Origin: Sandaracinaceae bacterium
GTDB taxonomy: Bacteria; Myxococcota_A; Polyangia; Polyangiales; Sandaracinaceae
Direction: 5' to 3'
Assembly (NCBI GenBank): GCA_019637095.1
Contig: JAHBWG010000023.1
Location: 1 to 39,144 of the forward strand
Length of the DNA: 39,144 nucleotides
The translations under genes and the position numbers were made by a program. Positions 1 to 39,144 of this stretch are shown piece by piece; position 1 is the first letter of the stretch, and every line of letters starts with the position of its first letter. The notes under the pieces were generated by a model that saw only the letters and a program-made list of their open reading frames with translations, was not told where the DNA came from and searched no databases.

Positions 1-185
1 AGCTCGACCTCCGGCTCCGGCGGCGGCGGCGGCGGCGCGTCGGGCTCCGGCGGCGGCGCGTCGCGCATCGTGATGCGCACGGTCTCGATCACCGCGGGCG
101 GCTCGATCGCGGAGACGAGCGCCGCGAGGCCGCCATGCACCGCGAGGCTGACCACGTAGACGAGCCCGAGTGTTCGCGCGGTCAC
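1..185 (-). CDS. tonB: TonB energy transducer, N-terminal part (cut by window edge)
   Basis: The reading frame starts at a GTG at 185 and runs off the left edge, so only about 61 residues are visible. It opens with a short basic stretch and one hydrophobic segment (about residues 7-28) containing Ser13 and His17, the Ser/His pattern of TonB membrane anchors that contact ExbB/ExbD. A Pro/Glu-rich stretch with runs of Pro follows, as expected for the periplasm-spanning region. The receptor-binding C-terminal domain would lie outside the window. The start is supported by a GAGGA ribosome site just upstream and a 17-nt gap from exbD. TonB passes proton-motive energy from ExbB/ExbD to outer-membrane receptors. 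The placement at the end of a porin/binding-protein operon suggests dedication to that uptake system, which is inference. Confidence 0.8.
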   Translation of the reverse strand, partial: MTARTLGLVYVVSLAVHGGLAALVSAIEPPAVIETVRITMRDAPPPEPDAPPPPPPEPEVE

Positions 186-202
186 GTCGGTCCTCGCTCC
201 GC

Positions 203-625
203 TCAACGCGCCTCGCGCTCGACCTGCACGGCGAAGCTCGTGATGCGCTCGGTGCGCGCGAGGTCGAGCACGTGCACCACCGCCCCGTGCTGCGCCGCGC
301 GGTCCGCGCTGACGATCAGCGTGAGCTCCGCGTCGCGGCGGCGCGCGTCGCGCAGCCCCTCGACGAGCCCGGGCTCATCCACCTCCTGACCGTTGAAGCG
401 CAGCTCTCCGCCCGCGCCGATCGTCACCGCGGCGAGCGAGCTCGCGCTCCCGTCCGAGTTGGCCGTGTTCGGGAGGTCGACGCGCATGCTCTGCGACACG
501 ATGTAGGTCGCCGACACCATCATGATGACGAGCAGGACGAGCACCACGTCGACCATCGGCGTCACGTTGATGGCGACGATCAGCGAGCGGCGCTTGCCGC
601 GGCCCGAGGCGGTCGTGGCGGCCAT
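203..625 (-). CDS. exbD: ExbD/TolR biopolymer transport protein
   Basis: This 140-residue protein has the family layout: a short cytoplasmic N-terminus, one membrane helix at about residues 18-45, and a small periplasmic domain. The helix begins with NVTPMVDVVLVLL, which carries the conserved membrane Asp (D26) used for proton conduction in ExbD/TolR. The periplasmic part contains the typical VDLPNT segment and an ISADR-like strand (VSADRAAQHGAVV). It lies one base downstream of exbB and 17 nt upstream of tonB, so the three are co-transcribed. TolR is the alternative, but no tolA/tolB/pal genes are visible and the following gene looks like TonB, so ExbD is preferred. Confidence 0.93.
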   Translation of the reverse strand: MAATTASGRGKRRSLIVAINVTPMVDVVLVLLVIMMVSATYIVSQSMRVDLPNTANSDGSASSLAAVTIGAGGELRFNGQEVDEPGLVEGLRDARRRDAELTLIVSADRAAQHGAVVHVLDLARTERITSFAVQVEREAR

Positions 626-626
626 C

Positions 627-1388
<762 letters not shown>

Positions 1389-1412
1389 GACGTGTTCCTC
1401 GATGGAGCGGGG

Positions 1413-2375
1413 TTAGGGGAGATCCACGCTCGTGACGTAGAGCGGAGGGGCGGACCCGCCGTTCGCGGCGAGCCCGAGGAGGAGGCCAGGCCGGCGCTCG
1501 ACCTGCTCGAGTCGGTAGGTTCCGTCCTCCAGCGTTCGACGGCGGTAGATCGTGACGGCGAAGTGCACGCTCTGTTGGCCGCACGCATCGAACAGGTTCG
1601 CGTAGACGTGGTAGAAGCCGGCCACGCGCGCCGGCGCCTGGAACGAGAGGCTCTCGGAGTTGCGACCATCCGGCAGGCACTCCGCCAGCGAATCTCCGTC
1701 GAGACGGCCATGGCCCGGATCGTCGAACAGCTCCGGAGGGATGCGCATCCCCTCACCCGCGAACGCGGTCGTCGGGTGGCGCGCGTCGACGACCTTGCCT
1801 TCGGGCGTGACCACGATCAGGTCGAGGTCGACGTCGCGATCCCAGTCGAGCGCGATCACCGCGTCGGGCGGCGGGATCGTCGGATCGCAGGCGTTGAGGT
1901 TGTCGCGCACGCGCAGGTCGGCGATACACACCGGGATCTCGCGGTACGCACCCGCGCGGCCCGCCTCGTCGAAGGCGACGATGCGCAGCGTGTGGAGACC
2001 CGCGGGGACACCCCCGCCGACGTCGTGGACCACGTCCCAGATGCGCTCTCCCGGGAAGGCCGGGTCGAGCGCTGCCGCCGGGAAGACCCAGTAGCCCGTC
2101 CCGAGCCCCGCGAGCTGGATCCCGACGGCGTAGGCGCTGTCGGCGACGCGGCCCGAGAGGGTGCGTCCGAGCTGCCCGCGCGACCACACGCCTCCCGTCG
2201 ACTCGAGGGCGGTGACCAGCGGCCCGCCGGAGGGCTCCGGCATCTCGCCCGCCCGGAACGTCGCCCCGTAGACGAGGATCGGCTCGCCGACCCCGACGAG
2301 GCGCGTCTCGCCCGTGCAGGCGGCGAGGAACAGCGCGGCGACGGCGAGTGGACGAGCGGTGCGCCGACCCGTCAC
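1413..2375 (-). CDS. Lipoprotein with DUF2135-like DVDL domain
   Basis: The GTG start at 2375 overlaps the porin stop in a GTGA junction, which fixes the 320-residue reading frame. The N-terminus is a lipoprotein signal (RRTARPLAVAALFL, then the lipobox LAAC). The mature part is all-beta in appearance. Around residues 165-200 it has ALDWDRDVDLDLIVVTPEGKVV, resembling the DUF2135/YfaP-type motif in which a Trp and a DVDL/DVDLH segment precede a P-x-G turn; the middle and end look like immunoglobulin-like strands ('GFYHVYANLFDACGQQSVHFAVTIYR'-type, positions about 255-280). No enzyme motif is seen. Its position between a porin and ExbB/ExbD/TonB suggests an envelope partner of that uptake system. 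The specific role is unknown. Confidence 0.75.
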   Translation of the reverse strand: MTGRRTARPLAVAALFLAACTGETRLVGVGEPILVYGATFRAGEMPEPSGGPLVTALESTGGVWSRGQLGRTLSGRVADSAYAVGIQLAGLGTGYWVFPAAALDPAFPGERIWDVVHDVGGGVPAGLHTLRIVAFDEAGRAGAYREIPVCIADLRVRDNLNACDPTIPPPDAVIALDWDRDVDLDLIVVTPEGKVVDARHPTTAFAGEGMRIPPELFDDPGHGRLDGDSLAECLPDGRNSESLSFQAPARVAGFYHVYANLFDACGQQSVHFAVTIYRRRTLEDGTYRLEQVERRPGLLLGLAANGGSAPPLYVTSVDLP

Positions 2376-3904
2376 CGGAACTCTCCCTGAAGGCGCAGCG
2401 TGAACTGGTCGTTGGCGAGGTCGGCGGGCACCCCGCGCGCGTCGCGCCCGAGCTGATCGAGGATCACGTCGTACTGGAAGACGAGCCGCCCTTGGATCCC
2501 GGGGACCACGCCTCCCGGCAAGCGCACACCCACCAACGGAGAGAGCGTGTGGATCGCCGCGTCGGTGGGCACCGACAGCCCGCGGCGCTGGTCCACGAAG
2601 TCGGAGTTCGGGTCGTAGTAGTCGTAGCGGAACCCCAAGACGCCCCAGTCGAGCACTTCCTGCACGACGGCGACGTACGCGGCGACCTCGCGCAGGTCGT
2701 AGCCGATGACGTACGGGTCGGCGACGAAGAGCGAGCGGTCGAGGTTGCTCGCGACCGTCACCTCGGCCAGAACGCGGGTCCAGCCCAGCGAAGTCCGGAA
2801 GCCGACGCGCGCATCGACGTTCAGCGCCCACCGCTCGAACGTCTGCGACGGCGTCGCCGCGCGGCCCGGGACGGCGACGAGCTCGCCCGTGTCGAGCGTC
2901 CCGCTCTCGTTCAGGTCACGCCACTCGAGCCGGCCCTTGACGGCGGGCTGACCGGGAGAGAACCCCGTGCCCCACAGGAACGAGAGGCCGCCGCCGAGCT
3001 CGAGGTCGCCGCCGGGATCGGTCTCGACGCCGAGGCGGCCGGCGAGGTCGGGCGCCTCGGTGGGGTCGAGGACGATCTCCTGGCCCGCCCGATCATCGAG
3101 CGGCGTCCCGCCCATGACCGCCACGTCGTATCGGAAGATGCCGACGCCGCCGCGGGCGCGGACGCCGACGTCGAGCGGACCGCGGAAGAACGCGAGCGAG
3201 CCGGTCGAGCGCTCCATGAACACCCAGTCGCGCTGGCTCTGGCGGACCTCGTGACCGAAGGGGACCTCGGTGAGGCCGGCCGTGAGCTCGAGCCATGGGG
3301 GGAGCGCGCGATCCTCGTTGCGCAGGAGCACTCCGACCGTCGTTCGGCGCAGACCGAAGAAGGGGCCGTTGGTCGTGCTCCCATCGAGCTCGAGCTCCAC
3401 CGCGAAGTGCTCCCACGCACCCGCGATGCGCAGGCGGCCCCGCCGGACGGAGAAGCGATTGCGGTTGAGGATGATGTCCCCTTGCAGCAGCTCGTCCTCG
3501 CTCAGGTCGCTCCAGCCGTACTGCGCCTGGATGTACCCGGTGATCGACAAGCCCCACCGCTGGAGCTCGGCCCCGAGGTCGAGCCCGGGCGAGGCCGGCG
3601 GCGCGGGAGCCTCCGGTCCGGAGGCGTCCTCGGCCTCCGCCGCCTGGCGGAGCGCCTCGCGCGCCTCGAGCGCCTCGATCCGCGCGAGCAGCGCGGCGAC
3701 GTCGGGGCCCTGCGCGGACGCCTCACCGGCCTGAGGCGGTGAGGCGTCCGACGACGGAGCTTGGTCCGTGGCCTCGGGCTCGCTCGCTCCCCCGTCGTCG
3801 TCTTCGATCTCGAAGGTCGCCGACTGTCCATGCGCGTGGGGCACGGCGAGGGTGAGGGTCGCGGTGAGCACCGCGGCCGCGGAGACGGAGCGTGACGAAG
3901 CCAA
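2372..3904 (-). CDS. OprO/OprP-like outer-membrane porin
   Basis: This is a 510-residue secreted beta-barrel protein. It has a signal peptide ending AHG-Q at about residue 26, then an acidic low-complexity linker and a short coiled-coil heptad stretch (VAALLARIEALEAREALRQ, about residues 70-90) like the trimerising N-terminus of phosphate-selective porins. The remainder is a succession of alternating amphipathic strands, including ITGYIQAQYGW and RNRFSVRRGRLRIAG, which match the Porin O/P family start. It ends with a strand in Phe-Arg. It is 39 nt downstream of the small lipoprotein and coupled by GTGA to the next gene. Family members pass phosphate or other anions; with a binding protein upstream, anion uptake is a fair inference, but the substrate is not shown. 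Confidence 0.85.
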   Translation of the reverse strand: MASSRSVSAAAVLTATLTLAVPHAHGQSATFEIEDDDGGASEPEATDQAPSSDASPPQAGEASAQGPDVAALLARIEALEAREALRQAAEAEDASGPEAPAPPASPGLDLGAELQRWGLSITGYIQAQYGWSDLSEDELLQGDIILNRNRFSVRRGRLRIAGAWEHFAVELELDGSTTNGPFFGLRRTTVGVLLRNEDRALPPWLELTAGLTEVPFGHEVRQSQRDWVFMERSTGSLAFFRGPLDVGVRARGGVGIFRYDVAVMGGTPLDDRAGQEIVLDPTEAPDLAGRLGVETDPGGDLELGGGLSFLWGTGFSPGQPAVKGRLEWRDLNESGTLDTGELVAVPGRAATPSQTFERWALNVDARVGFRTSLGWTRVLAEVTVASNLDRSLFVADPYVIGYDLREVAAYVAVVQEVLDWGVLGFRYDYYDPNSDFVDQRRGLSVPTDAAIHTLSPLVGVRLPGGVVPGIQGRLVFQYDVILDQLGRDARGVPADLANDQFTLRLQGEFR

Positions 3905-3943
3905 GGTAGCCGGATCCTTCGAGCAGAGGGAGGGGGAAGAGGC

Positions 3944-4297
3944 TCAGGGCAGCGGGGGCACCGTGCCGTCGGCGCGCAAGCGCGGGAGTCGAGCGGTCGT
4001 GATCGGGAACGGATCACAGGCTGCGCTGGTGCACGCGTTGAGGAACTGCTCGCTCGTCGACGGGGGGCAGTCCCAGCAGCCCGTGGGGGCGAGGCAGCCG
4101 CCGGCGTCGACGTCGCCTGCGTCGGTGCCCGCGTCGATCGGCGTGTCGCCGCCGTCCTGCGGCTCGCCCGCGTCGAGGGCGCCCGCGTCGCGGGGACCGC
4201 CGGCGTCGGGCGGGGTCGGGTTGTCACGGTCGCAGCCGACCGCGAGGAGCACCGATAGGGCGAGCGCGCTCGCCAGCGTGAGCTTGGTGGTCATCAC
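3944..4297 (-). CDS. Small Asp-Ala-Gly-rich lipoprotein
   Basis: The 117-residue protein has a signal peptide with lipobox LAVGC (Cys at about 22). An extended linker made of repeated DAG/DAGG units follows (about residues 30-67), then a Cys-rich segment with CLAPTGCWDCP and CTSAACDPF (six cysteines). Its ATG overlaps the stop of the preceding binding-protein gene by ATGA, so translation is coupled. Linkers of this kind are common in surface lipoproteins of Polyangia. No known domain is visible. It may be an anchor or partner of the binding protein or porin made from the same mRNA; this is inference. Confidence 0.7.
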   Translation of the reverse strand: MMTTKLTLASALALSVLLAVGCDRDNPTPPDAGGPRDAGALDAGEPQDGGDTPIDAGTDAGDVDAGGCLAPTGCWDCPPSTSEQFLNACTSAACDPFPITTARLPRLRADGTVPPLP

Positions 4298-5502
4298 TGC
4301 ACCTCACAGAAGCCGAAGCGGCAGACGGGGGCTGAGGTGGGACAGTCGCTCGGCCCGAGGCACGCGGTGCAGTCGCTCGCGCCGGTGGCGGCGAAGTCGT
4401 AGTAGCAACCGCACGGCGCCTCCGGCAGGTAGCTGTAGAGCGGGCCGATGTCCTCGTCGCGCCACACCTGCATCGCGCACTCCGGGATGTTCCCGTTCTC
4501 GATGATGATGTCGTTGATGGAGACACCCGCCGGCGCATCGACGGTCCCGGTGAAGTACCCTACGAGCTGGCGCGTCGCGGCGTGCGTGATCGCGCGCGAG
4601 CCGTCGACGGGGACGTAGAAGTGGTAGGGCGTCCAGAGGTAGTAGTGCCCGTCACGCACGTTGCGCTTGTCGAAGGCGGTCGCAGTCGAGTCGGGCCAGT
4701 ACGCGCACGTCTGGTCCCACGCCTGGTAGGCGAGCGTGCGCACCGTCGCGCGGTTGCGGTCCGCGACCTCGGTGCTGACGAAGCCGAGCGCCGCCTCCGG
4801 CGCGACCGCGCCGCTCTCGACGACGCGCTCGACCATGCGGCCGTTCGTGCGCACGTCGCGATCCCCAGGGAACCACGACGCCATGCGCTCCGGGGGGACG
4901 CGCGAGCCGAGCGCGATCACGATCAGCGCCGCCGACGTCGCGTTGCGGCCCCAGAGATGCGCCGGATCGGTCCAGGGGGACACCCCGCCCTCCACGGGCC
5001 CGAACCCGTAGATGAAGTAGCCGGCTTGCGCGCTGATCGACTGCTGGCTCGACGCCTGCGGGACGATCAGGCTCCACGAGGTCACCGGGCCGGGGAAGTC
5101 GCCGATCGTCGACGGAAGCGCGTCGACGCCCTCGCAGAGGCGAGCGTCGGTCCCGAGCATCGCGAAGTTGGGGATGAACCCCGTCGCCGGGAGCGCGCAG
5201 TCGCGCTGCGCCCCCGTCTCGTCCCAGTACGAGGCCGTCCCCGTGATCCCGGCGGCGTCGAGGATCGAGGTGATCCCGAAGCACGCCCCGGGCGACTGGT
5301 AGACGACCGTGACGGGGGGCGCCGCGGGGTTCGTCGCCGCGAGCGCGGCCCCCACCCGCGCGAGCAGCGGCACGGAGGCGCTGCCTCCCGCGCCGATCGT
5401 CACGTTCGGGAGGTCGACGCAGTTCGGGATCTGGGCGCTCGCGGGCGCGGCGCACAGACCGAACGCAGCAGAGAGCAAGAAAAGTTGCCTCGTTCTCATC
5501 AT
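4294..5502 (-). CDS. PstS-like periplasmic substrate-binding protein
   Basis: From the ATG at 5502 the protein is 402 residues with a signal peptide ending ASA-Q. The mature N-terminus (CVDLPNVTIGAGGSASVPLLARVGAALA) resembles the PstS phosphate-binding start, where a Gly/Ser turn binds the anion. The central part (HLWGRNATSAALIVIALGSRVPPERM, WFPGDRDVRTNGRMVERVV, 'ATRQLVGYFTGT') also fits a PstS-like periplasmic binding fold. The C-terminus adds a Cys-rich tail of about 45 residues (PCGCYYDFAATGASDCTACLGP). A start at 5529 is also open; 5502 or 5499 gives a cleaner signal peptide but places GAGGA very close. It heads the minus-strand operon. No Pst permease is adjacent, so it may hand ligand to the porin/TonB system rather than to an ABC importer. 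Confidence 0.65.
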   Translation of the reverse strand: MMRTRQLFLLSAAFGLCAAPASAQIPNCVDLPNVTIGAGGSASVPLLARVGAALAATNPAAPPVTVVYQSPGACFGITSILDAAGITGTASYWDETGAQRDCALPATGFIPNFAMLGTDARLCEGVDALPSTIGDFPGPVTSWSLIVPQASSQQSISAQAGYFIYGFGPVEGGVSPWTDPAHLWGRNATSAALIVIALGSRVPPERMASWFPGDRDVRTNGRMVERVVESGAVAPEAALGFVSTEVADRNRATVRTLAYQAWDQTCAYWPDSTATAFDKRNVRDGHYYLWTPYHFYVPVDGSRAITHAATRQLVGYFTGTVDAPAGVSINDIIIENGNIPECAMQVWRDEDIGPLYSYLPEAPCGCYYDFAATGASDCTACLGPSDCPTSAPVCRFGFCEVQ

Positions 5503-5591
5503 TCCTCGATTGATGCGGCGGTGGTGCACGGTCGATGCCAGCCGCCCGCCTGCCGCTGCGACGGGGCCTAGCCGAAGGTCCTTGCTCGGTC

Positions 5592-5629
5592 CCCGTGATC
5601 AGCCACGGGGGACCGTGGCTGATCACGGG
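5592..5629. terminator. Perfect 17-bp inverted repeat, likely bidirectional transcription barrier
   Basis: Arms CCCGTGATCAGCCACGG (5592-5608) and its exact complement (5613-5629) are separated by a 4-nt loop GGGA. The right arm includes the TGA stop of the PhnD-like gene (5623-5625). A 17-bp GC-rich stem with a tetraloop right behind a stop codon is what a terminator hairpin looks like, but neither side has a T-run. It lies about 90 bp upstream of the binding-protein gene and could instead protect mRNA ends or bind a protein. Confidence 0.6.
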
Positions 5630-6345
5630 TGAGCGTCGCGGGCGGGCGTCCGCGTCGCCCGCTCGATGGGCTGGCTCCTCTCGTTCACGCGGCGCCCGGC
5701 GGGCGGGGCCACCAGGCGGAGCCAGCGCAGGGCCTTGCGGGCGGCGTCGAGCCGTCGATCGGCGAACACCGCCCAGAGCGCGGGGCGCGCCTCCGGCACG
5801 CCGACCCACACCCGGCCCGGGAGCAGCGGCCCGATCGCGATCGTCTCGAGGCCCGAGGCCCCTTCGATGGCGAGCGTCGCGAGATCGAGCGCGCCCACGT
5901 CGACCGCCCCCGACGTGACCGCCGCGTGCGTGGCGTGCGGGTCCCGCGTGCGTACGACGGCGCCGATCGGGAACGCCCAACTCGGGGTCTCGGCGAGCAG
6001 GCGGCCGAGCGTGACGTGGGCGACCGTCGACCAGTCGTCCACCGCGAGGCGCGCCTCGCGCAGCGCGCCGAGCGAGCTCGCCCCGCCGCGCGGGACGACG
6101 ATGGCGGCGCGCAGCGCGCCGAGCTCGCAGCCGCGCACCTCCAGGCCCAGGTGGGCCAAGCAGGCTCGTGTCCCGACGCGGGTCGCGTCGTCGAGCGCGA
6201 GGATCGTCTCGCCATCGCGCCGCACGGAGGCGCCGCACGCGACGCCCCCCAGCCTCGCGGCGAGCGCGTCGAAGAGACGGTCGCGCGCCTCGCCGGGCGT
6301 GATGGTGCTGCCTATCGAGCGCTCGCAGGACATGAGTCGTCGCAT
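5623..6345 (-). CDS. PhnD-like (phosphate/phosphonate family) substrate-binding domain protein
   Basis: The product is about 240 residues. The middle shows the PhnD-family pattern: an IVV strand followed by a Gly/Ser-rich turn (GGASSLGALREARLAVDDWSTVAHV), then THAAVTSGAVDVGALDLATLA, the 'repeat-visit, gene-dosage' segment in which family members report a ligand-occupied second lobe. No signal peptide is evident, so it may be cytoplasmic or start differently; starts at 6345 or 6333 are both possible and neither has a good ribosome site. The C-terminus is Arg-rich. It runs in the same direction as the binding-protein/porin operon but is separated from it by the strong hairpin. It could serve phosphate or phosphonate sensing; function is inferred from fold only. 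Confidence 0.6.
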   Translation of the reverse strand: MRRLMSCERSIGSTITPGEARDRLFDALAARLGGVACGASVRRDGETILALDDATRVGTRACLAHLGLEVRGCELGALRAAIVVPRGGASSLGALREARLAVDDWSTVAHVTLGRLLAETPSWAFPIGAVVRTRDPHATHAAVTSGAVDVGALDLATLAIEGASGLETIAIGPLLPGRVWVGVPEARPALWAVFADRRLDAARKALRWLRLVAPPAGRRVNERSQPIERATRTPARDAHP

Positions 6346-6498
6346 CGCGAAGGCCGTGCCACCGGCCGTGCGCTCGCGCGCGGAGCCGGCACCGTCACCC
6401 GGCCTGGCGTGCCCGGTCCGGCCCCCGTCGAGGATCCTGGGGCGCCGTGACGAGGAACGGCGAGCCCGGGTAGGCTCACGCGCCGCGTCGGCGGCGGC

Positions 6499-8127
6499 TC
6501 AGCCCAGGCGCGGCAAGCGCGGCGCTCCTTCGGCGAGGCGCTTCAGGCTGTCGACGAGACAGTCGAGGTCATCGCGGGTGTTGTAGAGCGCGAGCGAGGG
6601 GCGCACGGTCGCCTCGTGGCCGAAGCGGCGCAGCGCGGGCTGCGCGCAGTGGTGCCCCGCGCGCACGGCGATGCCGTCGCGGTCGAGCGCCTTACCGACG
6701 TCCTCGGGGCGGAAGCCCTCGAGCACGAACGACAGCACGCCCGCCTTCTGCGCCGCGGTGCCGACGAGCGAGAGACCCGGCACCTCGCGCAGCCGCGCGG
6801 TGCCGTACGCGAGCAGGCTCTGCTCGTGGGCCTCGACGCGGTGCATGCCGAGGCGCTCGAGGTAGTCGAGCGCCGCCCCGAGACCGACGGCGTCGGCGAT
6901 GTTCCCGGTCCCGGCCTCGAACCGCCCCGGGAGGCCGGCGTACTTCGTCGCGGCGAACGTGACGTCGACGATCATGTTGCCGCCGCCCTGCCACGGCGGC
7001 GTCTCGGCCCACGCGTCGGGGCGACCGTAGACCGCGCCGATGCCGGTGGGCCCGAAGACCTTGTGACCGGAGAAGACGTAGAAGTCCGCGCCGAGCTCGA
7101 CGACGTTCACGGGCATGTGCGAGACCGCCTGCGCGCCGTCCACGAGCGCCCGCGCACCGTAGCGGTGTGCGAGCTGGACGAGCTCGCGCACCGGCGCGAC
7201 GGTGCCGAGCGCGTTCGAGACGTGCGTCAACGCCACAATCTTCGTGCGCGGGCCGATGATGCGCTCCGCCTCCTCGAGGCGGAGCTGCCCCCGGTCGTCC
7301 ACCGGGATGACGCGCAGGTGCGCGCCGACCGCGTCGGCGAGCATCTGCCACGGCACGATGTTCGAATGGTGCTCGAGGTGCGTGAGCACGATCTCGTCGC
7401 CCGCGCCGACGTGCTTGCCGCCCCAGCTCTTCGCGAGGAGGTTGATGCCCTCCGTCGCGCCGCGGACGAAGACGATGTCGTCGGTCGAGCCCGCGCCGAG
7501 GAAGCGCCGCACGGACTCGCGCGCACCCTCGTACGCGTCCGTCGCGCGCGCCGCGAGCGCGTGGGCGGCGCGGTGGATGTTGGAGTTCTCGGCCTCGTAG
7601 AAGTGACGCAAGCGCTCGATCACCGCGCGCGGCTTCTGCGTGGTGGCGGCGTTGTCGAGCCACACGAGCGGCCGCCCGTTCACGTGGGTGGCCAGGATGG
7701 GGAAGTCGTGTCGCACCGAGGCCACGTCGAGCGCGCCCCCGTCGGGCCCGGAAGGGCCGAGCGCGGTCGGCGACGCGAGGGGCACGTCGAAGCTCGAGTG
7801 CGCCCGCTCGAGAATCGACGCGCTCGCGACGCGCGGCGCGCGGGCGGCCTCGGGCGCGACGAAGTACGGGAGCTCCGTGGCGAGCTCCGCCAGGTCGGCG
7901 CCGAGGCCGGCGCGCGCGGCGCCGCCCAGCGGGACGTGGGCCGGGGGGATGGGCGGGACCTCCAGGAGCGGCGTGGAGGGCGGGGATGGAGGCGCGGCGG
8001 AGGCGAGCGGCGGGGAGCCGGTCCGCGCGTGCGCTCCGAGCGCGGGCGGCGCGAGCGGCGCCGCGTAGCCGAGCGCGGCGAGGCCCTGGGCGACGAGACC
8101 CGCGAGCTCTCGCTCAACCGTACTCAT
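6499..8127 (-). CDS. sufS: SufS-type cysteine desulfurase with N-terminal encapsulin-targeting extension
   Basis: This protein uses pyridoxal phosphate to take sulfur from L-cysteine, leaving alanine and an enzyme persulfide. The 542-residue product has a Pro/Ala-rich, low-complexity N-terminal region (1-132) followed by a complete SufS/CsdA class V aminotransferase domain (about 133-535). Visible hallmarks are VWLDNAATTQKP (155-166), THLEHHSNIVPW (249-260), the PLP lysine K356 in FSGHKVFGPTG, and the catalytic C494 in RAGHHCAQP. Ordinary SufS is about 410 residues. The extra 130 match the disordered cargo domain known from family 2A encapsulin systems, including a short LPYFVAPEA motif near residues 86-94. 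The ATG at 8127 lies inside the encapsulin 3' end (14-nt overlap), so the two are co-translated. It is likely packaged in the neighbouring shell. Confidence 0.93.
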   Translation of the reverse strand: MSTVERELAGLVAQGLAALGYAAPLAPPALGAHARTGSPPLASAAPPSPPSTPLLEVPPIPPAHVPLGGAARAGLGADLAELATELPYFVAPEAARAPRVASASILERAHSSFDVPLASPTALGPSGPDGGALDVASVRHDFPILATHVNGRPLVWLDNAATTQKPRAVIERLRHFYEAENSNIHRAAHALAARATDAYEGARESVRRFLGAGSTDDIVFVRGATEGINLLAKSWGGKHVGAGDEIVLTHLEHHSNIVPWQMLADAVGAHLRVIPVDDRGQLRLEEAERIIGPRTKIVALTHVSNALGTVAPVRELVQLAHRYGARALVDGAQAVSHMPVNVVELGADFYVFSGHKVFGPTGIGAVYGRPDAWAETPPWQGGGNMIVDVTFAATKYAGLPGRFEAGTGNIADAVGLGAALDYLERLGMHRVEAHEQSLLAYGTARLREVPGLSLVGTAAQKAGVLSFVLEGFRPEDVGKALDRDGIAVRAGHHCAQPALRRFGHEATVRPSLALYNTRDDLDCLVDSLKRLAEGAPRLPRLG

Positions 8128-9055
8128 GGTAGCGGCCGACCTCGACGTCGGTGAGCACCGCGACGGCGTCGGGCACGGGCACGACGAGCGAGCAGTAGAG
8201 CGAGATGAGGTACGAGGCGATCGCCTCGCGACCGATGCCCATGAAGCGCACCGAGAGCCCTGGCGACTGCTCGCCGGGCAGACCCGGCTGGTAGAGGCCG
8301 ACGACCCCCTGGCGCTGGTCTCCCACACGCAAGAGGAGGATCTGCGTCTTGCCGGCGCCGTCGATCGCGAGCTTGTCGCTCGGCACGAGCGGGATGCCGC
8401 GCCACGTCAGGAACGGGGAGCCGTGGAGCGTCACCGTCGGAGGCGGCACGCCCCGACGAGTACACTCCCGCCCGAACGCCGCGATGGCCCGCGGGTGGGC
8501 GAGGAAGAACGCGGGCTCCTTCCACACGCGGCTGACGAGCTCGTCGAGGTCGTCGGGCGTCGGCGGGCCGGTGCGTGTCTCGACCTTCTGCGACGGGTCG
8601 GTGTTGTGCAGCAGGCCGTAGTCCAGGTTGTGGAGCAGCTCCCGCTCTTGGCGCTCCTTCACGATCTCGATCGTGAGCCGGAGCTGCTGCGAGATCTGGT
8701 CGTGCGGCGTGCTGTAGAGGTCGGAGACGCGCGTGTGGATGTCGAGCACCGTCGTCACGGTGCTGAGGTAGTACTCGCGCGGGTTGGGATCGTAGTCGAC
8801 GTAGGTCTCAGGCAGGGTGCGTTCGCTGCCGCGTTCGCCGCAGGTCACCTCGATCGCGGAGCCCTCGCGCACACGATTGAGCCGGTAGATGCCGGCCTCG
8901 ACGGGCACCCACGGCAAGAAACGCGGGAGCCATCGCGGCGTGATCGCCGCGAGCTGCGGGACCGTCTTGGTGGCGTTCGCGAGCTGACGCGCCGCGACGT
9001 CGCCGAGCGCGCGCGGGGGAGTCGCGCCGGGCGGGCTCTGACTGGGCTCGGTCAT
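8114..9055 (-). CDS. Family 2A (SrpI-like) encapsulin shell protein
   Basis: The 313-residue product matches family 2A encapsulins from end to end. A flexible N-arm is followed by ALGDVAARQLANATKTVPQ, then ITPRWLPRFLPWVPVEAGIYRLNRV, and later NPREYYLSTVTTVLDIHTRVSDLYS, DQISQQLRLTIEIVKERQE and LHNLDYGLLHN. These are conserved blocks of the HK97-fold shell subunit. The C-terminus (SLVVPVPDAVAVLTDVEVGRYHEYG) is the usual A-domain end. No cyclic-nucleotide-binding insertion is present, which separates it from family 2B. An AAGGAG ribosome site precedes the ATG at 9055. In characterised relatives such shells enclose cysteine desulfurase and accumulate sulfur; here the desulfurase gene overlaps its 3' end. 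Confidence 0.94.
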   Translation of the reverse strand: MTEPSQSPPGATPPRALGDVAARQLANATKTVPQLAAITPRWLPRFLPWVPVEAGIYRLNRVREGSAIEVTCGERGSERTLPETYVDYDPNPREYYLSTVTTVLDIHTRVSDLYSTPHDQISQQLRLTIEIVKERQERELLHNLDYGLLHNTDPSQKVETRTGPPTPDDLDELVSRVWKEPAFFLAHPRAIAAFGRECTRRGVPPPTVTLHGSPFLTWRGIPLVPSDKLAIDGAGKTQILLLRVGDQRQGVVGLYQPGLPGEQSPGLSVRFMGIGREAIASYLISLYCSLVVPVPDAVAVLTDVEVGRYHEYG

Positions 9056-9302
9056 GGGTCGTTCGTCTCCTTGGGCTCGGGATGCGCGCGGATCTCGACG
9101 GCGGAGCTCGCCCCGCGAGCGCGCCACTCCGAGCACGACCTCTGCCACACGAGCAGCCCGCGAGTTCGATGGGCCAGCTCGGGCGATCCGTGAGATTCGA
9201 CGGCGAGTCCCGTCGTATGCCACGGTCGCGCCGTCGCGGGTCCCGGTCGTCGCGGTTCTCGCGTGCGGCGTGGGGGAACGCGCCGTGCAACGGTCGAGCG
9301 CG
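9056..9302. promoter_or_regulatory. Divergent intergenic region between encapsulin and cysteine dioxygenase fusion
   Basis: These 247 bases separate two divergently read sulfur genes, so they must hold promoters for both. A small inverted repeat, CGACGG (9198-9203) and CCGTCG (9210-9215), with a 6-nt spacer, is the only symmetric element noticed. No clear sigma-70 -35/-10 pair, sigma-54 box or riboswitch was recognised. A shared regulator site here is plausible but not demonstrated. Confidence 0.4.
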
Positions 9303-11246
9303 ATGCTCCCCACCGAAGACTCGCCGTCCCCGTCGCTGTCCCCGCGCCTCGCGCAGATCGTCCGGCGGTTCTCCGCGCTCGGAGATCACGTGACGCGCCG
9401 CGACGCCATCTCGATCCTCGCCAGCTGTGAGCTCGAGCTGTCGGACATCGAGCGCTTCGTCGAGGAGAGCTCGCATGGCTACGCGCGCCGGCGCGTGGCG
9501 CGCACCGACGCGTTCGAGATGCTCGTCATGACGTGGAAGCCTGGGCAGGGCTCGGTGCCGCACGATCACGCGCGGTCGCTCTGCGCGCTGCGGATCGTGA
9601 GCGGACGCGTGCGCGAGACGCGCTACGCGCCCGCGCGCGACGGACTCGTCGACGCGAGCTCGGCGGGCGACGCCACCGAGACCGAGGTGCTCGTCGACAC
9701 GAGCGAGCACATCCACGCGCTGCGCAACCTCGAGGACGCGCCCTCCACCCTGGTGACGCTGCACGTCTACGCGCCCCCGCTTCCGGAGCTGCGACGGTAC
9801 ACCGCGCGGCCCGAAGGCTCCTCGCTCGAGTCGGTCTTCGCGCGCCCGCGCGCGCCGGCGGCGCCGACGGTGGCGATCGTCGGCGGCGGCTTCTCCGGGA
9901 CGATGGTCGCGGCGCACCTGATCGAGCGCGCGACGGCCGAGGGGCTGCCGCTCTGCGTGGTGCTCGTCGACCGGCAGGCGTCGCTCGCGGAGGGGCCCGC
10001 GTACCGCACGCCCGACCCGCGACACCTCCTCAACGTCCCCGCCTCGAACATGAGCGCATGGCCCGACCGCCCGAGCGACTTCTACGACTGGGCGCGAGAA
10101 CGAGATCCGCGGGTCGAGCCGACGAGCTTCCTTCCCCGCAAGCTCTACGGCGAGTACGTGCGCTCGCGCTTCCTCGAGGCCGCCGCGCGAGCGGGCGAGC
10201 GCGTGAGCGCGGAGGTCCGCCGCGACGAGGTCGCCGCGATCAAGCGCACGCGCTCGGAGCGCCAGCGGCTCGAGCTGTCGGGAGGGACCCTCGACGCTGA
10301 CGTCGTCGTGCTCGCGACGGGGCACCGGCAGCCCGACGACCCGCTCGCGCGAGTGTGGCGCGGCTCGCGCGCGCGCTACGTCGAAGATCCCTGGTCCTCG
10401 CTCGCCCTGACGGCGATCCGCCCGGACGAGACGGTGCTCGTCCTGGGCACGGGCCTCACCGCGGTCGACGCCTTGCTCTCGATCGCGCGGCAGCCGCGCT
10501 CGGCGCCCGTGCTCGCGGTCTCGCGTCGCGGGCTCGCGCCGGAGCGTCACGCGGAGACACCGCGCGCACCGATCGATCCCACGCCCTGGCTCGAGCCGCT
10601 CCTCGCGGCGCCTGGCGGGGCGACCACCCGTGCGCTCGTGCGCGCGGTGCGCCATGCCGCCGCGCGCACCGAGGACTGGCGCCCCGTCGTGGATGGTCTG
10701 CGGCCGTACACCACGCGGATCTGGCGTTCGCTCTCGCCTGCAGAGGCCTCGCGCTTCGTGCGGCACGCGCGGCCCTTCTGGGAGGTGCGTCGCCACCGCA
10801 TGGCCCCTGAGATCGGTCGGTTCGTCGACGAAGCGGTGGCCTCGGGCGTGTTCCGCGCGGTGGCGGGGCGGGTGCGCCGCGCCGAGGCCGACGACGACGG
10901 CGTGACGGTCGAGCTCGGCGTACGCGGTGAGACGGGCTCGCGCATCGTGCGCGCGCACTGGGTCGTCAACTGCACGGGCCCTGGGTCCGGGCCGTGCCTC
11001 GTCCCGGTCGTGCGCTCTCTCGTGGACGGAGGGCTCCTCGAACCGGACGCGCTCGGCCTCGGAGTTCGCACGAGCGACGAAGGTCGTGCGCTCGCGGGCG
11101 GACGCGAAGCAGACGACCTCTTCATCGTCGGCACGCTGCGCAAGCCCGATCTGTGGGAGTCGACCGCCGTGCCCGAGCTCCGTCGTCAGGCCGCGCGCAC
11201 CGCGCAGCTCGTGCTCGAGCGCGCGGGCGGCCGCGGGCCGTCGTGA
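9303..11246 (+). CDS. Cysteine dioxygenase fused to FAD/NAD(P)-binding oxidoreductase
   Basis: The 647-residue product joins two enzymes. Residues about 1-170 form a cupin of the cysteine dioxygenase family: the Fe(II) ligands H87, H89 (VPHDHARS) and H138 (HALRN) are present. Cys94 and Tyr156 (LHVYAPP) stand where the mammalian enzyme forms its Cys-Tyr cofactor, a cysteine many bacterial homologues lack. Residues about 188-640 form a flavoprotein of the NAD_binding_9/FAD-NAD(P) type, with GGGFSG (194-199) and GxGxxx in VLVLGTGLTAVD. The first activity would oxidise L-cysteine to cysteine sulfinate; the flavin domain's substrate is unknown. The ATG at 9303 gives a standard dioxygenase N-terminus. 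It is divergent from the encapsulin and convergent with the permease operon. No frameshift separates the halves, so the fusion appears genuine. Confidence 0.88.
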   Translation: MLPTEDSPSPSLSPRLAQIVRRFSALGDHVTRRDAISILASCELELSDIERFVEESSHGYARRRVARTDAFEMLVMTWKPGQGSVPHDHARSLCALRIVSGRVRETRYAPARDGLVDASSAGDATETEVLVDTSEHIHALRNLEDAPSTLVTLHVYAPPLPELRRYTARPEGSSLESVFARPRAPAAPTVAIVGGGFSGTMVAAHLIERATAEGLPLCVVLVDRQASLAEGPAYRTPDPRHLLNVPASNMSAWPDRPSDFYDWARERDPRVEPTSFLPRKLYGEYVRSRFLEAAARAGERVSAEVRRDEVAAIKRTRSERQRLELSGGTLDADVVVLATGHRQPDDPLARVWRGSRARYVEDPWSSLALTAIRPDETVLVLGTGLTAVDALLSIARQPRSAPVLAVSRRGLAPERHAETPRAPIDPTPWLEPLLAAPGGATTRALVRAVRHAAARTEDWRPVVDGLRPYTTRIWRSLSPAEASRFVRHARPFWEVRRHRMAPEIGRFVDEAVASGVFRAVAGRVRRAEADDDGVTVELGVRGETGSRIVRAHWVVNCTGPGSGPCLVPVVRSLVDGGLLEPDALGLGVRTSDEGRALAGGREADDLFIVGTLRKPDLWESTAVPELRRQAARTAQLVLERAGGRGPS

Positions 11247-11295
11247 AGCGGCGGCGGAGGCGGACCCGAGCGCCGCGCTCGCGCCGGCCCGGTCG

Positions 11296-11772
11296 TCAGG
11301 CGTCCTCGCCGCGCGACGCGTTCACCGACGCGACGTGGCGGACGAGGTCGACCAGGCCCGCGCCGCCGAGCAGCGCGACGACGAAGAAGACCACGTCGAG
11401 GTGCCCCGCGCCGATCGCCGCGAACGATGGTCCCGGACAGAGCCCGACGAGCCCCCAGCCAATCCCGAAGAGCACCGCCCCGAGAACGAGCGAGGGCGTG
11501 ATCCCCGTCTGCCTCGGCAACGCGATCGGCGCGCCGGACGCGCTCGTCGCGCGGGACCTCGCGGCTCGAAAGCCGAAGAACGCGACGCCGATCGCGCCGA
11601 CCATCACGAAGGCGAGCGAGGGATCCCACGCGCCCCCGAGCACATCGAGGAAGCCGAGCACTTTCTCGGGCTGCGACATCCCGGAGACGACGAGGCCGAC
11701 CCCGAAGAGCGCCCCCGCGGCGATCGCGTAGAGCACCTCCAGCGTGACGCGCGAGGTCGAGGTGGCGCTCAC
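11296..11772 (-). CDS. YeeE/YedE-family sulfur permease, second half-size subunit
   Basis: The GTG at 11772 overlaps the stop of the preceding permease gene (GTGA), giving 158 residues with about four membrane helices. The signature [17 protein letters not shown] near the C-terminal third carries the LCPGP motif; its cysteine corresponds to a conserved thiol of the thiosulfate carriers TsuA/YeeE. An N-terminal block [20 protein letters not shown] is also typical (DUF6691-like second half). It works with the adjacent half to import thiosulfate or another sulfur species across the inner membrane. It ends 50 bases from the convergent dioxygenase fusion. Confidence 0.88.
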
Positions 11773-12191
11773 GGCGAGGCTCCGAGGCGGACGACGGTGA
11801 CGGTGACGATGCCGGCGGCCATGAACACCAGCGTCGCGACGAGCGAGCGGAACGAGAGCCGCGAGAGGCCGCACACGCCGTGGCCGCTCGTGCAGCCGTT
11901 ACCCAGGCGCGTGCCGACACCGACGAGCAAGCCGGACACGACGAGCACGCCGGGCCCGCTAGACCATGGCGCGCGGCCGAGGTCGAGGAGCCAGCTCGCG
12001 AGGCCCGCCGCCGCGACGAGGCCGCCGAGGAAGCTCGCGCGCCACGCTCGGTCCGAGCTGCTGATGAGGCCCGCGGCGATGCCGCTGATGCCCGCGATGC
12101 GCCCGTTCGTCAGCACGAGGAGCGTCGCCGAGAGGCCGATGAGCACGCCACCGATCAACGACGCGACCGGGGTGAAGGCCGCCTCGTTCAC
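11769..12191 (-). CDS. YeeE/YedE-family sulfur permease, first half-size subunit
   Basis: This 140-residue membrane protein starts at GTG 12191, overlapping the dioxygenase stop by GTGA. It has about four helices and the diagnostic [17 protein letters not shown] segment, in which the GCTSGH cysteine is one of the conserved residues on the sulfur pathway of TsuA-type carriers. Paired half-length genes of this family are common in proteobacteria and together equal one full-length YeeE. Its overlap on both sides indicates strict co-expression with the dioxygenase and the second half. Substrate (thiosulfate, sulfide or persulfide) cannot be told from sequence. Confidence 0.88.
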
Positions 12192-13279
12192 CGGCTCACC
12201 TCGTCGAAGTAGACGCCACGCACCCAGCGTGGCCCGCGGAAGCCGGTGCGAGCGTGGAGCGTGCGGTGGTTGTCGTAGAGGACGAAGTCGCCCGGCGCGA
12301 TGAGCAGCCGCCACTGGTGCGCGGGCTCGTGGATGACCCGCGCGAAGCGCTGATATGCTCGGTAGAAGCCCTCCATGCGGTCGAAGGGCTCGCGAAACGG
12401 GGCGAACGTGAAGTAGCTGTGGCGCACCTGCACGAGCTCACCGGCGCCGTCGACGCGCAGGAGCGGCGCGTGGAGCACCTTCTCGAAGCCCCTCTGCCGG
12501 CGGTGGAACGTGACGGTCGTCGTGGTGAGCACCTCGAACGCGTCGGCGTCGACCCCGCGCAGGTAGCGGGTCGCCGCGGCCGCGTCGACGAGGAGGTTCT
12601 CGCCCCCGTCCTCGGCGGCGCGGATGCCGTGCAGGAGCTGGTAGCGCGGCGGCTCCTCGAGGAACGGCTGGTCGGTGTGCAGATCGACCGGAGCGTCGGT
12701 GTAGCCGAGCTGATCCGTGTTCTGGTTGCTCGTGTTGTCGGTGCGCAGATCCTCGATGCGCCCGAAGTGCGTGCCGCGGACGGCGAGGCCTTGCGCGGCG
12801 AACCCGTCGATGATCGCCTCGGTGTCGAGACCCGCGCCGAGCACGACGACCGCGCCGTCGCGGCGCGTGCGCTCGAGCGCCTCGGCCGCGAGCGACGCGA
12901 GGCTCTCGTGCGCCGTGGCGGTGACTCGGATCGCGTCGACGTCGTGCGGCGGTGGCGCCAGCGGCGTCGTCTCGCGAGCGTACGCGTGCTCCTCGAGCCA
13001 AGCGAGCGGGAAGCGGCTCGTGCCCGTCGGCCACTCGAGCACGAGCACCTGGTCCTCGAGGCGGGCGGAGCGCGGCCGCGCGTCGAGCGCGACGTGGCGC
13101 GCATCGAGCACGCGCTCGCGCGTCGTCGGATGCACCTCCTCGGGCGCTTGGTGACGTAGCCAGAACCAATGGAAGAGCAGCGCCGGGGCGCCGTCGCGCA
13201 CGACGAGGCGGAGATGATCGGCGCGCGCGTCGATGCGCGCGGCGTGGGTGCGAGCGTTCTCGTCGGGCACGTTCGACAT
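12188..13279 (-). CDS. TauD/gamma-butyrobetaine hydroxylase-like Fe(II)/2-oxoglutarate dioxygenase
   Basis: This 363-residue enzyme has the two-domain layout of gamma-butyrobetaine hydroxylases: a small N-terminal DUF971-like domain (about 15-105) and a TauD/TfdA jelly-roll domain (about 120-362). The iron triad is visible as H201 and D203 in DLHTDQPF and H342 in [12 protein letters not shown]351/R354 in RWVRGVYFD are candidates for 2-oxoglutarate binding. It uses oxygen and 2-oxoglutarate to hydroxylate a small molecule. Relatives act on trimethylammonium compounds or sulfonates such as taurine. The genomic setting (peroxiredoxin upstream, sulfur permeases coupled downstream, cysteine dioxygenase nearby) makes an organosulfur substrate attractive, as inference only. 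The ATG at 13279 is 25 nt behind the peroxiredoxin stop. Confidence 0.85.
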
Positions 13280-13304
13280 CGCGTGCGCTCGGCGGCAGCG
13301 CCTC

Positions 13305-13943
13305 TCAGCGGTTGGGCTGCGGGGTGACGCGGAGGTACGGACGCACCTCCGTCCAGCCCTTCGGGAACTTCTGCTTCAGGACCTCCGGATCCTTGAGCGA
13401 GGGCACGATCACGACGTCGCCACCGTCCTCCCAGTTCGCCGGCGTCGCGACGGAGTGGCTGTCGGTGAGCTGCAGCGAGTCGAGCACGCGCAGCACCTCG
13501 TCGAAGTTGCGGCCCGTGCTCGGCGGGTAGGTGATGCTCGCGCGGATCTTCTTGTTCGGATCGATGAAGTAGACCGAGCGCACGGTGATCTTCGCGTCGG
13601 TCTCCGGGTGCACGAGGTCGTAGAGCTTGGCGACCTTCTGGTCCGCGTCGGCGAGGATGGGGTAGTCGACCTCCGCGCCCTGGGTCGCCTCGATGTCGCG
13701 GATCCAGCCGTGGTGCGACTCGAGCGGGTCGACCGAGAGCGCGATCGGCTTGGCCTTGCGCGAGGCGAGCGCTCGGCCGAGCTTCGCGACCACGCCGAGC
13801 TCGGTCGTGCACACGGGGGTGAAGTCGGCAGGGTGCGAGAAGAAGATGACCCAGCTCGAGCCGGCCCACTGGTGGAAGCGAATCGTGCCGTGCGTGGAGG
13901 CCTGCTCGAAGTCGGGGGCGATGCTGCCCAGATGAAGGCTCAT
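13305..13943 (-). CDS. 1-Cys peroxiredoxin (Prx6 type)
   Basis: This 212-residue protein matches the Prx6 group over its full length. The active site is PADFTPVCTTELG with peroxidatic C45; downstream are ALSVDPLESHHGWIRDIE, YPILADADQKVAKLYDL and the Prx6 C-terminal domain VATPANWEDGGDVVIVPSL. No second resolving cysteine in the 2-Cys position is seen. It reduces hydrogen peroxide and organic peroxides using an external thiol. It is the first gene of a tightly packed operon with the dioxygenase and sulfur permeases, suggesting defence against peroxide formed by thiol or sulfane-sulfur chemistry. The ATG at 13943 is chosen for homology; the longer open frame upstream is low complexity. Confidence 0.93.
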   Translation of the reverse strand: MSLHLGSIAPDFEQASTHGTIRFHQWAGSSWVIFFSHPADFTPVCTTELGVVAKLGRALASRKAKPIALSVDPLESHHGWIRDIEATQGAEVDYPILADADQKVAKLYDLVHPETDAKITVRSVYFIDPNKKIRASITYPPSTGRNFDEVLRVLDSLQLTDSHSVATPANWEDGGDVVIVPSLKDPEVLKQKFPKGWTEVRPYLRVTPQPNR

Positions 13944-14126
13944 GGGACCTCGGTGGGTGGAGGGATGTGTGAGCCGTGTCTCGGCAAGTTCGGTGCCGGC
14001 GCACGCCGACGGGCGGGGCGCACGCGAGCCGCCGCGGTCGCTCGACGCGTCGAGGAGATCTGGCGGGGCACACCGTATCCCGTCGCGGCGCACCAGGACG
14101 GGCCACGGGACAGGACGCGACGGATC

Positions 14127-14609
14127 TCAGCCGTCGACCGGGTACGTGTCGCAGAAGCGGCCGACCGGATCGCAGCGGAAGAAGCCGCCGGGGCAGTCCT
14201 CGTCCCGCTCACAGCGAGGGACGCACACTCCGCCGATCTCGACCACGCACTCGAGGGCGGCCCCGTGGGGCGCGCACTCCTCCGTCGAGGCGCACTGGAA
14301 GGTGCAGTAGTACTCGCCGGAGACGAGCAGGAGCCGGGCGTCGCACGCGTCCCGACACTCGACCCGAGGCTGGCTCACCACGCGTAGCTCGCACCGGTCC
14401 GGTCCGAGGACGGAGGCATCGAACGGCGCCGCCGCGTCCGGGAGCGCGGGGCTCTCCCCCTGCTCCGCGTCGGCGAGGGCCGCGGCGTCGGCGGAGGAGG
14501 GGTCGCGGGCCGTCGCGCCCGCGTCGGCGGTGCCCCGCCCGCCCGTCGCGCACGCGGCCAGGGAGACCCCGAAGAGCACGAGGCACGCGGTTCGGATCGT
14601 GGACTGCAC
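14127..14609 (-). CDS. Cys-rich lipoprotein of unknown function
   Basis: From GTG 14609 the protein is 160 residues. It has a lipoprotein signal with lipobox LAAC (Cys at about 20), a Gly/Ala/Asp-rich linker to about residue 70, and a C-terminal domain with some 11 cysteines. The cysteine pattern (CELRV...CRDAC..., YYCTFQCASTEECAPHG, CVPRCERDEDCPGGFFRCDPVGRFC) resembles the short disulfide-knotted Cys repeats found in many myxobacterial surface proteins. It stands alone. No binding or catalytic motif was recognised. Confidence 0.7.
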   Translation of the reverse strand: MQSTIRTACLVLFGVSLAACATGGRGTADAGATARDPSSADAAALADAEQGESPALPDAAAPFDASVLGPDRCELRVVSQPRVECRDACDARLLLVSGEYYCTFQCASTEECAPHGAALECVVEIGGVCVPRCERDEDCPGGFFRCDPVGRFCDTYPVDG

Positions 14610-14689
14610 GCGGCCAGCATGCGCGACACGCGCAGAGGGGCCACCGCGCGGGCCGCCGTGTGAGCCAGATGTGAGGCGAGGCTCCGCGC

Positions 14690-14986
14690 TCAGCGGCGGC
14701 GGGCTGCCCATCGCCGCGCCCACGCGTCGAGCGGCAACAGGTGCTGGCCGAGCGCGCGGCCCTCCGCGCTCAGCGCGTAGCCTTCGTCGCCCAGCTCCAC
14801 GAGCCCGGCGTCGCGCAGCTCCGCGAGGCGCGCGTTGAGGACACTCGGGGACAAGTCGTCGCATCGCTCGCGCAGCGCGCGGAACGAGAGGGAGGCGTCG
14901 CGCAGCTCCCACAAGATGCGCAGGGTCCACCGGCGACCGACCAAGTCCAAGAGCTGCATGATCGGCCGCGGCGTGGATCGAGACAC
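14690..14986 (-). CDS. HxlR-family winged-helix transcriptional regulator
   Basis: This 98-residue protein is almost wholly the HxlR winged helix: IMQLLDLVGRRWTLRILWELRDASLSF, FRALRERCDDLSPSVLNARLAELRDAGLVE, then wing and C-terminal helix. The GTG at 14986 has a GGAGG site 5 nt upstream. An N-terminal cysteine redox sensor, seen in some relatives, is absent. The single Cys in the recognition-helix region (ERCDDLS) is the only thiol. It is divergent from the carboxymuconolactone-decarboxylase-family gene, and the shared 94-base gap holds two near-identical 17-bp palindromes, so it most likely controls both genes. Confidence 0.88.
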   Translation of the reverse strand: MSRSTPRPIMQLLDLVGRRWTLRILWELRDASLSFRALRERCDDLSPSVLNARLAELRDAGLVELGDEGYALSAEGRALGQHLLPLDAWARRWAARRR

Positions 14987-15007
14987 GAGGACCTCCGCTC
15001 CGGTTGC

Positions 15008-15024
15008 GCTACGAAAACAGTAGC
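15008..15024. promoter_or_regulatory. Operator 1 (HxlR-type palindrome)
   Basis: GCTACGAAAACAGTAGC has 5-bp inverted arms GCTAC/GTAGC around a 7-nt centre. The same pattern recurs 31 bp away, about three helical turns, so both could be contacted from one DNA face. It lies just upstream of the regulator start (14986), suited to autorepression. Confidence 0.7.
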
Positions 15025-15038
15025 GATAGGAGATTCCT

Positions 15039-15055
15039 GCTACGAATACCGTAGC
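15039..15055. promoter_or_regulatory. Operator 2 (HxlR-type palindrome)
   Basis: GCTACGAATACCGTAGC shares arms and most of its centre with operator 1 (15 of 17 positions identical). It lies 26 bases before the ATG of the divergent decarboxylase-family gene, in the place of its promoter. Confidence 0.7.
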
Positions 15056-15080
15056 ACATGGAGCCGGAAGGAGAGTGACC

Positions 15081-15638
15081 ATGACGTATGTTCGGATCGC
15101 GGCGGCCTCGCCGCCCTGGGCCCCCGACGTGGAGGAGGACCTCGCGAAGCTGATGCCGGCGGGCATGGCGCCGATCGGGCTGTTCCGGACGCTGGCGAAG
15201 AACCCGCGCGTGCTGCGTCGGATCCGGCGCGCCGGGCTGCTCGACCCTGGGAGCGTCACGATCCGGCAGCGGGAGATCGTCATCCTCCGGACGACCGCCC
15301 TCGCGGGCGCGGAGTACGAGTGGGGGGTGCACGCCGCGTTCTTCGGCGGGGCGGCGGGGCTCGGCGCGCGGGAGCTCCACGCGACGGTGTGGCTCGGCCC
15401 CGACGCGGACTGCTGGAGCGCCGAGGAGCAGGCGCTCGTGCGGCTCGCGGACGAGCTGCACGCCAGCGCGCGCGTCTCGGACCCGACGTGGGAGGCGCTG
15501 CGCTCGTCGCTCGCGGAGGACGCGATGATCGAGCTGCTCGCGCTCGCGGGGTTCTATCGCGCGGTGTCGTACGTGGTGAACGGGACCGGGGTGCCGCTCG
15601 AGCCGGCCGCGCCGCGGTTCCCCGCCCCGCAGGGATAG
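15081..15638 (+). CDS. Carboxymuconolactone decarboxylase-family protein
   Basis: This 185-residue protein is all-helical with the CMD-family core: a first helix pair (GMAPIGLFRTLAKNPRVLRRIRRA), RQREIVILRTTALAGAEYEWGVHAAFFGGAAGLG, and a last helix pair ending ELLALAGFYRAVSYVVNGTGVPLE. The E-x-x-W-x-x-H pattern (AEYEWGVH) is the usual family signature. The AhpD CxxC pair is absent, so a peroxidase-reductase role is unlikely. Relatives are annotated as small-molecule detoxification or ring-cleavage proteins. GGAAGGAGA sits at proper spacing before ATG 15081; a GTG at 15075 is also in frame. It is probably repressed by the divergent HxlR protein and induced by its ligand. Confidence 0.88.
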   Translation: MTYVRIAAASPPWAPDVEEDLAKLMPAGMAPIGLFRTLAKNPRVLRRIRRAGLLDPGSVTIRQREIVILRTTALAGAEYEWGVHAAFFGGAAGLGARELHATVWLGPDADCWSAEEQALVRLADELHASARVSDPTWEALRSSLAEDAMIELLALAGFYRAVSYVVNGTGVPLEPAAPRFPAPQG

Positions 15639-15711
15639 GCCCATCGTCGGGCGCGGCCACCCGGACTCCGCCGCGGCTAGCCGTGTCGGACCCCAACCCT
15701 TCCCAGCGAAG

Positions 15712-15778
15712 CCAGCATATACGCTGGCCAGCTCATATCCTGGAAAGCCCCATCGTATTCGATGGAATCCCATCGAAT
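15712..15778. promoter_or_regulatory. Cluster of overlapping inverted repeats upstream of porin
   Basis: Within 67 bases are CCAGC (15712-15716)/GCTGG (15723-15727), CCAG (15728-15731)/CTGG (15740-15743), and CCATCG (15750-15755)/CGATGG (15760-15765)/CCATCG (15770-15775). The last two form a perfect 9-bp inverted pair ATTCGATGG/CCATCGAAT with a 4-base spacer. The block is AT-richer than its surroundings and ends about 45 bases before the porin start. It looks like a multi-site operator/promoter; the binding protein is unknown. Confidence 0.55.
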
Positions 15779-15821
15779 GCGCCGGGGACTCTGGGCTCGT
15801 CGCGCGGCATGACCCGTGCGA

Positions 15822-17210
15822 ATGCGGGCGCCGATGGTGAGAACGCTGGCGGTCGCCTGCCTGCTCCTGCTCGGCCTCCCCTCGCCCCGCGCGCACGGGC
15901 AGGAGGAGGGCGGCGAGGTCGAGATGGAGCGGGCGCAGGGCGTAGAGGACGCGAGCGACCCGTCCGAGCCGGCGCTGGCCGAGGTCGAGCCGAGCGAGCT
16001 CGACGCGCTGCGCGAGGAGCTAGCGCGGCTGTCGCGGCGGCTCGAGGTCTTCGAGCGCGAGCGCGAGGCGGCGGCGGGGGGTCCTCCGCCCCCGCCCGCA
16101 GCGCACGAGCCGCGCGTCGCGGGCGCTCCGGGCGGCGGCCTCACCGTCGCGATCGGCGACGCGTTCTCGCTCAACCTCCGGACGCGCTTCCAGATCCGCT
16201 ACCAGCTCGACGTCCCGCAGGATCGCGATCAGGCCCTCTCGCAGATGGTGAACATCGGCACCGCGCGCCTGTGGATCTCGGGCCACGTCCTCGCGCCGGA
16301 GCTGACGTACATGATCCAGCTCGCGGTCGCGGGGCGCGACTTCCGCGACGGGCTGATCTCGCCGATCTTCGACGCGTTCCTCGAGTGGCGCGGACACCGC
16401 GACCTCTCGGTGCGCGCCGGGCAGTTCTTCGTCCCGTTCGATCGCCTGCGGACGGTGCGCGAGTGGGCGCTGCAGATGGGCGACCGGCCGCGCCCGGTGC
16501 TCGAGCTGACGCTCGACCGCGACGTCGGGGTGGTGCTCTTCTCCGACGCGTTCCTCGACGATCGCTCACCGTTCGCGTGGCGGCTCGGCGTGTTCGGCGG
16601 CGGCGGCACGAACCTCACCGAGGGGCGACCGCCGGGCGCGCTCCTCGTGGGCCGGCTCGAGCTGCGCCCGCTCGGTCGCATCGACGACGACACGGAGGGC
16701 GACCTCGATCGACGGCACGAGCCGGGGCTCGCGCTCGGCGCCGCGTTCGCGGTGAACTTCGGGACGGATCGCGCGCTGAGCACGACGGGTCCTCGCTTCG
16801 CAGGCCAAGCCACGACCGACTACCTCCACTTCGCGGCCGACCTCGTCTTCAAGTGGGAGGGCTTCGCGCTCCAGGCCGAGTACCTGTGGAAGCAGGCGAG
16901 CGCCGATCAGCTCGCGGCCGACGTGTTCACGCGCTCGGGGCACGGCTGGGTGCTCCAGGCTTCGTACGTCTTCGACCCGCCGATCGAGCTCGTCGGGCGC
17001 CTCTCGCAGCTCTACGCGATCGGCGCGACCGACCCGCGCCTCGTCGAGGAGGCGGCGCGCCGCGGCGTCGAGGTGGCGGCGGGGCTGAACTACTACCTCA
17101 ACGGGCACCGCTTCAAGATCCAAGCGGACTGGATCGCGCGCATGCCGAGCGACTTCGACCTCTCGCAGGCGCAACACGTCGTGCACGTACAGCTCGACGC
17201 GACGTTCTGA
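15822..17210 (+). CDS. Porin O/P-family outer-membrane porin
   Basis: This protein of about 462 residues has a signal peptide ending AHG-Q and an acidic linker. A coiled-coil heptad stretch (LDALREELARLSRRLEVFERERE, about 55-80) precedes a Pro/Ala hinge. The barrel then begins LTVAIGDAFSLNLRTRFQIRYQLD and continues with the family segments IGTARLWISGHVLAPELTYMIQLA and LSVRAGQFFVPFDRLRT. The last strand ends in Phe (HVQLDATF), the outer-membrane insertion signal. Starts at 15816 (GTG), 15822 and 15834 are all open; none has a strong ribosome site. It resembles the porin at 2.4-3.9 kb in plan but not closely in sequence. The sulfate importer lies 1.1 kb further on, so anion entry is a reasonable guess. 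Confidence 0.85.
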   Translation: MRAPMVRTLAVACLLLLGLPSPRAHGQEEGGEVEMERAQGVEDASDPSEPALAEVEPSELDALREELARLSRRLEVFEREREAAAGGPPPPPAAHEPRVAGAPGGGLTVAIGDAFSLNLRTRFQIRYQLDVPQDRDQALSQMVNIGTARLWISGHVLAPELTYMIQLAVAGRDFRDGLISPIFDAFLEWRGHRDLSVRAGQFFVPFDRLRTVREWALQMGDRPRPVLELTLDRDVGVVLFSDAFLDDRSPFAWRLGVFGGGGTNLTEGRPPGALLVGRLELRPLGRIDDDTEGDLDRRHEPGLALGAAFAVNFGTDRALSTTGPRFAGQATTDYLHFAADLVFKWEGFALQAEYLWKQASADQLAADVFTRSGHGWVLQASYVFDPPIELVGRLSQLYAIGATDPRLVEEAARRGVEVAAGLNYYLNGHRFKIQADWIARMPSDFDLSQAQHVVHVQLDATF

Positions 17211-17292
17211 GGCGAGGCGGCATGCGCTCGCCCGCGCAGCCGTCTCGCGACGTGCCGTCTCGCTCGTGATCGAGCGCGGGCAGCGACGTCCC

Positions 17293-18255
17293 TCACGTGG
17301 CGCGCATCGTCGCGAGGCCGTCGGCGAAGCGCACGACCGGGCTCCAGCCGAGCTCGCGCTCGGCGCGCGCGGTCCGCACGGTCACCGTCCGCGACATCAT
17401 GGCGATCGCGAAGCGCGTCATCGGCGGCGCGCGCTTCGCGCCGGCGAGCCGATACGCGCCCTCGACGAGCGAGGCGAGCGGTCGCGCGAGGGCGCCCGGG
17501 AGGCTGCGCTCCGGCAGGGTCACGCCCTGCGTCGCGGCGAGCGCGTCGAGCAGCTCGCGCAGCGTGCGGTCCTCGCCGTCGCCGAGGAAGTACGCGCGGC
17601 CGCCCTCGCCCCGCTCGAGCGCGAGCTCCACGCCCCGGACGAGGTTCGCGACGTGGGTGCTCGACGTGCGCGCGCGGCCTCCGTCGAGCCACGCGAAGCT
17701 GCCCTCGCGCGCCATGCGGAGCACCGCCGGCAGCACGCTCGCGTCGCGCGGACCCCACACGAGGCGAGGGCGGAGCGAGAGCGCGGCGAAGCGCGACGCC
17801 GACGCGGCGAGGACGAGCTTCTCCGCCTCCGCCTTGCTCTCCGAGTAGAGGTAGCGGTGACGCGCCGGGTAGGGGTGGCTCTCGTCGATGTCGACCAGGT
17901 CGTGCCCGTCGAAGAGCGCCGCCTCGGTCCCGATGTGCACGAAGCGGCGCACGCCCGCGCGCTGCGCGACCTCGAGCGCCTGCCGCGTCCCCTCGACGTT
18001 CGCCTCGAAGAACTGCGCGCGCGTGCCCCACTCCTCGACGAACGCCGCCGCGTGCACGACCGCCTCGCAGCCGCGCGCCGCCTCGTCGGGGATCGCGCCG
18101 AGCTCACCGCGCACCGCGCGCGCGCCGAAGCCCTCCACCTTGCGGGCGCTCGCGTCCGAGCGGGCGAGCGCGCGCACCGTCGCGCCGCGCGCGACGAGGC
18201 CCTCGATCACGTGCGAGCCGACGAACCCCGAGCCACCGGTGACGAGAACCTCCAC
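17293..18255 (-). CDS. NAD-dependent epimerase/dehydratase (extended SDR)
   Basis: The product is 320 residues. It has a Rossmann start VLVTGGSGFVGSHVIEGL (TGxxGxxG), a conserved HIGTEAALFDG region, and the catalytic YLYSESKAEAEKL (YxxxK). This is the 3-beta-hydroxysteroid dehydrogenase/NAD-dependent epimerase type, acting on sugars, sterols or other alcohols with NAD(P). The GTG at 18255 was preferred over that at 18261 because GGAGG lies 5 nt before it and would touch the earlier one. It is convergent with the porin and lies 42 bases downstream of cysA, reading the same way, so it could be the last gene of the ABC operon. Substrate unknown. Confidence 0.87.
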   Translation of the reverse strand: MEVLVTGGSGFVGSHVIEGLVARGATVRALARSDASARKVEGFGARAVRGELGAIPDEAARGCEAVVHAAAFVEEWGTRAQFFEANVEGTRQALEVAQRAGVRRFVHIGTEAALFDGHDLVDIDESHPYPARHRYLYSESKAEAEKLVLAASASRFAALSLRPRLVWGPRDASVLPAVLRMAREGSFAWLDGGRARTSSTHVANLVRGVELALERGEGGRAYFLGDGEDRTLRELLDALAATQGVTLPERSLPGALARPLASLVEGAYRLAGAKRAPPMTRFAIAMMSRTVTVRTARAERELGWSPVVRFADGLATMRAT

Positions 18256-18297
18256 GGGCACCTCCGAGCCCCAGCGTGCGCTCGCCCGCGCCCTCAG

Positions 18298-19335
18298 TCA
18301 CATCGACGAGCTCGACCCGTACGCGCGGGCGGACGTGACCTCGACGGCGACGCGGGCGCCGGGCTCGACGCCGCGCAGGAGGCTGCTGCGGCGCGGGAAC
18401 TGGGCGACGATCGCGCCCGCGCCGTCGACGGTGGCGTGGACGCGGACGCGATCACCGAGGGTGACCACGCGCTCGACCGTCGCGACGCCCGCGTCGTCGC
18501 GCCAGAGCTTCAGATCGTAGGAGCGCACGACGAGGTGCACGTCGCCTTCGGGCCCGCCCGTGGGTACCTCGGCGCGGAGCGCGCCCGCGCGCGCGGTGGC
18601 GCCCTCGACGCGCGCGTCGAGCACGTTCACCTCGCCGACGAAGCGCGCGACGAACTCCGTCGCCGGCTCGTCGAGGATCTGCGCTGGGGTCCCGCTCTGC
18701 TCGAGGCCGCCGCGGTGGATCACGAGCACGCGGTCGGCGACGGAAAAGGCCTCGTCCTGGTCGTGGGTGACGAAGATCGAGGTGACGCCGACCTCGTCGT
18801 GCAGGCGCCGCAGCCACTCGCGCAGCTCCTCGCGGACCTTCGCGTCGACCGCGCCGAAGGGCTCGTCGAGCAAGAGGAGCTTGGGCTCGGGCGCGAGCGC
18901 GCGGGCGAGCGCGACGCGCTGGCGCTGGCCACCCGAGAGCTGCGAAGGGAAGCGTCGCTCGAGGCCGCCGAGGCCGACGAGCGCGAGGAGCTCGCGCGCC
19001 CGGCGGCGCGCCTCGGGCTTGGGGACGCCGCGCACATCGAGCCCGAAAGAGACGTTGTCCTCCACCGTGAGGTGGCGAAAGAGCGCGTAGTGCTGGAAGA
19101 CGAAGCCGATGGCGCGCGCGCGCGCGTGCACGCGCGTGGCGTCCTCGTCGCCGAGCCACACCGCGCCCGCGTCGGGCGTGTCGAGGCCGGCGAGGATGCG
19201 CAAGATGGTGCTCTTGCCGCTCCCGGACGGGCCCAGGAGCGCGACGAGCGAGCCGCTCCGTACCTCGAAGGTCACGTCGCGGACCGCCTCGAAGGTCCCG
19301 AAGCGCTTCGAGAGGTGCTCGACCCGGATGTTCAT
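18298..19335 (-). CDS. cysA: Sulfate/thiosulfate ABC importer ATP-binding protein
   Basis: This 345-residue ATPase has Walker A GPSGSGKST (35-43), the Q-loop FVFQHYALF, signature LSGGQRQRVALARAL, Walker B LLLLDEPFGAVD and H-loop VTHDQDEA. A C-terminal TOBE-like domain of about 100 residues follows (WRDDAGVATVERVVTLGDRVRVHATVDG), with FVGEVNVLDARV before it, as in CysA. It powers sulfate/thiosulfate import with the two permeases upstream; its ATG overlaps the cysW stop (ATGA). Molybdate or other anion importers share this plan, but the CysT/CysW pair makes sulfate the best call. Confidence 0.93.
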   Translation of the reverse strand: MNIRVEHLSKRFGTFEAVRDVTFEVRSGSLVALLGPSGSGKSTILRILAGLDTPDAGAVWLGDEDATRVHARARAIGFVFQHYALFRHLTVEDNVSFGLDVRGVPKPEARRRARELLALVGLGGLERRFPSQLSGGQRQRVALARALAPEPKLLLLDEPFGAVDAKVREELREWLRRLHDEVGVTSIFVTHDQDEAFSVADRVLVIHRGGLEQSGTPAQILDEPATEFVARFVGEVNVLDARVEGATARAGALRAEVPTGGPEGDVHLVVRSYDLKLWRDDAGVATVERVVTLGDRVRVHATVDGAGAIVAQFPRRSSLLRGVEPGARVAVEVTSARAYGSSSSM

Positions 19336-20192
19336 CGATCCGCCTCTTTCTCGGCGGCGCGCGCCCGCCGCCCCTTGGCCCACTCGAGCGCCGCGAGCAG
19401 CAGCACGCTGATCGCGGCGAGCAGCGCCGCCATGCCGTACGCGGGCGCGAGCTCGCGCTCCTCGATCGCGTCGTGGATGAACGTGGTGGCGGTCTGCGTC
19501 TGGCCGGAGATGCTGCCGCCGAGCACGAGCACCGCGCCGAACTCGCCGAGGCTGCGGGCCATCGTCATCAAGAGGCCGTAGCCGAGCGCGACGCGCACGT
19601 TGGGGAGCGTCACGCGCCAGAACGTCTGCCACGCAGAGGCGCCGAGCGTCACGGCGGCCTCCTCCTCGCTCGTGCCGATCTCCTCGAGCACGTACGCGAC
19701 CTCGCGGATCGTGTAGGGGAGCGTCACGAACAGCACCGCGACGACGAGCCCGGGGAACGCGAACACCACGCGCACGCCGAGCGCGTCGAGCCACGGCGCG
19801 AGCACGCCGTCGCGACCCACCAGCGCGAGGAACGCGAGCCCGATCACCACCGGCGAGACGGCGAGCGGCAGGTCCGCGAGCGCGCTGAGGAGCGCGCGCC
19901 CGCGAAAGCGGTGCCGCACGATCGCGATCGCGCCCGCGGTCCCGACCACGGCGTTGACCGCGACCGCGATCGCCGTGAGGACGACGGTCATGCGCAGCGC
20001 GGCGAGCGCGTCCTCGCGGCCGAGGGCGCCGAGCGCGGCACCGACGCCGACGTCCGCGAGCTCGCCGCCGAGCGCGCCGAGCGGCCCGATCAGGACGACG
20101 CCGAGGTAGAGGAGCACGAGGATGACGAGCGCCACGCGTCCCGCGCGCGCCCCGGTGCTGGACGCCGCCGGCGCGCGCGCGTCACTCCGCAC
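19332..20192 (-). CDS. cysW: Sulfate ABC importer permease CysW
   Basis: This 286-residue inner-membrane protein has about six helices. The family permease loop is EEEAAVTLGASAWQTFWRVTLPNVRVALGYGLLMTMARSLGEFGAVLVLGG, containing the EAA motif that docks on CysA. PLAVSPVVIGLAFLALVG and TTFIHDAIEERELAPAYGMAALLA are CysW-like. The GTG at 20192 gives an 11-nt overlap with cysT. The N-terminus has about 18 extra residues relative to typical CysW. It forms a heterodimer with CysT as the transport channel. Confidence 0.92.
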   Translation of the reverse strand: MRSDARAPAASSTGARAGRVALVILVLLYLGVVLIGPLGALGGELADVGVGAALGALGREDALAALRMTVVLTAIAVAVNAVVGTAGAIAIVRHRFRGRALLSALADLPLAVSPVVIGLAFLALVGRDGVLAPWLDALGVRVVFAFPGLVVAVLFVTLPYTIREVAYVLEEIGTSEEEAAVTLGASAWQTFWRVTLPNVRVALGYGLLMTMARSLGEFGAVLVLGGSISGQTQTATTFIHDAIEERELAPAYGMAALLAAISVLLLAALEWAKGRRARAAEKEADR

Positions 20193-21006
20193 GGCGCGCC
20201 CCCGTGCGGCGCTCGACCGCCCACGCGACCGCGTGGAGCGCGAGCGCGAGCGCCAAGAGCCCGATCGACGTCGCCGCCGCCGCGCCGGGCTCTCCGCTCT
20301 CGATCTCGCCGAACACGAACACCGGCGCGGTGAGCGTCCGGCCGGGCACGTTGCCCGCGATCACGACGATGGAGCCGAACTCGCCGAGCGCGCGGCCGAC
20401 CGAGCGGATCCCGCCGGAGAGCGCCGCGGGGAGGATCGCCGGCAGGAACACGGTGCGAAACGTCTGGACCGGACCCGCGCCCAGGACGATCGCCGCCTCC
20501 TCCTCCGCGGGATCGATCTCGGCCAAGAGCGGCTCCACCGCGCGCACGACGAACGGGAGCGTGACGAAGAGCAGCGCGAGCACGATCCCCGGGCGCGCGA
20601 AGACGACCTCGACGCCGAGCGCCGAGAGCGCGCGGCCGGCCAGCGCGGTCGGGCCGTAGAGGAGCGCGAGCATCACGCCAGCCACCAGCGTCGGGATCGC
20701 CAGGGGCAGGTCGACGAGCGCCGAGAGCAGCGCGCGGCCCGGGAGGCGGTAGCGCACGAGGACCCACGCCGTCGCGGTGCCGAGCACGACGTTCAGCGCG
20801 CCGACGAGGAGCGCCGTCCAGGTCGTGAGCCACAGCGCGGCACGCGCGGTCGGCGCGCCGATGCGGCCGAAGAACGCGGCCGGTCCGTCGGCGAGGCCGA
20901 CCTCGACGAGCGTCGCGAGCGGCACCGCGACGAGCGCGACCACGTAGAGCACCACGCCCGCGCGCAGCGCGCGCGCGAGCGGCCCGGGCGCCAGCGCGGC
21001 GCTCAT
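20182..21006 (-). CDS. cysT: Sulfate ABC importer permease CysT
   Basis: This 274-residue permease starts at ATG 21006, in an ATGA overlap with the binding-protein gene. It has six predicted helices and the EAA loop EEEAAIVLGAGPVQTFRTVFLPAILPAALSGGIRSVGRALGEFGSIVVIAGN. DLPLAIPTLVAGVMLALLYGPTA and FARPGIVLALLFVTLPFVVRAVEP are strongly CysT/CysU-like. It pairs with CysW. The gene order binding protein-CysT-CysW-CysA is the classical sulfate operon. Confidence 0.92.
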   Translation of the reverse strand: MSAALAPGPLARALRAGVVLYVVALVAVPLATLVEVGLADGPAAFFGRIGAPTARAALWLTTWTALLVGALNVVLGTATAWVLVRYRLPGRALLSALVDLPLAIPTLVAGVMLALLYGPTALAGRALSALGVEVVFARPGIVLALLFVTLPFVVRAVEPLLAEIDPAEEEAAIVLGAGPVQTFRTVFLPAILPAALSGGIRSVGRALGEFGSIVVIAGNVPGRTLTAPVFVFGEIESGEPGAAAATSIGLLALALALHAVAWAVERRTGARRAE

Positions 21007-22040
21007 CGCGCGGCCCGCGCGCTCCGTCGCTCGACCGCTCGGTCGTACACGCCGCCCTCGTCGAACACCACGCGGCGCAGCGCGGCCCAGCCGCCGAGGT
21101 CGCGCGCGGTGAAGACGTCGCCGGCGGCCGGGAAGCGCCCCTCGACCTCGGCGGCGACGGCGGGGACGACGGGACGCAGGCCGTGCTCCGCGTAGGCGCG
21201 CTGCGCCTCGGGCGTGGTGAGGAAGTCGACGAACGCGCGGGCGAGCGCGCGGGTGCCGTGGCGATCCGCGTACGCGTCGACGACGGCGGCCGGGTTCTCG
21301 ATGAGGACCGTCGAGGCCGGCACGACGTAGTCGTAGCGCTGGCCGTTCAGCCGCCCGACGAGGATCTCGTTCTCGTACGTGATGACCGCATCGCCGACCC
21401 CGCGCTCGAACGTGAGCATGGAGTCGCGCGCGCCACGGTCCATGATGCGCACGTTCGCGAGGATGGACGCGAGCAGATCGGTGGCGGCCTCGGGGTCGCC
21501 CGCGGCGACGCCTGCGTGGCCGCGCATCGCCGCGCCGTAGATCGCGAGGATGTTCCACATCGCGCCGCCGCTCGTGCGCACGTTCGGCGTGAGCACCTCG
21601 AGCCCCGGGCGCGCGAGGTCCTGCCACGTGCGGATCGCGCGCGGGTTCCCCTCGCGCACGCCGATCACCACGAGCGAGCGGCTCACCATCCCGCCGTGCT
21701 CGCCCGCGTCCCATCCGTCGCCGACCAACCCGGCCGCGACGAGCGTCGCGATGTCGGGCTCGAGCGAGAGCAGCGCCACGTCCGCCTCGAAGCCGCCGGC
21801 GATGGCGCGCGCCTGCGCGCCGCTCGCGAGGTACGACTCGCGGAAGCTCACCTCGCGCGCGTGCTCGTCGCGCCAGTGGCGCGCGAACGCGGGCAAGATC
21901 GCGCGGCCGTACGCCTCGCGCGGCGTCGTGTACGCGCCGAGCGTCAGCCGGTCGATCGAGCCGTTCTGTTCACCTCCACAGCCGATGAGCGTAGCGAGCA
22001 CGGCGAAGCCGGCGCTCGCCCGGACGAGGCGGGTCCACAT
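21003..22040 (-). CDS. Sulfate/thiosulfate-binding lipoprotein
   Basis: From ATG 22040 the protein is 345 residues with a lipoprotein signal and lipobox LIGC (Cys at about 21). The body follows the Sbp/CysP fold: SYLASGAQARAIAGGFEADVALLSLEPDIATLVAAGLV, LVVIGVREGNPRAIRTWQDLARPGLEVLTPNVRTSGGAMWNILAIYGAA, and VGDAVITYENEILVG. The usual Gly-Gly-Ser before the first anion helix is here Ala-Ser-Gly, a modest change at the binding loop. It delivers sulfate or thiosulfate to CysTW. Many family members are soluble; membrane anchoring by lipid is the variation here. The open frame extends to 22130 but that part is Arg-rich and unlike a signal peptide. Confidence 0.88.
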   Translation of the reverse strand: MWTRLVRASAGFAVLATLIGCGGEQNGSIDRLTLGAYTTPREAYGRAILPAFARHWRDEHAREVSFRESYLASGAQARAIAGGFEADVALLSLEPDIATLVAAGLVGDGWDAGEHGGMVSRSLVVIGVREGNPRAIRTWQDLARPGLEVLTPNVRTSGGAMWNILAIYGAAMRGHAGVAAGDPEAATDLLASILANVRIMDRGARDSMLTFERGVGDAVITYENEILVGRLNGQRYDYVVPASTVLIENPAAVVDAYADRHGTRALARAFVDFLTTPEAQRAYAEHGLRPVVPAVAAEVEGRFPAAGDVFTARDLGGWAALRRVVFDEGGVYDRAVERRSARAAR

Positions 22041-22220
22041 GCGCAGCGCGGTGAGCAGCAACCGCGCCAGCGCGGAGCACGGGCCCCGGCGCGGGCCCAC
22101 CCATCGTCCCTCACGGCGTCGCCGCGCCATCCCACGGGTGCCCGTCGAATGTCACGGCGCGGCGTCGAGCACGACCCCGCGCCGTCGCCCCTCACCGACC
22201 GAGCGCCCAACGCAAGAAGG

Positions 22221-22706
22221 GGAACGGAGGCTGGTGGCGATCTCGCGCGCGAGCCGCGTGGCGGAGGAGCCGGTCACGCAGGCGCGCACGATCCCGCGTC
22301 GAGGAGACGACGAACGAACCGCGCCCAGCCCTCGACGAGCTGGATCTCGTCGAAGAAGAACGCGCCTTCGCGCCCCCGCGCGCCGGGGTTGGCCCGGTAG
22401 TGCGCGTCGACGAGCGCGCCGAGATCGGCGGCGGACACGTCGCCGAGTCGCTCGTCCTCGAAGTCCAGGTAGAGCAGGTCCGCTCGCGGTGTCCCGGCCT
22501 CGATCAGCGCGCGCACCCGCGCGAACAGCAGCCAAGTCTTGCCGGCCCTGCGCATCCCCACGACCGCGTCGGCCTTGCCCGGCAGCCAGGGGGAGCCGGA
22601 CCGCGCGAGGCGTGGGCTGCGGGAGGGGCCGCGCGCGCGCGTCGGCCACCACGTCGTCGAAGACCGCCACGGAGATCCTGTCCTTCCTCCGAGGACGGAT
22701 CGACAT
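22221..22706 (-). pseudogene. Frameshifted, truncated AAA (AAA_14/DUF4143-type) ATPase remnant
   Basis: Pieces of one ATPase appear in alternating frames. From an ATG at 22706 comes SVAVFDDVVADARARPLP and TPRAVRLP. A frame change then gives LPGKADAVVGMRRAGKTWLLFARVRALIEAG (Walker A GMRRAGKT), YLDFEDERLGDVSAADL and FFFDEIQLVEGWARFVRRLL (Walker B). A second change gives CVTGSSATRLAREIATSLR, the sensor motif that normally follows directly. Family proteins are about 400 residues; the C-terminal half is missing. Two frameshifts plus truncation mark it as dead. It lies between the sulfate importer and the sigma-54 regulator. Confidence 0.75.
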
Positions 22707-22781
22707 GGATCCGGGCTCGGGCGAAGGACAGATCGTTGCGTCGCTCGCACCGCGCGGTCGCGGCGTCGACGAGTGGCTACG

Positions 22782-22827
22782 CCGTGATATCTCACGGGGT
22801 CGCGGAGACATCGCACGGATCTCCGTG
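22782..22827. promoter_or_regulatory. Two palindromes upstream of the sigma-54 regulator
   Basis: CCGTGA-TATC-TCACGG (22782-22797) and CACGGA-TC-TCCGTG (22814-22827) are both perfect inverted repeats sharing the half-site CCGTGA/TCCGTG. They sit about 60-105 bases before the regulator start and are candidates for autoregulatory sites. They also overlap the start-proximal side of the ATPase remnant. Confidence 0.5.
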
Positions 22828-22887
22828 ATATGTGCTGGGACATCGCTGAGCCCGCATGGGGTGCTGGGAATGGTGCAGGTCTTGCCG

Positions 22888-24420
<1,533 letters not shown>

Positions 24421-24432
24421 CGCCGTGAGCCA

Positions 24433-24458
24433 CCCCGAACGCCGCGCGTGGGCACGCC
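24433..24458. repeat. Dispersed 26-bp repeat, copy 1
   Basis: A 26-base GC-rich segment whose core is GCCGCGCGTGGGCACG occurs here, 12 bases after the sigma-54 regulator stop, and again exactly at 29720-29745 in another intergenic stretch. It is not a clean hairpin. It may be a REP-like family of this genome. Confidence 0.5.
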
Positions 24459-24493
24459 CCCTTACCCTCTCGCGCCGGGCCGCGTGACGCGAG

Positions 24494-24516
24494 CCGCCCC
24501 TCGGGGCGGTTCCTTT
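24494..24516 (+). terminator. Intrinsic terminator of the sigma-54 regulator
   Basis: CCGCCCC (24494-24500), a 2-base loop TC, and GGGGCGG (24503-24509) make a perfect 7-bp stem followed by TTCCTTT. The T-rich side is on the plus strand and lies 74 bases behind the regulator stop. Confidence 0.75.
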
Positions 24517-24533
24517 GCCCGCTGCGGCACCGC

Positions 24534-24725
24534 TCACGAGAGCTCGATCCGGACGCGGCAGTGATCACTCGGTCCTCACTCCTCGTCGCGGTTGAGCGCA
24601 GCCGCGGACACTCGATGCGCGATCGACGCGGAGGCGAAGACGAAGTCGAGCTGACGCGTCGCCGTAGCGGGCTCGCCCCGTCGCGCCCTGAGCGTCGGCA
24701 CGTTCTGACCACGGCGGTGACGTTG
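24534..24725 (-). pseudogene. Remnant of an endonuclease/exonuclease/phosphatase-family protein
   Basis: The minus strand encodes the C-terminal end of an EEP-superfamily protein: NVPTLRARRGEPATATRQLDF, then VFASASIAHRVSAAALNRDEE, a stop (TGA), and GPSDHCRVRIELS. In family members a Trp (TGG) stands where the TGA is, and SDHC includes the catalytic Asp-His. The upstream part of the gene (about 150-250 residues) is not recognisable. One nonsense change and lack of the N-terminal domain make it a relic. The true C-terminal stop is at 24534-24536. Confidence 0.65.
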
Positions 24726-24991
24726 ATCGCCCGCGAGTCGTCCGCGCCGTCGGCCTCACCCGTCTCCCGCGCCGAGGCCGGGCAGACGACGAGGAATCCT
24801 GCCGGTATCTCGAGGAGGCTTCCCGGCCTCCGCGCGGATGCCCCGGCGCCGAGGCGGTCGAGTCATTCCTACGCGGCCTAAGCCGCATGGCCCGTGCCTC
24901 GACGTCGAGGTCCGCCGCGGCGGAGCCAGGGTGGCCCACGCGTCGGCGAGTAGCTGACGCGAGGCGCGGCGCTCCGCGGTAGAGTCCGAGC
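24726..24991. other. Intergenic, no gene recognised
   Basis: Both strands were read in this 266-base stretch between the EEP relic and the interrupted lipoprotein gene. It contains only short GC-rich frames without family resemblance, and it probably includes the lipoprotein promoter and perhaps further decayed EEP sequence. No hairpin or repeat stood out. Confidence 0.5.
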
Positions 24992-25432
24992 GTGCGGGCC
25001 TCGCTCGGACTGCTGTGCCTCCTCGGTGCGTGCGATGGGGCGCCCGCGCCGCTCGACGCGAGCGCGCCGCCCGCGGACGCCGGCTCCGACGCGGGGGCGC
25101 CGGTGCGGCCGCCGCTCGGCGTCTACAGCGAGTTCCTCGCCTACGACGCGGTGGAGGCGACGCTCCCGGACCTCGCGGCGCGCGGGGCGGCGCTCCAGGT
25201 CGCCGTGCCGAGCGCGCGCATCGGCGAGGCGGCCCTGCGCTCGCTCCTGACCGCCGCCGGCGGCGCGGGCGTCGAGGTGCGGGTCTGGCTCGTGCTGGCG
25301 CGCGAGGACGGCTACTGGCCCAACGAGGACAACCTCGCGCTGTTCGCCGACGAGGTGATCCGCCTGCTCGACTGGCTCGACGCGGAGAGCCTGCGCGCCG
25401 CCGCCGTGGTCTACGACCTCGAGCCGTCGCTA
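24992..25432 (+). pseudogene. Lipoprotein gene, 5' part, interrupted by IS630
   Basis: From the GTG at 24992, 147 codons are intact up to the insertion point (EPSL). The start is a lipoprotein signal with lipobox LLGAC (Cys14), then an Ala/Asp/Gly linker and a domain beginning PPLGVYSEFLAYDAVEATLPDLAARGAALQVAV. The layout suggests a TIM-barrel-like glycosidase or sugar-handling lipoprotein (alternating strand/helix, GVEVRVWLVLARED). The 3' part resumes at 26940 in the same frame. As it stands the gene would make a truncated protein ending in IS sequence. Confidence 0.8.
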
Positions 25433-25464
25433 GTACCCCCGGCCCAAGGTTCGATCCGGGTTTC
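25433..25464. repeat. IS630 left terminal inverted repeat
   Basis: This is the left 32-bp end, sharing 26 of 32 bases with the reverse complement of the right end; the outer 9 and inner 9 bases are identical. It is flanked by target TA at 25431-25432. Confidence 0.88.
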
Positions 25465-25481
25465 GTGAATATCTCGGCCGC

Positions 25482-26603
25482 GTGCTCGATCGGATCGTCG
25501 TGGCACGTGGCCCCGCGCCCGAGCCGCTGCGCATGTCGCGGCGGATGTATCGCGAGTTGAAGAAGCTCGTGCGGCGTCATCGTGCGCCGGCCGCGGTGGT
25601 CCAGAGAGCTCGGGCGTTGCTGCTGGCGCGGTCGGGTCATGGGACCGTGGAGATCGCGCGCCGCCTCGGGTGCTCGAGCCGGAACGTGCGGAAGTGGAAG
25701 GCGCGCTTCCGCGCGAGCCCGACGCTCGCAGCCCTCGATGACGCACCGCGGTGCGGTCGGCCGGCGTCCGTGCCGAGGTGGGTCCGGTGCACGCTCGTGC
25801 AGCTCGCCTGCGACCGTCCGGAGGGGATTTTCACGCCGTTCCGCGAGGTCTGGACTCGGCAGTCGCTCGCCGACGAGCTCGCGCGCGTGACCGGCCACCG
25901 GCTCAGCGTCAGCGAGGTCGGGCGCATCCTGCGCAACGCCGAGCTTCGACCCCACCGCTTGCGGCAGTGGTTGCACAGCCCCGACCCGGACTTCGAGGCC
26001 AAGGCGAAGCGGGTGTGCGAGCTGTACCTGAACCCTCCGCCGGGCGCCGTCGTCCTCTGCATCGACGAGAAGCCGATGCAGGTGCTCGAGCGCATCCACC
26101 CCACCCATGTCGACCCGCTGACCGGCCGGGTCCGTTTCGAGTTCGAGTACAAGCGGCACGGTGTGCAGCACCTGCTCGCGGCCTTCGACATCCGCACGGG
26201 GCGCGTGGTGGCGCGCATCGTGGCCAAGCGCACCGCCGAGGCGACGGTGTCGTTCATGAACGAGGTCGCACGTCGCTACCGCGGGCGCGAGGTCTACGTC
26301 GTCTGGGACAACCTCAACACGCACTGCGACGGCAAGACCGTGCAGCGGTGGCAGGACTTCAACGAGCGCCACGGCGGGCGGTTCCACTTCGTGTACACGC
26401 CCAAGCACGCGTCGTGGATGAACCAGGTCGAGATCTGGTTCTCCATCCTGCACCGCAGAGTGCTCCAGCACGGCGACTTCGCGACGAAGCAGCGCCAGCG
26501 CCTGCAGGTCGAAGCCTTCGTCCGGCACTGGAACCGTGTCGAGCGACACCCGTTCCGATGGACGTGGAGAGTCCCCGAGCGGCAAGATCGGCGCGCCGCC
26601 TGA
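25482..26603 (+). CDS. IS630-family DDE transposase
   Basis: The product is 373 residues from GTG 25482 (or 356 from ATG 25533). The N-terminal half has two helix-turn-helix regions (ARALLLARSGHGTVEIARRLGCSSRNVRKWKARF and RQSLADELARVTGHRLSVSEVGRILRNAELRPHR) that bind the terminal repeats. The catalytic core shows D195 in LCIDEKPM, D276 in VVWDNLNTH and E317 in ASWMNQVEIWF, the full DDE triad with IS630 spacing. All catalytic residues are present, so it is probably active. It cuts and joins the element at TA targets. Confidence 0.95.
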   Translation: MLDRIVVARGPAPEPLRMSRRMYRELKKLVRRHRAPAAVVQRARALLLARSGHGTVEIARRLGCSSRNVRKWKARFRASPTLAALDDAPRCGRPASVPRWVRCTLVQLACDRPEGIFTPFREVWTRQSLADELARVTGHRLSVSEVGRILRNAELRPHRLRQWLHSPDPDFEAKAKRVCELYLNPPPGAVVLCIDEKPMQVLERIHPTHVDPLTGRVRFEFEYKRHGVQHLLAAFDIRTGRVVARIVAKRTAEATVSFMNEVARRYRGREVYVVWDNLNTHCDGKTVQRWQDFNERHGGRFHFVYTPKHASWMNQVEIWFSILHRRVLQHGDFATKQRQRLQVEAFVRHWNRVERHPFRWTWRVPERQDRRAA

Positions 26604-26610
26604 GCGCGCC

Positions 26611-26925
26611 ATGCCCAAACAGCACGCCGAAACCTGGGACGTCTCCGCCGTCGAGAAGCGCCTCCACGACCGCGGCCTGACGCACCTGCGCGTCCGCAAG
26701 CACGGCGCCGCGGTCATCGTCGAGTCGGGCCCCGCCGACAACCCCTGGAAGCACTTCCGGCTACGCCGCGACACCGTCCACCTCTGGTGGCTCGACATGG
26801 CCAGCCGAGGCTCGCGGTGGGACCGGACGCCGTTCCGCGACCTGCGCGACAACCTCATCGACATGGTCATCGAGCAATTCCCGTGGACGCTCACCGACGT
26901 CCTCGGAAACCCGGAACGGACTTAG
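26611..26925 (+). CDS. Passenger gene inside the IS630 element, unknown function
   Basis: The ATG at 26611, 7 bases after the transposase stop, opens a 104-residue frame ending 12 bases from the element's right end, inside the right terminal repeat. The sequence is acidic/basic mixed and Trp-rich (YxxxW-like: NPWKHFRLRRDTVHLWWLDMASRGSRWDRTPF). No known domain is recognised. Most IS630 members hold only the transposase, so this is unusual. Spacing suggests co-transcription with the transposase. It could modulate transposition or be a cargo gene. Confidence 0.65.
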   Translation: MPKQHAETWDVSAVEKRLHDRGLTHLRVRKHGAAVIVESGPADNPWKHFRLRRDTVHLWWLDMASRGSRWDRTPFRDLRDNLIDMVIEQFPWTLTDVLGNPERT

Positions 26926-26937
26926 GATCGGGGGTAC
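26906..26937. repeat. IS630 right terminal inverted repeat
   Basis: Right 32-bp end; overlaps the last codons of the passenger gene and is followed by target TA at 26938-26939. Confidence 0.88.
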
Positions 26938-26939
26938 TA

Positions 26940-27587
26940 GCGTACTCGGACGAGCTTCGGGCCGCGTTCGCCTCGGGTCGCCTCGACGCCATCGAGGCGC
27001 TGATGCGCACGCACATCGATCGGCCCGCGTTCGAGGCGGCGCGCGCGGCGCTCTCGGAGCACGTCGGCGCGGTGCGAGCCCGAGGCGTCCGCGCGGTCGC
27101 CGTGACGTACCCGCAGGTCGTCGACGACCTAGGCGACGGAGACCCGGACCTCCAAGACGCCCTCGACATCCCGGTCGACGGCGTCCCCTTCGACGAGGTC
27201 GCCTTCATGGTCTACCAGACCGCGTTCGCCGAGGCGCAAGGCGACTGGATCGGTCCAGGCCTCGTCCGATCCTACGCGCTCGACGCGCGCGCGCACTTCG
27301 GCGAGCGCGCGACCATGGCGCTGGGCATCGTCGGCACCGCGGCGATCTTCGAGCACGACGGCCCGCCGTACGCCTCGCCGTCGGCGCTCGGCGAGGACAT
27401 CGGCGCCGCGCTCGGCGCAGGCGTCGCGCGCGTCGAGGTCTTCTCCCTCGACGGCATGGTCGAGCTCGGCGACGTCGCGGGCTGGCTCGCCGGCACCGAG
27501 GCGGTCCCGCACACGCCCGCGCTCGAGCCCGAGACGCGCATCGTCCGCGCCGCGGCGCGCTCGCTCGACGAAGCGCTCGACCCCTGA
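26940..27587 (+). pseudogene. Lipoprotein gene, 3' part, interrupted by IS630
   Basis: The frame resumes as AYSDELRAAFASGRLDAIEALMRTHIDRPAFEAARAALSEHV and continues for 215 codons to a stop at 27587. Segments such as GVRAVAVTYPQVVDDLGDGDPDLQDALDIPVDGVPFDEVAFMVYQTAFAEAQGDW and GVARVEVFSLDGMVELGDVAGWL fit the strands and helices of a TIM-barrel-like fold, consistent with the 5' part. The intact protein would be about 362 residues. Beyond a secreted lipoprotein, possibly glycoside-hydrolase-like, I cannot name its function. Confidence 0.75.
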
Positions 27588-27606
27588 GCGAGGTGAATGG
27601 GCCGAG

Positions 27607-27819
27607 GTGCCTGGGCCGCGACTCGAGCTCAGGTTCAGAGCATCGACGAGAGCGCCGGCAAGCGTCGCTCCACGCGGGTTCGGTACGCAGGAGGGCGTTC
27701 CGTACGACGACCTCGGGCCCGGCGATGTCGATCGGCTCGAGAAGAACGAGCGCCTCGAGAGGCTCGTCCGCGAGATCGGCGACCTCGGAGACGAAGTGGA
27801 GCTCAAGCGCGTCGCGTGA
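27607..27819 (+). CDS. Small possible ORF or gene relic
   Basis: A 70-residue frame with charged C-terminal helix (DDLGPGDVDRLEKNERLERLVREIGDLGDEVELKRVA) lies in the 267-base gap between the split lipoprotein and the propeller gene. Two other overlapping frames are equally open. No good ribosome site or known family is evident. It may be the tail of a lost gene rather than a live one. Confidence 0.25.
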   Translation: MPGPRLELRFRASTRAPASVAPRGFGTQEGVPYDDLGPGDVDRLEKNERLERLVREIGDLGDEVELKRVA

Positions 27820-27854
27820 TCAGAAACCATGATCTCGGATGATTCCGAGAGGTC

Positions 27855-29465
27855 TCATATCAGGTCGGGGTAGCAGCGGCCGTCCTGGCAGAACTCGCCG
27901 CCGCACTGCGAGTTGTCGGTGCACGTCTGGCGCTCGATCGCGGTGACCCACTGCGGCAGGTGGTTGGCGCTCTCGATCTCCTGGAACGGGATGCGGATCG
28001 CGCGCGCCCCGGGGTCGACGCCGGCGCGCGCGTCGTCCGGCGAGAACGCGGCCATCCAGAGCTGCGAGCGCTGGTCCTGTGCCAGCCGCAGGCCGTACGC
28101 GCGCCGGCTCGCGAAGCTCAGCCAGAACAGCGCGCGTCCGCGGTCGACGTAGGCGCTCGGGTCCCACTTCGGCCAGCTGTCGGCGAAGCCCTCCATGCGC
28201 GCGAGCCGGACCGGCGGCCCCGAGCCGTCGCCGGGCACCACCCAGAGCTGCGCGTCCGAGACCCGCGCGATCATCCCCTCGGGGTCGTCCCCCATCGAGT
28301 TGGTGTTCGAGGGCGAGCGGTTGAACACCACCCATCGCCCGTCGGGCGAGTACGAGGGATAGAAGTTGTTCTCGCCCGCGCGCGCGACGAGCACGGGGCC
28401 CGGGACCCACGTGGTGCCTTCGAGCCGCACGGTGTGGATCGAGCCCGACGAAACGCTCGCGGTGTTGAAGGGCGGCGGCGTCGCCGTCTCCACGTAGACG
28501 ATGTGGTTTCCGTCGGGCGACCAGTCGGGCATCGTCGCGTCGGCCGCGATGGCGGGGAACGCGATGTCGCCCGACGACGCGTGGTGGATGTCGAGCCCGC
28601 GCCCCGCGCCGCCGACGATCAAGTTCGCGTCCGGCGAGAAGGAGAAGAACGTCGGCTGCTGCGGGCTCGGCGGGAACGCCGCGCCGCCGCGCGAGAACAC
28701 GCGCGCGCGCGTCGCGACCTCGTACGTCTGCAAGATCGAGCCGGGGAGGTCGAGCCCGACGGCGATGCGGCGCCCGTCGCGCGAGACGTTGTGGCAGCCG
28801 ACGCACATGAGCGCGCCGGTGCGGCCGCGATCGAGGAACACCTCGGCGGCCCCGCCGCGCCGGCCCCACTCGTAACGCATGATCTGTCCGCGGCCCGCGT
28901 TCCAGTAGTAGAGGCCGCCGGTGATGTCTTCCTCGGCGAAGCCGATCGTCTGCTCGGCCGCGGTGCCGACGCTCGTTCCGTCGGTCCCTCGGAGCGTGAA
29001 CCGGATCGGGCCGCGACCGCGCGCGAGCTCGGCGAGGCGGTTCCACACGCGCTCGTCGAACGGGTAGATGCAGCCGCCCCCGGCGCGCTCCGGGCAACCG
29101 AAGTAGACACGCAGATCGACGCCCGGGAGCGCGAACGCGAGCTCGAAGATCGTCGCGCCGCGGTCGCGGTAGTGGAGCTCGATCTCGCGCATGTTCGGCG
29201 GGACGACGACGCCGTCCGCCGGGTAGACGATCTCCGGCGCGAGCGCCGGGTCGTCGGTGCCGCCGAAGCGCTCGGGCGCGTCCGCGGGCGCGCTGTCGGT
29301 GACGATCACCTCCGTGACGGGCTCGACGCCCGCGTCGGTGCCGGGCGGTGTCTCGCCGTCGGTCCCCGGTGACGTCGACCCATCGGGCGGACCGGTCCGC
29401 GTGGAGCACGCCACGGCGGCGACCGCGACGAGGCAGATCGCGAGCAAGGCGGCGCGATGCGGCAT
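27855..29465 (-). CDS. Lipoprotein with WD40/PD40-like beta-propeller and CxxCH motif
   Basis: From ATG 29465 the product is 536 residues. A lipoprotein signal (AAVAC lipobox, Cys20) and Thr/Gly/Asp linker lead into a beta-sandwich-like region (about 70-190) and then a propeller with TolB/PD40-type repeats (FFSFSPDANLIVGG, PDWSPDGNHIVYV, YPSYSPDGRWVVFNRS, FSPDDARAG). At about residues 218-222 is MCVGCHNVSRDG, a CxxCH heme-binding motif in a place where some such proteins bind c-type heme. A Cys-rich tail (CTDNSQCGGEFCQDGRCYPD) ends the protein. Relatives are surface proteins of unknown role; redox or binding functions are possible. Confidence 0.82.
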   Translation of the reverse strand: MPHRAALLAICLVAVAAVACSTRTGPPDGSTSPGTDGETPPGTDAGVEPVTEVIVTDSAPADAPERFGGTDDPALAPEIVYPADGVVVPPNMREIELHYRDRGATIFELAFALPGVDLRVYFGCPERAGGGCIYPFDERVWNRLAELARGRGPIRFTLRGTDGTSVGTAAEQTIGFAEEDITGGLYYWNAGRGQIMRYEWGRRGGAAEVFLDRGRTGALMCVGCHNVSRDGRRIAVGLDLPGSILQTYEVATRARVFSRGGAAFPPSPQQPTFFSFSPDANLIVGGAGRGLDIHHASSGDIAFPAIAADATMPDWSPDGNHIVYVETATPPPFNTASVSSGSIHTVRLEGTTWVPGPVLVARAGENNFYPSYSPDGRWVVFNRSPSNTNSMGDDPEGMIARVSDAQLWVVPGDGSGPPVRLARMEGFADSWPKWDPSAYVDRGRALFWLSFASRRAYGLRLAQDQRSQLWMAAFSPDDARAGVDPGARAIRIPFQEIESANHLPQWVTAIERQTCTDNSQCGGEFCQDGRCYPDLI

Positions 29466-29466
29466 C

Positions 29467-29498
29467 GATCCCGAGTACCCCTGCGGCAATTCGGGATC
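29467..29498. promoter_or_regulatory. Inverted repeat at the propeller gene start
   Basis: GATCCCGA (29467-29474) and TCGGGATC (29491-29498) are perfect 8-bp arms with a 16-base spacer, ending one base from the ATG at 29465. A bound protein would block the promoter or ribosome site. Regulator unknown. Confidence 0.45.
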
Positions 29499-29581
29499 AA
29501 TGGCGCGCAAACCCGCGATGTGAGGAGGCGCACCGCGCCGTGGACCTCCCGACGCACCAAGCCTCGTTCGCTGTCTGGTAG

Positions 29582-29794
29582 CGTCCGGCGACGCGCCCCC
29601 GACACCTGCTGACGCTGATCGCGTGCATCGTCGTCGCGATCCCGATCCTCGCGTGCGGCGCCAGCGGGCCGACCTGCCGGGGCTGGATGGAGGACGATCA
29701 AGGCGTTCGCCGCACGCCGCCCCGAACGCCGCGCGTGGGCACGCCGCGCGTGGGCACGTCGCCGCCGGGCGCGGCGAGCGGTACACTCGGCCCG
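29582..29794 (+). pseudogene. Lipoprotein leader without a start codon
   Basis: Following a TAG at 29579-29581, the plus strand reads TRPRHLLTLIACIVVAIPILACGASGPTCRGW, a clear lipoprotein signal with lipobox ILAC, but no ATG, GTG or TTG precedes it in frame. The frame stays open through two tandem copies of a 15-base unit (29731-29760) and into the next small gene. It appears to be a degenerate lipoprotein N-terminus, or one that uses a CTG start. Confidence 0.4.
29720..29745. repeat. Dispersed 26-bp repeat, copy 2, with tandem extension
   Basis: Identical over 26 bases to 24433-24458. Here the unit GCGCGTGGGCACGCC is followed directly by a second, nearly identical copy (29746-29760, one change). 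See the finding on the repeat. Confidence 0.55.
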
Positions 29795-30031
29795 ATGAGC
29801 GACGAGGAGCTCGCCGACCGTAGGTGGGAGCTGGTGGACGCCGAGAAGCTCCTCGCGCGCGCCGAGCGCTTCTCCCGCGAAGGGCCGGAGGGGTGCGTCC
29901 GAGCGGCCGAGGCGCTGCGCCGCAGCGGCCCGCCCGCCGATCCCGCCGAACGCGCGGCGGATCTTCGGCGTCACATCCGGTGGCGCCTGCTGCTCGACGA
30001 GATCGACGAGCGTGCTGGACGAGCTCGCTGA
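29795..30031 (+). CDS. Small helical protein coupled to nucleotidyltransferase
   Basis: The ATG at 29795 opens a 78-residue, highly charged helical protein (MSDEELADRRWELVDAEKLLARAERFSREGPEGCVRAAEALRRSG, ending [20 protein letters not shown]). It overlaps the downstream nucleotidyltransferase start by 20 bases, which implies translational coupling. It has no recognised domain. Small partners preceding AbiEii/MenT-like nucleotidyltransferases commonly act as antitoxins; that role here is inferred from layout only. Confidence 0.6.
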   Translation: MSDEELADRRWELVDAEKLLARAERFSREGPEGCVRAAEALRRSGPPADPAERAADLRRHIRWRLLLDEIDERAGRAR

Positions 30032-30599
30032 GATCGCCCGCGCCGTGGGTTCCGCCTGCGATGCGGCGGGCGCGCGCTGGTTCGTGTTCGGCGCGCAGGC
30101 CGCGATCCTGCGAGGCGTCGTTCGCAGGACCGAGGACGTCGACTTCACGGTCGACCTCGGCGACGCAACGACGCGAGAGCTGATCGACGCGCTGGCCCGC
30201 GAGGGCCTCCATCTGCGCGTCGTCGACGCGGAGGAGTTCATCGCCGCGACGAGGGTCTTGCCGCTCCGACACCGCGCGAGCGCAGTGCCCGTCGACGTGG
30301 TCCTCGCGGGCTCCGGCCTCGAGGACGGGTTCTTCGAGCGCCTCGAGACCGTGCTCGTCGGCGCGACCCCAATCCAGATCCCGTCGCTCGAGGACCTGGT
30401 GGTCATGAAGACGCTGGCCGGTCGACCGCTGGACGACGAAGACGTGGTAGCGCTGCTCGTCGCGAACCCGGCGCACGACGCGGAGGCGATCCGCCGGATG
30501 CTGGAGGAGCTGCAGCGAGCCCTCGACACGAACGACCTCGTGCCTCGCTTCGACGCTTCCGCGGCGCGCGCGCGGCGGGCCGCGCGCCGGCGCCGTTGA
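30012..30599 (+). CDS. Nucleotidyltransferase (AbiEii/DUF6036-like)
   Basis: This 195-residue protein from GTG 30012 has the minimal nucleotidyltransferase core: [30 protein letters not shown], where D42 and D44 (DVDF) are the metal ligands following the helix-turn Gly-Ala motif. A third acidic strand ([11 protein letters not shown]) follows, then [25 protein letters not shown] with the conserved Lys/Asp pair. This matches the AbiEii/DUF6036 type, some of which add nucleotides to tRNA ends as toxins. A small overlapping partner gene precedes it. The C-terminus is Arg-rich. Confidence 0.85.
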
Positions 30600-30618
30600 C
30601 GCCGCGCGTGCGGCGCCC

Positions 30619-31491
30619 TCACTCCTGGCCGGCGTCGAGCGCGACGAGCCCGAGCGCTCGCGCGAGGATGCCCGCGGCGATCCCGATCGCGAAGCCGCCG
30701 ACGTGCGCCCAGTAGGCCACGCCGTCCTGCGCGCCCCAGAGCGCGTAGGCGAGCTCCGTCAGCGCCCAGAGCGGGATCACCACGAGCGCGGGTACCTTCC
30801 ACGTGCCCCAGAAGGGCCGGAAGAAGAGCAGTACGAAGTACCCGAGCCGGATGCGCGATCGCGGATAGCAGACGATGTACGCGCCGATGAGCCCCGCGAT
30901 CGCGCCCGACGCGCCGACGAGCGGGATCAAGCTGCTCGGCGCGCAGAGGTGGTGCGCGAGCGTGCCCGCCGCGGCCGACACGACGTAGAGCAGGACGAAC
31001 GCCCAGCGCCGCCAGAAGCACTCGAGCACGCCGCCCGCGACCCACAGGAAGAGCATGTTGCCGGCGAGGTGGAAGACGTCGGCGTGCATGAAGGCGTGGC
31101 CGAGCACGCCGCTCACGGTCGGCGCGCCGGGCCGGTAACCGAACCGGAGCGCAGGGAGGCGGTTGAGCCCGCGCACGAGCCGGAGCATCGCCGCCTCGAG
31201 CTCTGCGTCCCCGGGACGCGCCGCCCGCTCCGGGCTCTCGTCGACGAGGCTCCCGATCGCCGCCGAGAGCTGCCCCGACAGCCCGCTCACCGCGAACGAG
31301 ACGCGCGCGCCCGGGTAGCGGCTCGCGACGGCGTCGACCTCCGCGGCCGCTGCGGTGATCTCGCTCATCGCCGAGATCTCCACCGCCCAGCTCACGAGGA
31401 AGACGCACGTGCAGACGGCGATGGTGCCGAGCGTCAGCCAGGGGCGGTCGTAGACCGGCTGGTCGTGCCCGATCGGGACGACGATGAACAC
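30619..31491 (-). CDS. Rhomboid-family intramembrane serine protease
   Basis: The 290-residue membrane protein from GTG 31491 has six or seven helices. The active-site Ser is S195 in GASGAIAG and the His is H263 in [21 protein letters not shown] (H141, N145) is the conserved oxyanion/loop motif. An insert of about 85 residues (40-125) between the first helix and the core lies on the outer face and is not part of the minimal fold. It cleaves single-pass membrane proteins within the bilayer. The open frame upstream (to 31530) lacks features of a start. It is convergent with the nucleotidyltransferase, 19 bases apart. Confidence 0.92.
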
Positions 31492-31536
31492 GCGCCGAGC
31501 GTACCCGCCGCCGCGCCCCTGCGTGAACACGGCTCA

Positions 31537-32439
31537 TCAGCGAGTGAGGCGGCCCTTCAGCTCGCGGGTGTAGGCGGCGGGCGTCGCGCCGAAGTGCGAC
31601 TTGAAGTCGCGGGTGAAGTGGGACGGGCTCCGGTAGCCGACCTCCACCGCCGCCTCCGAGGCGCGCAACCCGTCGCGCAGCATCCGCAGGCGCGCCTCGC
31701 GAAGCCGCACGTTCTTCACGAAGCGCATCGGCGTCATGCGCGCGATCTCGCGGAAGCGGTGGGCGAAGTGCGAGGGGCTCATCGCGACCTGCCTCGCGAG
31801 CGCCTCCACCGTCGCCACCTCGGCCGGGTTCGCGCGGACGAAGCGCATCGCGGCGCGGATGCGCGGATCGTCGGCGCGGGCGGCGCGCCGGAGCGGTCCC
31901 GCGTGCTCGGAGCGCAGCAGCCGGAAGACGATCTCGCGCACGACCAGCGGGGCGAGATGGCGGCGCTCGACCGGATCGTCGATCGCGCGAAGCAAGCGGA
32001 GGAAGGCTCCGCCGAGCGCGTCGTCCCAGCGCTCGGTCCAGGCGTCGCGATCGTCACCGGCGACCGCGTCGTCGCGCTCGTCCTCCATCGAGAGGAGCGT
32101 CTCCGCGACGAGCTCCGGATCGAGCGTGACCGCGAAGGAGAGGTACGGTCTCGATGGCGTCGCGCGCTCGATGATCGACGTGTAGCGCGCCTCTCGCGTG
32201 ATGAAGAGATAGGAGCCGGGCTCGTAGCGGAGCGTCCCCTGGCTCGCGAGCTCGATCGTCTTGGCGCGGTCGACGATCACCGCGACCACGACGCCCGCCG
32301 TCTCGACGCGCTTCGGGCCGATGGGCGCGTCGGCGCGAAAGTAGGCGAGGCCGTCGAAGGGCGAGGCGAGGTGGCCCTCGCGGACCGCCCGGCGGCGAAC
32401 CTCTTCGCGGAGCTGCGCGAGCACGCTCGGGTCGGGCAC
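31537..32439 (-). CDS. AraC-family transcriptional regulator
   Basis: This 300-residue protein from GTG 32439 has an N-terminal AraC-type ligand domain (about 30-185, with [36 protein letters not shown], typical of the AraC_N domain in aldo/keto-reductase-linked regulators). The C-terminus is a double helix-turn-helix ([45 protein letters not shown], then [32 protein letters not shown]). It is divergent from the aldo/keto reductase gene, its likely target, across 141 bases. The inducer may be an aldehyde or drug-like compound. Confidence 0.92.
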
Positions 32440-32580
32440 GGCCCGGTTGTACCGCGACCGCGACGTCGGCTCGACGCGGATCGGATGCGGATCGCAGGAT
32501 CCGGCAAGAGAAGCGCAGCCCGCGACATGGCGCGCGCGCTCGCGAGGGACGACAGTGGCGGCTCACCGGAGGAGAGCGTC

Positions 32581-33567
32581 ATGGAGAAGCGAAGCGCGCG
32601 AGAGGGAGGGCCGTCGGTGGCGGCGATCGGCCTCGGCTGCATGGGGATGAGCGAGTTCTACGGCGCGAGCGACGACGCCCGTTCGATCGCGGTGATCCAC
32701 CGCGCGCTCGACGCGGGCGTGACGTTCCTCGACACCGCGGACATGTACGGGGCGGGCAAGAACGAGCGGCTGGTCGGTCGCGCGCTCTCGGACCGGCGCG
32801 ACGAGGCCTTCCTCGCGACGAAGTTCGCGGTGAAGCGGGGCGAGGACGGCGCCTGGCTCGGCCTCAGCGGGCGGCCCGAGTATGTCAAGGCCGCTTGCGA
32901 TGCGAGCCTCTCGCGTCTCGGCGTCGATCACATCGACCTCTACTACCAGCACCGCGTGGACCCCGAGGTCCCGATCGAGGAGACGGTCGGCGCGATGGCG
33001 GAGCTGGTGGCGGAGGGCAAGGTGCGCTGGCTCGGGCTCAGCGAGGCCGCGCCCGAGACGATCCGGCGCGCCGCGAAGGTGCACCCGATCGCGGCACTGC
33101 AGACGGAGCTCTCGCTCTGGAGCCGCGACCCCGAGGTGGAGCTGCTCGCGACGTGCCGCGAGCTCGGGATGCTCTTCGTGGCGTACAGCCCGCTCGGCCG
33201 CGGGTTCTTGACCGGGCAGATCCAGTCGCGCGCGGACCTCGCGCCCGGCGACTTCCGGCTCGCCATGCCGCGCTTCGGCGAGGAGGCCTTCGGCAAGAAC
33301 CTCGAGCTCGTGAAGGCGGTCGAGGAGCTCGCCGTGCACAAGGGCTGCACCGCGGCTCAGCTCGCCCTCGCGTGGGTCCTCAGCCGCGGCGACCACGTCG
33401 TCGCCATCCCCGGCACCCGCAGCGAGGCGCGCCTCGACGAGAACGCCGCGGCGGCCGAGGTCGCGCTCTCGTCCGAGGAGCTGTCCGCGCTCGACGCGAT
33501 CCTCCCGCTCGGCGCCGCCGCGGGCACGCGGTACACGGCCCAGGGCATGGCGTCGGTCCACCGGTAG
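32581..33567 (+). CDS. Aldo/keto reductase
   Basis: This 328-residue enzyme has the TIM-barrel AKR tetrad: D51 and Y56 in [10 protein letters not shown]81 in ATKFAV and H124 in [18 protein letters not shown] at the start and [28 protein letters not shown] at the NADPH site fit the AKR13/YakC-type. It reduces aldehydes or ketones with NADPH. GGAGGAG lies properly before ATG 32581, which was preferred to an upstream ATG at 32527. Controlled by the divergent AraC protein, as inferred from position. Confidence 0.94.
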
Positions 33568-33707
33568 CCCGACCGCGTCGCGCGCGAACGATCGCTCACG
33601 ACGCGTCGCGTCCCCTCTGGCGACGCGAGGCGGAGCGCCACGACCCGGCGCAGACCTCGAGGCCCCGCCCCGCGTTCCGTACCCGCCACCGAGTCAGCGC
33701 GTGAAGG

Positions 33708-34034
33708 TCAACGCTCCACGAGGCGTTCGATGAGGAGCTCCTCGAGGTCGCGGCGCCCATCGACGATGGCGAGGACGACGACATCGCGACCCTGGATCCG
33801 AAACGGGACCCGGTACGGGCGAACGATCAGCTCGCGATACACGGTCACTCCAATGGCCTTGAGCTCCGGCACGACGCGGCATCGCTCTGGGCTGTCGGAT
33901 AGGGACTGAACGGCTGGATGCACCTTGCGGTGAAGACGCTGGGCCTGCTCGACGCCGTCACGCTCGGCGACGAAGTCGATCAGGTTCTCGTAGTCGCGGA
34001 GCGCTGCCGCCGACCAGATGACGCGTTTGGTCAT
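33708..34034 (-). CDS. parE: RelE/ParE-family toxin
   Basis: This 108-residue protein has the ParE/RelE fold: VIWSAAALRDYENLIDFVAERDGVEQAQRLHRKVHPAVQSLSDSPERCRVVPEL, then VYRELIVRPYRVPFRIQGRDVVVLAIVDGRRDLEELL. The RIQGRDVVVLAIVDGRR strands are typical of the family. Members of the group poison gyrase (ParE) or cleave mRNA on ribosomes (RelE), and the sequence alone does not settle which. Its ATG overlaps the antitoxin stop (ATGA). Confidence 0.9.
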   Translation of the reverse strand: MTKRVIWSAAALRDYENLIDFVAERDGVEQAQRLHRKVHPAVQSLSDSPERCRVVPELKAIGVTVYRELIVRPYRVPFRIQGRDVVVLAIVDGRRDLEELLIERLVER

Positions 34035-34318
34035 CTCTCGTCGCGAAGAGCTCGGATCTTCGCGACGATCCGGTCGTTCACCGCGGAGTGAGCCGTCGTG
34101 CGACCCGCCTCGTGATCGCGCTCACCCTGCGCGAGGAGCTTGAGCAAGAGGAGCGCGCGTCGCTGCCGTTCGAACGACTCCACATCCTGCAGCACCGCTG
34201 TCGGACGCCCGTTCTGCGTGATCACGATCGGGCTCGATCGCTCTCGCGCGCGCTCGATGAGCGCGGCCGCGTCACGTTTCAGGCTCGTCACCGGCTCGAC
34301 GTCCTTCGAGGAGTCCAT
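34031..34318 (-). CDS. Phd/YefM-family antitoxin
   Basis: From ATG 34318 the product is 95 residues, with the Phd/YefM N-terminal DNA-binding fold (VEPVTSLKRDAAALIERARERSSPIVITQNGRPTAVLQDVESFERQRRAL) and a long charged C-terminal helix that would wrap the toxin. ATG 34327 is an alternative start. An 18-bp palindrome lies only 13 bases upstream, so autorepression is likely. Little room is left for a ribosome site, so the mRNA may be nearly leaderless. Confidence 0.9.
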   Translation of the reverse strand: MDSSKDVEPVTSLKRDAAALIERARERSSPIVITQNGRPTAVLQDVESFERQRRALLLLKLLAQGERDHEAGRTTAHSAVNDRIVAKIRALRDER

Positions 34319-34330
34319 GTGGTGCATATT

Positions 34331-34348
34331 ATCACCGAATTCGGTGAT
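34331..34348. promoter_or_regulatory. Perfect 18-bp palindrome operator of the toxin-antitoxin pair
   Basis: ATCACCGAATTCGGTGAT is a perfect 18-base palindrome next to the antitoxin start, with an AT-rich ATAATAT on its promoter-proximal side (34325-34332 region) that could be the -10 box. Such operators are bound by Phd/YefM antitoxins. Confidence 0.75.
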
Positions 34349-34481
34349 GACCACGGGCGCCGAGGTCCTTCCCCGGCGCCGTAGGCGCCGTCTCCTCGCC
34401 TCAGGGTCTCGTCGCCTCCCGCGCTTCACGGGAGACGCGGAGAGAGGAGAAGACGAGGAGGGTTGGCGCGTCGGAACGCGC

Positions 34482-35615
34482 TCAGATCATCGGCTCGGGG
34501 GGCGCGGGCTTGTCCTTCTTGCCCGCGAAGGACGCGAGCAGGTCGAAGCGCGTCGCGAGGTACATCGCGCCGAGGATCAGCGCGAGCACCAGCGCGATCG
34601 CCCACGGCGGCACGACGGTGCGCACGAAGACGCCGCCCTCCCCGGCGCTCGGGGTCTCGACCGGCGCCTCGGGCAGGCCGTGCGCGCGCGCGATCTCTCG
34701 GATGTCGCTCACGTGCACGACCGGTACGCCCTGCTCGAGGTAGTGGCGCATGACCGAGCGGTGCTGGAGCCCGCGCGGGAGCGAGACGTTCAGCCCGGGG
34801 CGGAAGCGCGACTTGTCGTCGGCGGTGCCGACCGAGGCGGTCCCGCCGCCGACGTTGACGTAGGCGACCACGGGCGAGTCGCCGCGCGCGCGCTCGAACA
34901 GGTCGATCCGCATCTGGACCGCCTCGTCGAAGTCGCCGGGCGACATGAGCGGCAACCCGCTGCGCTCCACGGCCGCGCGGATGAGCTCGCGGCCCTCCTC
35001 GGAGTGGCTGCGCGCGCGATCCTGCGCCCCGCCCATGCTCACGGCGCGGCTGCGGAACGACAAGATCCCTTGCTCGACGAGCAGCCGCTCCATGTCGGGC
35101 CACGTCAGGCTCGGGTGCGTGGCGCCGTGCTCGGACGCCGCGACGCTGCTCACGAAGATGGGCCGGGCGCCGAGCACCTGGAGGGCCGCGCAGACCGCGA
35201 CGTTCATCGCGGGGAACGAGCCGGTGAGGTTCCCCGTCACCACGCTGCCGCGCCGCACGCCCGCTTCGTGGAACATCTCGACGAACGCCGCGGCGAAGTT
35301 CGGGTTCGCGGAGGTCTGCTTCGCGGTGAGGTTCCCCTCGTTCGACACGATCGGCGAGTACGGCGGCCCGATGAGGCCGCTGCTCGCCGGGTCGAGCTCG
35401 CGGTCGATGGGGATCTGGAGGCGGATGCGCTCGACGTTGATCGCGCGGAACGCGTTCTCGGCCAGCCGCGCGGCCTGGAGCTTCTGCTCGTAGAGCGGGT
35501 CGCGCTCTCGGCTCGGACGCAGCTCGAGCGCGCCGAGCCCGATCACCGCGAGGACCGCGACCGCCACGAGCTGCGGCGTCGAGACCTGGTTGCTGCGCCA
35601 GTAGAGCGCCTTCAC
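34482..35615 (-). CDS. pgsW: Poly-gamma-glutamate system protein (PgsW-like)
   Basis: This 377-residue protein from GTG 35615 has an N-terminal membrane helix (about 14-30) and a C-terminal helix (about 345-362). The periplasmic or cytoplasmic part has a Rossmann-like order (VVTGNLTGSFPAMNVAVCAALQVLGARPIFVSSVAASEHGATHPSLTWPDMERLL, SVGTADDKSRFRPGLNVSLPRG). I recognise it as the poly-gamma-glutamate system protein family (PgsW) that co-occurs with CapB/CapC. It is coupled to CapC by GTGA. Its exact step is unknown. Confidence 0.82.
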   Translation of the reverse strand: MKALYWRSNQVSTPQLVAVAVLAVIGLGALELRPSRERDPLYEQKLQAARLAENAFRAINVERIRLQIPIDRELDPASSGLIGPPYSPIVSNEGNLTAKQTSANPNFAAAFVEMFHEAGVRRGSVVTGNLTGSFPAMNVAVCAALQVLGARPIFVSSVAASEHGATHPSLTWPDMERLLVEQGILSFRSRAVSMGGAQDRARSHSEEGRELIRAAVERSGLPLMSPGDFDEAVQMRIDLFERARGDSPVVAYVNVGGGTASVGTADDKSRFRPGLNVSLPRGLQHRSVMRHYLEQGVPVVHVSDIREIARAHGLPEAPVETPSAGEGGVFVRTVVPPWAIALVLALILGAMYLATRFDLLASFAGKKDKPAPPEPMI

Positions 35616-36094
35616 GCCGAGGCTCCCTGGAGCGCGAGCGGCCCGACCGCGAGGAGCAGCACGAGGCGCACGATCACCGACGCGGTGGTCAGCGAGGCGA
35701 GCGTCGCCGCGATGCCCTGCCGGTCGAACCAGATCGCGATCAGGCCGGGGATGATGTAGCCGATGATCTCGAGGTCCGGCCCCTCGAGGCCGAACAGCGG
35801 CGGCCCGAGGTCGAGCCGCGAGGCCCACGCGCCGAGCGCGAAGCCGACGAGGATCGTGAGCGCGGTGCGCCGGCGGCCGTAGACGATGAGGAACGAGCCG
35901 GCGACCTTCGTGATCGCGAAGGTGGTGAGCGCGACCGCGAGCGTGAGCACGAGCGGGCCCGGCCGGTCGAGGTAGAGCGCGACGTAGCCGGGGACGACGA
36001 CGCCGCCCGCGGCCACGCCGTAGATCTCCGAGAAGAGGAAGCTCACGACGATGCCCACCGCGATCGAGACGACGACGATGTCGGGGCCGCTCAC
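35612..36094 (-). CDS. capC: Poly-gamma-glutamate biosynthesis membrane protein CapC/PgsC
   Basis: This 160-residue membrane protein has about five helices and the CapC landmarks SFLFSEIYGVAAGGVVVPGYVALYLDRP (residues about 18-45), YGRRRTALTILVGFALGAW and IIGYIIPGLIAIWFDRQGIAATLASL. It works with CapB to make and pass poly-gamma-glutamate through the membrane. GTG 36094 overlaps the CapB stop, and its own stop overlaps the PgsW start. Confidence 0.92.
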   Translation of the reverse strand: MSGPDIVVVSIAVGIVVSFLFSEIYGVAAGGVVVPGYVALYLDRPGPLVLTLAVALTTFAITKVAGSFLIVYGRRRTALTILVGFALGAWASRLDLGPPLFGLEGPDLEIIGYIIPGLIAIWFDRQGIAATLASLTTASVIVRLVLLLAVGPLALQGASA

Positions 36095-37293
36095 GGCGCC
36101 TCCGTCCGCGCGGGCCGCGCGCGGTTGCGGAACAGGCGCACGAGCTCCAGCCCGAGGCCGCCGATGTTGCCGAGGCCGACGATCAGCGTGCGCGCGTCGC
36201 ACTGCTCGATCAGCTGCTCGAAGACCTCGTGCGCGTTCGCGGCCTCGACCGCGTGCACCGACCCGAGGTCGAAGCCGGCGCGCCCCGCCGCGCGGCCGAA
36301 GAACGCGGTCCCCGTCCCGACGACCACCACGCGGTCCGGCGGCGTCCAGCCGGGCAGCGCCTCACCGAGCTGGCGCGAGCGATCCGCGCGATCGGCGCGG
36401 CAGTTGAAGAGCGCGACGCGCCGGTGCGCCGGGTAGCGCGCGAGGCAGAGCTCCCAGATCTGGTGGCTCGAGACGGGGTCGTTCGCGGCGAACGCGTTGA
36501 CGAACACGAGGTCGCGCCCGAAGTAGTCGAGCTCGTGGAAGGTCAGCGCGCCCGGGTCGGGGCGGCTCGCGCGCATCCCGCGCAGCGCGACCTCGCGCTC
36601 GACCCCGAGCGACTCGCAGACCCGCAGCGCGAGCGCGACGTTGTCGCGGTGCTCGGTGTAGGCGAAGCCCTCGAGGTCCTCGTCGGGCACGGCGGCGACG
36701 TCCGCCTCGCTCACCGCGTCGAGGCGCGTGCCGCGATCCGTCGCGGCGTGCGCGAAGGTCGGCAGGTGCGCGACCTCGGCGGTGAAGAGCACGCCGCCGC
36801 GCGGGACCATGCCGGCGAGGGCCTTGGCGACGTCCTCGCCGGTCGGGCCCATCACGTCGAGGTGATCCGGGCGGGCGTTGGTGACCACGCCGTGCGTGGC
36901 GCGCACGAACATCTTCTCGCTGAGCCATTGCAAGACGGGTTGCAGGGCCATGCACTCGACCACGAGCACGTCGGCCTGCGCGGTCGCGGCGAAGCGCACG
37001 ATGCGGATCTGCTCGCGCACGTTCGCGCCGAGCGGCCGGTACACGGGGAGCTCGCGCTCGTTCGGGAGGATCACGCGCGCGAGCGTGCCCGTCGTCTTGG
37101 CGACGACGCGCTTGTCGCCCGCGCGCAGCCCCGCCGCGATCAGGCGGGTGACGCTGCTCTTGCCGCGCGTGCCGTTCACGTGGACGCGAGCGGGGATCTT
37201 CGCGAGCGCGCGCCGGTGCGCGAGGACCTCGACGAGGAGCCAGCCGACGACGAGCGCGACGAGGAGCGTGAGGAGCTCGGCCGCGTGGCTCAT
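36091..37293 (-). CDS. capB: Poly-gamma-glutamate synthase CapB/PgsB
   Basis: This 400-residue enzyme is a Mur-ligase-like amide ligase that polymerises glutamate through the gamma-carboxyl using ATP. It has an N-terminal membrane anchor (8-25), the P-loop NGTRGKSSV (40-48), VVAKTTGTLARVILPNERELPVYRPLGANVREQIRIVRFA, VVECMALQPVLQWLSEKMFVRATHGVVTNARPDHLDVMGPT and FVNAFAANDP. All are CapB landmarks. Its ATG overlaps the stop of the upstream lipoprotein gene (ATGA). Confidence 0.94.
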   Translation of the reverse strand: MSHAAELLTLLVALVVGWLLVEVLAHRRALAKIPARVHVNGTRGKSSVTRLIAAGLRAGDKRVVAKTTGTLARVILPNERELPVYRPLGANVREQIRIVRFAATAQADVLVVECMALQPVLQWLSEKMFVRATHGVVTNARPDHLDVMGPTGEDVAKALAGMVPRGGVLFTAEVAHLPTFAHAATDRGTRLDAVSEADVAAVPDEDLEGFAYTEHRDNVALALRVCESLGVEREVALRGMRASRPDPGALTFHELDYFGRDLVFVNAFAANDPVSSHQIWELCLARYPAHRRVALFNCRADRADRSRQLGEALPGWTPPDRVVVVGTGTAFFGRAAGRAGFDLGSVHAVEAANAHEVFEQLIEQCDARTLIVGLGNIGGLGLELVRLFRNRARPARTEAP

Positions 37294-38402
37294 CGGTCCG
37301 CGCCCGCGCTCGCGACGAGGTAGGCGCCGGGGGGGAGCGCGAACGAGACGCGCTCGACCACGGCGAGCCGGCTCGAAGGAACGCGGAGGTGGCCGGCGAG
37401 GAAGGCCCGCAAAGTGTCTTGCTGGGCGACGAAGGGAGAGCCGCTCGCTGGCTCGACGGTGACGAGGCGCAGCGCGCTGCTCCGATACGCGCGGACGAGG
37501 GCGCCGAGCTCGTCGAGGGGCTCCGCGGCGCCAGCGCTCCAGCGCCCGTCGCGGTAGCGGACGAGGCCGTCGAGGCGCAGCGCGACGGCGCCGGCGTGTA
37601 CGGTCGCGCGGGCGCCGAGGCGCGCGCGCGCGTCTCGGACGAACGCCTCGGCGCTCGGAGCGGCCCCCGCGGGAGCCGCGGGCGCGGGCTCGCCGGTCAG
37701 GTTGGCGAGCAGCCGCGCCGCCTCGGCGGCGTGCTCCTGCGCGCGCGCGACGAGGTCCTCGGCGAGCGCGCGGTCGGCCGCGATCAGCGCGTTCTGGATG
37801 GCGGCGACGACGACCTGCCGGTCGTCCGAGGGGCTCAGCGCGGAGAGGCGCTGGGCGAGCCGCGCGAGCTGCACGCGGACGGCCTCGCCCTCGCCCGGCT
37901 CCGCCGGCGGCTCGTCGCTCGCCTCTTCCGCGCCGGCGCCGGCGGCTTCGTCCTCCGCCGCGGCGGGCCGCGACCGGCGCCGCGGGCGCTGGGCCTCGGC
38001 CGCCTCGGCGAGCCGCCGCGCCTCCTCGAGCGCCGCCTCGCGGTCTCGCGCCGCGGCCTCGACGGCGTCGAGCTCCTCGCGCGCGCTGACGCGCACCTCG
38101 CTCGCGTCGAGGCGATGGGCGAGCTCCGCCGCGGACAGCAGCCCGAGCTGCGCGAGGTGCGCGAGCTCGCGCGCGAGGTGGAGCTCCCCGCGGCGCGCGT
38201 ACATCTCGGCGAGCTCGTGCACGCGCGCGAAGAGCTCGGCGAGCTCGGGCGCGCGCTGCTCCACCAGCGCGACGCGCGACGCCGGGAGCGCCGGCAGCGC
38301 GCCCGAGCGCGGCAGCAGCGCCGGCGCCGGCCGCGGCGCCGAAGCGCACCCGAGGACCGCGAACGAAGCGAGCACGATGGCGAAACGGCGACGCATGTGC
38401 AT
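37290..38402 (-). CDS. Coiled-coil lipoprotein linked to the poly-gamma-glutamate operon
   Basis: From ATG 38402 (or 38396) the product is about 370 residues. A lipoprotein signal (VLGC lipobox, Cys at about 19) leads into a long helical region (about 40-260) rich in Ala/Glu/Leu, with a low-complexity break of Arg then Ala/Glu (140-175). A C-terminal alpha/beta domain follows (LRLDGLVRYRDGRWSAGAAEPLDELGALVRAYRSSALRLVTVEP). That last domain resembles OmpA-type folds in rhythm but lacks the peptidoglycan motif. It is translationally coupled to capB, so it probably anchors or guides polymer at the envelope. No CapA homologue is seen; this protein may substitute. Confidence 0.7.
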   Translation of the reverse strand: MHMRRRFAIVLASFAVLGCASAPRPAPALLPRSGALPALPASRVALVEQRAPELAELFARVHELAEMYARRGELHLARELAHLAQLGLLSAAELAHRLDASEVRVSAREELDAVEAAARDREAALEEARRLAEAAEAQRPRRRSRPAAAEDEAAGAGAEEASDEPPAEPGEGEAVRVQLARLAQRLSALSPSDDRQVVVAAIQNALIAADRALAEDLVARAQEHAAEAARLLANLTGEPAPAAPAGAAPSAEAFVRDARARLGARATVHAGAVALRLDGLVRYRDGRWSAGAAEPLDELGALVRAYRSSALRLVTVEPASGSPFVAQQDTLRAFLAGHLRVPSSRLAVVERVSFALPPGAYLVASAGADR

Positions 38403-38502
38403 CGGAGCTCGTCGGGCGCGCGAGGGCGCCCGAGCCCGGGAGACCCTAGCACAATCACCGCGCGCGCAACCGAGGGCGGCGGCGCTCGAGGCGCGCTCGA
38501 GG

Positions 38503-38937
38503 TCAGCGGGCCTTGCCGCGCAGCGCGAGCGCCAGGACCGCGGCGAAGCCGAGCGCGACGAGGCCGAACACCGCCTGCGGCCCGTAGAGGTCGCCCGGGT
38601 GGTCGAGCCGCACCGAGTCCTCGGGGCTCGCCGGGTCGTAGAGCAGCGCGACCGCCTCGCCGACCTCGCAGCAGAACGGGCTGTTCGACGAGCCCGAGAG
38701 GCGAAGGCGGCGCGTCTCGCCGTCCGCCGTGACGAGCTCGGCGACGGGGACCAGGGTGGTGGCGCGCGGGTTCACCGTGGCCTGAAGGGCCTCGATCTCG
38801 ACGATCCGGCCCTCGGCGCGGGTGAGCGCGCCGATCGAGTGGAACGTCCACGCGACGTGCGCAGCGCAGAGGAGCGCGACCAGAGAGCACCCCGCGACGA
38901 GCCCGATCAGCAGCCGGCGGTTGGGGACCTCGCTCAT
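38503..38937 (-). CDS. DUF3592-like membrane protein
   Basis: The 144-residue protein from ATG 38937 has an N-terminal membrane helix (about 8-32), a periplasmic or extracellular beta domain (RAEGRIVEIEALQATVN...ELVTADGETRRLRLSGSSNSPFCCEVGEAVALLYDPASPEDSVRL), and a C-terminal helix (about 118-140). The EGRIVE...GE.V.VLYDP..P..A layout is that of DUF3592 proteins, whose function is unknown. It is divergent from the Fe-S gene at the edge. Confidence 0.8.
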   Translation of the reverse strand: MSEVPNRRLLIGLVAGCSLVALLCAAHVAWTFHSIGALTRAEGRIVEIEALQATVNPRATTLVPVAELVTADGETRRLRLSGSSNSPFCCEVGEAVALLYDPASPEDSVRLDHPGDLYGPQAVFGLVALGFAAVLALALRGKAR

Positions 38938-38992
38938 GGCTCCGAGCGTACTCTCCTTGACGGCGGGGCATCGCAAATCTAGGTGAGGCGCC

Positions 38993-39144
38993 ATGAGCGA
39001 GCCCACCCTCGAGTCCGCGCAGGCCGCCCTCGCGCGCGTGATCGACCCCGTCTTCGACAAGCCGATGCTCGAGATCGGCACGCTCACCGGGCTCACCGTC
39101 GACGGGGGCGTGGTGCGGGCGACCGCGCGCGTGTCGAGCCCGAG
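38993..39144 (+). CDS. Mrp/ApbC-type or DUF59 Fe-S assembly protein, N-terminal part
   Basis: Fifty residues are visible from ATG 38993, which has an AGGTGAGG ribosome site. The reading frame (ALARVIDPVFDKPMLEIGTLTGLTVDGGVVRATARV) fits the DUF59/MIP18 domain that starts many Mrp/ApbC Fe-S carriers. The P-loop ATPase part would be beyond the edge, so it could also be a stand-alone SufT-like protein. Confidence 0.7.
   Translation, partial: MSEPTLESAQAALARVIDPVFDKPMLEIGTLTGLTVDGGVVRATARVSSP

Follow-up and report, generated by a model that had tools for sequence, protein, structure and literature searches.

The window, a stretch of 39,144 nucleotides from a Sandaracinaceae bacterium, contains a gene in which a cysteine dioxygenase (CDO) and a flavoprotein are joined in one chain (Table 1). 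As the first-pass annotation had supposed, a single intact frame encodes both halves; it opens with an ATG and runs uninterrupted for 647 codons, and each half is recognized by a Pfam family far over the cut-off, CDO_I at residues 27-168 (E = 6e-19) and NAD_binding_9 (PF13454) at residues 191-341 (E = 7e-43). The C-terminal remainder of the chain is part of the same flavoprotein. Among PDB sequences, mammalian CDO1 is matched across the whole N-terminal domain (E = 9e-12). The fusion is the sole CDO of its genome, and a search of the genome contigs with the fusion protein returned two loci only. An AlphaFold2 model calculated from a four-row alignment reached a mean pLDDT of 54 and a pTM of 0.39 and was set aside.

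Table 1. The fusion gene, its parts and neighbours in the window, and the related fusions on Nostoc plasmids
Feature	Position	Strand	Remarks and basis
CDO-flavoprotein fusion gene	9303..11246	+	647 aa; Pfam domains, fused homologues
Cysteine dioxygenase domain (PF05995)	9381..9806	+	residues 27-168; Fe ligands H87, H89, H138; R62, C94, H154, Y156
Linker between domains	9807..9860	+	about residues 169-186; alignment
FAD/NAD(P)-binding flavoprotein half	9861..11243	+	PF13454 at 191-341; GGGFSG 194-199, DVVVLATGHRQPDDP 333-347, GTGLTAVD 382-389
Type 2A encapsulin shell protein, SrpI-like (PF19307)	8117..9052	-	E = 7e-107; divergent from fusion
SufS-type cysteine desulfurase	6502..8127	-	N-terminal extension of ~130 residues; near family 2A encapsulin cargo model NF041166
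DUF6691 half of YeeE/YedE-type sulfur transporter pair	11299..11874	-	domain match
Sulf_transp half of YeeE/YedE-type pair	11772..12254	-	domain match
TauD-family 2-oxoglutarate dioxygenase, gamma-butyrobetaine/TmpA-like	12191..13279	-	domain matches
1-Cys peroxiredoxin	13308..13943	-	also adjoins fusion in G024 and stand-alone flavoprotein in G180
Secreted protein without Pfam family	4297..5529	-	conserved near fusions in G003, G088, G294
Sulfate ABC transporter (ATPase, two permeases, binding protein)	18301..22130	-	homology
Nostoc plasmid flavoprotein-persulfide dioxygenase fusions	L063 4965-7250; L087 6962-9271		domain search

The genes around the fusion are largely concerned with the uptake and handling of sulfur, and several of them recur elsewhere. 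The YeeE/YedE-type transporter pair is also found near the fusions of G088 and G073, a peroxiredoxin and a rhodanese lie near that of G024, and the sulfate ABC transporter has homologues next to the G077 fusion and, in G323 and G130, next to flavoproteins that stand alone. The secreted protein looks like a binding protein. Proteins resembling phosphate-selective porins are encoded at a greater distance from the fusion in the window, and porins also beside the fusion in G077; the contexts in G001, G006, G209 and G173 are not obviously related to sulfur. A set of ExbB/ExbD and two Porin_O_P-like genes (window 206-3904 on the minus strand and 15816-17207 on the plus strand) recurs around the fusions of G077 and G088, which suggests that the sulfur cluster includes a set for energised uptake across the outer membrane.

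The shell and desulfurase genes adjoining the window fusion recall the known systems in which a family 2A encapsulin is paired with a cysteine desulfurase (PMC8049743, PMC8346489). The desulfurase scores 786 bits against a cut-off of 800 for NF041166, and its N-terminal extension is shorter than that of the model. However, the SrpI encapsulin accompanies the fusion in only two of the 11 fusion genomes (G000 and G003), so that we rejected the idea that the fusion generally belongs to the encapsulin system, and PMC8346489 names no dioxygenase as an accessory gene of family 2A encapsulins. We also looked for a conserved regulatory site in the stretch separating the fusion from the encapsulin gene; compared with one relative, clear conservation is confined to the first bases by the encapsulin start.

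The fusion is genuine, conserved and old. Among 379 sampled genomes of the phylum, 41 carry a CDO and 11, distributed over six families, carry it fused to the flavoprotein; one of these genomes (G001) consists of a single contig. The fused copies have diverged to 31-35% identity while keeping both halves. For the window fusion the GC content by codon position is 0.76/0.56/0.91. Comparison with a 78% homologue gives a dN of 0.17 and a dS of 0.63 (dN/dS ~0.27), and most of the change falls at third codon positions in each of the CDO, the linker and the flavin half, which indicates that the joined frame as a whole is under purifying selection. The first-pass annotation had called for a search for identical architectures and would have been contradicted by homologues that are always split, with an error joining the two genes here. 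Fused and split forms in fact both exist, and since independent fused copies are found elsewhere, a sequencing error or a chance join is excluded, also by the dN/dS ratio. In a literature search for the CDO-flavoprotein architecture we could find no paper describing it, in agreement with the earlier impression that it has no characterized precedent; the fusion thus appears to be undescribed, while the kinds of enzyme it is made of are already known.

By its residues the N-terminal half resembles mammalian CDO1 and other CDOs of the Arg type (PF05995), with which it shares the three histidine ligands, R62, W78, H154, Y156 and C94, and from which it differs by being fused to a flavoprotein. Aligned to human CDO1, H87, H89 and H138 correspond to H86, H88 and H140, confirming that the complete set of iron ligands assigned earlier is present, and R62 corresponds to R60, the residue that binds the substrate carboxylate (PMC8050391). 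The three histidines are invariant in all 11 fused copies; the canonical CDO residues, among them the Arg60 equivalent, are kept in 10. The outer-sphere network of the window protein consists of T152, H154 (human H155) and Y156, with Thr in place of Ser. These residues lead us to assign this half, as a strong inference, to the Fe(II) cysteine dioxygenases of the Arg type.

Bacterial CDOs are said to use an unmodified tyrosine (PMC8050391). The placing of Cys94 and Tyr156 at the positions of the eukaryotic Cys-Tyr cofactor held up, since they align with C93 and Y157 of the human enzyme, and so did the statement that many bacterial CDOs lack the cysteine: it is missing from 23 of the 29 stand-alone copies compared, and hence present in 6/29, as against 10/11 fused ones, counts that are not independent because the copies are related. 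Cys94 and Tyr156 of the window protein are probably joined in the thioether cofactor. The fused copy of G173 (L048 4182-6032, minus strand) has retained the iron ligands and has lost the substrate arginine, the cofactor cysteine and the second-shell His154, and must for this reason differ in its substrate or be inactive.

For the flavin half we searched solved structures with a profile built from twelve copies. The best relative is an NADPH-dependent enzyme, the L-aspartate N-hydroxylase from Streptomyces sp. V2 (8cp2, also 8cp5; E = 1.4e-15). It is a class B monooxygenase that binds aspartate in a site rich in arginines (PMC10404684). Further matches are flavoprotein reductases and the lysine N6-monooxygenase MbtG. 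With this CreE/FzmM-type enzyme the flavin half shares the FAD and NADP motifs. The two nucleotide-binding motifs noticed at first sight are indeed a GxGxxG (194-199) for FAD and a GxGxx (382-389) for NADP in one chain, near invariant in the fused copies. The class B flavin monooxygenase motif is D(3X)(L/F)ATGY(4X)P; DVVVLATGHRQPDDP fits D(3X)LATGH(4X)P, with His where the motif has Tyr. We consider the C-terminal half to be monooxygenase-like, a kinship evident from its sequence, and presumably active with FAD and NAD(P)H. It is not an L-aspartate N-hydroxylase itself, a membership that we rejected because the aspartate-binding Arg13 is replaced by Ser198 in the window protein, with Ser, Ala or Thr at this place in the remaining fusions, which also makes it unlikely that aspartate or cysteine sulfinate is bound as in 8cp2. 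The gene context differs as well, and the C-terminal substrate part cannot be aligned, the HMMER alignment to 8cp2 ending at chain residue 228, before the cluster of Arg266/276/409/412/416/577 and Asn413. The flavoprotein domain also gives a weak NCBIfam match to the FAD-NAD(P)-binding protein PRK09897 (NF007381); however, the fusion scores 38 bits against an equivalog cut-off of 783, and PRK09897 has no dioxygenase domain.

Phylogenies of the two halves bear on how the fusion arose. In the CDO tree all fused copies fall into one clade (95/84), which also includes a single stand-alone copy. In the flavoprotein tree, a clade uniting the fused copies with the stand-alone copies of the genomes of family f37, which hold CDO and flavoprotein as separate genes, is allowed (AU p = 0.54), whereas a clade of fused copies only is rejected (AU p = 5e-6). 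These results disfavour multiple origins of the fusion within the phylum, and the simplest history would be a single fusion followed by separation or loss in f37. Stand-alone copies of the flavoprotein also occur in the phylum. Split pairs outside it were encountered in two places. On the Streptomyces cattleyicolor plasmid pSCATT (L061), a CDO at 8764-9333 and a flavoprotein at 9330-10685 overlap by four bases in a part of the record that is unannotated. In an actinomycete metagenome-assembled genome (L009), genes for TauD, flavoprotein and CDO follow each other in this order, the latter two overlapping when the first ATG of the CDO is taken as its start. The CDOs of these actinobacterial split pairs belong to other clades of the CDO tree than the fused ones, so the pairing of CDO with the flavoprotein arose again. 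Such pairs are rare: a plasmid collection gave 599 matching records, mostly of the flavoprotein only, two records of one plasmid covering both, and among 54 CDO-bearing actinobacterial genomes a relative of the flavoprotein is present in five and adjacent to the CDO in one, the genome found first.

The flavoprotein is also joined to a second, unrelated iron enzyme. In two Nostoc plasmid fusions it is followed by a C-terminal persulfide dioxygenase of 276 aa (4ysb, E = 3e-75; human ETHE1 4chl, E = 6e-64), and one of these genes ends an operon with ssuD and ssuC, near an arylsulfatase. The known persulfide dioxygenases and their fusions (ETHE1, BpPRF) resemble the window protein in that a sulfur-oxidising iron enzyme is joined to a second sulfur enzyme, and in Nostoc one is fused to the very same flavoprotein, but their dioxygenase fold differs from that of CDO. 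The fusion partner known from PRF is rhodanese and not the flavoprotein linked to CDO. The exchange of domains with persulfide dioxygenase is the strongest hint at the function of the flavin half. Two copies in Sinorhizobium lie near SfnB, one gene away. Other contexts, namely an amidase/racemase cluster in Azospirillum and the surroundings in Sphingomonas and Novosphingobium, have no clear link to sulfur; together with the stand-alone copies in the phylum they indicate that the flavoprotein may have a more general reaction. In two actinobacterial genomes (L093, L094) and on two Streptomyces plasmids (L065, L090) it carries a C-terminal extension of ~400 residues with a faint TPR-like match only, which represents another fusion of the flavoprotein module. 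A search for an anti-phage role gave no PADLOC match.

We tentatively propose, mainly from domains and gene context, that the protein is a bifunctional oxygenase for the scavenging of organosulfur, a possible reading if somewhat short of a probable one. The flavin half would use FAD and NAD(P)H to oxygenate an organosulfur compound and thereby free or prepare a thiol, which is probably cysteine or a related amino acid thiol. The iron half would add O2 to this thiol to give a sulfinate, from which, going by the known metabolism of cysteine sulfinate, ordinary transamination could release sulfite for assimilation. The fusion may in this way work together with the surrounding genes for sulfur uptake and sulfur storage. 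The direction of the flow, from the flavin to the iron half, is suggested by the persulfide dioxygenase partner, which likewise consumes reduced sulfur and yields sulfite. A CDO taking part in sulfur scavenging has a precedent in Gordonia, where the enzyme is expressed more on organosulfonates than on sulfate (PMC7661421). What counts against the scavenging proposal is that several fusions and flavoprotein copies have no evident sulfur genes around them, and that oxidation of cysteine seems odd under sulfur starvation.

The reverse order is also conceivable, with the flavin half acting after the CDO to N-oxidise cysteine sulfinate, an isostere of L-aspartate, to a product that breaks down to sulfite. 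The closest solved structure being an L-aspartate N-hydroxylase, the sulfinate delivered by the fused CDO would be a near analogue of its substrate. Against this stand the substitution of Arg13 and the Nostoc fusions, where the product of the persulfide dioxygenase is sulfite itself, so that the flavin half would find no sulfinate to act on. The stretch W493-E494-x2-R497 does resemble R412-N413-x2-R416 of the aspartate enzyme, in a region that is not reliably aligned, but the N413E exchange in that enzyme blocks substrate hydroxylation (PMC10404684). Taken together we regard this order as unlikely. The first-pass annotation had suggested that the flavin half might recycle iron, as a helper reducing Fe(III) to Fe(II) in the dioxygenase to which it is fused. 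CDO and persulfide dioxygenase, though of unrelated fold, both require Fe(II), and the attachment of the module to each of them would agree with such a role, which is nevertheless quite improbable in view of the many flavoprotein copies with no dioxygenase fused or adjacent and of a best solved relative that is a monooxygenase with a substrate domain of its own. Finally, cysteine catabolism and an unrelated flavoenzyme might have been joined for co-regulation only. The flavoprotein family is broad, its neighbours are varied, and f37 genomes manage with two genes; yet the pairing with sulfur-oxidising dioxygenases has come about repeatedly and independently and the fusion has long been retained, so we doubt this explanation too. 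Compared with the three roles raised by the first-pass annotation, recycling of iron, use of the sulfinate and oxidation of another thiol, the persulfide dioxygenase fusion, the sulfur-uptake context and the kinship with monooxygenases favour, short of proof, a separate step of organosulfur oxygenation by the flavin half.

A broader form of the scavenging proposal, which we think somewhat unlikely to hold in full, would see a modular family in which one module resembling flavin monooxygenases is paired with interchangeable iron enzymes of the sulfur dioxygenase kind, CDO in the phylum and persulfide dioxygenase in Nostoc. The freed thiol or persulfide would be passed directly to the iron site and converted to sulfinate or sulfite, with no release of reduced sulfur, and the CDO form would contain a bacterial Cys-Tyr cofactor. 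The fused CDOs are in any case bacterial candidates for a cofactor attributed, in the literature cited here, to eukaryotic enzymes. PF13454 is a large flavoprotein family in which few roles are known; the links of the module to sulfur-uptake genes and to a pair of unrelated iron enzymes that oxidise sulfur now give part of it a testable function. Fusions reveal reactions that belong together, and this one points to a compact path, so far undescribed, by which organic sulfur would be turned into sulfite.
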